Source: Marilutibacter spongiae
GTDB lineage: Bacteria > Pseudomonadota > Gammaproteobacteria > Xanthomonadales > Xanthomonadaceae
Assembly: GCF_014145325.1 (NCBI RefSeq)
Contig: NZ_JACHTF010000020.1
Location: 1 to 64,000 of the forward strand
Reading direction: 5' to 3'
Length of the DNA: 64,000 nt
Shown here: piece after piece, positions 1-64,000 of the stretch
Layout of the letters: every line of letters starts with the position of its first letter
Position numbering within the stretch: position 1 is the stretch's first letter
Position numbers and translations under genes: made by a program
Notes under the pieces: model-generated
Seen by the model: the letters and a program-made list of their open reading frames with translations, nothing else
Databases searched by the model: none
Told to the model about the DNA's origin: nothing

Positions 1-1
1 C

Positions 2-94
2 AACGAGGAGCGACCCAAGAAGGTGCTCGGCGGACTGACCCCGAGCGACTACGCCAGCCAGCTGGCATCCGCTACGATTGATCCCGGACTCTAA
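2..94 (+). CDS. C-terminal end of an IS3-family transposase (partial)
   Basis: Only the last 30 codons are inside the window. They read through the pattern ERPKKVLGGLTPSDYA, which matches the conserved end of IS3-family OrfB (DDE integrase-type) transposases, where an RP-x(4)-L-x-x-LTP segment follows the catalytic core. The frame ends in TAA. A G-rich stretch follows within 40 bases and could be the right terminal inverted repeat, but without the left end this cannot be checked. Whether the copy is intact is unknown. Confidence 0.65.
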   Translation, partial: NEERPKKVLGGLTPSDYASQLASATIDPGL

Positions 95-146
95 ACCGCC
101 TTGCTACTGAAGGCGGGGGGACGTCGGGAGCTTTTGCATCGCCGGC

Positions 147-263
147 ATGTGTAGACACATCGACAACACCGGTTTCTATGTTTCTCTGGCCGCATTTGTC
201 TTGCTGGCCATGGTGTCGGCAAGTTCTGCTGTAGCGCTCGGTATGCGTCGTTCACGCGCCTAA
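147..263 (+). CDS. Possible small hydrophobic peptide, 38 aa
   Basis: A short open frame runs from ATG to TAA with a 16-18 residue hydrophobic stretch rich in Ala, Val and Leu, followed by MRRSRA. It could be a small membrane peptide, or the leftover signal-peptide end of a gene cut by the neighbouring insertion sequence. There is no clear Shine-Dalgarno sequence and no recognised family, so this is a weak call. Confidence 0.2.
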   Translation: MCRHIDNTGFYVSLAAFVLLAMVSASSAVALGMRRSRA

Positions 264-347
264 TCCCTTCAGAACCAGAACTTCCGGCACAGCGACGAAG
301 ACGACGGTTGCCGTTATCGTTGCGATGTTCCTGCCATTTCAGACCCC

Positions 348-1016
348 ATGCCGGAGTACGCCTTGAGAACCTGGATCCTGTTGGTGCTGACCCTCGTGGC
401 CCCGACGGCCGCCGCCGCCGTCATGACCGATGTGCCCGAGTCGCCGGACGCTGCGCGGGTCCACCTGATCTACCTGCATGGCCGGATCATCGAGAACGCC
501 GGCCCGACGCCTACCGATTCCCGCTTCGGCCGCTACGACTATCCCGCCGTGCTGGAGGCCCTGTCCGGCCGGGGTGCCGTCGTGATCTCGGCACAGCGCC
601 CCCCGGGCACCGAGATGAGCCGTTATGCCGGTGTCGTCGTGTCGCAGGTCGAAGCGCTCATTGCGCGGGGCGTGCCGGCCACCCGCATCGTCGTCGTCGG
701 CTTCTCGAAGGGCGGCGGGATCGCGACGCGTGTCTCCAGCTTCCTGAGGCGGCCCGGGGTACGTTTCGTCCTGCTGGCCGCGTGTCCGATGGGGGACGTG
801 CCGGCGCACCTGCAGTTCACGGGCCGCGTTCTCTCGATCTTCGAGGAGAGCGACGAACTGGCCGGCAGCTGCCAGCCCATCGCCGAGCAGTCGCGCGAGC
901 TGGCCTCGTTCGAGGAAATCGGGATCGCGACCGGCAAGCGGCATGGCGCCTTCTATACGCCGATGCCGGCGTGGGTCGATCCGGTGCTGGACTGGGTACA
1001 CGCCGATGCAGATTGA
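348..1016 (+). CDS. Secreted alpha/beta-hydrolase family protein
   Basis: This 222 aa protein starts with a signal peptide (charged start, then a Leu/Val-rich core and an AAAA region near residues 20-24). A beta strand ending in IYLHGRI follows. The nucleophile elbow is GFSKGGG, with the catalytic Ser near residue 125, and a late His lies in KRHGAFY. This is the arrangement of small serine hydrolases of the alpha/beta-hydrolase fold. Substrate is unknown; export to the periplasm is likely. It ends just before the acetyltransferase gene and may be co-transcribed with it. Overlapping frames on both strands are GC-rich shadows. Confidence 0.75.
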   Translation: MPEYALRTWILLVLTLVAPTAAAAVMTDVPESPDAARVHLIYLHGRIIENAGPTPTDSRFGRYDYPAVLEALSGRGAVVISAQRPPGTEMSRYAGVVVSQVEALIARGVPATRIVVVGFSKGGGIATRVSSFLRRPGVRFVLLAACPMGDVPAHLQFTGRVLSIFEESDELAGSCQPIAEQSRELASFEEIGIATGKRHGAFYTPMPAWVDPVLDWVHADAD

Positions 1017-1029
1017 AGGCGATGGCGTC

Positions 1030-1488
1030 ATGCCGCCCAGCCGGCCCGGCTTGATCGAAGCGATCAACCATGACGCCGCTGTCGACGCCCTGCTCGCCGT
1101 CTGCGACCTCGATGCAAGCGATCTCCAGAAGTCCAGCGCCATGCTGTTCGGATGTGTCGCCGATGGCGCGCTGCAGGGCCTGGTGGGCCTCGAGATGCAC
1201 GGCAATGCCGCCCTGCTCCGCTCGCTTGCCGTCGCCGGCGAAGCCCGCGGCCAGGGGCTCGGCGAGGCGCTCGTGGCCCATGCCGAGCGGCAAGCCGTGT
1301 CGCGCGGCCTAGAACGTCTATTCCTGCTGACCACGACCGCGACCGGCTTCTTCCAGCGGCTGGGTTACCGAACCCTTGCGCGCGAGGACGCCCCGCCGGG
1401 GATCGTCGCCAGCACGCAGTTCGCCAGCCTGTGCCCGGCCTCGGCGAGCTTCATGGGCAAGACGCCGCCGGGGAACAACAACGGGTAA
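1030..1488 (+). CDS. GNAT-family N-acetyltransferase (ArsN2-like)
   Basis: The protein (152 aa from this ATG) has the GNAT acetyl-CoA site: LRSLAV on strand beta-4, then the RGQGLG loop (R/Q-x-x-G-x-G/A). The later LLTTTATGFFQRLGY and QFASLCPASASFM segments are characteristic of small acetyltransferases annotated as ArsN2 (arsenic/phosphinothricin-type resistance enzymes). An upstream in-frame ATG at 1006 overlaps the hydrolase stop; 1030 is preferred because GAAGG lies about ten bases upstream. It is the last chromosomal gene before the integrated elements and is followed by a strong terminator. Confidence 0.75.
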   Translation: MPPSRPGLIEAINHDAAVDALLAVCDLDASDLQKSSAMLFGCVADGALQGLVGLEMHGNAALLRSLAVAGEARGQGLGEALVAHAERQAVSRGLERLFLLTTTATGFFQRLGYRTLAREDAPPGIVASTQFASLCPASASFMGKTPPGNNNG

Positions 1489-1517
1489 CGGCCCAACCAC
1501 GTTCGGCCCCGGGACGC

Positions 1518-1545
1518 GAAAAAGCCCCGCAAGCGGGGCTTTTTC
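1518..1545. terminator. Bidirectional rho-independent terminator
   Basis: A perfect 7-bp stem (GCCCCGC/GCGGGGC) with an AA loop is flanked by five A on the left and five T on the right, so it can stop transcription from either side. Before integration it lay about 40 bases downstream of tRNA-Thr and would have ended both the tRNA and the acetyltransferase transcripts. It is now separated from the tRNA by 48 kb of inserted DNA. Confidence 0.85.
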
Positions 1546-1585
1546 GTCGATGGCGATCCAGGGCGGGGGCGCCCTGCATGCCGGG

Positions 1586-1604
1586 ATTGGTGCGGAGATA
1601 GGAA
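1586..1604. repeat. Distal att copy: displaced 3' end of tRNA-Thr
   Basis: These 19 bases match the tRNA-Thr 3' end at 50011-50030 except for one missing C in the acceptor stem. It is the outer boundary of the inserted DNA and probably the original chromosomal 3' end, pushed away by integration and no longer under selection, which would explain the deletion. Confidence 0.8.
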
Positions 1605-2090
1605 CCTCAAAAGCTATCTATATTATTGATTTTTCTTGTATTTAAACCCAGACAACTCCACAAATACCCCCTAAAACACCCCCAAGATGGCCGCGCTGGG
1701 TTGCCGTCGATCACTGCCAAACCGTCCTCTGAAACGTGGATGCATGAAAGGAGGTCCGATGGCGGTGCCCGCATTCATGCGAGAGGAATTCCGTCAGCCC
1801 CCCCCTTGCTGTTCTAGGCCACTAAGCGATGCTCAAGGAATGGGTGTCGCTTGTCATCGAAACCTCTGTACTGCGAGGTTAAGACCGGTGGATAGGGATT
1901 GAGCCAATCGTCCAGATTCTGGGACTTGATGTTTACGATCGCTCCGACCGCAATCGATCGAGTGAGCTAGGCCGACCGCCATCCCATTGACTGTAGAAGC
2001 GTCACATTCCACTCGCCCGATGACACTACATTGTCGCTTCGATCCCATAGGAGGATGCGCTCTCGATGCGACCTCCTTGGGATCTCTTGC
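1605..2090. other. Non-coding left end of the small element
   Basis: About 490 bases with no convincing gene. The first 80 bases are clearly richer in A and T than the surroundings and hold short homopolymer runs. Short open frames here lack start signals and family resemblance. No tRNA, CRISPR or clear hairpin was seen. Confidence 0.5.
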
Positions 2091-2660
2091 TCATTGGGTT
2101 TGATTCAATGAAACGCGCGAGGACTGAATCTGAACCTGCAAGTATCCGAGCCGATCTGGAGGCGAGTTGAGAGGCAAGTCAACGAGTGTCCACGAACCGC
2201 TGCGGAGAGGCATAACAATGCTTTGCTCTTTCGAACGCAGGGCTGCTCTCCATGCACTGTAGTCCTGGGCCCCTTGGGCATCAAACCGAGGCCCATATAG
2301 AACTCTTATTGTGCCGCCGGTAATGTCGCCCGCAGAGATGTTGCCGACCCGCAACTTAACCAGTGAACCGTCAGCTCTCTGCGACGTGCTATCCAGCGAA
2401 ACAAGAACCGGGGAAATCCCGGTATCCAGCACGTGAAAGCCACTTTCTCCTGCTGGATCAATCTCAGCCACCGGACTCGGGGCGCTAGATTGTCCTTGCC
2501 GATCTACGCGTGACTCAAGTTCAACAATGCGCGCCAACTGTTCCAAGTTGCGGTCTTCCACATTCTTCAGCCTGGCGCTCATTACCTCTTGCTCTGATCT
2601 AGACGCGAGGTTGTCACATCCTCCCAAGGCTACGAGGGCAAGAAGGCACATCGATCTCAT
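2091..2660 (-). CDS. Lipoprotein, DUF3251/YajI-like
   Basis: The 189 aa product has a lipoprotein signal peptide with the lipobox LGGC (acylated Cys at residue 15). A heptad-rich coiled-coil segment follows (about residues 29-55), then a beta-rich domain with VLDTGISPVLVSL and LRVGNISAGDITGG. The layout resembles the DUF3251 lipoproteins (E. coli YajI). It is the last gene of the element's leftward run, separated from the rest by about 80 bases, where cargo genes are usually found. A cell-envelope role is inferred, possibly superinfection exclusion. Confidence 0.55.
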   Translation of the reverse strand: MRSMCLLALVALGGCDNLASRSEQEVMSARLKNVEDRNLEQLARIVELESRVDRQGQSSAPSPVAEIDPAGESGFHVLDTGISPVLVSLDSTSQRADGSLVKLRVGNISAGDITGGTIRVLYGPRFDAQGAQDYSAWRAALRSKEQSIVMPLRSGSWTLVDLPLNSPPDRLGYLQVQIQSSRVSLNQTQ

Positions 2661-2743
2661 AAGACCCTCCAGAGTAAAATTATCGCTGAATCTTTAGGCG
2701 CATGACAGCTCGCATAGTACCTCGTTGATCTGGCTGTCACCCC

Positions 2744-3244
2744 TCATTTTCTCTTGCTCAGATTTTTTAGCGCCTTAGCTTTCCCTTCAGGAGTTCTCGG
2801 CCCTGTACTTCGTCCCCCGTGCCATTTGCAGCGCCGCTTGCCAGGTTCGGCCTTTGCCCGACAAGGATGCCCTTTTCGGGTCCGCGCCCCACAAAAGCGG
2901 CGGGTGGCCTCTCCCAACGGAGCCGACCGCTCGCCCGAGCAACTATCGAAGTCATACGCGCGCGCGAAGTGGTGACTTAATTCCGGCTGCTGGCCCGTAG
3001 TCATGGACACGTCTATTTGCGTGTATTCAATTCCGGTCAGCTCGGCCCATTCCGTCACGATCGCGTCAATGACCGCGCTGTTAGTGGCCTCAATGCTGCC
3101 CGGCCGGCACGTCGCCCGCTTGGCCTCGATCACCACCCGCGCATGGTCGCCGGGCATGTAGTCGATCCGCACCATGCGCGACCGTCGCGCGCGCTGCTGG
3201 CGGTTCGCACGATCATTGTCGTGGCTGAGGTTGTCGTCGCTCAT
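2744..3244 (-). CDS. HGGxSTGPRT-motif small zinc-binding-type protein
   Basis: 166 aa from the ATG at 3244, which has GGAGG about twelve bases upstream; the open frame extends further upstream but without start signals. The C-terminus reads CGARTRKGHPC, then CKWHGG, then STGPRTPEGKAKA: the Cys/His cluster and signature of a protein family common in phages and integrative elements. Four potential metal ligands (C-x7-C-x10-C-x2-H) are visible. Function is unknown; nucleic-acid binding is plausible from the basic C-terminus. It lies directly downstream of the iteron-like repeats. Confidence 0.7.
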   Translation of the reverse strand: MSDDNLSHDNDRANRQQRARRSRMVRIDYMPGDHARVVIEAKRATCRPGSIEATNSAVIDAIVTEWAELTGIEYTQIDVSMTTGQQPELSHHFARAYDFDSCSGERSAPLGEATRRFCGARTRKGHPCRAKAEPGKRRCKWHGGRSTGPRTPEGKAKALKNLSKRK

Positions 3245-3353
3245 CTTGACCCTGCCTCCTTGGATCGTCCTGTTCTCAGGTGCGCCCATTTGTCGAGACG
3301 CACCTACTTTCGTGTCACTCGCCACGCCACCGCTTGGTAAGAATCTATAAAGG

Positions 3354-3479
3354 GCTACGGATGGCGTAGCAGGCCAAGGAGAGAATCGGGCCAAATAGCT
3401 ACGGATGACGTAGCAGTCACGCAGCCTTTTTCCCCTCATCGTTACGGATGGCGTAGCTGTCTGATACGGGAGGCGTAGT
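3354..3479. repeat. Four iteron-like palindromes, GCTACG-N5-CGTAGC
   Basis: The copies are at 3354-3370, 3398-3414, 3441-3457 and 3463-3479. The first two are full palindromes (GCTACGGATGGCGTAGC and one with GATGA in the centre), the third has one mismatch and the fourth is degenerate. Start-to-start distances are 44, 43 and 22 bases, close to multiples of two helical turns. Copies 3 and 4 lie within the end of the Rep-like gene and copies 1 and 2 just after it. This is the usual setting for a Rep-binding origin or an autoregulatory operator. Confidence 0.7.
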
Positions 3480-3914
3480 GGGCTTGCGATTCTTCGGTGG
3501 CCGTTTGAACCGCTCGCGCGGCTCCTTCCAGGTGGCCGGCGCAACTCGCGTCGCCTGAGCACATGTGAGCTTTCCGTCGCAATCATCGACGGGACGCCAG
3601 GTCAGCGCGTATAGGTTCGGACAAAGCAAACCGCCTTGCCGGGTTAGCAGCAACAATCCGTAGTGACGCAGTTCCTTTAGGGCATTGCAGATGGTTTCCG
3701 GCGAAGTCCACCCGCGCGGCCTCAGCACCGATAGCGCCGCGCACAGGTCCCCATTGTTTCGCCCGTTGTACTGGCGTGCCAGGTCGCACAGCAGCTTGAT
3801 TCCAGTTCCACTGCACTGCCTCCAGTTGGCGCAGTCCTGCACAGCGTGGGGGATCGCTGTGAACGTGCCGGATTCCCTGCGCCCTTTGTGATTCAAGCGG
3901 CTACGCGGCTTCAT
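3417..3914 (-). CDS. Putative replication-initiation or DNA-binding protein of the small element
   Basis: 165 aa from the ATG at 3914; an upstream in-frame start at 3968 would overlap the previous gene more deeply. Residues about 20-110 contain FTAIPHAVQDCANW, KLLCDLARQYNGRNNGDL and ETICNALKELRHYGLLLLT, which look like a winged-helix DNA-binding domain of the kind found in replication initiators of satellites and plasmids. The tail is very basic. The iteron-like palindromes overlap its 3' end. The Rep assignment rests on this context and the fold pattern; no full family match is claimed. Confidence 0.45.
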   Translation of the reverse strand: MKPRSRLNHKGRRESGTFTAIPHAVQDCANWRQCSGTGIKLLCDLARQYNGRNNGDLCAALSVLRPRGWTSPETICNALKELRHYGLLLLTRQGGLLCPNLYALTWRPVDDCDGKLTCAQATRVAPATWKEPRERFKRPPKNRKPTTPPVSDSYAIRNDEGKKAA

Positions 3915-4260
3915 CTTGATCGCCCCGCTGGTTTGCGAAGGGCCAGTACGTTGCCGGCCTTTGGACATACACGCTGCCGTTGCCCTTCTTGGCTACTGAG
4001 TTAGCAGTCGAGCCGTCGGCGGGCCTAACTCTATTGCGGCCGGCAAGGTCAAGCGTTTCCATCGTCCAGCATCTAGCCGCGTTACGATGCCAACCGCGCT
4101 CCGTCATCTCGGCCTCGGTCAGGCATCGCCGATTGCCTTGCCATTGGCCCGGCGCGGCATAGTCGCCCGTGCGGTGGCGGTCAAAGGCCCGTTCGCGGCT
4201 GAAGTATTCGCCGCAGGCGCGGCACAGGCACGCGCGGCCGGCCAGGTTGGGGGCGTTCAA
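3901..4260 (-). CDS. Small zinc-finger phage-type protein
   Basis: The likely start is the TTG at 4260, which overlaps the TGA of the upstream gene; that gives 119 aa. The N-terminus has C-x-C-x2-C-GEYFSRERAFDRH followed by a second basic stretch, a C2H2-like finger seen in many small phage and element proteins with the phrase FDRHRTGDYA. The rest is polar with TEAEMTERGW. The role is unknown, DNA binding possible. The stop overlaps the start of the Rep-like gene, suggesting translational coupling. Confidence 0.55.
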   Translation of the reverse strand: MNAPNLAGRACLCRACGEYFSRERAFDRHRTGDYAAPGQWQGNRRCLTEAEMTERGWHRNAARCWTMETLDLAGRNRVRPADGSTANSVAKKGNGSVYVQRPATYWPFANQRGDQDEAA

Positions 4261-4559
4261 GCCCCACCGCCTCGCCCGCCCTTTAGGGCCTGGCAAAACT
4301 CGCCGTGCAGGTAGCAAGCCGCCGTGTCCAGCAAGTCGGCTGCATCGACCGTGCCCGGCTCGGGGTAGTCGGTACCGGCCGCCACCAATGCGAGCATCCG
4401 GCGGGCCACCTCGACGGCCAGCGCTGCCATTTCGTGCAGACACGCATTGCACGGGGTATGCTCGCAGCCGCAGGGGCTGTCAGCCTTTGCACCTGCCCCC
4501 TGATTCCCGTCGGTCGCCAAACTTGCCGGGGTCAGGGGGTTCTCGTTGGGGTGGCTCAT
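4257..4559 (-). CDS. Hypothetical Cys-containing protein
   Basis: 100 aa from the ATG at 4559, which overlaps the AlpA stop (ATGA). The centre has CGCEHTPCNAC, four cysteines that could bind a metal, followed by an Ala-rich helical segment. No family is recognised. Its position between AlpA and the zinc-finger gene, with overlapping stops and starts on both sides, makes translation as part of the same mRNA very likely. Confidence 0.55.
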   Translation of the reverse strand: MSHPNENPLTPASLATDGNQGAGAKADSPCGCEHTPCNACLHEMAALAVEVARRMLALVAAGTDYPEPGTVDAADLLDTAACYLHGEFCQALKGGRGGGA

Positions 4560-4795
4560 GCGACCGCCTTTGCATCGCGTTCGGCAATGCGACGCGCGGC
4601 CCATTCAACAATTTCGCGCTCCACCCACGCGCTTGCACGTTCACCTAGCTTCACGGGTGCGGGAAAGTCACCGGACCGCACCCGACGGTAAATCTCACTA
4701 CGCGAAAGCCCTGTACTAGCTTGTACCTGTGGCAATCGCAGCAAGCCATAGACGGCATTCGCCGAGGTCGTTTGTCGCATGGTTGTACCCCTCAA
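4556..4795 (-). CDS. alpA: AlpA-family transcriptional regulator / excisionase-like protein
   Basis: 79 aa. The core LLRLPQVQASTGLSRSEIYRRVRSGDFPAPVKLGERASAWVE is split here only to describe it: a MerR-like HTH with the AlpA signature (LxxV-x3-G-x-SxxxIYRxxxxGxFPxPxxLG-x-R-xxxW). AlpA proteins activate integrase expression or act as excisionase in P4-like elements. It begins a run of overlapping minus-strand genes. About 100 bases upstream contain no gene and should hold the promoter. Confidence 0.85.
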   Translation of the reverse strand: MRGTTMRQTTSANAVYGLLRLPQVQASTGLSRSEIYRRVRSGDFPAPVKLGERASAWVEREIVEWAARRIAERDAKAVA

Positions 4796-4893
4796 ACATC
4801 ATTGGCCGGCGCCGGATGGTGCTGGCCGCTGCGGGATGCAGCAATGCACAAACTATTGATTTAGGATCTACTACGCGAGGAAAAGTTCAGACC

Positions 4894-5505
4894 TTACTTT
4901 TCCTCACTAGCGCTCGATACGTGCAGTCCTGTGAACCCACGCATCATCCGTAGAATGCTGTCTGCGTCCGGCTTACCGCCCATCTGGTTCGAAAGCTCTT
5001 CGGCGACTTCACTGCGGGTCATGCCTTCGCGCAGCATTCGGTCAAACTCCCACGTCAACCACACTTTTCGAAACCGCGACGCCGTTCGCTTGGCATAGTT
5101 CCCTGCCCCTTTTTTGGTCGGACCGAAGAAAGCCTCCTCCAGACTCATCTTCCCTCTCGCACCCACGTAACGCTTCCAGACTTCGAATAATCCGAAAAGC
5201 AGCTCGGGCGGGGGATAGAAGCCCATGTCAACGTAGTAGAACAGCGTGGAAAGTGGCGAGTCTGACGTCTTGCACTCCGAACCGCGTTTCATGATCGGCT
5301 TTCCGTGAATGCTGTACTGCTCGTTAAGCTCATCCCAAGCTTCATTGAACGAGTCTGCAACCGGATAATCTCCGCCTCGAACGTCCTCTAGGTAGCGATA
5401 CCACGCTTCCACTTCCTCCCATTGGGCGTCGAGATCTAAAGCCTCACCACGCGCCATTGCCTCCACATTTTTAAAGGCTCTATCTAGCAGACCCTTGTTA
5501 CTCAT
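4894..5505 (-). CDS. Hypothetical protein of the small element
   Basis: 203 aa, hydrophilic, mainly helical by composition, without signal peptide or membrane segment. It contains a Tyr/Pro-rich stretch (LFYYVDMGFYPPPELLFGLFEVW) and a late segment EGMTRSEVAEELSNQMGG that could be a small HTH. Family not recognised. It sits between integrase and AlpA on the same strand. Confidence 0.6.
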   Translation of the reverse strand: MSNKGLLDRAFKNVEAMARGEALDLDAQWEEVEAWYRYLEDVRGGDYPVADSFNEAWDELNEQYSIHGKPIMKRGSECKTSDSPLSTLFYYVDMGFYPPPELLFGLFEVWKRYVGARGKMSLEEAFFGPTKKGAGNYAKRTASRFRKVWLTWEFDRMLREGMTRSEVAEELSNQMGGKPDADSILRMMRGFTGLHVSSASEEK

Positions 5506-5595
5506 TGCGCCCCCTCACTCACCATGCAGAATAGCCGCGCCATGCGACAGCGGTATCTGACTTTTCGCCCCGTCGGACTCGGCGCTACAAATCAA

Positions 5596-6816
5596 TCAAT
5601 TGGCCTTGCGCTTTATCGGAATGATCATGGCCCCCACCCGCAGGCCATCCAGGAAATCGGCCCACGCCTGCATCATCTTCCGGCGCTCGCTCAGGTACTG
5701 CGCGCGGTTGTAGGCGGCGCGGACCTTGTTTCGCTCAGCATGGGCCAACTGGCGCTCGATCACGTCCGGCGACCAGCCCATTTCATTCAGGTGGGTAGAC
5801 GCCATCGCGCGGAAGCCGTGCGCGGTCATGGTGTCTTTGTCGTAGCCGAGCCGGCGCAGGGCTGCGTTGATCGTGTTTTCGCTCATCGGCCGGTTAGGCG
5901 TTCGCAGGCTCGGAAAAACATAGCGCCCGCGTCCGGTCAGTGGCTCCAGTTCGCCCAGGATCGCCAGCGCATGCGACGACAGCGGCACGATATGCGCCTC
6001 GCGCATCTTCATCCTGCCGGCCGGGATGCGCCATTCCGCACCGTCCAGGTCCAGCTCGGCCCATTCCATCGCCCGTAACTCGCCGGGGCGCACGAACAAC
6101 AGCGGTGCCAGCCGCAGGGCACATCGGGTCGCCAACTGGCCGGTATAGCCGTCCATTGCTCGCAGCAGGTCGCCCATCTGCGCCGGGTCGGTGATCGCAG
6201 CGCGCGAGCGGGTCACCACCGGGGCCAGCGCCCCGCGCAGGTCTGCGGACGGGTCGCGCGTCGCGGCACCGTGGGCGACGGCATAGCGGAACACCTGCCC
6301 GGCCCGTTGCTTGGCTCGGTGTGCGGATTCGTGGGCACCTCGGGCTTCGATCCGTTTCAGGGTCGCCAGCAGTTCGGGGGCGTCAATCTCGGCAATGGGG
6401 CGCGCGCCCAGCCACGGGAACAGATCATTCTCGAAGCACGCCAGCGCCTTGGCGTATGTCGCCGTCGCCATGCCTCGCTTCTGGCCGGCCAACCACTCGC
6501 GGGCGATGGCTTCAAAGCTGTTGGCCGCTGCGACCCTCTCAGCTCGCTTGCGCGCCTTCTTGATCGCAGCAGGGTCGCCGCCGTCACGGATCACGGTCCG
6601 CGCCTCATCGCGGCGCTTGCGGGCCTCGGCCAGCGATACCTCGGGCCACGCACCGAAGGACAGCAGCTTCTCGCGCCCCGCGTGGCGGTACTTCATTCGC
6701 CACAGGCGTGAGCCGCTGTCCGTGGACAGCAGGAACAGTCCCCCACCATCGAACAACTTGCCAGACTTGGCCGCCTTGATCGCCGCCGCCGTCAGCTTGC
6801 CGGTGTTCGCTGCCAT
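5596..6816 (-). CDS. int: P4-type tyrosine integrase (DUF4102 N-terminus)
   Basis: 406 aa, the usual length for P4-like integrases. The N-terminal DUF4102 arm-binding domain covers about residues 5-85 (LTAAAIKAAK, LWRMKYRHAGREKLLSFGAWP). A core-binding domain follows, then the catalytic domain: first Arg in VRPGELRAMEW, HGFR box, HAERN and the tyrosine in VRAAYNRAQY. All catalytic residues are present, so it should be active. It is the first gene inside the att copy at 6986, the normal position for an integrase acting on a tRNA site. Confidence 0.93.
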   Translation of the reverse strand: MAANTGKLTAAAIKAAKSGKLFDGGGLFLLSTDSGSRLWRMKYRHAGREKLLSFGAWPEVSLAEARKRRDEARTVIRDGGDPAAIKKARKRAERVAAANSFEAIAREWLAGQKRGMATATYAKALACFENDLFPWLGARPIAEIDAPELLATLKRIEARGAHESAHRAKQRAGQVFRYAVAHGAATRDPSADLRGALAPVVTRSRAAITDPAQMGDLLRAMDGYTGQLATRCALRLAPLLFVRPGELRAMEWAELDLDGAEWRIPAGRMKMREAHIVPLSSHALAILGELEPLTGRGRYVFPSLRTPNRPMSENTINAALRRLGYDKDTMTAHGFRAMASTHLNEMGWSPDVIERQLAHAERNKVRAAYNRAQYLSERRKMMQAWADFLDGLRVGAMIIPIKRKAN

Positions 6817-6917
6817 GCCCTACGCCCCTCTCGATACCCCCACAGGGGGCCGGATACCCCCAACGGTACCCCCGCGACTGCAGGGCTGCAATGGGACGCC
6901 TTGGAACGTCAGGCAAC

Positions 6918-6943
6918 AAAAAACCCCGCGTTTGCGGGGCTTT
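6918..6943 (-). terminator. Rho-independent terminator at the right end of the small element
   Basis: A CCCCGC/GCGGGG stem with a four-base loop is followed, reading leftwards, by six T. It lies about 45 bases from the att copy, the same relative position and nearly the same sequence as the chromosomal terminator at 1518. When only the small element was present it would have replaced the terminator of tRNA-Thr. Confidence 0.8.
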
Positions 6944-6985
6944 CGTGATGATTTCGGGTTGTCTTGGGACTTGCTGAAACCGTCA

Positions 6986-7003
6986 ATTGGTGCCGGAGAT
7001 AGG
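6986..7003. repeat. Middle att copy between the two elements
   Basis: An 18-base perfect copy of the tRNA-Thr 3' end (ATTGGTGCCGGAGATAGG). To its left is the small element, to its right the prophage integrase. The first nine bases recur in inverted orientation at 7011-7019, making an imperfect palindrome around the left prophage end. Confidence 0.85.
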
Positions 7004-7106
7004 CGTCTTCGGCACCAATCTCGTTGCGCGCAATTCGGTCCTGTTCGCTTGAAAAGCCCGTCAATTATGGCTTTCAGGTCTCGAGCAAGGTTCCCGTCCC
7101 GCCCCA

Positions 7107-7148
7107 TTTGGCCCCGTTGCGGTATCCTGCGGCCCCACGTTTGGCCCC
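7107..7148 (+). repeat. Two direct copies of TTTGGCCCC before the integrase
   Basis: TTTGGCCCC occurs at 7107-7115 and 7140-7148, 33 bases (about three helical turns) apart, between the att core and the integrase start. Such short direct repeats next to a core are candidates for arm-type integrase sites. Nothing else supports this. Confidence 0.3.
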
Positions 7149-7157
7149 ACGGACCGT

Positions 7158-8120
7158 ATGGCGAGCATCGTCCCGTACCGCAATGGCTGGCGCGTCCAGA
7201 TCAAGAACCGGCACGGCCGGGATTCTGCCACGTTCAGGACGAAGCGCGAGGCGGCCCAGTGGGCCTTGCAGCGCGAGGCGGAGATTTCGGGGACCAAGGT
7301 GCCAGACAAATCCCTGGCAGAGGCCCTGGACCGATACAAGCGCGAGGTGAGCCCCGAGCACAAGGGGGCTCGCTGGGAAGCCCTCCGATTGGATTCCCTG
7401 TCCCGGCATCCCATTGCCCGCACGCCAGTGGCCGAGCTGGTCGGGCCGGACGTCGCCGAATGGCGGGACGACAGGCTTAGGGAAGTCGCTCCGGCTACTG
7501 TCGCCCGAGAGATGACGCTGCTCCGATCGGTGCTCGAGGTCTGCAGGCGCGACTGGGGCTGGATCCGCACGAACCCAATGACCGATGTCAGGCGCCCTCG
7601 ATCGCCGCCAAGCCGAAAGCGTCGGATCACGCCGGAAGAGGTGGAGCGAGTTGCTATTGCCTGCGACCTGGTCGACGGCGACAACGCAGAGACCGCCCTT
7701 CAACGTACCGGTTTGGCGTTCCTTTTCGCCCTGGAGACCGCAATGCGCGCCGGCGAGATCCTCAGGCTACGCTGGGAGGACATTGGGAACAAGTCGGTAA
7801 CGCTGTCAGAGACAAAGAATGGCGATGCTAGGCGAGTTCCGTTGTCGCCAAGGGCTCGCGAGATCGTCGCGGCACTACCGCAAGTCGCTGAGACGGCCTT
7901 CAATCTTCACCCTGGCACCCGGGATGCATTGTGGCGAAAGGCCGTCCAAGCTACCAAAATCGAAGATCTTCACTTCCACGACTCCAGGGCCGAGGCGATC
8001 TGGCGCCTGTCCAAGAAACTGGACGTTATGGAGCTGGCAAGGGTCATCGGCCATCGCGACTTGAAAAGTCTCATGATTTATTATCAAGCAGACGCCGACG
8101 AGTTGGCTGACCGCCTTTAG
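7158..8120 (+). CDS. int: Prophage tyrosine-recombinase integrase
   Basis: 320 aa. The N-terminal strand pattern MASIVPYRNGWRVQI and RTKREAAQWALQRE is a typical arm/AP2-like start. The core-binding region follows, then the catalytic Arg in METAMRAGEILRLRW (seen as AMRAGEI), HDSR box, GHRDLKSLM and the nucleophile region MIYYQAD. It reads away from the att copy at 6986 and shares no obvious close relation with the P4-type enzyme of the neighbouring element, yet uses the same core. Excision would need the small HTH protein at 49710. Confidence 0.92.
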   Translation: MASIVPYRNGWRVQIKNRHGRDSATFRTKREAAQWALQREAEISGTKVPDKSLAEALDRYKREVSPEHKGARWEALRLDSLSRHPIARTPVAELVGPDVAEWRDDRLREVAPATVAREMTLLRSVLEVCRRDWGWIRTNPMTDVRRPRSPPSRKRRITPEEVERVAIACDLVDGDNAETALQRTGLAFLFALETAMRAGEILRLRWEDIGNKSVTLSETKNGDARRVPLSPRAREIVAALPQVAETAFNLHPGTRDALWRKAVQATKIEDLHFHDSRAEAIWRLSKKLDVMELARVIGHRDLKSLMIYYQADADELADRL

Positions 8121-8226
8121 AGGCGACTGCAACCCACACCTACTCACTAGATTCAAAGGCCCAAATCTGGCCAATGAAGCATTCTCTCACCGCAGCGAAA
8201 TGTACGAGATACCAGACTAAATACAA

Positions 8227-10281
8227 CTAAGCGTCGGCTTCAAGTCTGTGCAAGAACTTCTCTAGCCTACCCTTCGCTTCATCCCTCGATTGATAATAGC
8301 TCTCGTACGCCGCACGTGCGCTCAAAATGAGGCTCTCGTAAGTCAGCACTCGAGCCCCCAAGGCCTCAAGAGAATCAAGTTCCTTACCGTCTAGATGAGA
8401 GCGATCAGAACATACAAAGTATATTGAAACAACTGCGGACGCGCCCCCGCCATCCATCCACTCGCTATGTTGCCGAACGTACTCCTCCACAGCACGCCTA
8501 TAACGATTACATTGGTCAAAAATTTTTCCGAATGGTACTCGAACGCCGGGCCTCTTTAACTCAACGACGACATGTCTTCCTGACTGCGTTCTGTAAGCAA
8601 TATCCAACCTTGCACCATCCTTAGTGTCCGGGCAGCTCTTCTTCAGGTACTCTGAGAGCCGAACCTCCTTCTTTTGTGTGCCCTGGATACGATCCCACGT
8701 AGGATCAAGAAGCCACAGATGATCCAGCAGGTAGCCCTGCACTACACCTTCAAGTTCTGACGAATTAATCTTTGTCTCAAAGGCCTGGATTACCTCAAGC
8801 CTTTGATGACTTATCTCATGAAAGTAACTCTCCTCTACAGCATCGAGGGTTGCAAATATAGCCTGAAACTCTGGAGAAAAAACATCTTCAACTCCGTTAA
8901 GCTGATCCAAGGCATTCTTTACCCTGAGCTTCTCAAAGGCTACCATGGTGCTGCGATACAACATTGATCTAGCGCGTCGGTTTCTCGCACCATCGTTATA
9001 GAACTGGACTTTCTCAATAGATCGAATCAGTTTTCTGGCCAACTTCTTGTCAGCCGTTCTTTCTATACTGTCGATCCACTCTCCGATGACATCGGAGTCA
9101 GCACCAGCCTCTTCTCCGCCCACCTCGGATCGCCAAAGATCCCATTGATCACGGATCTCGGAAAGAGTCGCTATTAGATGCGATCTAATAGCAATGTAGA
9201 CGGGGTCATACTGGATAACAGATTCTCGTGCAGATGTCGCCCTATCGACATCATCCGAATCTAAGAAATCTGCATGTATCTCGCCGACGATGTAGCTGTT
9301 GAAGTAGCGCGTGTCACCAACGTCCGCGAGCATGTCCTCTTGCCAGAGTCTTCCATTGGCGAAGAGTGACACCTGATTGATACTCTCTCCCTCCGAACCA
9401 AGCTTACTAGGAACATCTACCGTACCGATGAACCCACGAACCCTAACAGCTCTTCCTTCAATATCGATAACATTCGAAATCTTTTTTGCAGCTACTTTGC
9501 CATTGAGGGATTCGGGTTTGGCTAAGGGCGCGCGAAGCGCCACCGCCTCATTCAAAGCATCTTCGTCGAAGTACCAAATAAACTGGAGGTCTCGATGAAC
9601 GCCTGCATCCGCCCGAGTAACCTCATGATCTCCCAGAAAAACTCTGAAGTTATGTTGAGGCCCGATGATTCCGAAACGACGTGCTAGGCGAGGTATGAGA
9701 TAGCTCGCGCTTCGCTCCACAGAGCGATTCAGCTGCTCAAGCTCGATTCTGGTGCCATGGCCTTTCGGCAGGGCTACGGGCTCTGCAAGCATCCGAGGAA
9801 GATATAGAGCGTTCGCTCGCGACCGCGCCTCGAGCTCATCCACGTCGATCTCAAATCCTATAGGCTCCATACCAGAGACTTGGGTAGTAACTCGAACCTT
9901 ACCAGCGATAGAGAACATTGCCAGCTTGCCGATACCCTTGCGCCCCATTACGCGGCGCTTGTTGTTATCGGACATGTTCGACCCTACGAACTCGCGCCTA
10001 CTATAACCAACACTTAGGAATCGAGACTGGAGAGCGGATCGATCCATTCCGTGACCATCATCTGTCACAGTTAATCGACCATCCTCAGAGTTCACTTCTA
10101 CCTTTACAGTCTCCGCTTCCGCGTCCCAGCTATTTGCAACCAGTTCGGTTAGCACGGAAGGTGCACTCGCATAGAGCTTCATTCCGAGGTGGTGCAAGAC
10201 GTTGAGATGCACCTCGAAACGCAATGGTTCTTCAACATCCTCGCTTGTTTGGGTGATTTCGCCGACATCAATGGAGGTCAC
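8227..10281 (-). CDS. GHKL (MutL/MORC-like) ATPase fused to PD-(D/E)XK nuclease, restriction component
   Basis: 684 aa. The N-terminus is a Bergerat-fold ATPase: N-box ELVANSWDA (E46, N50, D53), G1 box DDGHGMD (75-80), G2 box GRKGIGKLAMF (113-123), with the GT of G3 in GHGTRIEL. A long helical region follows. The C-terminus is a nuclease: D560 in RLDIAY, E574-x-K576 in VVVELKRPG and a QCNRY motif near 590 (QxxxY), the RecB/Cas4-like pattern. It starts 15 bases after the stop of a C5 methyltransferase gene on the same strand. This matches the predicted R-M family with MutL-like ATPases linked to the origin of MORC proteins (Iyer, Abhiman and Aravind). Its DNA is richer in A/T than the phage genes, suggesting separate acquisition. 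Confidence 0.8.
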   Translation of the reverse strand: MTSIDVGEITQTSEDVEEPLRFEVHLNVLHHLGMKLYASAPSVLTELVANSWDAEAETVKVEVNSEDGRLTVTDDGHGMDRSALQSRFLSVGYSRREFVGSNMSDNNKRRVMGRKGIGKLAMFSIAGKVRVTTQVSGMEPIGFEIDVDELEARSRANALYLPRMLAEPVALPKGHGTRIELEQLNRSVERSASYLIPRLARRFGIIGPQHNFRVFLGDHEVTRADAGVHRDLQFIWYFDEDALNEAVALRAPLAKPESLNGKVAAKKISNVIDIEGRAVRVRGFIGTVDVPSKLGSEGESINQVSLFANGRLWQEDMLADVGDTRYFNSYIVGEIHADFLDSDDVDRATSARESVIQYDPVYIAIRSHLIATLSEIRDQWDLWRSEVGGEEAGADSDVIGEWIDSIERTADKKLARKLIRSIEKVQFYNDGARNRRARSMLYRSTMVAFEKLRVKNALDQLNGVEDVFSPEFQAIFATLDAVEESYFHEISHQRLEVIQAFETKINSSELEGVVQGYLLDHLWLLDPTWDRIQGTQKKEVRLSEYLKKSCPDTKDGARLDIAYRTQSGRHVVVELKRPGVRVPFGKIFDQCNRYRRAVEEYVRQHSEWMDGGGASAVVSIYFVCSDRSHLDGKELDSLEALGARVLTYESLILSARAAYESYYQSRDEAKGRLEKFLHRLEADA

Positions 10282-10296
10282 ATCGCTTCTCCTTCC

Positions 10297-11331
10297 TTAG
10301 GACTTGAGGTGTTTCACCAGATGTCGTCCGACTGCCGCACCCAAGGGCGGAGGGACGGCGTTCCCGATATGTTTCCCCACGGTCATAAAGTCTATGGAGC
10401 CATCGGAGCCAAAGAATTTGTAGTCGCAAGGAAATCCCTGCAAAAGTGCAGCCTCACGCAGTGTGATTGCCCGATCCTGGACTGGATGTCCAAAACGGCC
10501 GGTGCCAAAATTGTATGACTGGGTTGTGATAGTCGGCGCGGGCTCGTCCCAAGCCATACGCGCATAGACGCTACGGAATGTCGAACCCGTGGACTTCCTG
10601 TGACACGCTGATCGCAAATCAAGTGGCCAGTCATGCCATGTGCCACCTGGTCTCGACGCCTTGATGCGCTTCATGTTCAATGGCGAAAGTGAGCGGGCTT
10701 TGTGAAGCGGATCTGTCGGGTGCTGCTCGCCTGCCCCAATCGCTGGCAATTCCCCAATCACTTGGCGTACGGTCAATGTGCCTGCGGAGCTGTCAGGCAG
10801 GGGATCCAGCTCTCCTATGGCTGACGCAATGAGGACGAGCCTGCGGCGACGTTGCGCAAGTCCAAACCGAGGCCCGTAGCAGAGCCTCTCTTGCACACTA
10901 AACCCATTGCTCAAGAGCCTCTCGACAAAACGCTTGAAGACAGCAGTTCTTCGCAGGCCTGCAACATTCTCCATCGTGACAAAATCTGGCCGCACCTCTT
11001 CAATAAGTCTGGAAAACTCATCTAACAGGCTCCACTTGGCATCTTGCGATGTGTCAAGGCCCCGCATATGTGTCGAGAATGGCTGACATGGAGCGCAACC
11101 TGCCATGAGCTTGAGGCCGTGTTCTGGAAAGAGCGCGGCCAACTCTTTACCACAAACGTCACGAATGTCTCGCGCGTGGAATGGGGCCTTGATATTGGCC
11201 TCATAGGCAGCCCGACAGCTCTCGTCGAAGTCGTAACCGGCAACCACACTTACACCAGCATTGTTCAAGCCGAGCGACAGACCTCCAACTCCGCAGAACA
11301 GGTCGACCGCATAAATTCTGTGCTTTTTCAT
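10297..11331 (-). CDS. DNA (cytosine-5) methyltransferase
   Basis: 344 aa with all main C5-MTase motifs in order: I DLFCGVGGLSLG (10-21), IV GCAPCQPFS with catalytic C82, VI MENVAGL (120-126), VIII FGLAQRRRRLVLIAS, IX REAALLQGFP, X GKHIGNAVPPPLG. The region between VIII and IX would contain the target recognition domain. It transfers methyl from S-adenosylmethionine to cytosine C5 and should protect the lysogen's DNA against the adjacent ATPase-nuclease. It is upstream of the nuclease in the same operon, which lets methylation start first. Recognition sequence unknown. Confidence 0.93.
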   Translation of the reverse strand: MKKHRIYAVDLFCGVGGLSLGLNNAGVSVVAGYDFDESCRAAYEANIKAPFHARDIRDVCGKELAALFPEHGLKLMAGCAPCQPFSTHMRGLDTSQDAKWSLLDEFSRLIEEVRPDFVTMENVAGLRRTAVFKRFVERLLSNGFSVQERLCYGPRFGLAQRRRRLVLIASAIGELDPLPDSSAGTLTVRQVIGELPAIGAGEQHPTDPLHKARSLSPLNMKRIKASRPGGTWHDWPLDLRSACHRKSTGSTFRSVYARMAWDEPAPTITTQSYNFGTGRFGHPVQDRAITLREAALLQGFPCDYKFFGSDGSIDFMTVGKHIGNAVPPPLGAAVGRHLVKHLKS

Positions 11332-11425
11332 ACGCTCAGTTTATCCCCAGCGAGCTCAGCCGTCGACCGCGAGGCAACCTAGGCGGAGGAGGTAGCGCCA
11401 AGTGCCAGCGCCATCGCAAGCAACT

Positions 11426-11442
11426 GAATTCATTGCGAATTC
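11426..11442. promoter_or_regulatory. Spaced double GAATTC repeat between divergent cargo genes
   Basis: GAATTC-N5-GAATTC lies in the 249-base gap between the methyltransferase (leftward) and the SRAP gene (rightward). Each half is itself a palindrome, so the whole is symmetrical. It could be an operator for the R-M operon. No clear LexA box (CTGT-N8-ACAG) was found in this gap. The call rests only on position and symmetry. Confidence 0.3.
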
Positions 11443-11580
11443 TTTGACGCCACCACCCGCCTTTCACTGCTCACCGCGCTTGAATCCTACCTCAAAGTGA
11501 GCGCGCTTAGCGGCTCAGTTGAAGATTTCAGCGTTTGCTCAATGTTGACTGCGCGCCTCGGAGGCTACAGCCTTGCCCGC

Positions 11581-12510
11581 ATGTGCTACTCCGCCCTGGT
11601 CAAAGCAGAGTTCACCCGCTTCGTGCGCGAGTACGGAGCCATCATGGACATCGAGACCTATGTGAAGACGTACTGGGGCGACGATGGCCGGCCGGTGGGT
11701 CGGCGGCCCAAGGTCCCGCGCGCCGCGGAGCGCGACATCCTCGAGCACGGGCCACCCGAGGTGGCCGAGCTCATCCGCCAGTGGGATGCCGCTGAGGTCA
11801 ACGACCTGACCCAGGAACTCTTCAATCAACGCAAGCGTGTCGCCGATGGCGAACGGGCCCTGCAGGCCAAGGCCACGAAGAAGGCCGCTGAGGACGTGCG
11901 GATCGGCACTAACAAGGTGAAGGCGGCCCGGCGCCGGCTGGACACGATCGCCGGGAAGGCGTCAGAGCAGGACCACCGGATCTACCCCGGGGTCTACTGC
12001 CCGGTACTGGTGATCGAGGACGGGAAGCGCCACGTGAAGCTGATGCGTTACCAGTGCCGGCCGGCGGGCAAGCCCTCCGTCTACGACCGGAAGTACCCGG
12101 GCACCTACAACGCCAGGCGGGACAACCTCGAGGGCTTCTGGAAGGACCAGTTCGGCTACAGCCACGGGATCATGGTCGCCGACCGGTTCTACGAGAACGT
12201 CGAGGGGCCGGATGGCACCAACCAGGTCCTCGAGTTCGAGCCGCGCACCGGCGAGCCGATGCTGGTGGCCTGCCTGTGGTCCCACTGGACCGACCCCCTG
12301 GGCAAGGAGCCGGACCTGCTGTCGTTCGCGGCGATCACAGACGAGCCCGAGCCGGAGGTCGCTGCGGCCGGCCACGACCGCACGATCATCAACATCAAGC
12401 CCGAGCACCTGGACGCCTGGCTGCAGCCGGACCCGGCCGACCTCGCCGCGCTGTATGCGATCTTCGACGACAAGCGACACCCCTACTACGAGCACCGATT
12501 GGCTGCGTAG
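11581..12510 (+). CDS. SRAP-domain protein (YedK/HMCES family) with a long insertion
   Basis: The start is set at the ATG of MCYSALV because SRAP proteins need Cys2 exposed as the new N-terminus; an upstream in-frame start would hide it. The product is 309 aa. Active-site residues visible: C2, N177 in YNARRDN, E205 in DRFYENV and H265 in GHDRTIINI. SRAP proteins form thiazolidine crosslinks with abasic sites in single-stranded DNA. Between Cys2 and the Asn lies an extra stretch of roughly 100 residues with a charged, Lys/Ala-rich helical segment, absent from E. coli YedK (about 220 aa). It reads into the HEPN-like gene 26 bases downstream. Confidence 0.8.
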   Translation: MCYSALVKAEFTRFVREYGAIMDIETYVKTYWGDDGRPVGRRPKVPRAAERDILEHGPPEVAELIRQWDAAEVNDLTQELFNQRKRVADGERALQAKATKKAAEDVRIGTNKVKAARRRLDTIAGKASEQDHRIYPGVYCPVLVIEDGKRHVKLMRYQCRPAGKPSVYDRKYPGTYNARRDNLEGFWKDQFGYSHGIMVADRFYENVEGPDGTNQVLEFEPRTGEPMLVACLWSHWTDPLGKEPDLLSFAAITDEPEPEVAAAGHDRTIINIKPEHLDAWLQPDPADLAALYAIFDDKRHPYYEHRLAA

Positions 12511-12536
12511 GGAGCGCCGCATGAAGGAGCTCGTGC

Positions 12537-13229
12537 ATGACCACCACTGACTTGCCAAGATTCCCGCGGGCCATTTTCGACGACCAAGGAAACTACACCG
12601 TCAGGACCTATGGCCGATTCCACGTTCGTTCCACCCTGGTCGCGCGCTTCGCAGCACTGACAGATATAAGACGAGACCTAGAACGGGCTCACGAAATTCT
12701 GGACGCCTGCAGACAGATGGACGACGACGCACCGGATTTCGTTGAAGAGAGCCTGTGGAACTCGGCAATCATCACCTACGGTCGTGCTGTTGGAGTCGGG
12801 CACGCAAGGACTCCGGGCTTTGACGCTCGCAGCTACATCGCAGCAGAACTAGACGATGAGAGGCTTAGGGTTCACAAGTACGTTCTGACGCTTCGCGACA
12901 AGATGGTCGCGCACGACGACGGCGTTGGGAGGGCAAAGAGTCTTTGGATGTTCCTAACCCCCACACCGCCCAAAGATCCCGTCATGTTTGGCATCAGTGG
13001 AGGGAACGCGCGAGTAATCTCGCTGGGCACAGACATTGCCGACTTTCTTGCACCCCACTTCAAGTGGATGGCTTCACACTTCTCTGAGTTGGCAGAGACG
13101 GCGCGCTACGAAATCCAGGCTGAGCTCATTCGCACCCATTTCGTTGGTGTCGAGCTCCTAGGGCCCTACGAAGAAGAAGAGATAGACATCACGATCGACG
13201 CACTAGTAGGGGCCACCGGAGGCGGGTGA
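12537..13229 (+). CDS. HEPN-like protein, possible abortive-infection RNase
   Basis: 230 aa, no signal peptide or membrane segment. The only recognisable feature is LRDKMVAHDD with R120 and H126, an Rx5H motif in the sequence setting (R-D-K-x-x-A-H) seen in AbiU2-like HEPN proteins. The surrounding segments are helical. HEPN domains with this motif are often metal-independent RNases of toxin-antitoxin or phage-defence systems. The family assignment is tentative. It follows the SRAP gene closely and is likely co-transcribed. Confidence 0.45.
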   Translation: MTTTDLPRFPRAIFDDQGNYTVRTYGRFHVRSTLVARFAALTDIRRDLERAHEILDACRQMDDDAPDFVEESLWNSAIITYGRAVGVGHARTPGFDARSYIAAELDDERLRVHKYVLTLRDKMVAHDDGVGRAKSLWMFLTPTPPKDPVMFGISGGNARVISLGTDIADFLAPHFKWMASHFSELAETARYEIQAELIRTHFVGVELLGPYEEEEIDITIDALVGATGGG

Positions 13230-13261
13230 GCCAACAGCAGCGTCCTCACCCCAAGGCCGGC

Positions 13262-13531
13262 TCAATCATTCGTCTGGAGGTCGTGGGCGATGCCCTGGGC
13301 GTCCAGCATCTCGACCAGCCGGCCGTTGACCGGCAACCAGTGCACGGCGTGGAGGTCGCCGGCGGCGTCCATCCTGACAGCGTCCTCGACGATCTCGTCG
13401 GCGATGCCAGCGAAGGCGCTCCAGAAGTCGCCCTCCTCCGGGTACTCGGCAATCAGGGCGGGGAGCTGGGCCTCGAGAGCGTCGCAGCGGGCCTGCAGCT
13501 CGTCCTCCGTGACGCAGCGGTCTGTGCTCAT
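13262..13531 (-). CDS. Hypothetical acidic protein
   Basis: 89 aa, strongly acidic, helical N-terminus (ELQARCDALEAQLPALI) and a later HWLPVNGRLVEMLDAQGI segment. No family recognised. Its start overlaps the stop of the upstream gene by four bases (ATGA), so the two are probably translated together. It converges with the HEPN-like gene. Confidence 0.55.
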   Translation of the reverse strand: MSTDRCVTEDELQARCDALEAQLPALIAEYPEEGDFWSAFAGIADEIVEDAVRMDAAGDLHAVHWLPVNGRLVEMLDAQGIAHDLQTND

Positions 13532-13824
13532 GGGGTGAGTTTACGCCCGCGCGGGACCGGGCGCGCCTGTGCCGCAGCCTCCGCCCTGAGGCGCGCCTCG
13601 TGGCGCCTGGCCCACGCTTCGATGCCGGCGGTGCCGGTGGCCTTGCTTTGGCAGCGCCGCGTCACCAGCGGCCTGTCCATGCCCCAGTGGGCATTGAGCC
13701 GCGCGAGCCAGCCTCCATCCACGCGCTCGAGCAGCATGGCAACCTGGACATCGCCCAGCACGACGGCGGTGCCCTCTTCGTCGTACTGGCTGCGCTTCGT
13801 CCACTTGAATCCGTCGGGGAGCAT
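13528..13824 (-). CDS. Hypothetical protein, phage cargo region
   Basis: 98 aa. The first 50 residues look like a compact beta domain (FKWTKRSQYDEEG, VVLGDVQVAMLLERVDGGWLARLNAHW); the rest is Arg/Ala-rich. Similar small proteins seem to recur in Xanthomonadaceae prophages, from memory, but no function is known. It is coupled to the 13262 gene. Confidence 0.55.
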   Translation of the reverse strand: MLPDGFKWTKRSQYDEEGTAVVLGDVQVAMLLERVDGGWLARLNAHWGMDRPLVTRRCQSKATGTAGIEAWARRHEARLRAEAAAQARPVPRGRKLTP

Positions 13825-13832
13825 GGTGCGAT

Positions 13833-14612
13833 CTAGCAGTCTTTCAGCTCAGTGGCCTTCACACCTTTAATGACTTCCTGAACTAAAGAATGGTCCAGGA
13901 GCTCGACCCCGATGAACTCTTGCAGCTCACGAGAAAGATCAATGGAAAGCTCGGCAAAGAGTATGGCTTGCTTGACCACAAGCATCAGCTTTCGGTATTG
14001 GAAAGGGTCAAGCTCCACGCCCTTGGCAAGACCCAACGAGACGCAGAGGCCCATTCCCTCACCTGCTATGGCGCCGAGCTGTCGACGATAAGCGAACAAG
14101 GTTGCAAGATCTGGGCCTAAAGCAGCAGGAAGATAGTGCACGCTGTCCAGAACAGTCTCAACGGTCCTCATAGGAATCTCTCTGAGCTCCTTCATAGACT
14201 CATGGACTGCGGCAGCGTCCAATAAGGTTCGACGTTCCTTCCAAACTACGTTCATAACCAGCGTTTGGATGGGTCTTTGCACTCGCGGAGCCAGCTCGCC
14301 GACTTCAACGTGGACAAGTCGCGCTATTACCATGCCCTTTGCAGCGCTTTCCCTTCGCCGAAACTCAAAATCTTCCCGGGCGATTGCCTTCGCACTATTG
14401 GCTATATCAGTCGCCCGTCTCGACGTCCACCAAGCTAAAACTCCGACCACCAGCGTACCCAATCCCGAAACCCACGTTCCCAAGGTTCCCCAATCTACTG
14501 TTAGTCCACCGAATTGACGGCCGCCGGAAAGGAAGTAGACGGCGACTATGCCCATCACACCTATCGCCGCAATTAGCAGCCATCGACGGGACGTGCGTTG
14601 ATTTCCTGACAC
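13833..14612 (-). CDS. Hypothetical membrane protein with two N-terminal TM helices
   Basis: 259 aa. Two hydrophobic segments (about residues 11-29 and 45-62: LLIAAIGVMGIVAVYFL and a WVSGLGTLVVGVLAWW stretch) place the long helical C-terminal part in the cytoplasm. Such 2TM plus helical-domain proteins are common in phage cargo and defence regions, but no catalytic motif is visible. It is the last gene before the tail-fibre genes and does not look like a structural protein. Confidence 0.6.
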   Translation of the reverse strand: MSGNQRTSRRWLLIAAIGVMGIVAVYFLSGGRQFGGLTVDWGTLGTWVSGLGTLVVGVLAWWTSRRATDIANSAKAIAREDFEFRRRESAAKGMVIARLVHVEVGELAPRVQRPIQTLVMNVVWKERRTLLDAAAVHESMKELREIPMRTVETVLDSVHYLPAALGPDLATLFAYRRQLGAIAGEGMGLCVSLGLAKGVELDPFQYRKLMLVVKQAILFAELSIDLSRELQEFIGVELLDHSLVQEVIKGVKATELKDC

Positions 14613-14765
14613 CGGCCATCGCTCCAGGCTAAGAGTTGTGAAAAGAGTAGCAGCACCAAGCGCATCACTGATCTTTCACCCTGCGGTGGCGGGTTAGGTG
14701 TTGGCGCACCGGGCCTGGGGCACTGCGGAGACTCGAGCCAGGCAGCGTCTCGGCAGCGGCATTGG

Positions 14766-15545
14766 CTAGGCGGCCGCGGCCAGGTCCTCGATCTCGGTGG
14801 AGGTGAGCGGTCCGTCTTTGAACAGCGCGCATTCGTCGACCGAACCAATGACCTGGTAGAAGGCCGTGAGCGCTGCGCCGAATCGTGCCGCGCCCCACCA
14901 GGAGGGCTTGGCGTAGTAATTGAGGGTCGGCTCGCCCGTCGACTCGACAATCTTCACGCCATTGACCCACAGCTCGAGCTTGCCGGCCGGCAGCTTGTTC
15001 AGGACGATCACCAGCTTGGAGCCGTAGGGCCAGGTGACGGCCCCGGTGCTGGCGATCTGGCCCACGCCCGAGCTGTACATGGCCAGCCGGAAAGTGGTCG
15101 CGGTGACGTGCACCAGTCGCAGCTCCGGGCACCCTGCCCCGTCGCCCACCAGTTGCATGATCACGCTGACATTGCTGTTTCCGGCGCCCGGCGCCGCGTC
15201 AGGCCGAACGATGCAGGTGCCGGCCCAGCCGGTCGCGCTGGTCAGGGTCTTCGCTGGCGAGGTGACGACTGCGCTGCCGGCGATCGCGAACGCCTTGTCG
15301 CTCGAGCCCGCGAGCAGGCCGGCCGCGCTCACGGTGTCGGTGTTCTTGGCCGACGTCGCCACGCCGTTGACGACCGAGAGCAGCGCGCCATTCGCCGGCG
15401 CCGCGGAGACGTCGACGACCGTGCTGTTGGCGGCGTTGTCGTTGCACCTCAGGTAGGTGACCGGCCCCAGGCTGGCCAGCAAGGTGGCGTAGTCGCCCCC
15501 CGCGCCTGCAGCGGCCGCTGCGCCCGCCACCACGCCGGGGATCAC
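14766..15545 (-). CDS. LamG/jelly-roll domain tail-fibre protein
   Basis: 259 aa from the GTG at 15545, which overlaps the TGA of the previous gene. A Gly/Ala-rich linker (residues 5-17) is followed by a concanavalin/LamG-like domain: YLRCNDNAANSTVVDVS, LVIVLNKLPAGKLELWVNGVK and the closing IGSVDECALFKDGPLTSTEIEDL, the hallmark end of LamG domains. It is probably the distal receptor-binding protein. A much longer open frame extends upstream but overlaps real genes and is a shadow. Confidence 0.7.
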   Translation of the reverse strand: MIPGVVAGAAAAAGAGGDYATLLASLGPVTYLRCNDNAANSTVVDVSAAPANGALLSVVNGVATSAKNTDTVSAAGLLAGSSDKAFAIAGSAVVTSPAKTLTSATGWAGTCIVRPDAAPGAGNSNVSVIMQLVGDGAGCPELRLVHVTATTFRLAMYSSGVGQIASTGAVTWPYGSKLVIVLNKLPAGKLELWVNGVKIVESTGEPTLNYYAKPSWWGAARFGAALTAFYQVIGSVDECALFKDGPLTSTEIEDLAAAA

Positions 15546-16009
15546 GCGTCCCCCAGCAGGCCGAACAGCAGCCAGGTGTTCGCCGCTACCTTCTTCAGGG
15601 TGGCCACCGCATAGCGCTGCCGCAGGCCGAGCGAGAAGGCCGCGGCCTTGGACACCGTGGCGCCCGTGCCGGCCGCGACGCTGACCGCGGCGACCCCGGA
15701 CCAGCACACATGGACTTCCGTCCCCACCGCGGCCGCCCAGTCGCTGTCCTGGGGCGCGGTGATGACGATCGGCGTGGTCGCATGGTCGCAGGCCAGGAAG
15801 CGCCCGGCCTGGCCGGCGCCGAGCGTGAGGCTGGCGGCCACCGCCGCCACCGGTGCGCCGGCGGGCACGCCGCTGGCCAGGTCGGCGATCTCGGCGGCGG
15901 TGGCGACGCGCGTCTGCAAGGTGCCGCCCACATCCTGGGTGACCTCGAGGAGCTCGGTTCCCGAGAGGGGCTCGGCCGCGGTGCCGGTGCTGAGTTTGTA
16001 GTCGGGCAT
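15542..16009 (-). CDS. Small tail/fibre structural protein
   Basis: 155 aa, Ala/Val-rich and beta-like. The N-terminus (DYKLSTGTAAEPLSGTELLEVTQ) resembles the attachment segments of small phage fibre proteins. The C-terminus LLFGLLGDA is short and hydrophobic. It lies between the tip protein and the LamG fibre and overlaps the latter, so it may link the fibre to the tip. Confidence 0.55.
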   Translation of the reverse strand: MPDYKLSTGTAAEPLSGTELLEVTQDVGGTLQTRVATAAEIADLASGVPAGAPVAAVAASLTLGAGQAGRFLACDHATTPIVITAPQDSDWAAAVGTEVHVCWSGVAAVSVAAGTGATVSKAAAFSLGLRQRYAVATLKKVAANTWLLFGLLGDA

Positions 16010-16012
16010 GGG

Positions 16013-18703
16013 TTACTCCGTGATTCGTCGATCGTCGCTCTCGGTCACCCGGACGTCGCCGGCCTCGGTGAGGCGCTGGGTCGGTTCGGCCACCGTGTAG
16101 CTGAGGGTGTGCGTGTGCGCCTGCCAGCTGGCCACGCCATCGCGCTCGGCCTCCAGCTCGATGGTGAGCAGGCAGTTGCCGGCGGGCGTGTAGGTGATGG
16201 GGAACGCGGTCGCTCCCGAGACGGTGTGCTCGAGGACCCCGTCGGCGTAGAAGCGGGCGTTGTAGGTGGTCCCCGCCTCGGGGCCGATGGTGCCTTCGGT
16301 GTCGTCGACCAGCTGGTCGGCCTGTTGGACCCGATCCCGGTGCACGGCGGAGAGGCTGATCTCGCCGAACGCCGCGCCGGGATAGCTCTCGCCCTGGACG
16401 GTGAAGCCCGCCGGCGGATAGGGCCGGTAGGCGCGCTGGTCGAGGGTGACGCTCGACTCGGGCGCCGTCGCCAAGTCCAGGATCGCGTTGCCCGTGCGGG
16501 TCAGCAGCTTGGCCTGCACCTCTTCGCCGGTGACGTACTCGACCAGGTCCGAGCCGGCCCACGCGTCGAAGAACCAGATGCGCTCGCCCGGCGCGTGCGC
16601 CTGGCGCACCGTGTCGCCGCACCCGCGCCCCAAGACAGCCGCCCCGGTGCCCACGTCGAGCGCGTCCACGCGGACGATCTCGTTGCCCCACAGGGCGGCC
16701 TCGCCCAGCGCGACCCGGTCCAGCAGGCTGCCATCGGTGAGGGTGAAGGCCGTGGCGGGACCCGTGAGGTCGTCGCCCTCCTCCACCACGGCACTGGGAC
16801 ACCAGTCGAACAGCGAGGCGGCCTCGTATTCACCGCCGGTCAGGCGGGTATTGAGCTGGTAGTTGAGCCCGACCGCGGGGCGTGCGCCCACGACGAGGAC
16901 GTAGCCGGCCTCGGCGTCCAGCGCCTGCAGGTCGGCCGCCGGCAGCGAGCCGGCCAGCTCGACGTAGGGCGCCTCGAACGCCGCCTGGGCCGGCGCCGGT
17001 GCCGGCTCCCCCGTCGCCGGCGGCACGGGCGGCTCGCCGGTCACGTAGGTGGTCGTCGGCATCGCGAAGACGTCCTGCGTCGCCACCAGGCTGATCGCCC
17101 CGCTGCGCAGGGTCCCCTTGCCGATGTCCCCGACCAGGCACACGCTGTCGGCGATGCCGCGCTTGGGCGCCTGCAGGCGGAAGTAGGTGCCCAGGCGCCA
17201 GTTGTAGGGCCGACGGTTCGTGGTCAGGGTGTAGCGCCACAAGGGTGTGGATCGCGAGCGCAGGTCGCGCTCCGCGACGCGCAGCGCCAGGGGCTCGACC
17301 GGGATGGCGCTGTAGTCGATCGTCTCGGCATTGATCCCGCTGGCCTCGACCGCGCCCAACGCATGCAGGGGCGCGGTGGTCCGTGCCTGCTTCGTCAACG
17401 GGTCGAACCACTTCACGGCGACCTGGTTGACGGCGTCATCGAGCAGGGTCGGCTCGGCCTCGAAGTCGAGGATATCGTCGTCGGTCAGGACCGGCAGGTC
17501 CTCGAGGACGTACTCACCGCGCACCAGGTCCAGGTACCACTGGCCGTCGACCGTGCTGCGCGTGCAGTTGGCCGCGATCACGTTGCAGATGCGCTGCCGG
17601 AACTGCTCGACGGTCTCCTGGTCCGGGTCCCATTCCGTGCACAGGCAGAACCCTTCCGCGTACAGCTGGTCGGCCGCGGCGCGGAAGCTCGCGTCATTGA
17701 TCAGCTCGACCGGCTCGCCCTGCATGTTGGCGGCGGTCAGGCTGTAGTAGATCAGGTGCGCCGGGTTGATCCCGATCAGGCCCGGATCCTCGGACATGAG
17801 CTTGGTGGCCGCGTAGGAATAGGTCCCCACGTCGCGGCACACCATCGCGAAGTGGTTCTGGCCCTCCACCAGGATCGAGGCCGGCACGGCGATATCGTGC
17901 GTGAACGCAGGCCCCGACGGCGTGGAGGTCGTGCCGGCGTTGTCGAGCAATTTCACGCCGTTGATCCAGACGCTGGCCAGGTTATCCACGAACACGGTCA
18001 GGCCGAAGTCGAACACCGTGGGCAAGTCGAACGTGCGGCGCACCCAGATCTGGCTGTTGAGCGTCCACTCGGTGCCTTGCGTCGCCGGGAAGCCCGCCGA
18101 GGCCGCGTAGGGGTGGCCCGGCTCGCTCGCGAACGGCGCGGCGCCCACGGCCCAGCTGCTGTCGTCATAGCCCGGCGCCGAGTAGTCATCGGTGTTCTCG
18201 AGGGTGACCTGCGTGTAGCGCCAGCCACCGGACTCGGGCGACAGCGCGAGCAGACCGCCCTGCTCCACAAAGATCTCCGCCGTCTCGGGATACCAGCACA
18301 CGTCCCCGTCCCAGCCCTTCAGGATCCGGCGCACCATCACCGACAGCGGCTTGGGGTATGGGTTCATTGCGCCGTAGCGGCCGCCCTTGAACAGCAGCGC
18401 GGCGTGGCCGCGGTGCGCCGAGCTGTCGGGGCCGATCAGGCTGCTGATCGCGGGGTTAGGTAGCTGGTCGGCGGCGCCGAACATCAGGTCGACGTCGCCC
18501 TGGATGCCGCCCTCGGCCTCTTCCCCGCCCCACAAGTTCGGGTTATCGATCGTGATCGTCGCGTTGCTGGTGACCTCGCCCGACCAGGCGTCGACGTCGC
18601 CGCCGCGGATCTTCAGCACGGCGTCGATCGGGCCCTTGCCCAGCACCATGTGGATCGCCGGGTGGTACCAGTAGCCGACGGTCTGCTTCTTGCTACTGCC
18701 CAT
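16013..18703 (-). CDS. Tail tip / central hub protein
   Basis: 896 aa. The N-terminus GYWYHPAIHMVLGKGPIDAVL and INPAHLIYYSLTAA-like segments resemble the large tip-attachment proteins of siphoviruses that occupy the place of lambda gpJ. The middle carries a jelly-roll-like insertion (about residues 140-300), and residues near 400-560 have the hub-like DLVRGEYVLEDLPVLTDDDILDF. Order and size agree: it follows the DUF2163 protein and a small assembly protein and precedes the fibres. It would initiate tail assembly and contact the host surface. Confidence 0.75.
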   Translation of the reverse strand: MGSSKKQTVGYWYHPAIHMVLGKGPIDAVLKIRGGDVDAWSGEVTSNATITIDNPNLWGGEEAEGGIQGDVDLMFGAADQLPNPAISSLIGPDSSAHRGHAALLFKGGRYGAMNPYPKPLSVMVRRILKGWDGDVCWYPETAEIFVEQGGLLALSPESGGWRYTQVTLENTDDYSAPGYDDSSWAVGAAPFASEPGHPYAASAGFPATQGTEWTLNSQIWVRRTFDLPTVFDFGLTVFVDNLASVWINGVKLLDNAGTTSTPSGPAFTHDIAVPASILVEGQNHFAMVCRDVGTYSYAATKLMSEDPGLIGINPAHLIYYSLTAANMQGEPVELINDASFRAAADQLYAEGFCLCTEWDPDQETVEQFRQRICNVIAANCTRSTVDGQWYLDLVRGEYVLEDLPVLTDDDILDFEAEPTLLDDAVNQVAVKWFDPLTKQARTTAPLHALGAVEASGINAETIDYSAIPVEPLALRVAERDLRSRSTPLWRYTLTTNRRPYNWRLGTYFRLQAPKRGIADSVCLVGDIGKGTLRSGAISLVATQDVFAMPTTTYVTGEPPVPPATGEPAPAPAQAAFEAPYVELAGSLPAADLQALDAEAGYVLVVGARPAVGLNYQLNTRLTGGEYEAASLFDWCPSAVVEEGDDLTGPATAFTLTDGSLLDRVALGEAALWGNEIVRVDALDVGTGAAVLGRGCGDTVRQAHAPGERIWFFDAWAGSDLVEYVTGEEVQAKLLTRTGNAILDLATAPESSVTLDQRAYRPYPPAGFTVQGESYPGAAFGEISLSAVHRDRVQQADQLVDDTEGTIGPEAGTTYNARFYADGVLEHTVSGATAFPITYTPAGNCLLTIELEAERDGVASWQAHTHTLSYTVAEPTQRLTEAGDVRVTESDDRRITE

Positions 18704-18914
18704 GGGCCGCCTCGCATTCGTGGGCCCAGCGCACCAGCGCCTCGGCCATGCCGTCGCCCGTGGCCAGCAGCACCGCCTCGTCGAGGCCTTCGCGGATGAA
18801 CGCGGCGAAGTCCAGCCCGTGCTCGCCGAACCAGGTGCGCACCTTGGGCAGGCAGAAGCCCGGCCGGGCGCGGAAGTACGGGATGGTGCGCACGTGGCGC
18901 ATGGTCACGATCAC
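18693..18914 (-). CDS. Small tail-assembly-region protein
   Basis: 73 aa from the GTG at 18914, overlapping the TGA of the previous gene; an ATG at codon 5 is an alternative. It contains RTIPYFRARPGFCLPKVRTWF and HGLDFAAFIREG, a pattern that recurs in this position in related temperate phages. Function unknown. It overlaps the tip gene by eleven bases. Confidence 0.6.
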   Translation of the reverse strand: MIVTMRHVRTIPYFRARPGFCLPKVRTWFGEHGLDFAAFIREGLDEAVLLATGDGMAEALVRWAHECEAAHGQ

Positions 18915-19327
18915 TTCTTGCCCCCCTTCTTCCGGATCGGCTCCGGGGTGCCGTTGGCCCAGCCGACGATGGCGCTGTCGTCGACCCAGACGGTGCCGAA
19001 CAGCTCCTTCAGGGCCTTGCCGTCCTTCGTCTCGGGGGCCTGCCCGCTCACGGGATCGGGCACCTGCGGCTTGGGCCGCGAGGCGTAGGCGATGTAGGCC
19101 GAGATCACCAGCAGCGCGATCTGGATGACGACCTGCACCCAGGCGCCCCGAGGCGCGCCCGGCGCGATCGCCGCCGGCGCGGCCTGCCACAGCGCCACCG
19201 CCTGGACGGAAAACACGACCAGCGCGGCCACCAGCACCGCTCGCCGGCAGGGCGTGGCGTACTTGTCCATCGCCCAGTAGCGCGCCATCCAGTAGGCCCA
19301 GTGCAGCTTGCGCGCGATCAGCCCCAT
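18911..19327 (-). CDS. Tail-region membrane protein
   Basis: 138 aa from the ATG at 19327. Two hydrophobic helices (about residues 28-46 and 61-76) are followed by a polar C-terminal domain with ALKELFGTVWVDDSAIVGW. It takes the place that lambda gpI/gpK-type assembly proteins have, but the sequence shows no NlpC/P60 motif. It overlaps genes on both sides. Role inferred only from position. Confidence 0.55.
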   Translation of the reverse strand: MGLIARKLHWAYWMARYWAMDKYATPCRRAVLVAALVVFSVQAVALWQAAPAAIAPGAPRGAWVQVVIQIALLVISAYIAYASRPKPQVPDPVSGQAPETKDGKALKELFGTVWVDDSAIVGWANGTPEPIRKKGGKK

Positions 19328-20178
19328 GCCTGGCTCCTGGGCAGCGGGTCGGAGGTGGGCAGGTTCTTGTAGCCCGGGTAGTTCACGCCGTTGCCGTAGC
19401 TGTCGCAGGCCTCGCTGTTGTGCGCGCAGCCGGGGTAGGCCGACAGGTCCAGCCCGATGGCCAGGTCGGCCGCGCCGAAGTTCACGACGACGGTGTCGCC
19501 GGCGTGCGACCAGATGGTGCGGCGCTCGGTAAGGCCATCGAGCCGGGTCCACTCGATGAACCCGCCGCCGAGGTTGCGCGGGGCCGCCGCGAACGCCGGC
19601 GCGGTCAGCGCCAGCCCGGCGACGGCGCTGAGCGTCGCAGGCACCTCGTGCGCGGCTTTGTCGAGGTTGCACATGCCCTCGCCCTGGCTGTAGACCGGCA
19701 CGTCGCAGTTGCGCCCGATGCGCGCCTGGCGCCCGCTGGTACGGGCGTTGCGGTACGACGGGTCGCACGCCAGCTCGAGCGTGGTGTCGGTGAACTTCGG
19801 GCCCAGCACGCGGCCCAGCCATTCCACGTTGACCTGTTCGTCGGGGTCGCCCAGGTGCGTCGTCATCACCGTCACCAGCACCCGCTCGCCCGGCGGGTAC
19901 GGGTTGAACCAGTCGCCCAGCACCTGCGTGACCGGCTGGTCGGCCGCATTCGGGTCCATGCGGTATGGCACCGTCACCGTCAGCTGGTTCTTCTGCGGGC
20001 TGGCTGCCGTCTGGCGGATCTCCGAGTGCGAGATGCCGCGCGCGGCGACGTAGGTCTCACCGCCGATGGTGAGGTCGCGATCGCGGCTGGTGAAGCGATG
20101 CTCGACCGCGCCGCGCTTGAACAGGTACAGCGCGACCTTGCGGCCGAAGAAGCGGGAGAGCTCGAGGTCCTCAAACAT
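19318..20178 (-). CDS. DUF2163 tail protein
   Basis: 286 aa. The sequence (LTIGGETYVAARGISHSEIRQ, DPNAADQPVTQVLGDWFNPYPPG, ACDPSYRNARTSG and the Cys-rich GRNCDVPVYSQGEGMCNL) matches the DUF2163 / BR0599 family, a baseplate/tip component shared with gene-transfer agents. The final region with CAHNSEACDSYGN is also typical. It would join the tape-measure end of the tail to the hub. Confidence 0.8.
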   Translation of the reverse strand: MFEDLELSRFFGRKVALYLFKRGAVEHRFTSRDRDLTIGGETYVAARGISHSEIRQTAASPQKNQLTVTVPYRMDPNAADQPVTQVLGDWFNPYPPGERVLVTVMTTHLGDPDEQVNVEWLGRVLGPKFTDTTLELACDPSYRNARTSGRQARIGRNCDVPVYSQGEGMCNLDKAAHEVPATLSAVAGLALTAPAFAAAPRNLGGGFIEWTRLDGLTERRTIWSHAGDTVVVNFGAADLAIGLDLSAYPGCAHNSEACDSYGNGVNYPGYKNLPTSDPLPRSQAWG

Positions 20179-21364
20179 CGGGCACCACCGCCGAGAAGGA
20201 CAGGCTCACCTGCGCATGGCCATCGGCATCGGTGTAGTGGGCGATCTCCTGGCTGTCGGGGCCCACGCTCAACGTGAGATAGGAAATGGCCCGCACCTGG
20301 GCGGGGGCCACAGCAACCCCCAACGGCGCATCAAGGAACAGGCTCTCGGTGGCACCGGCGTCCGCAACACCCGTGACCCGTCGATACAGCACGGTACCGT
20401 CCCTCAGCTCGATGCGGAGATCCCGCCGGTTGGGCTGCAGCGCGCCCAGCGCCGCGTAGCCGGTCCACTCGACCGTCATCGTGGTGGACGCGGCACTGAT
20501 CGGCGCGGCCAGCCTCAGGTCCTGCTTCCAGCTCGGTACCCACAATGGCACCGCGCCCCCGCGCATGCCGTACAGGCGCGATCGCGCCGCGGCTTGATCG
20601 GCACGACCCCACAAATGCCAACCCATCGAGCTGCCGCGCAACTGCACACTGGCGAGATCGAACTCGGCCGGACCGCCGAGGTCGTTGCTGACTTCCGCCA
20701 TGAGGCGGTTGTAGCTGCCGCCTTCGTCCGTCCCATCGTCCGGCCGCCACTCCAGCACGGGGTGTCCCAGGTAGGTGGCCACGGGCGCCGCGGCAGGCCA
20801 TGCGCAGGGCTCACGGACCTCGAAGCGGACCGTGCGCCGGCCCTTGTCGTCGGCGCGCACGGTCTCCTGCAGGCCGTTGCGGACCCGGCCTCGCCGCAGC
20901 GGATACAGACGCGTGCCGCGCGGCCAGGCCTGGGAGGTCGGGGATGCGAGCACCAACGCCCCCGGATCGACCGTCGCCACCTCCAGCACCTCCCACGTGT
21001 TCACCCCACCCCAGAGCAGGGCCAGCCCGTCATCGGTGAAGTCGTAGCCGTCGGTCGCGCAGGCAATGCTGCCCAGCCCACTGGTCAGCGGCCCCACCAG
21101 CTGCAGGTCCGGCCAGACCGGCAGCAGCATCGCCTGACCGCTGGCGGTATGCAGCAGTGCGTCCGCGAAGCGCCAGGGCAGGCCCTCGTCGAAGACCTCG
21201 AACTCGAAGGCCCGCGCGGGCGTCTCGCGCAGGCTGGCATGGAACGACACGCCCGTCGTGTTCGCCCGCAGCGTGTTCGTGCCCCACCCCAGCGACTCAC
21301 GCACCGGCCGTGCCCAATCCGGCGGCACGGTCCAGGGCACGGGCCCGCCCGGCGTGAATGCCAT
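20171..21364 (-). CDS. Distal tail protein
   Basis: 397 aa from the ATG at 21364, which overlaps the tape-measure stop (TGATG); an ATG four codons upstream is less likely. The N-terminus WGTNTLRANTTGVSFHASLRETPARAFEFEV and a middle segment RFEVREPCAWP resemble phage tail proteins located between tape measure and DUF2163 protein in many siphoviruses. A distal-tail (Dit-like) role fits the order but no fold-level evidence is available. Confidence 0.65.
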   Translation of the reverse strand: MAFTPGGPVPWTVPPDWARPVRESLGWGTNTLRANTTGVSFHASLRETPARAFEFEVFDEGLPWRFADALLHTASGQAMLLPVWPDLQLVGPLTSGLGSIACATDGYDFTDDGLALLWGGVNTWEVLEVATVDPGALVLASPTSQAWPRGTRLYPLRRGRVRNGLQETVRADDKGRRTVRFEVREPCAWPAAAPVATYLGHPVLEWRPDDGTDEGGSYNRLMAEVSNDLGGPAEFDLASVQLRGSSMGWHLWGRADQAAARSRLYGMRGGAVPLWVPSWKQDLRLAAPISAASTTMTVEWTGYAALGALQPNRRDLRIELRDGTVLYRRVTGVADAGATESLFLDAPLGVAVAPAQVRAISYLTLSVGPDSQEIAHYTDADGHAQVSLSFSAVVPDV

Positions 21365-24126
21365 CAGCCCTCCCACCCGGAGCGGACGGTGTTCTGATCC
21401 TCGATCACCGTGTTCACGACGGCCTTCTTGAAGCGGCGATTGCCGGCCAGCCGCTCGGCCACGTCATCGAGGTCGAGCGCATTGATGACCGCGACGCTCA
21501 TCTCGGGGCTGATCGTGGGGGCGTAGGTGTCGTATCGCGGCGTCGGCAGGCGGGGCTCGTTGGCAGACTCGAACAGGCCCCCATCGGCAAACCGCGTCCA
21601 CCCGTACAGCGCGTCCATGCCGCGCTCGTTGAAATCCTCCAGGAACGGCAGCGCGCCGGGCTGGCGCACCACGGCGGCCCGGGTCACATACTCGTAGTCG
21701 GACAGCCGCGCATTGATGCTGTCGCTGGTCCCGGTACCGGCGCCGCGGACATGCCCACCGGTCGCGTACCCGTCGCCCCCGCCATAGGTCGCGGCTGCCA
21801 GCAGGCTGGCGATCTGCGCGCCCTGGGCGAACGCGGCCGCAATCAGGGGGATGTTCTGCGGGTAGCCCGCCTTGCTGGCCTCGGCCACGTTCTGCCCCAG
21901 CGCCACGGCCGCCTGCGCCACCGCGAAACCCTTGCTCAGGGCGAACAGGGCCCGGTAGGTCTTGCTCTGCTCGCCCCCGTACGCACGCGCGATCCCCGCC
22001 AGGCCGTCGAACATCTCCGACGCGCCGGCCAGCATCACCTGGGACTGCGCGCTCTGCAGCTGCCGCAGCTTTGCCTGGTGCTCGGCCTCTATGCGCAGCT
22101 CGGCCGCATCCATTTCGGCCACCGTGAACAGGCGCTGGTCACGGTAGTTCTGGAGCAGCTGCAGCTGCTCGGCGTACCACTCCTGCAACTGGGTGCGAGC
22201 CTCGTCGATCTTGTCCAGCTCGCCGAACGGCCCCGCCACCTCCGGCGCCAGGCCCTGGAACTTCGGCGCCTTCTTGAAGGAGTCCTTGAGGATTCGCTCG
22301 AGGGCCTCGTCGTAATCGCCGGCATCGCCGATGCCGCGCTGCATGGCCTCATTGAGCGTCTGGACGCGCTCGATCGCCGTGTCGAGCGCCACTTCCGCCG
22401 GCGTGCGCAGGCTGTCCAGCATCCGCTCGTATGCCTTCTCGGCCTCTTCGAACGCCTTCTTCTGCTCCTTGGCCTGGTCGCGCCGGGCGCGCTCGGCATC
22501 GAGCAGCTTCGCGTTCTCCACCAGCTGGGCCTTCAGCGCATCGTTGGCGCTGGCGTAGGCACCGGACTGGATCTCGTATCGGACGCGGGCCTCTTCGCTG
22601 ACCCGCGTCTCGCCTTCCTCCACCTCGCCCAGCAAGGCCACCTGGCGCTGCAGGTTGGCCAGCGCGGACTTGGCCGCGGCGTCGGGGTCCTCACCCTTCT
22701 TCGGCCGTCGCTTGCGGGGCTTCTTCGCCTCGGCTTCGATGCCGGCGATGATGGCCGCCTCGTCGGCGCGGATCTTGGCCACCAGCTCCTTGTTGTCGGC
22801 CGCCATGGCGGCTTCGACCGCATCGTTGGCCTGCTGCCGCGCGGCGGCGATGCGCTGGGCGCGCTTCTCCTCCGCCGAGGCGTACTTGGCCGCTTCTTGG
22901 TCGAGTGCGATCGCGGCTTCTTCGGCCCGCTGTGCTTCGGCTCGCCGGTTTGCCGCCTTCTGCTCCTCGACATTGGCGTCCGACAACGCTCGCATTTGAT
23001 CGCGCATGGTGGCGATTCGGGAGTTGAGCTCCTGGTCGCTGAGCTGCAGGAAGGACAAGCTGAAGCCACCACTTGCCCGAGTCTGCAGCGCCTCCTCCAT
23101 TGCGAGGATCTGCTCTTGAAGACCGACGAATGCCTCCTGCCCGGTTTCGGCACGCCCGACACCCAGCATGCTGTCCCACGCTGCGTCGGCAGCCAGAGTG
23201 ATGTGGCTCCAAGCCTTCTCGAGCAGGCCGAGGTTGTCCTCAATCTGCGACGTGCGGCGCTGGACCTCGTCCGCGTACGTTTGCATGGCAAGCGTGGCCG
23301 CCTCCTGCGTGCGCCCCTGCTCTTCGAGCGCCTTGATCTGTTCGTAGACCTCGAGCGTCAGGAAGTGCGTAGCATCGTTCAGAGCAAGAACGGCCTTGAC
23401 CGGCTCGTCGGCGAGCTTGGCAAATCGCTCGACGACTTCCTCTACCGCAACTCCGCCGATCCGCTGGAGATCCAGCGCGGCCCCGGTGATCGCCGCAACC
23501 TGGTCCGCAGTGAACTTCCCGGACTTCGTGATCTCGGCCAAGGTGGCAGCCACCTTGCGCTGGCTGTTCTCGCCATCGGACAGCGTCAGAGACATTTCGG
23601 CGAGACGATCTGAAGTCAGCCCGACGATTCCACCGGTCTCGATCAAGGCCTCATTGAAGGCTTGGGATTCTTTGCTGCCTTCATTCCATGCGTAGGCCAA
23701 GGCCGCGACCGCGCCAGCCGACAACGTCAGCGGGTTGATCAGCCCCAGCAAGTAGCCACCGGCTGCGCGCGCCGCCGGCCCAATGCCACCGAACACGTCC
23801 TTCAGCTGACCACCCTGCTGCAGCAACACCTGCAGCGGCCGCTGCCCGGTGGCCAAACCGGTGAAGATGTCGGTGAACTGCACCGGCAGCTGGCGCGTGG
23901 CCTGCTGCAGTTGCTTCGCCGACAGGGTCGCCTTGTCCATGGACTGGGTCGTGCGGTCCACCGCCTTCGAACCCACCGTGCCGCCGGCGAGGTCGCGGTT
24001 GGCCTGGCTCAGGCTGCGCGCCAGGGACTTCACCTGCTTTTCCGTGCGCACCAGCTCGCGCTGCGCCTCACCGAACTCGGCGCGCATCTTCAGGTCGATC
24101 TCGAAGTCCTTGTTGCGGGTGGCCAT
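21364..24126 (-). CDS. Tail tape-measure protein
   Basis: 920 aa. N-terminal coiled coil (KQVKSLARSLSQANRDL), then the lambda-family tape-measure domain (TRQLPVQFTDIFTGLATGQRPLQVLL is cited only as the start region; GGQLKDVFGGIGPAARAAGG follows) and a long, highly helical Ala/Glu/Arg-rich middle. Hydrophobic patches near residues 125-145 and 700-760 could insert into the host membrane. By the usual 0.15 nm per residue the tail would be about 140 nm. Its start overlaps the stop of the frameshifted chaperone. Confidence 0.9.
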   Translation of the reverse strand: MATRNKDFEIDLKMRAEFGEAQRELVRTEKQVKSLARSLSQANRDLAGGTVGSKAVDRTTQSMDKATLSAKQLQQATRQLPVQFTDIFTGLATGQRPLQVLLQQGGQLKDVFGGIGPAARAAGGYLLGLINPLTLSAGAVAALAYAWNEGSKESQAFNEALIETGGIVGLTSDRLAEMSLTLSDGENSQRKVAATLAEITKSGKFTADQVAAITGAALDLQRIGGVAVEEVVERFAKLADEPVKAVLALNDATHFLTLEVYEQIKALEEQGRTQEAATLAMQTYADEVQRRTSQIEDNLGLLEKAWSHITLAADAAWDSMLGVGRAETGQEAFVGLQEQILAMEEALQTRASGGFSLSFLQLSDQELNSRIATMRDQMRALSDANVEEQKAANRRAEAQRAEEAAIALDQEAAKYASAEEKRAQRIAAARQQANDAVEAAMAADNKELVAKIRADEAAIIAGIEAEAKKPRKRRPKKGEDPDAAAKSALANLQRQVALLGEVEEGETRVSEEARVRYEIQSGAYASANDALKAQLVENAKLLDAERARRDQAKEQKKAFEEAEKAYERMLDSLRTPAEVALDTAIERVQTLNEAMQRGIGDAGDYDEALERILKDSFKKAPKFQGLAPEVAGPFGELDKIDEARTQLQEWYAEQLQLLQNYRDQRLFTVAEMDAAELRIEAEHQAKLRQLQSAQSQVMLAGASEMFDGLAGIARAYGGEQSKTYRALFALSKGFAVAQAAVALGQNVAEASKAGYPQNIPLIAAAFAQGAQIASLLAAATYGGGDGYATGGHVRGAGTGTSDSINARLSDYEYVTRAAVVRQPGALPFLEDFNERGMDALYGWTRFADGGLFESANEPRLPTPRYDTYAPTISPEMSVAVINALDLDDVAERLAGNRRFKKAVVNTVIEDQNTVRSGWEG

Positions 24127-24398
24127 TAGCCTTTCCTCAGTCGATCAATCCGCTTGGGCGTTTCCTTGCCGCCCCAGTGCGCCACGGCCGCGTCCTCGAT
24201 CGCGTTGGCGCGCGTGCGGCGCTCCAGGCGAGCCAGGGCGGCGTCGTAGGCCCTCAGTTGACGCTCGGTGAGCCGTCCGAGGCGGTCGTGGTCTCCGATC
24301 CCGGCGGCAGCGAGCCGGGCGAAGAGCTCGAACCAGTCGACACGCGATGTGCGGCCGCCAGCGCCGCGTCCCGCATGTCCACGGCCACCTCGCGCACG
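24126..24398 (-). CDS. Tail-assembly chaperone, T-like extension reached by -1 frameshift
   Basis: This frame has no start codon of its own in a suitable place. It continues from the slippery site at 24398-24404 and encodes 90 residues: an Arg/Gly-rich linker, then VDWFELFARLAAAGI and RLTERQLRAYDAALARLERR up to the tape-measure start. Fused after residue 133 of the 24254-24796 protein it gives a 223 aa gpGT-like protein. In lambda, gpG and gpGT chaperone the tape-measure protein during tail assembly. Confidence 0.8.
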   Translation of the reverse strand, partial: RARGGRGHAGRGAGGRTSRVDWFELFARLAAAGIGDHDRLGRLTERQLRAYDAALARLERRTRANAIEDAAVAHWGGKETPKRIDRLRKG

Positions 24399-24796
24399 AA
24401 AAAACCGCTGTTCACCGTGAACCACGTGCTCAGGAACAGCTCCGAGTCCGCCGGCTCCAGCCGTTCGATCCATTCCGGCTCGACACCCGCCGACTCGGCG
24501 GCGATGGGCACCACCACGGCGCGGTGCTTGCCGAACAGGCGCCGGACCCGTGCGTAGCGCATGGTGCCGTCGGCACACAGCGCCACCATGTCGGCGATGA
24601 GGTCGCTGGCACGCTCGGCGATGCCCAGGCCCTCGAGGAAGCCGTACTCGCGGATGGTGACCTCGCGGCCGGCGATCTGCGTGGTGAGGTCGGGCGCGAG
24701 CGTGTTCAGCCCCGCCGTCCCCGGATCGGGGACGGCGGGCGGCGCGGTCGCTGGCGCGGCGGGAGGGGCGTCCTCCCGGGGCAACTTGCGGGCCAT
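24254..24796 (-). CDS. Tail-assembly chaperone, G-like (zero frame)
   Basis: 180 aa. A Pro/Ala-rich N-terminus is followed by a helical domain (VTIREYGFLEGLGIAERASDLIADM, RVRRLFGKHRAVVVPI, ELFLSTWFTVNSGFFVREV). Placement between major tail protein and tape measure is that of lambda G. The last 25 residues are Ser/Thr/Gly-rich low complexity, as expected for the part of the message that mainly exists to serve the other frame. The start overlaps the major tail protein's stop. Confidence 0.8.
   Translation of the reverse strand: MARKLPREDAPPAAPATAPPAVPDPGTAGLNTLAPDLTTQIAGREVTIREYGFLEGLGIAERASDLIADMVALCADGTMRYARVRRLFGKHRAVVVPIAAESAGVEPEWIERLEPADSELFLSTWFTVNSGFFVREVAVDMRDAALAAAHRVSTGSSSSPGSLPPGSETTTASDGSPSVN
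24398..24404 (-). promoter_or_regulatory. Programmed -1 ribosomal frameshift site (T TTT TTC)
   Basis: Read on the minus strand, codons 131-133 of the chaperone are GGT TTT TTC, which gives the canonical X-XXY-YYZ heptamer T TTT TTC in frame. A shift of -1 enters the open frame ending at 24126. The following GC-rich bases could form a stimulatory stem. The heptamer, phase and downstream frame are all seen directly; the efficiency is unknown. Confidence 0.85.
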
Positions 24797-25545
24797 CAGG
24801 ACTCCTGCGGGATTTCCATGCGACCGAAGCCGCCCAAGGTCGGATCGAGCGCGCCTTCGCTGTCGAACAGCGCGGTGCCGGTCAGGCTGATCTCTCCGAA
24901 GCTGGAATTGATCAGCGGCAGGCTCGCGATCGGCTGGAACTTCACCCGGTACAAGTGCAGGCGCACCGGACTGTTGTCGAGCGTGTTCACGCCGTGCAGG
25001 TACAGGTAGCGCTCCGGCGGCGGCGCGGTGAAGAACGGCAGGCTGGTGAACGCCTCGTGGGTGTAGTCGGCCGTCAGCGGCTGGGTGTAGCCCGTCGGAT
25101 CGATGATCCGGACGATTCCGCCGGCGGCGTTTTCCAGTACGAAGTCGCCCGAATCCACGGGCGCCGGGGTGGCGTCGTTGAGCGTCAGCGCCGACACGTT
25201 GGCCCCCTTGGCCAGCACGATCCGGTCACCGGCCACCAGGGCGTCCGGCAGCGCCTCGTCCGTCACGCTGGCGCCGGCGACGTTGTTCGGCGTGGCATAC
25301 AGGCCCAGCTGCAGGTTCTCGGCCGTGCCGTAGCGCAGCACCAGCCCCAGGCTCACGCGGGTGGCCGTGGTCAGCTGGGCCGACTGCAGGCGGTTGCCCG
25401 AGTAGGTTTCGGTGCGGTCTTCGGTGTCGGTCTCGAAGGTCAGGTCACAGGACGACTGGTCGCCCACCCAGAACAGCTTGCCCGGCTTGGGGCCCGCGAG
25501 GCGGGTGCCGAGCTCGATACGGCCCTGGAAGCTGAAGTCTTTCAT
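24796..25545 (-). CDS. Major tail tube protein
   Basis: 249 aa. Begins FSFQGRIELGTRLAGPKPGKLFWVGDQSSC with later FEISLTGTALFDSE-like ending (FGEISLTGTALFDSEGALDP): a pattern of phage tail-tube proteins, with a central insertion (residues about 90-150). The gene lies right before the G/GT chaperone, the universal place of the tube gene in siphoviruses. About 60 bases separate it from the neck protein gene. Confidence 0.8.
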   Translation of the reverse strand: MKDFSFQGRIELGTRLAGPKPGKLFWVGDQSSCDLTFETDTEDRTETYSGNRLQSAQLTTATRVSLGLVLRYGTAENLQLGLYATPNNVAGASVTDEALPDALVAGDRIVLAKGANVSALTLNDATPAPVDSGDFVLENAAGGIVRIIDPTGYTQPLTADYTHEAFTSLPFFTAPPPERYLYLHGVNTLDNSPVRLHLYRVKFQPIASLPLINSSFGEISLTGTALFDSEGALDPTLGGFGRMEIPQES

Positions 25546-25609
25546 CGCGGCGATCTCCGGTTAAACGATGAGGTCAAGGAATCGGGGGCCGCAGGCCACC
25601 GGTCGGGGT

Positions 25610-26209
25610 TCATCCGCTGGCGCTCTTTCGCCCACGGCGTTCGTAGGATTCGCGCAGGCGGTCGACCTCGGCGGCGAGCACGCCGCGGGCGAAGTCGGCG
25701 ATGCGCTCGGGGCGGCGCCCCTTGGCCAGGGCCTGGGCGATCGTGGCGCCGTACTCGACGGCCAACGGCTCTCGGCGTTTGCCCTTGTAGCGGCCCGCCG
25801 TCATCGGCCGCGGGGCTCCGGACCGCGTCACGATCTGCGTGTTGCCGCTGAGCAGGCGGGCCTTGAAGGCACCCTGGTGCAGCTCGCGCTTGCCGCGGAA
25901 GATCGCGGCGGTCACGCCCTTGCGCACCTGGCGGGCGCCGAAGTTCAACAGGCCGATGCCGCGTCCCCAGCGGCCGGACAGCGAGATACCGTTGCCGTCG
26001 CCGCGAACGATGAGGTCCTGATTGATGCGCCCGGCCTTCAGGTTGTACTCGGCCTGGATATCGCGACGCGCGAACACCGGCAGTCGGCGCTTGAGGGTGG
26101 CGATCGCGCGGTCCTGCACGTACGGCAACTGCGCGCCCAGCGCCTGGGCATTGCGCACCGCGGCCAGTTCGCCCTGCAACTCGAAGCGGACGTTGTCCCG
26201 GCGCGTCAT
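25610..26209 (-). CDS. Neck / minor tail protein (lambda gpZ-like)
   Basis: 199 aa from the ATG at 26209 that overlaps the previous stop (ATGA). The basic, mainly helical N-terminus (IATLKRRLPVFARRDIQAEYNL) followed by beta segments with ISLSGRWGRGIGLLNFGARQ is typical of prophage minor tail protein Z, which helps complete the head-proximal tail end. The position between tail terminator and tube gene fits. Confidence 0.7.
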   Translation of the reverse strand: MTRRDNVRFELQGELAAVRNAQALGAQLPYVQDRAIATLKRRLPVFARRDIQAEYNLKAGRINQDLIVRGDGNGISLSGRWGRGIGLLNFGARQVRKGVTAAIFRGKRELHQGAFKARLLSGNTQIVTRSGAPRPMTAGRYKGKRREPLAVEYGATIAQALAKGRRPERIADFARGVLAAEVDRLRESYERRGRKSASG

Positions 26210-26628
26210 CGCCGATACCCCGTGCGCAGCATCGACTGCGAGGCCATGACGGGCAGGCCTTCCGGCCGGTCCAGATACACCGCCTCCAGCCACTGCAGCG
26301 GCAGTGCACCGGGGAGGGGCAGCCACTGGTCCAGAGCGGCCTCGATGTCGTCGGTGATCGCCACCACCAGCGCGTGCGCGTTGTCGAACCCGACCGGCAC
26401 CTGCGCCTCAATGATGAGGTCGAACTCACGCTGGCCACGCACGCGCTCGTTGTCGCCAACGATGCTGCCGCTGTAGATGGTGATCAGCGGTGCGTCCGGG
26501 TCAGTCTTACTGGGCTCAATGCGAACGTCGTCGCCGGCATCGGTGTGGTAGCCGTTTGCGATGCTGATGACCTGCAGGCGCGCCTGGATGGCCTGGAGGA
26601 TCGCCCAGGGGATCGGGGTGTCAGCCAA
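26206..26628 (-). CDS. Tail terminator-like protein
   Basis: 140 aa if translation begins at the TTG at 26628, which gives (M)ADTPIPWAILQAIQARL, a usual beginning for tail-completion proteins. The open frame extends upstream to 26694 but through the previous gene. Segments DLIIEAQVPVGFDNAHALVVAITDDIEAAL and WLEAVYLDRP agree with a gpU-like alpha/beta fold. Evidence is order plus overall pattern. Confidence 0.6.
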   Translation of the reverse strand: MADTPIPWAILQAIQARLQVISIANGYHTDAGDDVRIEPSKTDPDAPLITIYSGSIVGDNERVRGQREFDLIIEAQVPVGFDNAHALVVAITDDIEAALDQWLPLPGALPLQWLEAVYLDRPEGLPVMASQSMLRTGYRR

Positions 26629-26917
26629 GGAGCACCACCCGGGCCACATAGCCGTCGTCGCTGTCGACGTCATCGACCTTGCGGGCCACCCCATCGATGG
26701 TCACGAGGTCGCCGACCTTGGGCCGCCACTGCGGCACCTTGAAGCTCGCCACCGTGACCTGGCCGATCTTCTGGCCGTGGTCACCCAGGCGCGCGACGCC
26801 TTCGTCGATTATCAGGCGGACGGGCACGGCCACGTCGAGCCCGCGCTGGACCGTGCCGTCGACACCGAAGACCTCGAACAGGCTGTCGTCCATGTCGGTG
26901 AACGCCGGGTCCAGCAT
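26621..26917 (-). CDS. Head-tail joining protein (FII-like)
   Basis: 98 aa from the ATG at 26917, which overlaps the Rz1-like stop. It is beta-rich: VPVRLIIDEGVARLGDHGQKIG, ASFKVPQWRPKVGDLVTIDG and KVDDVDSDDGYVARVVLL. The pattern (GDxVxxDGxxxxVxxVxxDDxxxxxLxL) is that of lambda FII-like head-tail attachment proteins. It is separated from the other head genes by the lysis cassette. Confidence 0.65.
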   Translation of the reverse strand: MLDPAFTDMDDSLFEVFGVDGTVQRGLDVAVPVRLIIDEGVARLGDHGQKIGQVTVASFKVPQWRPKVGDLVTIDGVARKVDDVDSDDGYVARVVLLG

Positions 26918-27213
26918 CACAGCAGCACCCCATTGGCCTTGTGTCGCTCGATGCATTGGGCGCAGGCCTTGCGGCGCGCCTCGCACTGGTCCAGCTGGCC
27001 GACCAGCGGCGCGATGACCTGTTCGCCCAGCTCGCGCCAGGCCTCGGGGCTGTCCGGGTCGCGGGGCGTCCACGCCGGCGCCTGTGTATTGCAGGGCACG
27101 TAGCACAGGGCATTGCACAGGGCCGGGACGGCCGGCGGCGGCGGGCCGGGGCGCTTCGGCCCACAGCCGGCGAGCGCCAGTGCGAGGGCCACGGCCATCA
27201 GCAGCTGGGTCAT
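26917..27213 (-). CDS. Outer-membrane spanin Rz1-like lipoprotein
   Basis: 98 aa with a lipoprotein signal: LALALAGC, acylated Cys near residue 17, followed by a Pro-rich stretch (KRPGPPPPAVP). The C-terminal half has a helix with QLDQCEARRKACAQCIERH. It overlaps the Rz-like gene by four bases (ATGA). Together they would bridge the periplasm and fuse the membranes in the last lysis step. Seven further cysteines beyond the lipobox, several spaced i, i+4, are unusual. Confidence 0.75.
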   Translation of the reverse strand: MTQLLMAVALALALAGCGPKRPGPPPPAVPALCNALCYVPCNTQAPAWTPRDPDSPEAWRELGEQVIAPLVGQLDQCEARRKACAQCIERHKANGVLL

Positions 27214-27572
27214 GGCGTCGCCCCCGAGAGCCGGTTGAATGCCTCCACGCGCGCCGCCCCGGGGCCGCAGTTGCCCGGCATCGGCGGCAAGTTGCGCTCG
27301 ACCGTACGGAACTCGGTGACGCGCTCGCGCCCGCGCTCGACCAGGGACGCCAGGTATGCGAGCAGCGCCACGTTGTCGGCGTCCGCAGCCCGTGCCACGC
27401 CGTTCACCACGTCCAGTCGGCCGTGCAGCGCCGCGATGGCGCCCGCGTCCCGGGCCGCCTGCAGGGCGGCGTCCGCCCGCTCACCGGCGCCGCCGGCGCG
27501 GTAGAGCTGCAGGCCGTTGCCCAGTAGCGACAGGGCCAGGGCGATGGCCAAGGCGATCGCTATGCGCGTCAT
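27210..27572 (-). CDS. Inner-membrane spanin Rz-like protein
   Basis: 120 aa from the ATG at 27572. The N-terminal TM helix (IAIALAIALALSLLGNGLQLY) is a signal anchor, and the rest is an Ala/Arg/Glu-rich helix predicted to be coiled coil in the periplasm. The gene immediately precedes an overlapping small lipoprotein, the diagnostic Rz/Rz1 pairing. Confidence 0.75.
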   Translation of the reverse strand: MTRIAIALAIALALSLLGNGLQLYRAGGAGERADAALQAARDAGAIAALHGRLDVVNGVARAADADNVALLAYLASLVERGRERVTEFRTVERNLPPMPGNCGPGAARVEAFNRLSGATP

Positions 27573-27847
27573 GCGATTCGCCCCCGCTGCAGGCGCCAGC
27601 GCCACAGCCAGTGCGCCATGTGCAGCGCCACGCCGATGCGGAACAGGATCTCCCACCAGTGCGCGGGGTGCCCGCGCAGTTCGGAAATGGCGATCGCCAT
27701 CGCGCCGACGGCCACGAACACCAGGGCGATCTGGCTGGCATGGTGGCGCACGCAGCGCGGGCGGCCATGGCGCAGGTAGAAGTACATGGCCACGAACCAG
27801 ATCACACCGCAGGCCATCAGGTTCGACGCGGTCCAGAGCCAGCTCAT
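27569..27847 (-). CDS. Small membrane protein, second holin or antiholin candidate
   Basis: 92 aa from the ATG at 27847, one base after the stop of the holin gene. Three hydrophobic segments (LWTASNLMACGVIWFVAMYFYL, IALVFVAVGAMAIAI, ILFRIGVALHMAHWLW) separated by basic loops. It lies between holin and Rz, so an antiholin or second holin is likely. No family match claimed. Confidence 0.6.
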   Translation of the reverse strand: MSWLWTASNLMACGVIWFVAMYFYLRHGRPRCVRHHASQIALVFVAVGAMAIAISELRGHPAHWWEILFRIGVALHMAHWLWRWRLQRGRIA

Positions 27848-27848
27848 T

Positions 27849-28217
27849 TCAGGTTGCCTCCACCTTGCGCTCGACGAAGCGGTGGCCGAGGTTCCAGATC
27901 GACTGGAACGCCAACGCGCACAGGCCCGCACGCGCACTGGGGTCGACCTTGGCCGCCATGGCACCCAGGCCGATGAAGTCGACGTGCGGGAGCACCAGCG
28001 AGAACCACGCGCCCGAAAACGCCATCGCCACGATCCCGAACACCACGCGCGGGATGCGCGTCTCGGGCTCGCCCTTGCGAAAGTAGAAGCTCAGGGTCGC
28101 GCCCAGCAGCGCGGCGATCAGGACGCCGTACGGCACGCCCAGAATGACCATGCCCACGGCGCCGCTGGCGGCCGGGACCTGCTTGGACATGACGGTGGCG
28201 AATACTTCGTTGCGCAT
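27849..28217 (-). CDS. Holin
   Basis: 122 aa from the ATG at 28217, overlapping the endolysin stop (TGATG). Three TM segments: GAVGMVILGVPYGVLIAALLG (first), VFGIVAMAFSGAWFSLV and a region around LCALAFQSIWNLG, with a basic C-terminus. Size, topology and position next to a muramidase are those of phage holins that permeabilise the inner membrane to release the endolysin. Confidence 0.7.
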   Translation of the reverse strand: MRNEVFATVMSKQVPAASGAVGMVILGVPYGVLIAALLGATLSFYFRKGEPETRIPRVVFGIVAMAFSGAWFSLVLPHVDFIGLGAMAAKVDPSARAGLCALAFQSIWNLGHRFVERKVEAT

Positions 28218-28741
28218 CAGGCTCCCCCCTGTTCTGCCAGCAGTGCCGTGGCGAAGACCCGACACAAGCGGCGGCTCCAGCCGAGCCCGAACGTGTCGTC
28301 CAGGTGGTCCAGGAGCATGTAGTCGTGCATTCGCAGTGCCGCGTACTCTTCAAGCTCGGCGCGGCCGGCTCGTGCCGCTGCGGCAAGCGTCCGCGGACCG
28401 ATCTGGCCATCGACCTTGACGCGCAGGGCCTTCTGCAGGAACTGCTTGGCATCGCCCTCACCTTGGTTCACACATGCGTCGAACGCGAGCAAGGCCAGGC
28501 CCAGTGGCAGTGCGTCGCCGTGAATCGGGCGCCAGTACATGACGTCGTAAATCACCTTGGCCTGAAGGAGCGTGAGGCTGGAAACCGATGCGGGCAGGTG
28601 CTGGATCACGCCTCGTGCCCGATCCAGGGTCCGTTGCGTGATGCCCAGGTTGGTGTGACCGCCCGGGTCCGCGGCGTGGTTGACCTCGCCACCCTCGTGA
28701 CCGAGCAAGATCCGCAGGCAGTACTCGAATGCCGAACTCAC
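28217..28741 (-). CDS. Endolysin, GH108-type muramidase
   Basis: The preferred start is the GTG at 28741, eight bases after GGAG; an ATG at 28759 is possible. 174 aa. The N-terminus has the GH108 active site, LLGHEGGEVNHAADPGG, with the catalytic Glu in HEGG, followed by HTNLGITQRTL. The second half with LRVKVDGQIGPRTLAAA is the PG-binding_3 segment. No signal peptide, so release by the holin is expected. It cuts the glycan strands of peptidoglycan. Confidence 0.9.
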   Translation of the reverse strand: MSSAFEYCLRILLGHEGGEVNHAADPGGHTNLGITQRTLDRARGVIQHLPASVSSLTLLQAKVIYDVMYWRPIHGDALPLGLALLAFDACVNQGEGDAKQFLQKALRVKVDGQIGPRTLAAAARAGRAELEEYAALRMHDYMLLDHLDDTFGLGWSRRLCRVFATALLAEQGGA

Positions 28742-28844
28742 GGCCGACGCTCCATGCAAGCGATCACCCCACCCGCTGCCGGGACGAGTCGGCGGCGGGC
28801 GGGGGTCGCCTCAGGGAAGCGATGGCGGGGCTGCGGGGTCACGA

Positions 28845-29201
28845 TCAGCTGCCGGCGACGCCGCTGCCGGGGGTCAGCTTGACCTTGACCGTGGTCGCGC
28901 CGTTGCCGGCGGCCTCGATCGCGACGCCGAAGGCGTTGAGGTCGCCCGCGCCGCCAGCGGCGATGATCACCTCGCCGACGTCGGAGTCCCAGTTGACCGC
29001 AGCGCCGACGGGAATGACGGCCGTCGACAGCTTGGGCAGCTCCCACACGCCCTCGATCTGTACGGCACCGGTGTCGCCATTGGCGATGTCGGCGATCGGA
29101 ATGGCCAGCAGGATGCCCACGATCAGGGGCACACCCGAGGACAGGTTGGCGCCGGCGGTGTAGTCGATGACATTGCCCGGCTGGATGAAGTTTTTCGCCA
29201 T
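28845..29201 (-). CDS. DUF2190 capsid decoration-like protein
   Basis: 118 aa: NFIQPGNVIDYTAGANLSSG, PLIVGILLAIPIADIANGDTG and AFGVAIEAAGNGATTVKVKL are the signature of DUF2190 proteins, found next to major capsid genes and thought to be head decoration or fibre proteins. It follows the capsid gene by 80 bases and precedes the lysis genes by about 100. Confidence 0.85.
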   Translation of the reverse strand: MAKNFIQPGNVIDYTAGANLSSGVPLIVGILLAIPIADIANGDTGAVQIEGVWELPKLSTAVIPVGAAVNWDSDVGEVIIAAGGAGDLNAFGVAIEAAGNGATTVKVKLTPGSGVAGS

Positions 29202-29281
29202 GAGGGTTCTCCGAGAATGGCGTTACGGGGAGGCGTGCTTCGAGCTCGGTGGGGCGGCCATCAGCCGCCCCACCCGTCCCG

Positions 29282-31495
29282 TCACGCGCCGGGGTTCTTG
29301 GCCAGGGCGATGTGATCGACCGCGGCCGCGGCCGCGTCGAGGCGCACCTTCCACTCGGTGCCGTCGACGTTCCAGCCCTGCTTGGACTCCAGGTACGGCT
29401 CCTGGCGGCCGTCGAGGTAGCCCACGACGATGCCGTCGTAGAACGTCGGGTCGGCCACGCCATACCAGGCGGCCGGGTCGGCGGCGTCCAGGCGCGGGTC
29501 CTCGATCACCTCGAAGGTGTTGCGCACGATGTTCGGGGTCGTGTTGTTCTTGCTGCCGCTGACCTCGAACTGGCTCTCCAGCACGGTCCGCGCCAGGCCA
29601 CCCAGGCCCACCGGCACCACCAGGAACTTCAGCGGCACGCGGACCACGTTGCCAGCGGCGTCCTTCTGGGTGGCCATCAGCACGCGCATGCCATCGACGG
29701 TGGTGGTGCTGATCGCCGAGCCGGGATTTACCAGGTTGTTGTGGTCGGCATGGAACAGGGCCTTGCCATCCGACATCACCGGGTTGCTGGTGAAGATCGA
29801 GAACACCGCATTGCCCAGGGTGCGCTTGGCGGCCTGGCCCATCTTGCGCGGCACGTCGGCCAGGGCATTGAGGTCGTCGTTGATCACTGCCTGGCGGGTG
29901 ATGCTGAACATCTTGCCGTAGGTGACCAGGCGCAGCGGGCTGCCGGACTCGTTGAAGGTGCCGTACTTGTACTCGCTGCCTTCGGGCACGATGTCCAGGT
30001 TGCTGAAGCGGCCCAGGCCCGCCAGGCTGGTGGGCTTGAAGTCGGTCAGCGTCACCGGACGGGTGAACAGCGGGAAGACCTCCGGCGATTCCTCGTAGCC
30101 GCGCTTGAGCGACTTGTGCGCGACGTCGCTCAGCAGCAGCGGGAAGTCGCTGGTGCTGTGGGTGAACGAGCTGGCCACGATCTCCATGCGGTCCATGCCC
30201 CGGGTGTTCACCCCTGCCGCTTCCGCGCAGGCGCGCGACAGCTCGAACATGGTGTGGCCGCGGAAGGGGTTGTCGCCTGCCGCGCGGGTCACGCCCAGGC
30301 GCGAGTCGATGGCCAGCGCCATCGCCTGGCGCTTCTTATCCCGGTCATCGTCACCGGCCGCCACGGCGGCGTTGCCGTTCATGGGCTCGCGGCCCTGGCC
30401 GATGAGCGCCAGGATGCGGCGGCTGACGTCGTCCGCGGTGACCTCCGGGTCGGCACCGGCGATCACCTCGTCGTAGTACGACCGCACATCCGGGTGGCCC
30501 AGGTGCGGGGTGGCGATCGCGCGGATCTCGGCGTTGCGCGCCTGCAGGGCCGCGATCGGGCTCTCGGCGTTCTGCGGGTTGGCCGCGGGTTCGGCCGCCG
30601 CGGTGCGGGTCGGGTTCGGCATGTCGATGTCCTCATGGATGCCGGACACGGCCGGCGAAGTGGTGCCGGCGGCCGCCGGCGAACGGGGGGTGGGGTGCGC
30701 GGCAGCGGCGGCCGTCGCATGGGAGTCGCGCGGGTGAAGCAGCGCGTCGAGCTGTGCGGCGATGTGCTGGGGCGCTCGTGCGGACAGGCGCTGGAGAGCG
30801 GCCGCGCTCGCGGCGGCGTCCTCTTCGGCTTCCTCCGGCGCCTCGGCATCCACAGCCTCATCGGCCAGGCCGGCATCCACGGCCTCCGCGGCGGTGTACC
30901 AGTAGTCCTTGCCCGACGCCCACAGGGCTTCGAACTCGCTGGCCGGACGCCCGCTCTTGCGGGCATAGCTGGTGGCCATCGCCTTGCCGAAGGTGTCCAG
31001 CACGTCGGCGTACTCGCGCAGCTCGGCGCTGTTGCCGTAGGCGAAGCCCCACGGCGCGTGCAGCATCATCAGGGTGTTGTCGGGCATGGTGATCGTGTCG
31101 CCGGCCATCGCGATCAGGCTGGCGATCGAGGCCGCAATCCCATCGATGTGCACGTCGATGGTGGCGCCCTCGCTCGCCTTCCGGCGCAGGGCGTTGTAGA
31201 TCGCCACGCCGTCGGAGACGGCGCCGCCGTAGCTGTTGATGCGCACCACGATGGTGCTGGCGCTGATATCGCCCAGTTCGTCGACCACCGACTTGGCGGT
31301 AACCGTGTCCTCCCACCAGCTCTCGCCGATGTTGCCGTAGATCAGGAGCTCGGCCTGGTCATCGCCGGCCTCGGCGCGCACCTCCATGCGGCCGGGAACG
31401 GCGCGGGCAGCCGCCGCGGCCGAGGTACGCCGGTCGCCGCCGCGGCCCAGGATGGCGCGCATGGCCTGCGGAATCTTCTTCAGCTTGATGGTCAT
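29282..31495 (-). CDS. ClpP-like prohead protease fused to major capsid protein
   Basis: 737 aa. Residues about 40-215 form a ClpP/SppA-like protease with the nucleophile S123 in HIDGIAASIAS and H146 in MLHAPWG. An Ala/Pro/Glu-rich linker (about 215-300) follows, then a scaffold-like helical part and the HK97-fold capsid (DFPLLLSDVAHKSLKRGYE, FNESGSPLRLVTYGKMFSITRQ, HNNLVNPGS, VGYLDGRQEP). In many phages these are separate genes. The protease should cut itself away from the capsid during maturation. An internal start (see 30622) may make capsid protein directly. Start overlaps the portal stop. Confidence 0.9.
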   Translation of the reverse strand: MTIKLKKIPQAMRAILGRGGDRRTSAAAAARAVPGRMEVRAEAGDDQAELLIYGNIGESWWEDTVTAKSVVDELGDISASTIVVRINSYGGAVSDGVAIYNALRRKASEGATIDVHIDGIAASIASLIAMAGDTITMPDNTLMMLHAPWGFAYGNSAELREYADVLDTFGKAMATSYARKSGRPASEFEALWASGKDYWYTAAEAVDAGLADEAVDAEAPEEAEEDAAASAAALQRLSARAPQHIAAQLDALLHPRDSHATAAAAAHPTPRSPAAAGTTSPAVSGIHEDIDMPNPTRTAAAEPAANPQNAESPIAALQARNAEIRAIATPHLGHPDVRSYYDEVIAGADPEVTADDVSRRILALIGQGREPMNGNAAVAAGDDDRDKKRQAMALAIDSRLGVTRAAGDNPFRGHTMFELSRACAEAAGVNTRGMDRMEIVASSFTHSTSDFPLLLSDVAHKSLKRGYEESPEVFPLFTRPVTLTDFKPTSLAGLGRFSNLDIVPEGSEYKYGTFNESGSPLRLVTYGKMFSITRQAVINDDLNALADVPRKMGQAAKRTLGNAVFSIFTSNPVMSDGKALFHADHNNLVNPGSAISTTTVDGMRVLMATQKDAAGNVVRVPLKFLVVPVGLGGLARTVLESQFEVSGSKNNTTPNIVRNTFEVIEDPRLDAADPAAWYGVADPTFYDGIVVGYLDGRQEPYLESKQGWNVDGTEWKVRLDAAAAAVDHIALAKNPGA
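30622..30635 (-). promoter_or_regulatory. Internal Shine-Dalgarno and ATG for capsid-only product
   Basis: Reading leftwards, TGAGGA (30635-30630) lies seven bases before an in-frame ATG (30622) that starts MPNPTRT, residue 292 of the fusion. It sits exactly in the linker between protease and scaffold/capsid, so translation here would give a 446 aa capsid precursor without protease, similar in logic to lambda C/Nu3. Sequence seen; use inferred. Confidence 0.55.
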
Positions 31496-33066
31496 TCGGG
31501 CTCCTTCAGCGCGAGGGCGCGGGCAAGGCTCCGCCGCGATGCGCGCGTGTCGTCGGGGTTCGTGCCTTCAGGCGTCGACTGGCCGGCGGTCTGGTCTCGC
31601 CAGTCCTCACGCAGGCGCAGCACCTCTTCTGGGTCGTTGCCCGACAGCAGGATGTTCTGCTGTGGCGCCTGCCAGCCGCGGTCCTCCATCTCGCCCCGGG
31701 CCAGCGCTTCCTTGAGCGGATCGATCCAGGGCATCTGCGGCCGCACGAAGATGGCGGCCATCAGCTCGCGCTGCGTCCAGCCACGTGGCAGGCGCACGAT
31801 GCGCGCCAGCAGGCAGGCCTGGACGAAGCGGGTCCAGATCGGGCGCATCGTGCGTGCAGTGAAGAACTCGCCGAGCATGGCGTACGCGCCCCACTGCTCC
31901 ACCAACTCCTGGCGCTGCGCGGAATAGGTACCGTCGTAGTTCTTCGACACGGAACTGTGGCTGGTGCTGGTACCCCCGGCGACCCGGCGCAGTTGGTCGT
32001 TGATGTAGACCGCGACGTTCGGGTTGGGACGCTTGCTGTCGAGGATCTCGATCTGCTCGCCGGGCAGCAGGTCGTCGCCGATCATGCCGGGCACCATCGT
32101 CAGGGCACGGTAGGCCGCCGCCTCCAGCGCCTGCCCGGTGACGGGGTCTTTGCTCGAGCCATAGCCGCTAGCGTCGCCCTTGATGATCTGCGCGCACAGA
32201 CTGGCGGCGACCTTGGCCGCGATGCGCTCGCTGTCCTCGTAGTCCTGGATATCGCGCAGCCGGTTCATGACCGGGGCGAACATCGACAAACCGCGCACCT
32301 GGTGGATGCGGTCGATGTTGGCGAGCTGACAGATGAACTCGGCCGGCACGCGCTTGGTCTCGGCCTTCCAGTACAGGCCGTCGCCCGGGTGCTGCTTGTA
32401 GACGTGCCAGGCGACCGGGCGCCCCCAGGCATTGCGCTCGACGCCCTGCCGGATGTTGCGGGCCTCGTCGTTGAAGTCGAGGGGGATGAGGTCCGCCTCG
32501 AGCATCTCGATCGAGAACGGCACCTCGGTGCCGTGGTCGAGGTACGGGATGCGGCCGGTCAGGTCCTGGAAGAAGGACTCGCCGTCGCGAGCGCAGCCAC
32601 CGAACAGGAGCTGCTGCGACTTCCCGAAATCGTGCTGCCAGGTGACCTCCGGGCGGTCCCACCACAGGTCCCAGGCATCGCGCAGGTCCTGCGCCAGGCC
32701 GCGATCGACCTTGCCGCCGCGCCGGCGTGGCGCCGGGATCACGTCAATGCCCGACCCGACCACGTTCTGCACCAAGACCGAGAGCACGGTCCGCGCCACG
32801 TCGTGGTCGCGGCACAGCGCACGGGCGCTGTCGCGCAGTTGCTTGGCGTCCAGTCCCACGATGCGGTCACCACTGCCGTGATCGATCGCCATCTTGCGGC
32901 TGCGGCTTGGGCGGGTGGCTTCGTGGACCACCGCCTGGACGCGCCGGGCCGAGTCCAGCTCGCGGCGGGTCTGGTCGTGGCGCGCCTCCGCAGCGATGAC
33001 CGCGTGATCCGTGGGGATCAGGGCCTGCAGGCGCTCACGGGCGACGGTGGCGGTCAAGCCCGCCAT
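31492..33066 (-). CDS. Portal protein (lambda-type)
   Basis: 524 aa. Segments typical of lambda-family portals: DARARSALCRDHD-like N-terminal part (LRDSARALCRDHDVARTVLSVLVQNVVG), AWDLWW, DGESFFQDL, EADLIPLD, WHVYKQHPGD, FICQLANIDRIHQVRGLSMFAPVMNRL and VAGGTSTSHSSVSKNYDGTYSAQR. It forms the dodecameric DNA gate at one capsid vertex. It overlaps the gpW-like gene at its start and the protease-capsid gene at its end. Confidence 0.9.
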   Translation of the reverse strand: MAGLTATVARERLQALIPTDHAVIAAEARHDQTRRELDSARRVQAVVHEATRPSRSRKMAIDHGSGDRIVGLDAKQLRDSARALCRDHDVARTVLSVLVQNVVGSGIDVIPAPRRRGGKVDRGLAQDLRDAWDLWWDRPEVTWQHDFGKSQQLLFGGCARDGESFFQDLTGRIPYLDHGTEVPFSIEMLEADLIPLDFNDEARNIRQGVERNAWGRPVAWHVYKQHPGDGLYWKAETKRVPAEFICQLANIDRIHQVRGLSMFAPVMNRLRDIQDYEDSERIAAKVAASLCAQIIKGDASGYGSSKDPVTGQALEAAAYRALTMVPGMIGDDLLPGEQIEILDSKRPNPNVAVYINDQLRRVAGGTSTSHSSVSKNYDGTYSAQRQELVEQWGAYAMLGEFFTARTMRPIWTRFVQACLLARIVRLPRGWTQRELMAAIFVRPQMPWIDPLKEALARGEMEDRGWQAPQQNILLSGNDPEEVLRLREDWRDQTAGQSTPEGTNPDDTRASRRSLARALALKEPE

Positions 33067-33317
33067 CAGATCCGGCCTCCGAAGTCGGCCTGGGAGAAGC
33101 GGCCCCCACCATTTGCGACGCGCGCATCGCGATCCACGACCGTCTGCAAGCGGGCGATCTCTTTCTGGACCGCCTCAAGGTCTGCGCGCGTCAGTTGCCG
33201 GTCGCCGAAGCGCACCGACTGGCCCGAGAGGATCTTCGCCTCGGCGGCCAGGTAGAGGTCGAGTCGCTGTTGGTTGAGGGTCGGCACATGAGTAGGTTGC
33301 CGGGGTCGCGCGGACAT
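33066..33317 (-). CDS. gpW-like head-tail joining protein
   Basis: 83 aa; a GTG at codon 11 is an alternative start. The core LYLAAEAKILSGQSVRFGDRQLTRADLEAVQKEIARL follows the lambda gpW pattern (helix, GxxVxxxxRxVxYxxxDLxxLxxxIxxL). It lies between terminase and portal, as in lambda. It helps stabilise packaged DNA and attaches the head completion proteins. Confidence 0.75.
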   Translation of the reverse strand: MSARPRQPTHVPTLNQQRLDLYLAAEAKILSGQSVRFGDRQLTRADLEAVQKEIARLQTVVDRDARVANGGGRFSQADFGGRI

Positions 33318-33414
33318 TCGTAGGCAAAACGTGTCCGCGACCGAATCTGAAAGCCTTGCCCTGCTTACGTTTCAGGATTGCGCGCGGACAAGTTTTGCCA
33401 AAACATGTCCGCGG
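33308..33414. repeat. Two related 32-bp inverted repeats beside the gpW-like gene
   Basis: The motif GGCAAAAC-N-TGTCCGCG occurs at 33323-33339 and 33397-33413 on the plus strand and at 33383-33399 on the minus strand. A partial minus-strand copy is at 33308-33324. They pair as two palindromes, 33308-33339 and 33383-33413, each with an outer CGCGGACA/TGTCCGCG stem; the second continues with five more pairs around a GCC loop. They sit between the gpW-like and Mor-like genes. Confidence 0.7.
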
Positions 33415-33421
33415 CACACCT

Positions 33422-33742
33422 TTAGGCCGCTTCAGCGCCACCTTTTGGCAGTCCGCCGGGGAACAGGCGGCGCAGATGCCGGACCGTGATCCCGTGGCGT
33501 CCCGCGACGCGCGATGCGTCGGCGCCGTTGCGAAGCTCTACTTCCATCTGCGACACGTCGTACTGCCGCCCCGGCTTGGGAATGTACAGACGCTCACCCG
33601 GGTATTCGCGCTGCAGGTAGTCGACGATGACGTTGGCGAACGGCAGCGCGATCGACTCCGTCGCGCCCAGGTCCTCCACGATCGCCTGCACCAGCTCCGC
33701 GCGCAGGGCCTCGGTCTTGTCGAGGTCTCGGCTGTTGCTCAT
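33422..33742 (-). CDS. Mor/Mga-like DNA-binding protein in the packaging operon
   Basis: 106 aa from the ATG at 33742, overlapping the terminase stop (ATGA). The C-terminal half reads GERLYIPKPGRQYDVSQMEVEL then GADASRVAGRHGITVRHLRRLF, which resembles the Mor (Mu middle-operon regulator) family: a dimerisation part with G(E/G)xxYIPK and an HTH. A transcription factor for late genes is the likely role; placement inside the packaging genes is unusual. Confidence 0.55.
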   Translation of the reverse strand: MSNSRDLDKTEALRAELVQAIVEDLGATESIALPFANVIVDYLQREYPGERLYIPKPGRQYDVSQMEVELRNGADASRVAGRHGITVRHLRRLFPGGLPKGGAEAA

Positions 33743-35922
33743 CCGATGTTCCAATCCCCATCCACGACGCCACCCCGCTTCGGTGCCGCCCGGGGTGGCG
33801 CGCTGGCCGGCTTCGCCGGCGTCGATGTTTCACGGGAATCATGGGCCGGCTGGCTAAAGAGGTCCTGTGGGTCCGGCAGGAGCGCTGCTTCCAGGGCTTT
33901 GAACTGCGCCTCGCGCATGGCATCGATCTTTACGGCCGGCGCGTAGGCGGCCCACAGCGCGTAGACCAGCGTATCCAGCGGCTCGTTGTAGGAGCCCTTC
34001 GGCCGGATCCACTTCTTCGCCGCCTCGTCGAAGTACTCCACCACCAGGCCCTCGAAGTACTTGGGCTCCAAGGCGCCCGGATCCGGCTTGAGCGGGTCGT
34101 ACTCTTCGCCCCGCCCGCCGGGGAAACGGATCATGCGCGCGTCGATCGGATCCGGCTCACCGTCCTTGTCCGCGGCCTCTTTTGCCAGGATCGCCGACGA
34201 CAGCCAGCCGTAGATGATGTGCTTGAGCACGCTGGTGCCCACGCCCCAGACACCGACGCTTCGCGCGAGTGTCTTGTCGCGGTCGTTCACCTCGGTCTTG
34301 GAGGGACGGTACACTGCGCGCTCGGACTTGTGTTCGGCGCGGCCGCGGATCAGATAGAGCGCCTGTGTGCGATAGCCCCGATCGACCTGGATCATCCGGT
34401 CGCGGCCCGAGCTCGCCACCTTCGACTGCACGAACTTGGCCGCCATCTCGGTCCAGTTGCCACCGTCGATCGCCACGGCGCGAATGTGCATCGGCCTGCC
34501 ATGGACGTTGTGCCACACGCCTTGCAGGTACCGGTCGAGTTCGGCGTAGCCATCCGGCTTGGAGGGATCGCCATCGAGGATGGCGTACTCGACCACGCGC
34601 CCTCGCTGGCCACGACCCCACGCCACCACCTGGACCTCGAAGCGGTCGTGCGCCAGGTCGACGCCGGCGGTCAGGATCAGACCCGCCTCCGGGACGACGC
34701 CGGCATGGACGCCCGGCTCAGCCAGCGACTTCACGTCCTCGGCGTTCTGGGTCTTGCGCTCGCCCTCGTAGACCTCGCCCAGCACCAGGTTGGTGAAGCC
34801 AGCCAGCTTGTCCGGGTTCTTCTCGGCGGCGGCGCGCTTGTCGGCGATCGCCTTCCACGAGTCGCCAATGCCCTCCGGCGAGTAGGCGGCCCAGATGTGA
34901 TAGCTCTGGTGCGAGCGCGGCGCCTCGGGATTCGTGGGCTCCCAGAAGGCGCCGTCGGGCGCAGGTGGATCGATGACGGTCCGGCAGCACACATCCGCGA
35001 AGACCAGCCGCCCCTTGCCTTCTTGGGCATGGATCACTCGCAGCGGCACCTCACCGCAGTCCGGGCAGGCACTGCGCTCGCGCAGCATGGCCTCGCGATG
35101 GTGCTCGCGTATCTCGCAGCCGTGGGCGGTGCAGGCAAAGAAGCCTTGCGGGTGCAGGTTGTCGGGCTTGAGCACCTGGTGCGCGCCGCATTCCGGGCAA
35201 CGCACGCGGTAATAGCGACGGTCGCCGTCCTGGAAGTCATCGTCGATCTGGCTCGCCCCGGCAACCGTCGGCGTGCAAGCGCGGTAGCGCTTGGCACGAT
35301 CGCCGTAGGACATGGCGCGGGCGGCGAGCTGTTCGGCGGCCGAGCCCTGACCACCGATATCGGTCGGCGACTCGTCGTACTCGTCGTGGAACACGAAGCG
35401 CGCGGTGCGCTGGCGCAGCTGCTTGCTCGAGTTGACCCAGATCGTCCACAGCGTGCCGCCCGGGAACTGCTTCTCGAAGGTGTTGTCGCTCTCGAGCTTG
35501 GCCTGCAGCGTCGGCATGATCGCCACGGCCGGTTCGAACTTGGACACGCTCCAGCTGCGCGCCAGGTCCTTCACCGGCTGGGCCACGATCATCGAGTCCA
35601 GGCCGCGGTCGATCACGTACCCGACCCAGTTGATCCCGACTTCCGTCGCACCGATCTGCGCCGACTTCTTGAACGTGACGTCGGTGACCCGGGTGTGCTC
35701 GCTCAGCGCGTCCATGATCTCGCGCAGGTAGGGCGTGCGGCTGGTGCGCCACTCGCCCGGCTCGGCGCCGGCGCCCTGGGCGATCTGCCGGTACTTGTCG
35801 GCCCACTGGCTGACCGTCATGCGCGCCGGGATGGTCCACCCTTCCGCCCAGGCCGCGGCGACGACCGCGCTCGCGTCAGCGAGCTGGACGTCGAAGTCGA
35901 CGTCGAAGGTCTCGAGCATCAT
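33739..35922 (-). CDS. Terminase large subunit (lambda gpA-type)
   Basis: 727 aa. The ATPase part has the modified Walker A KKSAQIGATE and the Walker B region FVFHDEYDESP. Two zinc-ribbon pairs follow (CPECGAHQ and CPDCGEVP). The nuclease part begins TAGVDLAHDRFEVQVVAWG. This order and length are those of phage_GpA terminases that cut concatemers at cos sites and drive DNA into the prohead. It overlaps both neighbours by four bases. Confidence 0.93.
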   Translation of the reverse strand: MMLETFDVDFDVQLADASAVVAAAWAEGWTIPARMTVSQWADKYRQIAQGAGAEPGEWRTSRTPYLREIMDALSEHTRVTDVTFKKSAQIGATEVGINWVGYVIDRGLDSMIVAQPVKDLARSWSVSKFEPAVAIMPTLQAKLESDNTFEKQFPGGTLWTIWVNSSKQLRQRTARFVFHDEYDESPTDIGGQGSAAEQLAARAMSYGDRAKRYRACTPTVAGASQIDDDFQDGDRRYYRVRCPECGAHQVLKPDNLHPQGFFACTAHGCEIREHHREAMLRERSACPDCGEVPLRVIHAQEGKGRLVFADVCCRTVIDPPAPDGAFWEPTNPEAPRSHQSYHIWAAYSPEGIGDSWKAIADKRAAAEKNPDKLAGFTNLVLGEVYEGERKTQNAEDVKSLAEPGVHAGVVPEAGLILTAGVDLAHDRFEVQVVAWGRGQRGRVVEYAILDGDPSKPDGYAELDRYLQGVWHNVHGRPMHIRAVAIDGGNWTEMAAKFVQSKVASSGRDRMIQVDRGYRTQALYLIRGRAEHKSERAVYRPSKTEVNDRDKTLARSVGVWGVGTSVLKHIIYGWLSSAILAKEAADKDGEPDPIDARMIRFPGGRGEEYDPLKPDPGALEPKYFEGLVVEYFDEAAKKWIRPKGSYNEPLDTLVYALWAAYAPAVKIDAMREAQFKALEAALLPDPQDLFSQPAHDSRETSTPAKPASAPPRAAPKRGGVVDGDWNIG

Positions 35923-36494
35923 GCGGCGTCCTCGGTCGGCATGGCGCGCTTCTGCGCCAGCGCCTGGGCCGCCTTCTGCATTTCCTCGCTGATACGCGCC
36001 ACCTCGTCGTTGATCAATTGCTCGCAGGCATGCGGGTCGGACTCCGCGGCCAGCTTGAGCCGGAGCTTGCTGCCCATGCGGCGCAGCCGCTCCATCGCCT
36101 GCCGCGCCAGCGTGAAGGTGTCGCGGCGGACGTCGTGCGTGCGCGTGAGCGCGCCAGAGAGCTCGCCCAGGCGCAGCTCCGCCTCGCGCGCCTTGGCGAG
36201 ACGCTCGCGGCGCATGGCCTCGCGCAGATCGACCCGGTCATGCAGCGGCGCGACGGTCGCCGTGGGCACGTCGTCACCTGGTGTCGCGTCGTGCGCGTCG
36301 CGCGTGCGATCGCCGCCACGCACAGGATCGGTGGTCTCCGCCAGGAGGGCGTCGCTGGCGGCGACATCGATGCGCTTGCCATCCGGCGCCAGCTTCAACC
36401 GCCCGTCCCGGCGCATCCGGCGGACGTAGGAGTCGCTGCATCCTCGGTGCTGGGCGTACTCGGCGGTCGTCATGAAGCGGGTTTCAGCGGTCAC
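35919..36494 (-). CDS. Terminase small subunit (Nu1-like)
   Basis: 191 aa from the GTG at 36494, which has AGGGGG about six bases upstream; the frame extends to 36578 without start signals. The N-terminal winged HTH reads MTTAEYAQHRGCSDSYVRRMRRDGRLKLAPDG (given as its beginning and end: TTAEYAQHRG and RLKLAPDG), as in Nu1. A long Arg/Glu/Ala-rich helix, likely coiled coil, follows for oligomerisation. It would bind the cos region, probably in the repeat-rich upstream sequence or nearby. Confidence 0.8.
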   Translation of the reverse strand: MTAETRFMTTAEYAQHRGCSDSYVRRMRRDGRLKLAPDGKRIDVAASDALLAETTDPVRGGDRTRDAHDATPGDDVPTATVAPLHDRVDLREAMRRERLAKAREAELRLGELSGALTRTHDVRRDTFTLARQAMERLRRMGSKLRLKLAAESDPHACEQLINDEVARISEEMQKAAQALAQKRAMPTEDAA

Positions 36495-36675
36495 CGGAAC
36501 CCCCTGCCACCATCGGAACCCCGGAACCAATAACAAAATCAAAAACTTGCACGAGTTTCGCGGCCTCGCTACCCGCACTACCCGGCGCCCCGGGAGGACC
36601 CGCGCGCCGGGGGCCGGCGCCCCTCGCGGTGCCGCGCCCGACCGGGCCCGCCTCGCCCTGCCCGACCTCGACTGA
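36495..36675. other. Non-coding stretch upstream of the terminase genes
   Basis: No gene is seen. The first part is A-rich (near 36530-36545), the rest is very GC-rich. It is a natural place for the late promoter and a cos site, but no sequence in it can be identified as such. Confidence 0.4.
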
Positions 36676-36898
36676 GGTTGGGCAGGAGGTTGGGAAGCGG
36701 AAACCCTTGCGGCTGTTGGCTATTCCCAACCTACCCAACCTACCCAACCTGTTATTACACATGGGGAGAATGTAGTGGCGGACCCACTCCATACACGCGA
36801 GGGACAAAAGGTTGGGCAGGTTGGGCAATGCCCACGGCGAAAGGCCCGAGGTCGGGCAGGAGGTTGGGCAGAGGTTGGGCAGCGCGCCCAAGGTCGGG
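36676..36898. repeat. Cluster of GGTTGGG repeats, candidate replication origin
   Basis: GGTTGGG occurs on the plus strand at 36676, 36688, 36810, 36819, 36862 and 36873, and on the minus strand at 36725, 36734 and 36743; GGTCGGG variants are at 36850 and 36892. Spacings are mostly 9 or 11-12 bases. No gene crosses it: the helicase gene ends at 36899. An A/T-richer patch (GTTATTACACATG) lies in the middle. Direct and inverted clusters around an A/T-rich centre next to the helicase and primase genes suggest an origin. Confidence 0.7.
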
Positions 36899-38299
36899 CT
36901 AGAACGGGATGTCATCGTCACCCCCTGCTGCCTTGCCAGGCGTCTCGGCGGCCGCCATCGCGGCCCAGGTCAGGCCCGGCTGCAGCCACCGTCGCTCACG
37001 GCGCCCGCCGGGCACGATACCGCGATCGTGGCGCCATCCCAACCGCTTCATGATGTTGGCCACGCGCATCTGCTCCGGCCGGCCATGCCTGGCTGCGTCC
37101 ACCCCAATGGCGAACAGCAGCAGCTCATCGGTCGTGGTCCAGGTGGGCGTCTTGCCGTAGAGCCTCGATGGGTACGCTTTCTCGCCAGGGTCCCTGCCGT
37201 CGAGCCAGCGCGCCACGCGTCCCTCCCAGCTGTCTTCGAAGTAGCGCGCCTCCTGCTCGTCGCCGGCGTCATCGGGCAGGTCCCACCACTGGAAGCCGGC
37301 GCTGAACATCGCGACCGCCTCAGCCCACAGCTGGTCGCGCACGGCCTGCAGGCGGTCAAGGTCGATCTGTCCCCCGTCTTGGATCCGGACCGGTAGGAAG
37401 CGTCGGCCACCGGTGTGATCGCGCAGGTATTCGGTCTCGTTCGTGGTGCCGACGAACACGCACTCACGGCGGTAGGACCGAGGCACGCGCTCGTACGGCG
37501 CACGATACTTGTCGACGCGGCGGGTAATGGCGCCCTTCACTGCCGTGATATCGGCCTTCGTGAAGCTGTCCATCTCGGCGATCTCCACGCCCCAGCACCC
37601 CAGAATCACCTGGTAGAAGTCCTTGCCCGAGGGCGACTCCAGCGTTTCGACGTACCAGCTCGGGTTGAACAGCACGCCCATGGCCGTGGTCTTCTTCTTT
37701 CCCTGGATGCCTTCCAGCACCAGCATGAAGTCCACCTTGGCGCCCACCATGGGTTGCTTGGGGTCGAACCACAGGATGCGCGAGACGGCACTGACCATGA
37801 AACACTGGGCCGCGTGCCGGTTGTAGGCACGGTCCTCGACCCCGAACAGGTCGACGAACATGCGCTCCACGCGCGGCGTACCATCCCAATTCAGGCCTTG
37901 CAGGTATTCACGGATCGGGTGCCGCCTGTGCCGGCGGGCCACGGTGATGACCGCCTTGAGCGCCATCTCGTCGCTGACCAGCATGCTGTAGCGATCGGGC
38001 CGCTGCAGCCAGGCCGCCAGTTCGCAGGCATCCGTGTCGGTGAACTCGTCGCGGTTGCCGCCCACCCAGGGTGGATCCTTGGCCAGCACCACCTGGTTGC
38101 TCGACTCGTTCAGCCAGAAGGCGCCGGCGAAATGGTCGTCGTGCTCGAGGATCAGCATCAGGTTGTGCAAGGTGCTCTCGATGCGACCGTCGCGGTTCGT
38201 CGTCAACGCCAGGCGCCAATCGCTGTCGCCCGGCGAGCCCCCGCCTGGCGGCGTACCGCCACCGTCAATGACCTCCAGTCGCTTACGCGCCACGCTCAC
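36899..38299 (-). CDS. VirE/VapE-type replicative helicase (ATPase)
   Basis: 466 aa. Matches the virulence-associated E family: NWDGTPRVERMFVDLFG, Walker A GIQGKKKTT (197-205), Walker B VEIAEMDS, KADITAVKGAITRRVDKYRAPY and the arginine region FVGTTNETEYLRD then GGRRFLPV. These are AAA+-like superfamily helicases of phages and satellites that unwind the origin. The protein ends with GDDDIPF, identical to the conserved C-terminal tip of bacterial SSB. Its ATG overlaps the primase stop, so the two are translated together. Confidence 0.85.
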   Translation of the reverse strand: MSVARKRLEVIDGGGTPPGGGSPGDSDWRLALTTNRDGRIESTLHNLMLILEHDDHFAGAFWLNESSNQVVLAKDPPWVGGNRDEFTDTDACELAAWLQRPDRYSMLVSDEMALKAVITVARRHRRHPIREYLQGLNWDGTPRVERMFVDLFGVEDRAYNRHAAQCFMVSAVSRILWFDPKQPMVGAKVDFMLVLEGIQGKKKTTAMGVLFNPSWYVETLESPSGKDFYQVILGCWGVEIAEMDSFTKADITAVKGAITRRVDKYRAPYERVPRSYRRECVFVGTTNETEYLRDHTGGRRFLPVRIQDGGQIDLDRLQAVRDQLWAEAVAMFSAGFQWWDLPDDAGDEQEARYFEDSWEGRVARWLDGRDPGEKAYPSRLYGKTPTWTTTDELLLFAIGVDAARHGRPEQMRVANIMKRLGWRHDRGIVPGGRRERRWLQPGLTWAAMAAAETPGKAAGGDDDIPF

Positions 38300-39327
38300 C
38301 CTCGCACCACGTCGATTTCAGCGACGCGGTGCGCCGCCCAGGTGGCCAGCTGGCGAGGGGTCCACCCTTCCGCCAGCGCATCGGCCAAATCCCAGCCTTT
38401 CGGCTGGCCCGCGGGGTCCACCACGCGCATCGAGCGCACCCCGGCTTGCTTGAGCAACTGGGCGACCCCGACGTGGAAGCGTCCCGCGTAATCGCGGTGG
38501 CCGAGCATGGCCTGGCGGCCGGCGTCGTCCGCATCCGGCCAGAGCACCACGTCACGCTCGGCCAAGGGCGACCAGTCGACGTACGCCACGCCCTTGCCAC
38601 CGCCGGCCCAGCTGACCGACACGTACATGGGCAGCGCGTCAGCGCCAGCCGCGCGACATTTCTCGCCCTCGGACAGCAGCACGGGTGCGCCCGGGCGATC
38701 TGCCAGCGCGTCAAGGCCGAACAAGGGCCGCGGCCGGGGAAAGGATTGAATGCACCACTGCATCGCTCCGTCAGGGCCGATGCACCAGGTCACCGTTGGG
38801 GTGATCTTTCCATCCTCGAACTCGCACCGTAGGACGTAGCCGATCAGCCGACCTTGGCTGTCGCGGTAGTCGAACGCGGTCACCGGCTTGAAGCGCGAGA
38901 ACTTGCCGCGCTTCACGTTCCACACCGGTACGGTCCAGCCATCGCCCTGCACCAGCTCGGGGGCGTCGTCCGGGACGGGCATCAGCGGTACCCACTTGCC
39001 GCCCGCCTGTTCAACCTGGGGCGCCCGCTGCGCGGGACGGGCCTCCGGTGAGGGGCGGAATGCATCGCCGCCCAGACGTGCGCACGCTTCCTGGAACGTG
39101 ATGTCCTCATAGCGCTGCAAGAAGTCGATCACGTCGTGGTGGGCACCGCAGCCGAAGCAGTGCACGAAGCCCTTGCTGGGCGAGACATAGAAGCTGGGCG
39201 TGCGCTCGTCGTGGAACGGGCACCGTCCCTTGTACTCGCGCCCGTCCTTCTTCAGGTCGACGTAGGCACCGACGACCTGGACGATGTCGACTTGCGCCCT
39301 CAGGGCGCCGACGTCGATCCGGTTCAT
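38296..39327 (-). CDS. DnaG-type primase (CHC2 zinc finger and TOPRIM)
   Basis: 343 aa from the ATG at 39327; upstream frame extension overlaps other genes. The CHC2 zinc finger is C36, H39, C57, C60 (GRCPFHDERTPSF and FVHCFGCGAHHD). The TOPRIM part has LLSEGEKCRAAGA (catalytic Glu) and VVLWPDADDAGRQAM (DxD). It synthesises RNA primers for phage replication. Short for a full DnaG, and without a DnaB-binding domain; the partner is the adjacent helicase. Confidence 0.9.
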   Translation of the reverse strand: MNRIDVGALRAQVDIVQVVGAYVDLKKDGREYKGRCPFHDERTPSFYVSPSKGFVHCFGCGAHHDVIDFLQRYEDITFQEACARLGGDAFRPSPEARPAQRAPQVEQAGGKWVPLMPVPDDAPELVQGDGWTVPVWNVKRGKFSRFKPVTAFDYRDSQGRLIGYVLRCEFEDGKITPTVTWCIGPDGAMQWCIQSFPRPRPLFGLDALADRPGAPVLLSEGEKCRAAGADALPMYVSVSWAGGGKGVAYVDWSPLAERDVVLWPDADDAGRQAMLGHRDYAGRFHVGVAQLLKQAGVRSMRVVDPAGQPKGWDLADALAEGWTPRQLATWAAHRVAEIDVVRG

Positions 39328-39539
39328 CGCGCCCCCTTCTTGGAGGGCATGGCGGCCTTGCGCTTCGCGGCGCGGTACTGCACCCGCAGGTAGTCGGCAA
39401 TGCGCTCGCGGCAGTTGCGCGGCGCCCCGCAGTCGCTGTGGAGGCAGGCGTCCGGCAGCGCGGCAATCTTGCCGGCCCAGGTGTCCAGGGGGCCCGCCGC
39501 AATCTCGAGCGCCTTGCCCATGCAATGGCTCACGCTCAC
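39324..39539 (-). CDS. Small Cys-containing early protein
   Basis: 71 aa from the GTG at 39539, overlapping the upstream TGA (GTGA). The sequence (V)SVSHCMGKALEIAAGP and PDACLHSDCGAPRNCRERIADYL recurs in this early position in related phages. Four cysteines in the second half could bind a metal. Function unknown. Confidence 0.6.
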   Translation of the reverse strand: MSVSHCMGKALEIAAGPLDTWAGKIAALPDACLHSDCGAPRNCRERIADYLRVQYRAAKRKAAMPSKKGAR

Positions 39540-39766
39540 TTCGCCGGCTCCAGCGCGAGGCAGCCTTGCGGCAGGCGCCTCGCCGCATCTTCCGCGGCCC
39601 ACTGCGCGCGTTCTGCCAGCGCCTGTTCGTGGGTCATGCCAGTCGCCGGCGCCCGCAGGGCATCAAGGGCTCTTGTCATGCCGTCGAGCGCACGCCCCGA
39701 AGCCGGGTGCCGCAACGGCCGGTCGCCGGCGTGGACACCTCGCGGCAGGGCGCGGCGGGCGGCCAT
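39536..39766 (-). CDS. Hypothetical early protein
   Basis: 76 aa from the ATG at 39766. Arg/Ala-rich, with a C-terminal MTHEQALAERAQWAAEDAARRL helix. No family recognised. It lies between the DksA/TraR-like and Cys-containing genes with overlapping or nearly touching ends. Confidence 0.45.
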   Translation of the reverse strand: MAARRALPRGVHAGDRPLRHPASGRALDGMTRALDALRAPATGMTHEQALAERAQWAAEDAARRLPQGCLALEPAK

Positions 39767-39768
39767 GA

Positions 39769-39996
39769 TCAACGGCGCCACGCCCGCTGGTGCGCGGCCG
39801 CGGCCTCTTCGCCCTTCTGGCAAGGCACGCACAGCCGCGCACCCATCGCCTGCCGCACCGCCGCGATGGGCTCGCCGCAGTCGAGGTTCTCGCAGTGGGT
39901 CAGCCCCTGCGACCGCTCGCGCCGCGCGTGCGTTCGCAAGGCGTTCTCGGTGTGCAGCTCGTTCATGGCTTGCACCTGGTCCATCTGGTCAGGCAT
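39769..39996 (-). CDS. DksA/TraR-family C4 zinc-finger protein
   Basis: 75 aa. The C-terminus carries CENLDCGEPIAAVRQ followed by LCVPCQ, the C-x4-C-x(n)-C-x2-C finger and CGEPI phrase of the TraR/DksA family. Short members in phages and plasmids act like TraR, binding RNA polymerase in the secondary channel without ppGpp. An alternative ATG is at codon 11. It could redirect host transcription during early infection. Confidence 0.8.
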   Translation of the reverse strand: MPDQMDQVQAMNELHTENALRTHARRERSQGLTHCENLDCGEPIAAVRQAMGARLCVPCQKGEEAAAAHQRAWRR

Positions 39997-40576
39997 GTGC
40001 GGCGTCCCCCTCTGGCAGCAGTGCGGTGACCTGGCGGCGCATGCCCAACAGGGCGGCCATCAGGTCGTCGGATTCGTTGAGGATTCGCTTGGCGTGCGGC
40101 AGGTCGTCGGCATTGAGCTTGCCGTCCGCCAGCGCCGGGGCCAGCGCCTCCACCAGCTGCGCGAACTCGGTCGCCAGCGCGGCCATGCCCACGGCGGGGG
40201 CATGCGGGGCGTCCTCGATTGCAGCAATGGAGAGCCGGCCCCGGCGCTTGGCCAGGTCGCGCTCGCATGCGCTCCGGTAGGCCTCCGGCAGCGCCATAAC
40301 CCATGCATCCTCGAGATCAGCGGGCAGCACCTTGACGGTGCCATCCATGTAGCGGCGAAGGGTCTGACCGTTCGCCTTCATCGCCGCGAGCAGGGCATCG
40401 CCCTCCCCCAGCTTGAACGGCACGTGGCGCACGTCGGGCGCCACGGTGGCGAGGTAGTGCTCGGCAACAGCCATGGCGAAGCTGTTGGCGTTGGTGGCCG
40501 TCTCATCGAGCATGCGGCGCGTGTAGCCGTATACCACCGACTGCCGCGGCGGCAGGAAATGAGGCGCGAGCTTCAT
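39989..40576 (-). CDS. Hypothetical early phage protein
   Basis: 195 aa from the ATG at 40576 (MKLAPHFLPP); an ATG seven codons upstream also exists. Helical, with GYTRRMLDETATNANSFAM, then MDGTVKVLPADLEDAWVMALPEAYRS and a helical C-terminus. The middle segment recalls phage CII-like regulators but the N-terminal HTH of that family is not evident. It is the first gene of the replication operon. Confidence 0.5.
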   Translation of the reverse strand: MKLAPHFLPPRQSVVYGYTRRMLDETATNANSFAMAVAEHYLATVAPDVRHVPFKLGEGDALLAAMKANGQTLRRYMDGTVKVLPADLEDAWVMALPEAYRSACERDLAKRRGRLSIAAIEDAPHAPAVGMAALATEFAQLVEALAPALADGKLNADDLPHAKRILNESDDLMAALLGMRRQVTALLPEGDAAHA

Positions 40577-40783
40577 GCGTATCGCCCCATGCGACACGCA
40601 CCATGGGCGTCATGACAAACATGACCGCCCTGCCCCGCCGAACTCGCCTGACCGCCTTGCGTCACTTCCATGTCGACACGGGTCCTGGCCGGCTCGTAGC
40701 AGTCCTGATCAATTGTTCCCGCGGATCCGAAGTAAGCTTGGAGAGCGCGGATATCAACCCGAAAGCGAGAAGGAGGCACTCCG

Positions 40784-41125
40784 ATGGACAAGACACTGCA
40801 CGGCCTGGGTCCGCAGAGCATTCCATTGGCCGAATTTCCAACTTGGGCAGCAGAGCGCATCCAGCTCCACGAGACGCTGCTGGCGCGCCTCTTGGGAGAG
40901 GTGACTGCGATGAAGTACGGCCTCGGCATCGTCATGGGCTGTCACCCCTCGCCCGAGAAGCTCCTAGCAGCCTGGAATCGCGCAAGGCACGACCTAGTCG
41001 ACGTAGAAATGGAAGGAGGCCTGTTCCAAGGGGCCGAGTATCGAGCGGCCTTCCAGGAACAGATGTCGTACCTGACCGAAGTGATGGAGGCCGCTGCGGG
41101 GAAGGATCAATCGATTGGCGATTGA
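40784..41125 (+). CDS. Hypothetical protein on the opposite strand of the early operon
   Basis: 113 aa, with a perfect AGGAGG seven bases before the ATG, which strongly supports translation. Polar and helical, without recognised motifs (LARLLGEVTAMKYGLGIVM, EMSYLTEVMEAAAG-like ending). It is the only plus-strand gene left of the immunity region and faces a minus-strand gene whose 3' part overlaps it. Confidence 0.6.
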   Translation: MDKTLHGLGPQSIPLAEFPTWAAERIQLHETLLARLLGEVTAMKYGLGIVMGCHPSPEKLLAAWNRARHDLVDVEMEGGLFQGAEYRAAFQEQMSYLTEVMEAAAGKDQSIGD

Positions 41126-41414
41126 CCGACTTCCGCACGATTTCCAATAGCAGCGAATGCTGTCGCTCGAGCGCATCCTCGACTTCACCGAGGTCGAAGA
41201 CGTTCACCACTTGCGCCGAATCCGTGGCTGAAGGTGCCTGGACCTTCGGTTCACTCAGGGCTCGTGCGGCCGATTCTGCCAGCATCGAGAACTGCGTATC
41301 CGTGAGGTGCGCACCGCCGAAGGTGATCTGGCCGAGGATCTCGCCTGCCGGCCCTTTACGAACCAGTACGCAGCGAACGAACCCTCCAGGTTGGGAGTCC
41401 ATGCCCAGCACCAT
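40932..41414 (-). CDS. Hypothetical protein, 3' part antisense to the 40784 gene
   Basis: Up to 160 aa. The first 105 residues look like a real protein (GGFVRCVLVRKGPAGEILGQITFGGAHLTD, FDLGEVEDALERQHSLLLEIVRKSV). The rest is Arg/Pro/Gly-rich and antisense to the 40784 gene, so it has the look of read-through; a former stop may have been lost. It starts one base before the stop of the Cro-like gene and is probably in the same mRNA. Confidence 0.5.
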   Translation of the reverse strand: MVLGMDSQPGGFVRCVLVRKGPAGEILGQITFGGAHLTDTQFSMLAESAARALSEPKVQAPSATDSAQVVNVFDLGEVEDALERQHSLLLEIVRKSVNRQSIDPSPQRPPSLRSGTTSVPGRPLDTRPLGTGLLPFLRRLGRALRDSRLLGASRARGDSP

Positions 41415-41415
41415 T

Positions 41416-41628
41416 TCAGGCGGCCTCCGGCGTCGGTGCGTCCGGCGTGGGGCCGAAGACGTCGGGCTTCAGTACGAATCGGAGCTTGAGGGCGTGGCGC
41501 TCTTGGATCGGCCCCTCAGGCCACTGGTAGACGGCGGATGGCGTGATCCGGAGCGCGTTTGCGAGCGCGGAGGCATTGCCTCCGTAAGCGGCAATCGCTT
41601 CAGCCTTTGAGATGGGCGGCATGTCCAT
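41416..41628 (-). CDS. cro: Cro/YdaS-like lytic repressor
   Basis: 70 aa from the ATG at 41628 (an ATG at 41622 and a TTG at 41634 are alternatives). ISKAEAIAAYGGNASALANALRITPSAVYQWPEG is a Cro/YdaS-type HTH, shown here by its ends AIAAYGG and AVYQWPEG. It is divergent from the CI gene across 70 bases with operator palindromes. It would shut off CI after induction and is the first gene of the leftward lytic operon. Confidence 0.8.
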   Translation of the reverse strand: MDMPPISKAEAIAAYGGNASALANALRITPSAVYQWPEGPIQERHALKLRFVLKPDVFGPTPDAPTPEAA

Positions 41629-41636
41629 GGGCAACG

Positions 41637-41666
41637 AGTATAAGCATGCTTATACGCTGCATGCAA
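41637..41666 (-). promoter_or_regulatory. Leftward lytic promoter (PR-like)
   Basis: On the minus strand TTGCAT (41666-41661), an 18-base spacer and TATACT (41642-41637) form a good sigma70 promoter ending about nine bases before the Cro-like ATG, so the leader is very short. The 18-bp operator covers the spacer and -10 box. Confidence 0.75.
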
Positions 41667-41705
41667 GGGCGCTTACATTGGCTCCCTATAAGCTCGCTAA
41701 CATGA
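41638..41705. promoter_or_regulatory. CI/Cro operator region
   Basis: GTATAAGCATGCTTATAC at 41638-41655 is a perfect 18-bp palindrome. Weaker relatives lie near 41659-41676 (half-site GCTTAC) and 41687-41704 (half-site TATAAGC). Three operators between divergent cro and cI is the lambda arrangement. The third includes a possible -10 (TATAAG, 41687-41692) only nine bases before the CI ATG, so cI mRNA would be almost leaderless, as from lambda PRM. Confidence 0.75.
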
Positions 41706-42415
41706 CTATGACCCTGGGCGAACGGCTCACGCATGCACGCGTCGAGTCTGGCTACAACGAACCTGCGATCGCCGCTCACAAGGCGGGCATCTCGCCGTCT
41801 GCGCTCTATCAACTCGAGGACGGCACGACGAAGTCGCTGAAGGGGACGACTGCCGTGCAACTCGGGAGGGTCTACACCGACTTCCGGATCGAGTGGCTCA
41901 TTGACGGAAGCGGCCCCGCCAAGCGAGAGCGCATCGGTGTCGCTGACGAGCCCGCCACTTACGTCGCAGGTTCAGAGACACCCGTTGGATACGTTCGTCT
42001 CCCGCTACTGAACATGGAGGGGGACATGGGCTATGGCACCTACAGCGACGAGCAACCCGACGTCGTGAAGTTCCTGGACGTCGCCGAATGGTGGGCGCGC
42101 CAGAACCTCCCGCGAGACCTGGACCGCGTCAAGCTGATCAGCTCGCGTGGCGACAGCATGGCCGGTGTGATCAATCACGGCGACGTGGTCTTCGTCGACA
42201 CCGGCATAGATCACTACGAAGGCGAAGGCATCTACGTCTTTAACTGGCAGGGCCGCGCCCTGATCAAGCGTCTCGTCCCCAATTTGCGGACGGGACGACT
42301 TCAGATCCAGTCCGCAAACCCGGCATACCCGCCCGAAGACGTCGCGCCAGAAGAAATCGAGCAACTACACATTGCCGGCCGGGTGGCGGCTTGGTGGACA
42401 CTCCGCAACTTCTGA
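41702..42415 (+). CDS. cI: CI-like repressor, HTH plus S24 (LexA-like) peptidase
   Basis: 237 aa from the ATG at 41702; an ATG two codons later is possible. N-terminal HTH: LGERLTHARVESGYNEPAIA and ISPSALYQLEDG. The S24 domain has the nucleophile S152 in SSRGDSMAGV and the general base K189 in RALIKRL. An Ala-Gly pair at 89-90 (TYVAGSE) lies in the linker and is the likely self-cleavage site, as in LexA and lambda CI. RecA-stimulated cleavage during the SOS response would induce the prophage. Confidence 0.92.
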   Translation: MTMTLGERLTHARVESGYNEPAIAAHKAGISPSALYQLEDGTTKSLKGTTAVQLGRVYTDFRIEWLIDGSGPAKRERIGVADEPATYVAGSETPVGYVRLPLLNMEGDMGYGTYSDEQPDVVKFLDVAEWWARQNLPRDLDRVKLISSRGDSMAGVINHGDVVFVDTGIDHYEGEGIYVFNWQGRALIKRLVPNLRTGRLQIQSANPAYPPEDVAPEEIEQLHIAGRVAAWWTLRNF

Positions 42416-42473
42416 TCTGGTGATCTCAGGCATAGGCCTGGCGGCCTGCCTGAGAACTTAGGCTCAAAGCCGA

Positions 42474-42671
42474 CTACTTCTGTTGAGCTGCCAACAGTTC
42501 TTTGGCCGCCTCTCGGATAGCGCCGATGACACCTGCACCGACGAGGAACACCGCCCAAATGAGGAAGGTGACGCCGGCGAGGATCTCGTGAATCGCGCTC
42601 TTCGCCCCACCGAGTAGAAGCACGCCGCCGAAGAACGCGGCCAAGGAAATTAGCAAGAAAAGAATCTGCAC
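42474..42671 (-). CDS. Small two-helix membrane protein near the repressor
   Basis: 65 aa from the GTG at 42671, which has GGGGGAGA six bases upstream; an ATG at 42734 would overlap the operators. Two TM helices: ILFLLISLAAFFGGVLLLGG and a second in ILAGVTFLIWAVFLVGAGVIG. It is convergent with cI and sits before the second CI-controlled promoter. Superinfection exclusion is a common role for such genes but is only a guess. Confidence 0.55.
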   Translation of the reverse strand: MQILFLLISLAAFFGGVLLLGGAKSAIHEILAGVTFLIWAVFLVGAGVIGAIREAAKELLAAQQK

Positions 42672-42716
42672 TTCGGTCTCCCCCTGAGGCTGAATGCTCG
42701 ACGATAGCAACGCCAG

Positions 42717-42759
42717 ATATAAGCCCGCTTGCATGTCATGATGTAAGTGTGCTTATATT
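42717..42759 (+). promoter_or_regulatory. Rightward early promoter with two CI-type operators
   Basis: Two sites related to the main operator lie at 42717-42734 (ATATAAGCCCGCTTGCAT) and 42741-42758 (ATGTAAGTGTGCTTATAT), 24 bases apart. Between them are TTGCAT (42729-42734) and TATATT (42754-42759) with a 19-base spacer, the same -35 as the leftward promoter. It faces the small-gene operon starting at 42899. CI should therefore repress both operons. Confidence 0.7.
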
Positions 42760-42898
42760 TTCCCTGCCGGCTCCCCCTAGGACCGGCAGGGCACCCGCCC
42801 CGGCCGACCCGATGCGGCCATAGGCGGACAGAGCCGGGCCCGGCGCGATCTCCCCCCGCGCCGGGCCCGGCCGCCCTTCATCTCCGATGGAGGCGCAC

Positions 42899-43156
42899 AT
42901 GTTCGACACTACCGACACCCGCGATCTCGAGGCCCAGCACCAGGCGGTGCTGGCGGCCCTCCCCCTCCCGATGGTCCCCGCCTGCGTGCGCGCCGTGCTG
43001 CGCACCACGGCCCGCGACCACATCTACGCCGAGGCCCACCGCAAGTCGGGCCAGGCGCAGCACCGTCTGCGGCACAACCGCCGCGGCAACCGGCTCCACC
43101 GCACCGCCCTGCGCACCGAAGCGCTGGCGGCCGAGCTGCTGGCGGAGGTGCGCTGA
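42899..43156 (+). CDS. Hypothetical protein, first gene of the rightward operon
   Basis: 85 aa from the ATG at 42899 with GGAGG five bases upstream. Arg/His/Ala-rich in the second half (RKSGQAQHRLRHNRRGNRLHR), so probably basic and nucleic-acid binding. No family recognised. The stop overlaps the next start (ATGA). Confidence 0.6.
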   Translation: MFDTTDTRDLEAQHQAVLAALPLPMVPACVRAVLRTTARDHIYAEAHRKSGQAQHRLRHNRRGNRLHRTALRTEALAAELLAEVR

Positions 43157-43353
43157 TGGCCACCGTCATCCCGCTGCGCCCAATCGAGAACGCACTCGCG
43201 CAGGCCAACCGCCTGCCCTCCCCGCCCGACCGCCGCGCCTGCATTCGCGCCGTCCTGGCCGAGCTCAAGGCCGGCCGCAACGGCCAGGCCGTCGCCTTCC
43301 AGCTGCAGCGCACCCGGCACCACCTGGCGTCTCTGCAAGGCGGTGCGGCATGA
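43156..43353 (+). CDS. Hypothetical small basic protein
   Basis: 65 aa, IPLRPIENALAQANRLPSPPDRR then IRAVLAELKAGRNGQAVAFQL. Amphipathic and basic. Family unknown. Stop and start codons overlap with both neighbours. Confidence 0.55.
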   Translation: MATVIPLRPIENALAQANRLPSPPDRRACIRAVLAELKAGRNGQAVAFQLQRTRHHLASLQGGAA

Positions 43354-43733
43354 GCGGGCATACGCCAGGGCCTTGGGCATGGGAGACAACTCCAAGCGGC
43401 GAAGTGCGCCTGCAGACCCCGGATCGGGGAAAGCTCTATGTGATGGGTTTCGCCAGGCAGGGTATGCAAGGGGCGCAACCAAGGTTTGCCCTCTGGGGCC
43501 ACGGCGAGCGTGGTCGCCGCGGCGGGATCATGCATGACTTCGCTGACGCAGGCGGCGCAGACCATCCCGACGCGCGCCTGATCGCTACCGCACCTGATCT
43601 TTATGCATTCGCGCGTTCGTTCATCGACAAGATCGACGAGTTGGATGGCGAGCCTGGCCCAGGCATGCGCTGGCAAAGGGAGTACGCCACGGCAAAGGCC
43701 TTGATCGCTCAAATCGAAGGCGGTGCGTCATGA
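43350..43733 (+). CDS. Hypothetical phage protein with N-terminal HTPGPW motif
   Basis: 127 aa from the ATG at 43350. It begins SGHTPGPWAWETTPSGEV, the TPGPW start shared by a widespread group of phage proteins of unknown role, which also end with a segment like HPDARLIATAPDLYAFA as here. The family is recognised by pattern only. ATGA overlaps on both sides. Confidence 0.65.
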   Translation: MSGHTPGPWAWETTPSGEVRLQTPDRGKLYVMGFARQGMQGAQPRFALWGHGERGRRGGIMHDFADAGGADHPDARLIATAPDLYAFARSFIDKIDELDGEPGPGMRWQREYATAKALIAQIEGGAS

Positions 43734-43882
43734 CCCCCATGGACATCAAGCGCGAGTTCGCGTCCTTGGGGCCGGTACGCGAGCAGAGCGACCGCGAGTG
43801 GCTGCGGCTCTTCGGCGGCAACCCGCCGCCCGCATGGCCGCCTCAACCCACGCCGGCGCAAGCGCAGGATGGTGCGCGATGA
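43730..43882 (+). CDS. Hypothetical 50-aa protein
   Basis: A short gene visible from the overlapping ATGA junctions at both ends. It reads MTPMDIKREFASLGPVREQ, then a DREWLRLFGG stretch and a Pro/Ala/Gln-rich tail. Its tight fit between neighbours is the main evidence. Confidence 0.5.
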   Translation: MTPMDIKREFASLGPVREQSDREWLRLFGGNPPPAWPPQPTPAQAQDGAR

Positions 43883-44016
43883 GTGCCCGCCTACGCGCCT
43901 GGGCCGACTACTGGGTCCGCCTGACGGCCGCGTGGCTGGCCGACTGGTTCGATCTGGTGGCCGCCGACACCTGCCACACGATCGCCGGCCGACTGCGTGG
44001 GTGGGCGTCGCGATGA
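43879..44016 (+). CDS. Hypothetical 45-aa Trp-rich protein
   Basis: Begins in the overlap with the preceding stop. MSARLRAWADYWVRLTAAWL then a DWFDLVAADTC stretch: an amphipathic helix with five Trp in 45 residues. It could bind a membrane surface. No family recognised. Confidence 0.5.
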   Translation: MSARLRAWADYWVRLTAAWLADWFDLVAADTCHTIAGRLRGWASR

Positions 44017-44129
44017 CCGTCCTGATCACCGCCTACGTCTGCCTGTGCCTGGGCTTCTGCCTCGGCATGCGCACCGCCGCCGGCTTCTTCCACCTGGCGA
44101 ACCGCAAGACCTCGACCGGAGGCCTCTGA
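44013..44129 (+). CDS. Hypothetical 38-aa single-pass membrane peptide
   Basis: One TM segment (VLITAYVCLCLGFCLGMRTA) followed by a polar C-terminus. Its start overlaps the preceding stop. Function unknown. Confidence 0.5.
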   Translation: MTVLITAYVCLCLGFCLGMRTAAGFFHLANRKTSTGGL

Positions 44130-44131
44130 CC

Positions 44132-44416
44132 ATGATCCAGCAAAGCCGTCCGCTCCCGGCGGACATCCCCACCTGCGTCCCGGGCCACCGCCCGCAGCTC
44201 GTCGAGACCCGCGGGGCCCCGGCGGGCCATCGCGTGGGCGCGCCCTGCCCGCCCCACTTCCACATCGAGTGCCACCGCTGCCGCGTGGCCACGGTCCCCT
44301 CGCCCAGCCGCGCCATCACCGAGCTGCGCTGGCGCGACCCGATGGGCCACATCCCGCTGTCCGACCTGCCCCGCGTGCGTGAACGCATTGCGGCGGTCGT
44401 CGCCGCCGCTGCCTGA
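44132..44416 (+). CDS. Hypothetical protein with a zinc-ribbon-like segment
   Basis: 94 aa. PPHFHIECHRCRVATVPSPSRAI contains C-x2-C after HFH, with a single zinc knuckle possible. A repeated feature of phage proteins of this size is WRDPMGHIPLSDLPRVRERI. It follows the previous gene by two bases. Confidence 0.55.
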   Translation: MIQQSRPLPADIPTCVPGHRPQLVETRGAPAGHRVGAPCPPHFHIECHRCRVATVPSPSRAITELRWRDPMGHIPLSDLPRVRERIAAVVAAAA

Positions 44417-44429
44417 TCCCGAGGTTCCC

Positions 44430-44741
44430 ATGACGACACTCCAGAGTCTGTCCCTGCTCCAGCGCCGCGCGCTTCTCGCAGCCCTGGCATCGCCCTCCCA
44501 CAGCTTCACCCGGCAACGCGCCGGCTACGTCGCCGCCGGCGCGTACCCGAAGGCCAACCGCAGCCAGCCGCTGCAGGTGGAGACGTTCACCAAGCGCCTG
44601 ATGCTGATGCTCGAGCGTGACTACCTGGTCGAGTCCGACCAGCCGGGCTTCCCGACCCGCTTCGCCCTGACGGCCAAGGGCCTGCAGCTGGCGCAGGCGA
44701 TCGCCGAGGCGACGAAGGGCCCGCAGGCAGGTGCCGCATGA
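44430..44741 (+). CDS. Hypothetical winged-helix-like protein
   Basis: 103 aa from the ATG at 44430. LSLLQRRALLAALASP, AGYVAAGAYPKANRSQPLQVETFTKRL and LMLERDYLVESDQPGFPTRFALTAKG look like a winged helix (three helices then a beta wing ending in ALTAKG). Probably a DNA-binding protein. It overlaps the next gene by four bases. Confidence 0.55.
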   Translation: MTTLQSLSLLQRRALLAALASPSHSFTRQRAGYVAAGAYPKANRSQPLQVETFTKRLMLMLERDYLVESDQPGFPTRFALTAKGLQLAQAIAEATKGPQAGAA

Positions 44742-45271
44742 TCCAGAAAGCTGCGTCCGCGCTCATCACCTGGGCCCGCCAACGTAAGCCGGACTTCGTG
44801 GTCGGCGGCGTCGAACAGCCCTACCTGCTGCGTTGGTTCCTGATCCCGCGCAATCCAGTGTTCAACGTCTACCTGCACTGCTTCCTGCGTGACGACGACG
44901 ACCGTGCCCTACACGACCACCCATGGCCCTGGTGCAGCATCCTGCTGAGCGGTGGCTACATCGAGCACACGATTGCCGCAGGCGGCATCCATCGCCGCCG
45001 CGAGCGTAGCGCCCCCAGCATCAAGCTGAGCGGGCCACGCCGGGCGCACCGGATCGAGCTGCTGAAGATCCGCGACTTCGTCGCGAGCCAGCCCGGCAAT
45101 GACACGCCAATCTCGTGCTGGACTCTGTTCATCACGGGGCCTCGCCTCCGTACCTGGGGCTTCCACTGCCCGGAGCGCGGCTGGGTGGACTGGCGCGAGT
45201 TTACTGATCCCAACGACAAGGGGATGACCGGACCGGGTTGCGGCGATCAGTCGGCGGAGCGCCAGGCATGA
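44738..45271 (+). CDS. Cupin-like phage protein
   Basis: 177 aa. YLHCFLRDDDDRALHDHPWPWCSILLSGGYIEH (given by its parts: LHDHPWPW and SILLSGGYIEH) is a cupin first motif with the HxH metal ligands; later HRIELL and WTLFITGPRLRTWGFHCPERGWV form the second motif. Similar proteins are known in many tailed phages without function. A metal-dependent nucleotide or DNA-modification role is possible but not shown. Confidence 0.6.
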   Translation: MIQKAASALITWARQRKPDFVVGGVEQPYLLRWFLIPRNPVFNVYLHCFLRDDDDRALHDHPWPWCSILLSGGYIEHTIAAGGIHRRRERSAPSIKLSGPRRAHRIELLKIRDFVASQPGNDTPISCWTLFITGPRLRTWGFHCPERGWVDWREFTDPNDKGMTGPGCGDQSAERQA

Positions 45272-45855
45272 CTACCGGCAAGCCAACCACCGCAGGCCGT
45301 GTGCGCACCTTCATAGCGGGCCGTGCGAACGGCGCCACCACGCGCGAGGTGCATCGCTTCCTGGTGGGAGAAGGCCCGAGCCGGACAACATCCTCAATGC
45401 TGGCCACCATGGTCAAGCACGGAAAGCTGGACAAGCGCGGCAACCGGTTCTTCACCAATGCCGCCAGCTTCGTCGACCGCCGCAGCGGCATGACCGTAGC
45501 CACGCCGAAACCTGAGCCCAAGCGCGTCGCGCTGGCGCTGCGCGCGGGAGAGGTCGCCGCGTCGACCAGGGCTGCGCCCAACCGCCTCCAGACCTCGCTG
45601 GCGGCGCCGCTCGCCACCGTCCGCGACGCCGCGCCGACCGTCGCGACGATGTGCTCGGCCGTCGAGGTCAAGAAGCCTCTGCGCGACACCCTCGCGCGCG
45701 ATGTCGACGCCTTCCTGGCGCGCGGCGGCCGCGTGCAGACCTTCGCCATGGGCGAGACCGCCCACTCAATCGCCGAGCGCGAGCGGCAGGCCCAAGCCTT
45801 CCGGCGTGAGCGCAGCGAGATCCATCCCACGAAACGCGGCAAGCGTGCCGCCTGA
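45268..45855 (+). CDS. Hypothetical protein with N-terminal winged helix
   Basis: 195 aa from the ATG at 45268, overlapping the preceding stop. The first 65 residues (RVRTFIAGRANGATTREVHRFL, TTSSMLATMVKHGKLDKRGN) have a winged-helix pattern of Dam-replacing/MarR type; a low-complexity middle and a basic tail follow. Possibly a regulator of this operon. Confidence 0.5.
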   Translation: MTTGKPTTAGRVRTFIAGRANGATTREVHRFLVGEGPSRTTSSMLATMVKHGKLDKRGNRFFTNAASFVDRRSGMTVATPKPEPKRVALALRAGEVAASTRAAPNRLQTSLAAPLATVRDAAPTVATMCSAVEVKKPLRDTLARDVDAFLARGGRVQTFAMGETAHSIAERERQAQAFRRERSEIHPTKRGKRAA

Positions 45856-45864
45856 GGACTGCCC

Positions 45865-46110
45865 ATGTTCAACACGCACGACGCCGCGACTAGCGGCCCC
45901 GACCAACTCGACGCCCTCGCCGACCAGACCGAGGGACAGGGCCTGCAGGTCAGCGCCGAAGGCCTTCGTACCCTCGCGCGCGAGTGGCGGCGCGACCAGC
46001 ACGCCCTGCAGGCCGCCGAGTCCAGCCTCGCGATCGCCGCCAAGCCCGAGCGTCTCCTGGCCCAGCTCGGTCGCGGCCGCAGCCACGCCATCACCCCTTC
46101 CAGCCGCTGA
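45865..46110 (+). CDS. Hypothetical helical protein
   Basis: 81 aa, acidic and helical (LDALADQTEGQGLQVSAEGLRTLAREW). No recognised family. Nine bases separate it from the preceding gene. Confidence 0.5.
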   Translation: MFNTHDAATSGPDQLDALADQTEGQGLQVSAEGLRTLAREWRRDQHALQAAESSLAIAAKPERLLAQLGRGRSHAITPSSR

Positions 46111-46117
46111 GGTCACC

Positions 46118-46321
46118 ATGAACGCACAGGACGAGTACACCGATCTGCGAGCTGCCGCCAAGCGCGGCGCCCGTATCCAAGCCTGGCACCTGAAGCCTGG
46201 CGCTGTCTCTTCGGCCCAGGGCCACTGGGTGACGCTGCTGTCCACCCCGGAGCCGGCCTTCAGCTGCCCGGCCCATCTGTACCGCGTGCACCCGAACGAC
46301 GTGGCGGAGGTGCCGGCATGA
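46118..46321 (+). CDS. Hypothetical 67-aa protein
   Basis: Starts at ATG 46118 after a GAGGTCACC leader. YTDLRAAAKRGARIQAWHL and WVTLLSTPEPAFSCPAHLYRV suggest a small beta domain of the kind found as repeats in other phage proteins. It overlaps the ParB-like gene by four bases. Confidence 0.5.
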   Translation: MNAQDEYTDLRAAAKRGARIQAWHLKPGAVSSAQGHWVTLLSTPEPAFSCPAHLYRVHPNDVAEVPA

Positions 46322-48276
46322 ACGCCGTCGCTCCGCTCGCGCGCCCCGAAGCGGCGTCACTGCAGCGCATCGCGCTGGCCCACCTGCAGTTGTCACCGCT
46401 CAATGCCCGCAAGACCCAGGGCGAAGGCGTCGAGAACCTGGCCGCCAGCATCGAGGCGCACGGCCTGCTGCAGAACCTCACGGTCCTGCCGACCGATGAA
46501 GCGGGCACCTTCGAGGTGATCGCCGGCGGCCGCCGCCTCGCGGCCCTGCAGCTGCTCGACGCCCAGGGTCGCCTGCCGGCGACGCTGCGGGAGATCTCCT
46601 GCCTGGTGGTCGACGACGCCGACATCGCCGTGGAGGCATCGACGGCGGAGAACACGCTGCGCGAGGCCATGCACCCGGCCGACGAGTTCGACGCGTTCCG
46701 CCGTATGATCGACGCCGGCAAGCCGATCCCGGACATCGCCGCCCACTTCGGCGTCGCCGACCGCGTCGTCCGCCAGCGGCTGAAGCTGGCCAACGTCAAT
46801 CCGGACCTGGTGCAGGTCTACCGCGACGGTAGGATGACGCTCGAGCAGCTGCAGGTGCTGGCGCTGACCGACAACCACGACCTGCAGAAGCAGGCTTGGG
46901 GCAAGAACCGCCAGGACTACGAGCGGAGCCCCTACCAGCTGCGCCAGTTCCTCACCCAGAGCGACGTGTCGGCAGACGAGGCCCTCGCGAAGTTCGTGGG
47001 GCTGGAGGCCTACGAGCAGGCCGGCGGAACCGTGCGCCGCGACCTCTTCAGCGATCGCGCCTGGTTGACCGACCGGGCCCTCTTGGACCAACTGGCCATG
47101 GATCGCCTCGAGCAGGCCGCACAGGCGCTGCGCGACGCGGGCTGGTCGTGGGTCGAGGCGCGCATCGACCTGGACTACGCGACACGTGCCGAGTTCCCGG
47201 CTGTCGATGATCGCGGGGTCGAACTCACACATGCGACGCCCGAAGACGCCTCGCGGGAGACCGAGATTGAGGCGCGCCTCCAAGCCCTGGACAAGGGTGA
47301 GAAGGATGACGGGGAGAACGAGTACTGGGACCTTCAGGAGGAGCTCGACGAGATCGCCGCGCGCAAACGCGAGATCTGGCCCGAGCGGATCATGGCGCAG
47401 GCAGGTGCGCTGGTCACGGTCGGTAGCGGCGGTGTCGCGATCACCTATGGCCGCCTGAAGCCCGGCGAGAAGCTGGGCAAGAGCGGCGCGGTCACCGGCG
47501 GGGCCGATCCGAGTGCGCCGGCCAAGCCGAAGGCACTGACGCTCAGCGCGGCCGTCCTGCGCAACCTCAGCGCCCATCGCAGCGAAGAGGCACGCCACCA
47601 CGTGAGCCGGGACCCCCAGCTCGCGCTGGCGCTGCTGGTCGACCGCTTCGCCTCGGACCTGGCCGGCAATTTCAGTCACGCGCGACTCCTCACCGCGACC
47701 GGGGGCCGGGGCGCCGATGCCGCGGCGATCGCGCCTGACAACTACAACGCGCTGCGTCCCAAGAGTGAGGCGGCGGAGGCCTGCCGCAAGAAGATGCCCC
47801 GCGCCAAGCGACTGACATGGCTGATCAAGCAACCGCAGCAGGACCTGCTCGACATGCTCGCCGACCTGGTCGCCCAGAGCTTCGATGGCATGACCGACCA
47901 CGAGCGTGGCCACGCCGGCGTCCAGGAGCTGCATGAGGCCATCGGCTTCGAGATGGCGGAGCGATGGAACCCCGGCTGCGACAACTTCGTGGCCCGCGTT
48001 CCGAAGCCCTACCTGCTGGCAGCGATCGCCGAGGCCAAGGGCAAGGACGTCGCCAAGTCGCTCGAGGGCCTGAAGAAGGGCGAGCTGGCGGCCGAGGCAG
48101 CCAAGCTGCTGGCTGGTACCGGCTGGCTGCCCAAGACGCTGCGCGGCCCGAGCTACGGCAACGCGGCGAAGGGCAAGGCCACCAAGAAGCCGACCAAGAA
48201 GGCCGCCAAAGCGCCCGCCAAGAAGCGCGCCGCGGCTGCCAAGCCCAAGGCCAAGAAGGCGAGCAAGGCCGCGTGA
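46318..48276 (+). CDS. ParB-like protein with histone-like Lys/Ala tail
   Basis: 652 aa. The N-terminal ParB/Srx domain has LSPLNARKTQGEGVENLAASIEAHGLLQNL (seen as LNARKTQ and HGLLQNLTV), then FEVIAGGRRLAAL, the CTPase-type GxxR box. An HTH follows (KPIPDIAAHFGVADRVVRQRLKL). The remaining 450 residues include a helical region and end in about 40 residues of Lys/Ala/Pro repeats (residues about 610-652) as in histone H1. Such plasmid-like ParB proteins occur in temperate phages without ParA. Here roles in transcription, DNA condensation or nuclease activity are all possible. Confidence 0.8.
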   Translation: MNAVAPLARPEAASLQRIALAHLQLSPLNARKTQGEGVENLAASIEAHGLLQNLTVLPTDEAGTFEVIAGGRRLAALQLLDAQGRLPATLREISCLVVDDADIAVEASTAENTLREAMHPADEFDAFRRMIDAGKPIPDIAAHFGVADRVVRQRLKLANVNPDLVQVYRDGRMTLEQLQVLALTDNHDLQKQAWGKNRQDYERSPYQLRQFLTQSDVSADEALAKFVGLEAYEQAGGTVRRDLFSDRAWLTDRALLDQLAMDRLEQAAQALRDAGWSWVEARIDLDYATRAEFPAVDDRGVELTHATPEDASRETEIEARLQALDKGEKDDGENEYWDLQEELDEIAARKREIWPERIMAQAGALVTVGSGGVAITYGRLKPGEKLGKSGAVTGGADPSAPAKPKALTLSAAVLRNLSAHRSEEARHHVSRDPQLALALLVDRFASDLAGNFSHARLLTATGGRGADAAAIAPDNYNALRPKSEAAEACRKKMPRAKRLTWLIKQPQQDLLDMLADLVAQSFDGMTDHERGHAGVQELHEAIGFEMAERWNPGCDNFVARVPKPYLLAAIAEAKGKDVAKSLEGLKKGELAAEAAKLLAGTGWLPKTLRGPSYGNAAKGKATKKPTKKAAKAPAKKRAAAAKPKAKKASKAA

Positions 48277-48551
48277 GCACGCCGCAGCTCGACCTGTTCG
48301 CCGCGCCTCCGCCGGCGCCGCCGGCGGAGGTTCAAGCGCCTGCCCATGGCGTCACGTACAGCGTGGTCCCCAAGGGCGAGCGCTTTGTCATCAACTGGCA
48401 CTCAGGAGACGCCCACGGCGTGGTCGGCGGCATCTACGCCTCGGTCCAGGAGGCCGAGGCCTGCATTGCGTTCCGCATTGAGCTCAAGGCCGCCGGCATC
48501 CAAGACCCACGGCCGTGGATGCGCGTGCCACCGGAAGGGCCTATCACGTGA
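48273..48551 (+). CDS. Hypothetical protein downstream of the ParB-like gene
   Basis: 92 aa from the GTG at 48273, overlapping the ParB-like TGA (GTGA). Begins (V)STPQLDLFAAPPPAPP, then a beta-alpha domain with YSVVPKGERFVINWHSGDAHG and YASVQEAEACIAFRIEL. No known function. Confidence 0.6.
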   Translation: MSTPQLDLFAAPPPAPPAEVQAPAHGVTYSVVPKGERFVINWHSGDAHGVVGGIYASVQEAEACIAFRIELKAAGIQDPRPWMRVPPEGPIT

Positions 48552-48745
48552 GCCGATCCGCCTCCCGTCGCTGCCTGAACTTCGCCGTGAACCGCATGAC
48601 GGACGCGGCGCTCGCCGCGAACATCGCCGACCTCGCCAAGCGGATACCCGCCATGCAGGCGCTGCTGGCGGCCGCGCGCCGCGAGAAGTCCAGGCGCGGT
48701 AAGCGACAGCGCGCCGCCGGCGTCGACCAGGGAGACGGGGAGTGA
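48548..48745 (+). CDS. Hypothetical small basic protein
   Basis: 65 aa from the GTG at 48548 (GTGA overlap). Basic, with MTDAALAANIADLAKRI then RREKSRRGKRQR. Likely binds nucleic acid through charge. It overlaps the HNH gene. Confidence 0.5.
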   Translation: MSRSASRRCLNFAVNRMTDAALAANIADLAKRIPAMQALLAAARREKSRRGKRQRAAGVDQGDGE

Positions 48746-49413
48746 GCAGCCGCGCTCCCTACAACGACGACGAGATCGAGACCGTGCGCATCAACTACGC
48801 GGACTGGCCGAACTTCCTGATCGCGTACGTCGTCGGCCGCTCGGTATCGAGCGTGCACTACCTAGCCAACAAGCTCGGCTTGCGCAAGGGGCCGGGCTTC
48901 CACCGCAATCCGCACGCCCACCTCTGGGCGACCTGGGCACGCCCGAACGCCGTGGCCTGCCGGTTCAAGCGCAACCATGTGCCGCACAACAAGGGCGTGC
49001 GACGTCCGCCAGGTTGGGCGCCGGGTCGAATGGCCGAAACCCAGTTCAAGAAGGGACACCGCGGCGGACGTGCAAGGGAGGTGTACCAGCCGATCGGCGC
49101 CACTCGAATCTCAAAGGACGGCTACCTGCAGCGCAAGGTCAACGACGACATGCCGCTCCAGCACCGCTGGCGCGCCGTGCACGTGCTGCTGTGGGAGGAG
49201 CACCGCGGACCGGTGCCGCCCGGCCACCAGGTCGGTTTCCTCAACGGCGACAAGTCCGATATCCGGATCGAGAACCTCGAGCTGGTGAGCCAAGGCGAGC
49301 GCATGCGCCGCAACTCCATACACAACCTGCCCGCGCCGTTGAAGCGGGTGATACATCAGCGCGCCGGCCTGGTGCGCTCCATCAACCATCGCCGTCGGAA
49401 GACCACGCCATGA
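48742..49413 (+). CDS. HNH endonuclease
   Basis: 223 aa from the GTG at 48742 (GTGA overlap). The N-terminal half has an HTH-like FLIAYVVGRSVSSVHYLANKLGLRKG and several Arg/His-rich loops. The C-terminal HNH_3-type domain reads HRWRAVHVLLWEEHRGPVPPGHQVGFLNGDKSDIRIENLELVS (shown by VHVLLWEEHRGPVP and DIRIENLELVS), with His, Asn and His/Asp in place. A free-standing homing-type nuclease or a packaging/recombination enzyme. Confidence 0.8.
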   Translation: MSSRAPYNDDEIETVRINYADWPNFLIAYVVGRSVSSVHYLANKLGLRKGPGFHRNPHAHLWATWARPNAVACRFKRNHVPHNKGVRRPPGWAPGRMAETQFKKGHRGGRAREVYQPIGATRISKDGYLQRKVNDDMPLQHRWRAVHVLLWEEHRGPVPPGHQVGFLNGDKSDIRIENLELVSQGERMRRNSIHNLPAPLKRVIHQRAGLVRSINHRRRKTTP

Positions 49414-49709
49414 CCCACACCGTTGAAGAGCTTCGTACCGCTCTGTTCGAGACCCTGGACCAGCTGCGCAACGACAAGATCAGTCTCGAGAAAGCCAAGG
49501 GCGTCGCCGATGTCGCCCAGACCATCATCAACTCGGCCAAGGTCGAGGTGGACATGATCAAGGCCGTCGGGACGAAGCGCCTGCGCCCCACCGGCTTCGT
49601 CGGTGAGCTCATCGAGCACGACCCCGGCCGGCCCACCATCCAAGGATCCGCGACGCAGCCCGTGGCTGGCCGCGGCCTGCCGCCGGTGGGGCCGCGAGGG
49701 GCTATCTAG
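49410..49709 (+). CDS. Hypothetical phage protein
   Basis: 99 aa from the ATG at 49410. VEELRTALFETLDQLRNDKISLEKAKGVADVAQ (shown by LFETLDQLRN and AKGVADVAQTIINSAKVEVD) follows the pattern of a common small phage protein family of unknown role. It is linked by overlap to the HNH gene. Confidence 0.65.
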   Translation: MTHTVEELRTALFETLDQLRNDKISLEKAKGVADVAQTIINSAKVEVDMIKAVGTKRLRPTGFVGELIEHDPGRPTIQGSATQPVAGRGLPPVGPRGAI

Positions 49710-49961
49710 ATGTCTGAGCACGCAGCACCTGATGTCGTCGCAATCCTGGCGGCGATGGTCGAAGGCGAGCGTTGGCTATGCGCTGACGCAGCAGCGGCAT
49801 ACCTTGGCCAGATGCCGCGCAAGACGTTCTTGGAGTTCGCAGCGAAGCCTGGCTTCCCCGCGCCGGCGAGGATCGGCAAGCGGCGCGTGTGGAGGAAGTC
49901 GGAGCTGGACGACTGGGCGGAGAAGCTGCGAGCCCGCCAGCAGCGCGAGAAGGCCGCCTAG
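49710..49961 (+). CDS. xis: Excisionase-like HTH protein beside the right att site
   Basis: 83 aa. WLCADAAAAYLGQMPRKTFLEFAAKPGFPAP and RIGKRRVWRKSELDDWAEKL form a MerR/AlpA-type winged helix (HTH_17), the usual excisionase fold. It is the last gene before attR, 50 bases from the core. In the circular phage it lies just upstream of the integrase gene across attP, which supports an excision role. Confidence 0.75.
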   Translation: MSEHAAPDVVAILAAMVEGERWLCADAAAAYLGQMPRKTFLEFAAKPGFPAPARIGKRRVWRKSELDDWAEKLRARQQREKAA

Positions 49962-50010
49962 GCCCCACCTACGCCCCAAGATCGCGGGAAACGTAGACGG
50001 GCCAAGGGGG

Positions 50011-50030
50011 ATTGGTGCCGGAGATAGGAA
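50011..50030. repeat. Right att copy overlapping the tRNA-Thr 3' end
   Basis: ATTGGTGCCGGAGATAGGAA covers the T-arm end, acceptor strand and CCA of tRNA-Thr, plus two bases. It matches 6986-7003 over 18 bases and 1586-1604 with one deletion. The copy here keeps the tRNA intact. Confidence 0.9.
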
Positions 50031-50088
50031 TCGAACCTACGACCCCATCATTACGAATGACGTGCTCTACCAACTGAGCTACTCCGGC
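50013..50088 (-). tRNA. thrT: tRNA-Thr (anticodon CGT)
   Basis: A complete cloverleaf on the minus strand: acceptor GCCGGAG pairs with CTCCGGC, D-arm with AGCTCAGTTGGTAGAGC, anticodon loop TTCGTAA (CGT, reading ACG), T-arm GTTCGATTC and an encoded CCA. It is the integration site of both elements. After the insertions it lies next to prophage DNA on its 3' side. Confidence 0.97.
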
Positions 50089-50141
50089 GTGGAGCATGCC
50101 GCCTTGCGAAGCGCGGCGCCGCGGCGGGCCGCGGGAGCTGA

Positions 50142-50170
50142 ATTCTAGGCGGGGCCGGCGCCCGGGTCAA
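50142..50170 (-). promoter_or_regulatory. Promoter of tRNA-Thr
   Basis: On the minus strand TTGACC (50170-50165), a 17-base spacer and TAGAAT (50147-50142), with a GC-rich stretch after it, typical of stringently controlled tRNA promoters. It ends about 54 bases before the tRNA. Confidence 0.75.
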
Positions 50171-50204
50171 TCGAAAGCTGGGCCGGGCGCCCATGGCGGG
50201 CGGC

Positions 50205-51155
50205 TCAGTCCACGAGCTGGACGCGCAGCTCCTTGGGCAAGGCGAAGACCATGCTCTCGGGTTCGCCGCTGAGCTCGGCGACGTGGGCGGCGCCCAGTTC
50301 CCGCAGGCGCTCGATCACGCCGCGGACCAGCACTTCGGGCGCCGAGGCGCCGGCAGTGATGCCGATGCGCGTGCGTCCCTCCACCCAGCGCGGGTCGATC
50401 TCGATCGCGCCGTCGATGAGGTGGGCCTCGACGCCCTCGCGCTCGGCCAGCTCGCGCAGGCGGTTGGAATTGGAGCTGTTCACCGAGCCCACCACCAGCA
50501 CCAGGTCGCATTCGGCGGCCAGCTCGCGCACGGCGTCCTGGCGGTTCTGGGTGGCGTAGCAGATGTCGTCGTTGCGGGGGCCCTGGATGGCCGGGAAGCG
50601 CCGCTTGAGGGCCGCGATCACCGCCTGGGTGTCGTCCACCGACAAGGTGGTCTGGGTGGTGTACGCGAGGTGCTCGGGCTGGCCGACCTGCACCCGCTCG
50701 ACGTCATCCACGTCCTCGATCAGGTAGATGTTGCCCTTGCCCTTCTCCCGCTGCCATTGCCCCATGGTGCCCTCGACCTCGGGGTGGCCGGCGTGGCCGA
50801 TGAGGATGACGTCGTTGCCGGCGCGGCAGTGGCGCGAGACCTCGAAATGGACCTTGGTCACCAGCGGGCAGGTGGCATCGAACACCTTCAAGCCGCGACG
50901 GTCGGCCTCCTCGCGCACGGCCTTGGACACGCCATGGGCGCTGAAGATGACCGTGGCACCATCGGGCACTTCGTCGAGCTCTTCGACGAACACCGCGCCA
51001 CGGCGCTTGAGGTCGTCGACCACGAAGCGGTTGTGGACGACCTCGTGCCGTACGTAGATCGGCGCGCCCAGCGTCTCGATCGCGCGCTTGACGATCTCGA
51101 TGGCGCGGTCGACGCCGGCGCAGAAACCTCGGGGATTGGCGAGCAGTACGTCCAT
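50205..51155 (-). CDS. ispH: 4-hydroxy-3-methylbut-2-enyl diphosphate reductase
   Basis: 316 aa, as in E. coli. Starts [20 protein letters not shown] with the first Fe-S cysteine (C12); the others are in [10 protein letters not shown] and [11 protein letters not shown]. Catalytic TQTTLS and [10 protein letters not shown] are present. It is the last step of the non-mevalonate isoprenoid pathway, giving IPP and DMAPP. A frame reaching to 52115 is an extension through real upstream genes and is not used. It is the last gene of the leftward cluster. Confidence 0.97.
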
Positions 51156-51223
51156 GGGATCCAAGCGGGAGGGCGATGGCCTGCACGCGGGGTGCGGCCG
51201 ACAAGCGACAGTGTAACGCCGAC

Positions 51224-51729
51224 TCAGTCGGCCTGCGCCTGGCGCGAACCGCTGAACAGGCCGTGCACGGCGATGCCGATGGCGCCGGCGACGATGGCCG
51301 AATCGGCGATGTTGAACGCCGGCCAGAAATGGTCCTGCCAGTGCCACTGGATGAAGTCGACCACGTGTCCGTGCATGAAGCGGTCGATCACGTTGCCGAT
51401 CGCCCCGCCGATGACCAGCGCGTAGGGCGCGGCGGTCTTCCAGTCCCGGCGCGGCGTGCGCGACAGCCAGTAGCCCAGCAGTCCGCAGATGCCGGCCGCC
51501 AGGACGGTGAAGAAATACTTCTGCCAGCCGCCGGCATCGCTGAGGAAGCTGAACGCCGCGCCCGTGTTGTAGGTGCGGTACCAGTTCCAGAAGCCATCGA
51601 TCACCGGGATGGCGGTGTACTCCGGCAGCGACGAGAGCACCCAGGCCTTGCTCCACTGGTCCAGGACGACGACCAGCACCGAGAGGGCCAGCCAGGCCAG
51701 CGCATCGGGGCGGGGACGCGGCGCGGCCA

Positions 51730-51730
<1 letters not shown>
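51224..51730 (-). CDS. lspA: Prolipoprotein signal peptidase II
   Basis: 168 aa from the ATG at 51730, overlapping the ileS stop (TGATG). Four TM helices. The catalytic aspartates are in [15 protein letters not shown] and FNIADSAIV. It removes signal peptides from acylated prolipoproteins in the inner membrane, which includes the several lipoproteins in this window. Confidence 0.96.
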
Positions 51731-54584
<2,854 letters not shown>

Positions 54585-54588
<4 letters not shown>

Positions 54589-55535
54589 GCTTGGGCTCGC
54601 TGTGGGTGCTTCGTCAGGAGGGCGCGCGCCTGCTCGGCATCGCGGTGCATCTGCGCGACCAGGGCCGGCAGGTCGTCGAACTTTTCCTCGTCGCGCAACT
54701 TGGCGACGAACTCGACCTCGATCCTGCGACCGTACAGGTCGCCGTCGAAATCGAACAGGTGGGCTTCGAGCAAGGGCTCCACGCCGTCCACGGTCGGACG
54801 GGTGCCGAGGCTGGAGACCGAGGCCATCGGTCCCTCGCCCACGCCATGCACCCACGTGGCGTAGATGCCCGACAGCGGCGGTGTCTTTCCGCCGAAGCGG
54901 TTGTTCGCGGTGGGATAGCCCAGGGTGCGGCCGAGCTGCTGGCCGCGCACGACCCGGCCGCCGATGGCGTACGGGCGGCCGAGCAGTCGCGCGGCGACGG
55001 CGAATTCGCCCGCGACCAGGGCCGCGCGGATGCGGGTGGCCGAGACGCGCTCGCCGTCCAGCATGACCGGCTCGATCTCGCCGGCAACGAAACCGTGCGC
55101 ACCGCCCAGCCGGTGCAGGGTGTCGATGTCGCCCGAGCGCGCCTGGCCGAAGCGGAAACCGGGCCCGACCCAGACTTCCCGGGCGCCCAGGTGGCCCACC
55201 AGCACCTGCTCGACGAAGGCCTCGGCGGACAGTCGGCTCAAGCGCGCGTCGAAGCGCAACAGGCCCACCGCATCGACGCCGAGCGCGAGCAGGCCATCGG
55301 CCTTGGCCCGCGCCGACAACAAGCGCGGCGGCGGCGATGCCGGGGCGAAGAATTCGCGTGGCAAGGGCTCGAAGCTGACGGCGACCGACGGCACGGAAAG
55401 CGCATGCGCGCGCGCCACCGCGTGGCGCACCAGCGCACGATGCCCCAGGTGGAGGCCATCGAAGGCGCCGATGCAGACCACACTGCCGTGCGGGCACCGG
55501 GGCCCGCCGTCGACGTCACGAAACAGCCTGCTCAT
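54585..55535 (-). CDS. ribF: Bifunctional riboflavin kinase / FAD synthetase
   Basis: 316 aa. N-terminal adenylyltransferase: [14 protein letters not shown] (HxGH), [24 protein letters not shown]-terminal flavokinase: [15 protein letters not shown] and [14 protein letters not shown]. It makes FMN and FAD from riboflavin and ATP. The ribF-ileS-lspA-ispH order is conserved in gammaproteobacteria. Confidence 0.96.
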
Positions 55536-55593
55536 AGAACCCGGCAGTATATAGGGCGCACGCGCCGCCCGTCCGCCCTGGCCACGCCGCGGT

Positions 55594-57255
55594 TCAATGC
55601 CGCAGGTGCCGGGGGCGCAGCCCCATCAGCAGCAGCGTCGCGGCGTAGGCGCCGCCCCCGGCGGCGACGGCCGCCAGCAGCCAGAGCCAGCGGTCGGCCA
55701 TCGGCAGCAGGCCCCACGCGCCCACGTGGGCGCGCACGGCAAGCACCGCCGCGGCCATGGCCACCAGGGCCACGCCGATCCGCAGGAGCCAGCGTCCCCA
55801 GCCGGGCTGCGACCGGTACAGGCCCTGCTGGCGCAGGTAGCGCCAGAGCAGCGCGGCATTGAGGATGCCCGCCAGCGCGCTGGCGGCGGCGATGCCCACG
55901 TGCGCCTCGGCCACCCCCATCATCCACAGCGGCGTGACCAGCGCGATGGTCAGCACCACGTTCGCGACGACGGTGATGATGGCCGCGCGCATCGGGGTGC
56001 GGGTGTCCTGGCGGGCGTAGAAGGCCGGCAGCAGCACCTTGCTGAGCATGAAGGTGGGGATGCCCACGCTCATCGCCGTCAACGCCACTCCGACCATCCG
56101 CGAGTCCTCGGCGGTGAACGCCCGGCGCTGGAACAGCGACGCGGTGAGTGGCTCGGCCAGCAGTGCCAGGCCGACGGCGGCCGGCACGCCGATCAGCAGG
56201 ACGATCCGCAGGCCCCAGTCGAGCGACTTCGAGTATCCGGCCTCGTCGCCGGACGCATGGTGGCGCGACAGCTGGGGCAGGATCACGGTGCCGATCGCCA
56301 CGCCGAACAGGCCAAGGGGCAGCTCGGTCAGGCGGTCGGAGTAGTACAGCCAGGACTGCGCCGCGGGCACCAGGAGCGCCGCGAACATGGTGCCCACGAG
56401 GACGTTCACCTGGGCCACGGAGGAGGAGAACACGGTCGGCAGCATCAGCCGAGCGACCTTGCGCACGCCGGCATGTCGGACGTCGAAGCGCAGTCGCGGG
56501 CGCAGGCCCAGCCGCCCCATCGCCGGCCACAGCACGAGCACCTGCAGCACGCCGGCGGCGAGCACGCCCCAGGCCATCGAGGCCTCGGGCACGGCCAGGC
56601 GGTCGGCCAGCAGCCACATCGCCGCGATCATCGCCAGGTTGTGCAGGACGGGCGTCAGCGCCGGAAGGCCGAAGTGGCGGAAGGTGTTGAGCACCCCGCC
56701 CGCGAGCGCCGTCATCGAGATGAACACCAGGTACGGGAACGTGATGCGCAGCATCTCGGCCGTCAACGGGATGGTCTCGGCGTCCGCCGGCGCCAGTGCG
56801 AGGAACAGCCGCGCGATCCACGGCGCCGCCAGCACGCCCAGTGCGCTGACGACGACCACGACCGCGAACAGGGCGCCGGCGACGTGGTTGAGCAGGTCCT
56901 GCAGGGCCTCGTCGTCCCCCTTCTCCTTCATCTCCGACAGCACCGGGACGAAGGCCGAGGAGAACGAACCCTCGGCGAAGATTCGACGCAGGTAGTTCGG
57001 GATCCGGTAGGCGACCACGAAGGCGCTCATGCCCGGCCCGGCGCCGAACAGGCTGGCGGTGACCGCATCGCGCACGTAGCCGGCGATGCGCGAGATGAAG
57101 GTCATCACGCTGAACACCGCGGTCGAACGCAGCATCCCCCGCTCGCGCCGGGGCGGGCGCGAGCCCGGACCCGTGCCGGGCGAGGCCGGTGGGCCCCCGG
57201 GCAGCCCCCCGGCGCCGGCCTGCAGGGGGGTCTCCTGAACGGTCTTGTCAGGCAT
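55594..57255 (-). CDS. murJ: Lipid II flippase MurJ
   Basis: 553 aa with about 14 TM helices. Signature SRIAGYVRDAVTASLFGAG, AFVVAYRIPNYLRRIFAEGSFSSAFVPV and later SVGIPTFMLSKVLLPAFYARQDTRTP of the MVF/MurJ family. An extra 40 residues rich in Pro and Gly precede the usual MLRSTAVFSVMTF start (ATG at 57135), so the shorter form is possible. It moves lipid II across the inner membrane. Confidence 0.95.
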   Translation of the reverse strand: MPDKTVQETPLQAGAGGLPGGPPASPGTGPGSRPPRRERGMLRSTAVFSVMTFISRIAGYVRDAVTASLFGAGPGMSAFVVAYRIPNYLRRIFAEGSFSSAFVPVLSEMKEKGDDEALQDLLNHVAGALFAVVVVVSALGVLAAPWIARLFLALAPADAETIPLTAEMLRITFPYLVFISMTALAGGVLNTFRHFGLPALTPVLHNLAMIAAMWLLADRLAVPEASMAWGVLAAGVLQVLVLWPAMGRLGLRPRLRFDVRHAGVRKVARLMLPTVFSSSVAQVNVLVGTMFAALLVPAAQSWLYYSDRLTELPLGLFGVAIGTVILPQLSRHHASGDEAGYSKSLDWGLRIVLLIGVPAAVGLALLAEPLTASLFQRRAFTAEDSRMVGVALTAMSVGIPTFMLSKVLLPAFYARQDTRTPMRAAIITVVANVVLTIALVTPLWMMGVAEAHVGIAAASALAGILNAALLWRYLRQQGLYRSQPGWGRWLLRIGVALVAMAAAVLAVRAHVGAWGLLPMADRWLWLLAAVAAGGGAYAATLLLMGLRPRHLRH

Positions 57256-57278
57256 GTGAAGCCCCCGGGGTCGCGGAG

Positions 57279-57307
57279 TTGACGCAAGCTACTGAATTGC
57301 TCATAAT
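57279..57307 (+). promoter_or_regulatory. Promoter of rpsT
   Basis: TTGACG (57279-57284), a 17-base spacer and CATAAT (57302-57307), about 95 bases before the rpsT start. It lies between the divergent murJ and rpsT genes. Confidence 0.75.
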
Positions 57308-57402
57308 TTCCTGTCTACTTGCCCGGTTAACCGCCCGCAAGTCCTGCTCCAAGACATACACCCCTTCCAGTTCCAAACTTCAAATAATTCCAGGAATACG
57401 CC

Positions 57403-57672
57403 GTGGCTAACATCAAGTCCGCCAAGAAGCGCGCCAAGCAGACCGTCGTGCGCAATGCCCGTAACGCCAGCCAGCGTTCGATGCTCCGCACCTACGTCAA
57501 GAAGGTGCTCAAGGCTCTGGGCGAGAACGACGCCGCCGGCGCCGAGTCCGCCTTCGCCGCCGCCCAGCCGATCATCGATCGCTACAGCGCGCGTGGCCTC
57601 ATCCACAAGAACAAGGCTGCCCGCCACAAGAGCCGCCTGAACGCCCGCATCAAGGCGCTCAAGGCCGCCTGA
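57403..57672 (+). CDS. rpsT: 30S ribosomal protein S20
   Basis: 89 aa. GTG start at 57403, giving (M)[20 protein letters not shown], and the end [23 protein letters not shown]-like (seen as [23 protein letters not shown]). Typical length. The leader of about 95 bases could host autoregulation, since S20 translation is self-regulated in other bacteria and the non-ATG start is part of that control. Followed by a terminator. Confidence 0.97.
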
Positions 57673-57723
57673 CCGGATACCCGGGCCAGCATCCGCGCCA
57701 CGATACACCGTGGCGCGAACAAG

Positions 57724-57748
57724 AAAGCCGGCGAACGCCGGCTTTTTT
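57724..57748 (+). terminator. Terminator after rpsT
   Basis: A stem AAAGCCGGCG/CGCCGGCTTT with an AA loop ends in six T. It lies about 50 bases after the rpsT stop. Confidence 0.9.
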
Positions 57749-57914
57749 GTTGCCCTCGCCCAGGCTGGCGCCCGTTGCCCGCGTGCCAACCCGCTGGCGC
57801 GCCGGCGTGCCAGAGGCGGAACGACCGCCGTGCAGGCGCCTTCCGCCCGCACGGGCCCCTGCGCCTGCGGTCGCAGGACAGGCGCGGACGCCGCCGGCTC
57901 CACGGGCGCCGCGC

Positions 57915-59060
<1,146 letters not shown>

Positions 59061-59132
59061 TTATGCGAACGATATCGGCCCACGATGGGGGCTGGCCTGG
59101 CGGCCAACGGCACGAGCGGCGAAACGGCCCGC

Positions 59133-59168
59133 CCATCACCCATCACCCATCACGAATCCCGAATCACG
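59133..59168. repeat. CCATCAC / GAATC intergenic repeat, copy 2
   Basis: Three CCATCAC units in a row followed by two GAATC(A/C)C units. It is the inverted relative of the copy at 59001 and lies 100 bases from it between rpmA and obgE. A long hairpin between the two copies is possible. Confidence 0.55.
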
Positions 59169-59174
59169 TTCCAG

Positions 59175-59206
59175 AAAACGAAAAACCCCGCCGGGGCGGG
59201 GCCTTT
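59175..59206 (-). terminator. Terminator after rplU-rpmA
   Basis: Leftwards, GGCCCCGCCCCGGCGGGGTTTTT: a GC-rich stem (CCCCGCC/GGCGGGG overlapping arms) followed by five T. It ends the ribosomal protein mRNA before obgE. Confidence 0.8.
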
Positions 59207-59240
59207 CGCGGCATCGGCGCGGGGCGCCGGATGCCCGTGC

Positions 59241-59498
59241 TCAGTCGGCGATGACGCTGACGGTGCGGCGCTTCTTCGGACCCTTGGTCGAGAACTCGAC
59301 CTTGCCGTCGACCAGCGCGAACAGCGTGTGGTCGCGACCCAGGCCGACGCCGGCGCCCGGATGGAACTGGGTACCGCGCTGGCGCACGATGATGTTGCCT
59401 GCGTCGATCGCCTGGCCGCCATAGATCTTGACGCCCAGCATCTTCGGGTTGGAGTCGCGGCCGTTGCGCGAAGAACCTACGCCCTTTTTATGTGCCAT
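59241..59498 (-). CDS. rpmA: 50S ribosomal protein L27
   Basis: 85 aa: [45 protein letters not shown] and [14 protein letters not shown] (the last two being the family signature). The N-terminus reaches the peptidyl-transferase centre. Twelve bases separate it from rplU. Confidence 0.98.
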
Positions 59499-59510
59499 GA
59501 CTGCTTCTCC

Positions 59511-59831
59511 TTACTTCTTGTCGCCACCGGCGATGCCGGTGATCTCGATTTCGGTGTAATGCTGCCGGTGGCCCATCTGCTTGCGATGGTGCTTGCGGCG
59601 GCGGAACTTGACGATGCGCACCTTGTCGGCGCGACCGTGGCCGATGACCTTGGCCGACACGACGGCGCCCTTGAGCTCGTCGCCGACCTTCACGCCATCG
59701 CTGTCGCCCAGCATCAGGACGTTGTCCAGCTTCAGCTCGCTGCCGGCTTCGACATCGAGGAGCTCGACGCGCAGGGTCTCGCCCTGCATCACGCGGTACT
59801 GCTTACCGCCGGTGACTACAACTGCATACAT
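59511..59831 (-). CDS. rplU: 50S ribosomal protein L21
   Basis: 106 aa: [22 protein letters not shown] and the [21 protein letters not shown] segment define L21. First gene of the rplU-rpmA pair. Confidence 0.98.
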
Positions 59832-59893
59832 GACCAGATTCCTCTGTAGTTATTTTGGTCGCTGCCAGCCTGTTCAGGGCGGACAGAAGCGGA

Positions 59894-59922
59894 ATTGTAG
59901 GACATCCGGCGCCCCGTCGCAA
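59894..59922 (-). promoter_or_regulatory. Promoter of rplU-rpmA
   Basis: On the minus strand TTGCGA (59922-59917), a 17-base spacer and TACAAT (59899-59894), about 60 bases before the rplU start. Confidence 0.7.
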
Positions 59923-60449
59923 TCAACCCCTGCCGGCACGGTCCGCCTCGCGGCCACGACGCGCACCGGATCGGGCGGATTGCGAAATCTGCTCGCTGAA
60001 CCGCGGTCGACCCTTGTGTTTCGCGCACGGCGCGTTTAGGTTCGAGTCAGGAGCGGCAACAGGGGGTCGCTCGCTGACATTCAGGATTCCCTGCCCCATG
60101 GGGGGCATGGACCCGGCATTTTCGGCGAGGTATTCCAGAGTCATGGAGCATGGAGCTCACCGTCGCGCGGCCCAAGGCCCGACGGCGTCAGCGCAGACAG
60201 AAGGACCGGTGCCCGCGCGCCCCGTCGCTGCTGCATCCCTGTCCCACGCCCTGGACGACGCGGCGCAAACACGCGCACCCGGCCCCGCCCGATACCCGAC
60301 TGACACCGCTGCACCTGGCCGCTCGCGCGGGCCGGCGCGGCGGCCACCGCGTTGCGCGTCGACGCGCCCCATTGGCGTCGATGCGGACTGGGCCCAAGGC
60401 ACAGGGGGTGCCACGGGAGAAATGGACTTAAGAAAAGGATGCTCAACTC
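59923..60449. other. Long intergenic region between rplU and the protease gene
   Basis: About 530 bases with no convincing gene; open frames in it are Arg/Pro-rich shadows. The protease leader at its right end has AGGA thirteen bases before the ATG. No tRNA or terminator was recognised. Confidence 0.5.
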
Positions 60450-62546
60450 ATGTCATCGAAGAACCATGCAGGCTCCAACCGCCCACGGAACATGAAGTGG
60501 ACGGCGCTTGCGATCGCGACAGCGATCGTGGTGGCGCCGGCCGCCTACTCCGGCGCGAAACTCGAGAGCTTCAAGCGCCCCGTCGCCGCGACCAGCGCCA
60601 AGGCCGCCAGCCAGGTCCGGACGGACCGCTTCATCGTCACCTACCGCAATGCCCCGGGGGCCCGCGCCTCGGCCGCCTCGCGCAACCAGGGCCTGGCCAC
60701 CGCGGCGCGTGACGCCGGCATCGGCATCCGCCCGATGCGCACGCTGAACAACGGCGCGGCGGTCATCAGGACCGACCGCAAGCTCGACCGCGCCGCCAGC
60801 AAGGCGCTGGCCATCGCGTTGATGAAGGACCCCAACGTCCTCAACGTCGAGCCCGACCGCCTGCTGACGCGGCAGTTCGTGCCCAATGACCCGGGCTACG
60901 CGCAGCAATGGCATTACCAGGCCGGCACCGGCGGCATCGACGCCGAGGCGGCATGGGACACGACCACCGGCGAAGGCGTCGTGGTCGCCGTGCTCGACAC
61001 CGGCAGCACGCCGCACGCGGACCTGCTGGCCAACCTCATCCCGGGCTACGACTTCATCGACGATCCGGACGTGTCCGTCGATGGCGATGGCCGCGACGCC
61101 GACGCCAACGATCCGGGCGACTGGCACGACGGCGAATGCAACATCTTCGGCATCCCCGAGGACAGCAGCTGGCACGGCACCCACGTGGCCGGCACGATCG
61201 CCGCGGTCACCGACAACGGCGTCGGCGTGGCCGGCGTCGCGCATGGCGCCAAGGTCCAGCCGGTGCGCGTGCTGGGCAAGTGCGGCGGCTACATCTCCGA
61301 CATCGCCGACGCGATCGTCTGGGCATCGGGCGGCAGCGTCGCCGGCGTGCCGGACAACACCACCCCTGCCGAGGTCATCAACCTGAGCCTGGGCGGTGGC
61401 GGCAGCTGCTCGGCGGTGATGCAGGACGCCATCGACGGCGCGGTCAGCCGGGGCACCACCGTGGTCGTGGCGGCCGGCAACAGCAGCTCGGACGTGTCGG
61501 GCTTCACCCCGGCCAACTGCGACAACGTGGTCTCGGTGGCCGCCACCGGCCCGGCCTACGCGTTCGCGGTGGACTACTCCAACTTTGGCGAAGGCATCGA
61601 CGTCGCCGCCCCGGGCGGCAGCGGCGTGGCCCCGGCCGAGGACAACGTGCTGTCGACGCTCAACCTGGGCGCGCAGGGCCAGGAGGGCGACGGCTACGCG
61701 TGGTACGCGGGCACCTCGATGGCGGCACCGCACGTGGCCGGCACGGTCGCGCTGATGCAGTCGGTCGCGGCCAAGACGCCGGCCGAGGTCGAGGAGATCC
61801 TGGTCAACACCGCGTACGCGGCCAACGGCTTCCCGGACGGCTGCAGCTTCAGCAAGCCCTGCGGCTCGGGCGTGATCAACGCGCGCTACGCGGTCGCGGT
61901 CGCCTCCGGGGCCGAACCGCTGCCGGAGGCGCCGCCGGAGCCGCCGCCGCCGCCGCCGGCCACCGAACTCGAGAACGGCGTCACCGTCACCGACATTGAG
62001 GTCGGGGCCGATGGCACCGTCCGCTACCAGCTGTCCGTGCCCAACGGGGCGTCCAACCTGCTGTTCGCGATGTATGGCGGCGAGGGGGACGCGGACATCT
62101 ATGTGCGTCATGGCGCCGAACCGACCGATACCGCGTACGACTGCCGTCCGTTCTCCTTCGGCAACGACGAGACCTGCTTCTTCCCGACGCCGGAAAGCGG
62201 CATCTGGTATGTGACCATCAAGGGCTACACGGACTCGAGCGGCATCTCGCTGTACCCGAGCTTCGTCGACCCGGGTTGGCCGCGGGCGCTGGCCGCCGAG
62301 GCCGAACAGCTCAACAACCACCGCACCCGGGTCAACCTGAGCTGGGACGAGGGCGCGAAGTTCGTCGACCTGTACCGCAACGGCGCGATCCTCAAGACCG
62401 TGCGCAACAAGAAGCACAGCACCACCGACACCTTCCGGATCATCGGAAGCGGAACGATGAGCTACAAGGTGTGCAACAACGGCACCCTGGAGTGCTCGGA
62501 CGAAGTCTCCATCGACTACGCCTCGCAGAAGCGTCGCAGCCGCTGA
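60450..62546 (+). CDS. Secreted subtilisin-like (S8) serine protease with PPC domain
   Basis: 698 aa. A signal peptide lies at about residues 15-35, followed by an I9-like propeptide ([17 protein letters not shown]). The catalytic triad is Asp in [12 protein letters not shown], His in HGTHVAGT and Ser in [11 protein letters not shown], with the oxyanion Asn in AAGNSSSD. A Pro-rich linker (PPEPPPPPP, about residue 490) leads to a PPC domain ([29 protein letters not shown]) and a FN3-like end. Such proteases are abundant extracellular enzymes in Lysobacter and Xanthomonas; the propeptide and PPC domain are usually removed. Six or more Cys suggest disulfides. Confidence 0.93.
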
Positions 62547-62585
62547 AGCCTTCACCTGCAACACGGCGTCCCAGGACGCCAGGAC

Positions 62586-62605
62586 GGGGGCCCGCAAGGG
62601 CCCCC
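62586..62605. terminator. GC-rich hairpin between protease and lipoprotein genes
   Basis: A perfect 8-bp inverted repeat (GGGGGCCC/GGGCCCCC) with a GCAA loop, forty bases after the protease stop. No T-run follows, so it may protect the mRNA end or slow transcription rather than be a classical terminator. Confidence 0.5.
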
Positions 62606-62666
62606 GCTCCATCCGGGGATGCAGGCCCCGGTCACCGACACCCGAGCTTCCCCCCAGGAGTAGCGC

Positions 62667-63608
62667 ATGCCCCAACGTTTCCCCCTTCGTCCCCGACGCT
62701 TGCCCCCACGGCTCGGCTGGGTCCCGTTCCTGCTGCTGGCGACCCTGGCCTTCGCCGGGTGCGACCGGGGCGCGGCGCCGGACGCCGGCGCGCCCGCCCA
62801 GGCGACCACGCCCGCGGCCGAAGAGGACGTGGACGACGCCGTCGCGTCGGCGCTGCCACCGCCCTCAACCCAACGCGCATCGAGCCTGAACATCACCAAC
62901 AACAGCGGCGCGATCCGCTACGATGGCCGCATCGACAGCGCTTCGCACCGCGATGCAATCGACCGTGCCTTCGCCGACATCTTCCCGGCCGGGCAAGCCA
63001 GCGGCAGTGTCGCGGTCGACCCCGATGCCAGCCCGCCGGACTGGATCGACGGCCTGGAGGGCTTCCTGGCCGGTTTCAACGTCAGCGGTACCGGCTTGCG
63101 CTTCGACGGCAACCGGATCGAGCTGACCGGCAAGGTCGACCCCGACACCCGCGCGCGCCTGACCGATGCCGCCCGCGAACACTTCCCGGACGCCGAGTTG
63201 GGCGGGCTCTTCATCGGCGCAGAGGACGATCCCGCCCTGGCGGCGCTGGCCGCGCTCGGCCCCGATGCCAGCGTGTCCGAGCTCGAGAGCAGCCTCAACG
63301 GCATGACGGTGGCCTTCGAACCCGACAGCGCAAAGCTCTCGGCCTCCAGCCTGGCCGTGCTGGCCCAGGCCGGCCAGACCATCGCCGCCATGCCGCGCGA
63401 CCGCCGGGTCGAGATCGTCGGCAACGCCAGCGCCAGCGACGACCCCGCCTTCGACGAGCGCCTGGCCCTGCAGCGCGCCGAGGCGGTCAAGGTGCAGTTG
63501 ATCGTCAACGGCGTGGGCCCCGGCCAGATCCGGACCTCGGCCCATCCGGGGCAGGCCGGGGACGGCCCGGCAGCGGCCGACAGCGTCGGCTTCCGCGTCG
63601 CCGACTGA
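62667..63608 (+). CDS. OmpA-like lipoprotein
   Basis: 313 aa. Lipobox LAFAGC with the acylated Cys near residue 32 after an Arg/Pro-rich start. The middle ([24 protein letters not shown]) is BON-like. The C-terminus [58 protein letters not shown] is an OmpA/MotB peptidoglycan-binding domain, though the usual NxxLSxxRA motif reads DERLALQRA. It would anchor the outer membrane to the wall. Located between a secreted protease and uvrA. Confidence 0.75.
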
Positions 63609-63838
63609 ATCCATCGGCACCGCCCCTCGGTCCCGGCGCCCTGCCTGAACGCAAGGCGCCGGCGCGGACCCGCGGGGCCCGCCCGGTTTGTTCGTGGGGA
63701 TTTGCCCCCATATCGGTCTACCGATACGCTCGTCTGTTCGCCGCCGCATCGCCTGGCGCGCGCGCCCCGTCCCGGGGGGGCGTGCAGGCGTCGCGGTCGA
63801 CGGGTACCCCCACGACCATTGCAGGCCCCCACCCACGC

Positions 63839-64000
63839 ATGGATACCATCCGCATCCGCGGTGCGCGGACGCACAACCTCAAGAACATCGACCTCGACCT
63901 GCCGCGCGACAAGCTGATCGTGATCACCGGCCTGTCGGGCTCGGGCAAGTCTTCGTTGGCGTTCGACACCATCTACGCCGAAGGCCAGCGCCGCTACGTC
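63839..64000 (+). CDS. uvrA: UvrABC excinuclease subunit A (5' end only)
   Basis: The first 54 codons are present: [19 protein letters not shown], then [12 protein letters not shown] and the Walker [20 protein letters not shown] and RRYV, the invariant start of UvrA. It recognises DNA damage in nucleotide excision repair. The gene continues past the window. Confidence 0.97.

Follow-up and report, generated by a model that had tools for sequence, protein, structure and literature searches.

Between the integrase gene and the SRAP gene of a prophage in Marilutibacter spongiae lie two adjacent minus-strand genes, encoding a C5-cytosine DNA methyltransferase (M) and a restriction enzyme of the BbrUII/HgiDII family (R). 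We analysed the pair within a window of 64,000 nucleotides, the whole stretch of DNA considered here, and located the following features (basis in brackets):

6986..7003, no strand: putative attL, left copy of an 18-bp direct repeat (sequence)
7158..8120, plus strand: tyrosine integrase of the prophage, beside the left att copy (PF00589, phrog_1)
8227..10281, minus strand: R, BbrUII/HgiDII-family (paraMORC3-type) restriction enzyme, 684 aa, GTG start (NF050001, PADLOC, PHROG)
8227..8754, minus strand: PD-(D/E)XK-type nuclease half of R, about residues 510-684 (conservation, SduA_C in relatives, fold match)
9808..10161, minus strand: GHKL ATPase core of R, residues 41-158 (PF13589, conservation, Foldseek)
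10297..11331, minus strand: M, first of the two genes, C5-cytosine DNA methyltransferase of 344 aa (PF00145, NCBIfam dcm, PADLOC)
11362..11367, no strand: GTCGAC site, 30 bases upstream of the M start codon (sequence)
11497..12510, plus strand: SRAP (SOS response associated peptidase) gene, next inward from the pair (PF02586, phrog_1599)
50011..50028, no strand: putative attR, right repeat copy, overlapping the tRNA-Thr 3' end (sequence)
50013-50088: tRNA-Thr

Both reading frames are intact, and M lies upstream of R on the same strand, with 15 bases separating the stop of M (10297) from the start of R (10281). A first-pass annotation had described a complete C5 methyltransferase gene at this spacing, and frames, coordinates and the PF00145 match (E 1.8e-50) all agreed. 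M also scored 121.4 bits on the NCBIfam dcm superfamily model (cut-off 100.65) and matched the PADLOC profiles DrmMII (286.3 bits) and MTase_II (267.5 bits). Among relatives of R, a C5-methyltransferase-like gene was found within 700 bases at 56 of 80 genome loci and at 78 of 80 viral loci, the latter being a redundant set that includes the window's own copy. The remaining 24 genome loci had no C5 gene within that distance, although 21 of them were flanked by 1700 bases or more on both sides.

Domains and conserved residues of R

R matched NF050001 at 702.9 bits (cut-off 550), with residues 21-680 aligned to positions 2-659 of the 659-position model. The same model was matched at E ≤ 1e-10 by every one of the 50 sequences in alignment A2, the window's among them. 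PADLOC recognised R as REase_II (254.6 bits), and PHROG assigned it to phrog_6203, annotated as function unknown. Within the N-terminal part, PF13589 (HATPase_c_3) matched residues 41-158 above its cut-off (E 1.7e-19), and the GHKL core motif comprises E46, N50, D53, D74-G-x-G and GRKGIGKL at 113-120. Foldseek searches showed that the predicted structure resembles Hsp90 and MORC2/3/4 chains, among them the MORC4 ATPase-CW chain (7k7t; 414 columns, 390-residue chain) and Morc3 (5ix2). We take both of these chains to contain an S5 domain, and the fold matches to MORC chains predict one after the GHKL core of R.

The nuclease half carries the motif residues E511, D560, E574-x-K576, Q590 and Y594. 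Its fold matches were led by Shedu and type II enzymes, none with E ≤ 0.001, the top match being the Shedu nuclease 8ti9 (E 9e-3); the model itself was of middling confidence (mean pLDDT 74.6). A PDB sequence search with this half returned nothing up to E 10, and SduA_C (PF14082, DUF4263) did not match R itself at E ≤ 1. The same profile matched the C-terminal halves of 24 of 42 R relatives at E ≤ 1 (best 2.7e-6).

Conservation was read from an alignment in which 158 of 173 enzyme rows were kept under length and score limits; removal of L001, L095 and identical rows left 146 distinct rows, window included. E46, N50, D53, D74, G76, G78, G113, K115, G116, G118 and E511 were invariant. D560 and Y594 were each kept in 145 of the 146, E574 in 144 and Q590 in 133. 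K576 was also kept in 133, with methionine in 12.

The first-pass annotation had proposed a MutL/MORC-type ATPase fused to a RecB-like nuclease. The fusion of a GHKL ATPase with a PD-(D/E)XK-type nuclease holds, and the residues named for it (E46/N50/D53, GRKGIGKL, D560 and E574-x-K576) are present as claimed. The MORC half of the first label fits paraMORC3, but MutL models fell far below cut-off, the best being TIGR00585 with 32 against 180 bits over residues 42-86 only. The second label was right about the nuclease type, but weak matches suggest that the domain is closer to SduA_C of Shedu and to classical restriction enzymes than to RecB. Structure prediction, suggested as a check, supported the ATPase part through Hsp90 and MORC, and for the nuclease half gave weak fold matches headed by 8ti9. 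D75, put forward as an ATPase residue to mutate, should be replaced by D74: position 74 is aspartate throughout, whereas position 75 is aspartate in only 98 of 146 relatives and asparagine in 43.

Prophage setting

The 43 kb between the 18-bp repeats hold integrase, head, tail, terminase and repressor genes, the structural genes being assigned by PHROG. An IMG/VR provirus is identical to window positions 3901-15281, and its predicted left end falls outside the 18-bp repeat. A further integrase, encoded at 5596-6816, is probably part of another element arranged in tandem. Repeats, integrase, structural genes and provirus copy together bear out the earlier description of the pair as prophage cargo. 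Its lower G+C was likewise confirmed (R 0.502, M 0.554, against 0.664 for the adjoining SRAP gene and 0.668 for the window).

Relatives of R are encoded by 116 of 161 pattern-matching IMG/VR stretches. Within the host's family R is rare, being found in 3 of 149 genomes (E ≤ 1e-50, own included), and relatives of the prophage integrase occur in 6 of 149 (E ≤ 1e-60, own included). We compared the integrase-flanking regions of four of the five other genomes, leaving out one 2735-base stretch ended by a contig end, and found no R or M homologue within about 8 kb of the related integrase. Because the integrases there are only 57-59% identical, this comparison points weakly to a cargo slot and does not show an empty site.

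Proposed recognition site and mode of action

The methyltransferases that share the family's name, M.HgiDII and M.BbrUII, are tied to GTCGAC in the available portions of two papers (PMC5867850, PMC5005818), and by analogy the most likely recognition site of the window pair is GTCGAC. The recognition region of the partner methyltransferases (residues 169-286 of M) was no less conserved than the remainder of the protein, both across 94 others (0.536 vs 0.483) and in the first 60 of 90 distinct enzymes with strong scores, window copy included (0.555 vs 0.484). We take this to mean that the partner methyltransferases probably share one recognition sequence. In 20 weakly scoring C5 enzymes the corresponding values were 0.333 and 0.362. 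The M.BbrUII-like group is not bound to a GHKL enzyme, since PMC5005818 gives a methyltransferase 44% identical to M.BbrUII a predicted partner enzyme from only 735 bases (318782-319516).

GTCGAC is avoided neither in the window (64 vs 26.3 expected) nor in the genome (3780 vs 1896 for the reversed control word), which is neutral if the sites are methylated, and avoidance was set aside as an uninformative specificity test. The copy at 11362..11367 is a possible autoregulatory site, a weak lead from sequence. GTCGAC fell in the -100 to -30 stretch, picked after looking, at 5 of 87 distinct loci, a borderline result (1 in 300 shuffles gave 5 or more loci, as did 43 of 1000 draws from the same loci). 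Enrichment over 280 bases before methyltransferase genes was unconvincing (12 vs 8.1 expected; eleventh of 64 palindromes).

We consider it probable that the pair, cargo at the prophage's integrase end, is a mobile restriction-modification system that resembles type II and belongs to the BbrUII/HgiDII family. M would methylate a cytosine in its site on host and prophage DNA. R would bind ATP through its N-terminal GHKL-S5 module and probably form a dimeric DNA clamp. The Shedu-like PD-(D/E)XK domain at its C terminus would cut unmethylated sites, a step that we infer to be ATP-gated. Such a pair could keep out competing phages and plasmids and would penalise its own loss.

Three other readings were weighed. 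R may instead be a Shedu-type defence nuclease whose GHKL part senses a phage structure or DNA end, with no fixed cut sequence and a C5 enzyme that is protective or incidental. The SduA_C matches in relatives and the Shedu nuclease heading the fold matches favour this reading, as does the similarly built VcSduA, whose activity is described in the available part of its report without mention of a methyltransferase. However, R itself lacks an SduA_C match, has a C5 gene as its partner like most of the relatives examined, and falls in a model named after restriction enzymes, and we regard this reading as rather unlikely. Less likely still is degraded or silent cargo, with M active and R inactive or unexpressed. 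A scan of 8050-11550 found no consensus sigma-70-like promoter where 2.4 were expected by chance, but it knows only one promoter type and is a weak test, and both frames are open with catalytic residues intact. A MutL-related, mismatch-repair-like role in DNA repair, outside defence, would suit a single chain that combines a GHKL ATPase with a nuclease, and speculation by Iyer et al. extends to repair roles for some members found outside restriction-modification settings. The low MutL scores, the C5 partner, the prophage setting and the rarity of R in the host's family make this highly improbable.

Comparison with known systems

M scores on the DrmMII profile of DISARM (DrmMI, DrmMII, DrmA, DrmB, DrmC), but no DrmA, DrmB or DrmC lies beside the window pair, whose neighbours are the integrase and SRAP genes. 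One clade of 11 R relatives sits inside DISARM-like operons with DrmMI and DrmA, an arrangement that our literature search did not find in print. Given this clade and the 24 of 80 genome loci with no C5 gene within 700 bases, neither type II behaviour nor GTCGAC can be assumed from the family name. A more speculative idea, which we hold only tentatively, is that the GHKL-Shedu-like enzyme is an interchangeable ATP-gated cutting module with at least three settings (C5-paired, DISARM-like and standalone Shedu-like), in which the partner would supply self/non-self marking and an ATP-driven clamp would license cutting. If so, a MORC-type clamp could be tested in its simplest, two-protein form with the window pair.

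Most type II restriction enzymes work without ATP. The R family carries a complete Hsp90/MORC-like ATPase, and its two-gene system is therefore a simple place to study what such an ATPase does in DNA cutting. The pair bears on how prokaryotic MORC relatives act on DNA and, being prophage-borne and one of many viral-contig copies, on how prophages arm their hosts.

The suggestion that this is an under-described system did not survive, as NF050001, PADLOC REase_II, a ParaMORC3 phage record and a tested GHKL-Shedu protein already exist. The last of these, VcSduA of Vibrio cholerae, was assayed against phages in a 2025 paper (PMC12137116), the available part of which reports that defence was lost in both ATPase (E27A) and nuclease (K557A) variants. 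Likened by description only, its layout resembles that of R, a GHKL domain followed by a Shedu-type nuclease; it differs in that the same text mentions no C5 partner and in that R itself has no SduA_C match. A further comparison is with the ParaMORC3 and Dcm of Escherichia phage PhiR44_1: this ParaMORC3 belongs to R's family (38% identity), is phage-borne and adjoins a C5 gene, although there the methyltransferase is convergent and downstream whereas M is upstream on the same strand. The proposed kinship to the families of Iyer, Abhiman and Aravind (2008) was upheld by the fit to paraMORC3, with which R shares N-terminal GHKL and S5 domains, a C-terminal RE-fold-type domain with E-D-ExK and restriction-modification neighbours, with no difference found. 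Those authors proposed DNA looping for paraMORC3 and described paraMORCs as being without the MORC-specific motif. Compared through the family model, R matches NF050001 over its full length and above the curated cut-off, and it shares the C5 partner; the window pair is a member of the already named BbrUII/HgiDII family, and as a defence system it is already known.

Family identity and prophage setting of the gene pair

The pair consists of a C5 methyltransferase gene (M) followed after 15 bases by a restriction enzyme gene (R). Both open reading frames are intact and M matches PF00145 in Pfam (E 1.8e-50), in keeping with the first-pass annotation, which had placed R 15 bases after a complete C5 methyltransferase gene. 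On direct inspection, a purine-rich, ribosome-binding-like stretch precedes the GTG start of R.

6986-7003: left copy of an 18-bp repeat
7158-8120: integrase, between the repeat copies
8227-10281, - strand: R, second gene of the tandem
10297-11331, - strand: M, first gene of the tandem
50011-50028: right copy of the 18-bp repeat, over the 3' end of tRNA-Thr (50013-50088)

Scanning 20 of the element's ORFs placed integrase, tail, head, portal, terminase, primase and helicase genes and a CI-like repressor between the repeats, with the pair flanked by the integrase and a SRAP gene. One end of an IMG/VR provirus of 46,061 bases is identical to window positions 3901-15281. The repeats, the integrase with phage structural genes, and this provirus all uphold the description of the pair as prophage cargo. 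Its lower G+C was likewise reproduced (0.502 for R and 0.554 for M versus 0.668 for the window).

Several other features of the region were observed. A third copy of the att repeat, one base shorter, lies at 1583-1604 and another integrase, which we take to be P4-type, at 5596-6816; together they suggest that another element has inserted in tandem at this tRNA-Thr. An 83-aa gene (49710-49961) lies immediately inward of the right att copy; homologues of it directly adjoin related integrases in three of the four relatives compared (loci L190, L191 and L192), and its product is perhaps an excisionase. A 652-aa prophage protein (46318-48276) has ParB-like matches, its best match being a PHROG of unknown function.

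The pair is real, was located correctly and was on the whole read well, yet it is a new member of an already known family. Over residues 21-680, R scores 702.9 bits against NCBIfam NF050001, 'BbrUII/HgiDII family restriction enzyme' (cut-off 550), and PADLOC calls R REase_II, so the claim of an under-described defence system is withdrawn. The MutL label also fell, with MutL models scoring at most 32 bits against a cut-off of 180. R matches HATPase_c_3 in Pfam (E 1.7e-19), and its layout fits paraMORC3, given in a passage of Iyer et al. 2008 (PMC2292703) as GHKL and S5 domains with a C-terminal RE-fold domain bearing E-D-ExK. A relative in Escherichia phage PhiR44_1 (38% identity to R) is annotated ParaMORC3 and adjoins a Dcm gene.

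Among 146 distinct family members, counting the window's own, E46, N50, D53, D74, G76, G78 and E511 are invariant; D560 is retained in 145, E574 in 144 and K576 in 133 (Met in 12). The residues previously named are therefore present in R and widely conserved. However, the suggested mutation target D75 is Asp in just 98 of the 146, whereas D74 never varies.

Its own copy aside, the closest relatives of R are a Lysobacter concretionis protein (75%) and one on a viral contig (64%). Because R-type matches at E ≤ 1e-50 occur in only 3 of 149 genomes of the host's family, its own included (two above the cut-off), the distribution there is sporadic and mobile. Contig OY282369.1, labelled uncultured Cenarchaeum sp., carries an unusual number of R relatives, at least six (L042, L043, L056, L063, L081 and L084).

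Methyltransferase partners and the candidate recognition site

Of 80 genome loci, 56 have a C5-methyltransferase-like gene no more than 700 bases from the R relative; of 80 viral loci, a redundant set that includes the window's own copy (L095), 78 do. Among the 146 distinct enzymes, the partner is upstream on either strand in 87, downstream and opposite in 29, and downstream on the same strand in 4. It is absent from 19 whose loci extend 2500 bases or more in both directions, and 7 cannot be judged. One case counts against a fixed pairing: PMC5005818 describes an M.BbrUII-like methyltransferase (44%) whose predicted partner enzyme is encoded by just 735 bases.

Conservation in the recognition region (window residues 169-286) was 0.536 versus 0.483 elsewhere across 94 other partner methyltransferases, own copies excluded. 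For strongly scoring enzymes (the first 60 of 90 distinct ones, one window copy included) it was 0.555 versus 0.484, and for 20 C5 enzymes with weak scores at these loci 0.333 versus 0.362. Since the partners' recognition region is conserved at least as much as the rest, we read them as probably sharing one recognition sequence. By analogy with the named enzymes M.HgiDII and M.BbrUII, tied to GTCGAC in parts of PMC5867850 and PMC5005818, that sequence would be GTCGAC; an excerpt of PMC6329791 tabulates another M.HgiDII homologue.

GTCGAC avoidance was not found in the window (64 observed versus 26.3 expected) or in the genome (3780 versus 1896 for the reversed word), which is neutral for specificity because a protected host need not avoid its site. 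One GTCGAC lies at 11362-11367, 30 bases before the M start, and a second at 11302-11307, on the other side of the start codon. In the stretch from -100 to -30, counted from methyltransferase motif I and picked after looking, GTCGAC occurs at 5 of 87 distinct loci. Shuffling reached five or more once in 300 trials, and same-locus draws did so 43 times in 1000. Over a wider stretch before methyltransferase genes, GTCGAC was not significant. The sites flanking the M start codon are a possible autoregulatory site.

Relatives in DISARM-like operons

An ORF resembling DrmMI or DrmA occurs at the loci of 13 of the 146 enzymes, and 11 of these enzymes form one clade (local support 99).

Enzyme directly between DrmMI and DrmA: L011/L175, L078, L080 (DrmMI spans two overlapping ORFs), L082, L083 (DrmMI match only 76 bits), L092
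Enzyme separated from the DrmMI match by an extra ORF (about 630-750 aa): L030, L055, L059, L126

The weakest case, L057, also has an extra ORF before the enzyme; its downstream neighbour is not DrmA-like, and a weak DrmA match lies 4.4 kb on. L013/L178, a more distant relative, has both DrmMI and DrmA neighbours. Locus L179 (G056:C21:28500-48000) runs DrmMI, R-type enzyme (864 bits), DrmA, DrmB, DrmC, with DrmMI and DrmA named by similarity to L082, where the names come from PADLOC. On a Deinococcus plasmid, an R-type enzyme adjoins a DrmMII-like gene, Vsr, DrmC and DrmB.

Because relatives sit in DISARM-like operons, type II behaviour cannot be taken as proven from NF050001/paraMORC3 membership alone. 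Among the open-access papers and passages covered, none names an R-type enzyme within DISARM; PMC9523054 deals with different systems that have a cytosine methyltransferase and a MORC-family association.

Nuclease half and proposed mechanism

The best 50 of 950 matches to an AlphaFold model of R (50 alignment rows, mean pLDDT 79.5, pTM 0.62) include chains of Hsp90, MORC2, MORC3 and MORC4, aligned over roughly 400-490 columns. This agrees with the GHKL fold expected earlier, and the matched region is taken to be the predicted ATPase-S5 part.

When the C-terminal half was modelled on its own (mean pLDDT 74.6), the Shedu nuclease domain was the top match (8ti9, E 9e-3), followed by EcoO109I and FokI; none of 635 fold matches reached E 0.001, and a sequence profile of this half had no match in the PDB. 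Among 42 family members, 24 match Pfam SduA_C at E ≤ 1 (best 2.7e-6); the window R does not, its only match being HSDR_N (0.02). The PD-(D/E)XK residues claimed for a RecB-like nuclease stand. Given the top fold match and the SduA_C matches in relatives, we have moderate confidence that 'Shedu-like PD-(D/E)XK' describes this predicted domain better than RecB-like.

The pair is most likely a type II-like restriction-modification system in which the GHKL module of R would bind ATP and thereby gate a PD-(D/E)XK nuclease acting as a dimer. For the window copy, we infer ATP gating, dimerisation and defence. Its interest lies in the role of the ATPase and in the use of the enzyme family in several defence settings. 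Among the published tests of such an ATPase-nuclease mechanism that we encountered, the nearest is that of VcSduA, the GHKL-Shedu protein of Vibrio cholerae, for which part of PMC12137116 reports that ATPase variant E27A and nuclease variant K557A each abolish defence.
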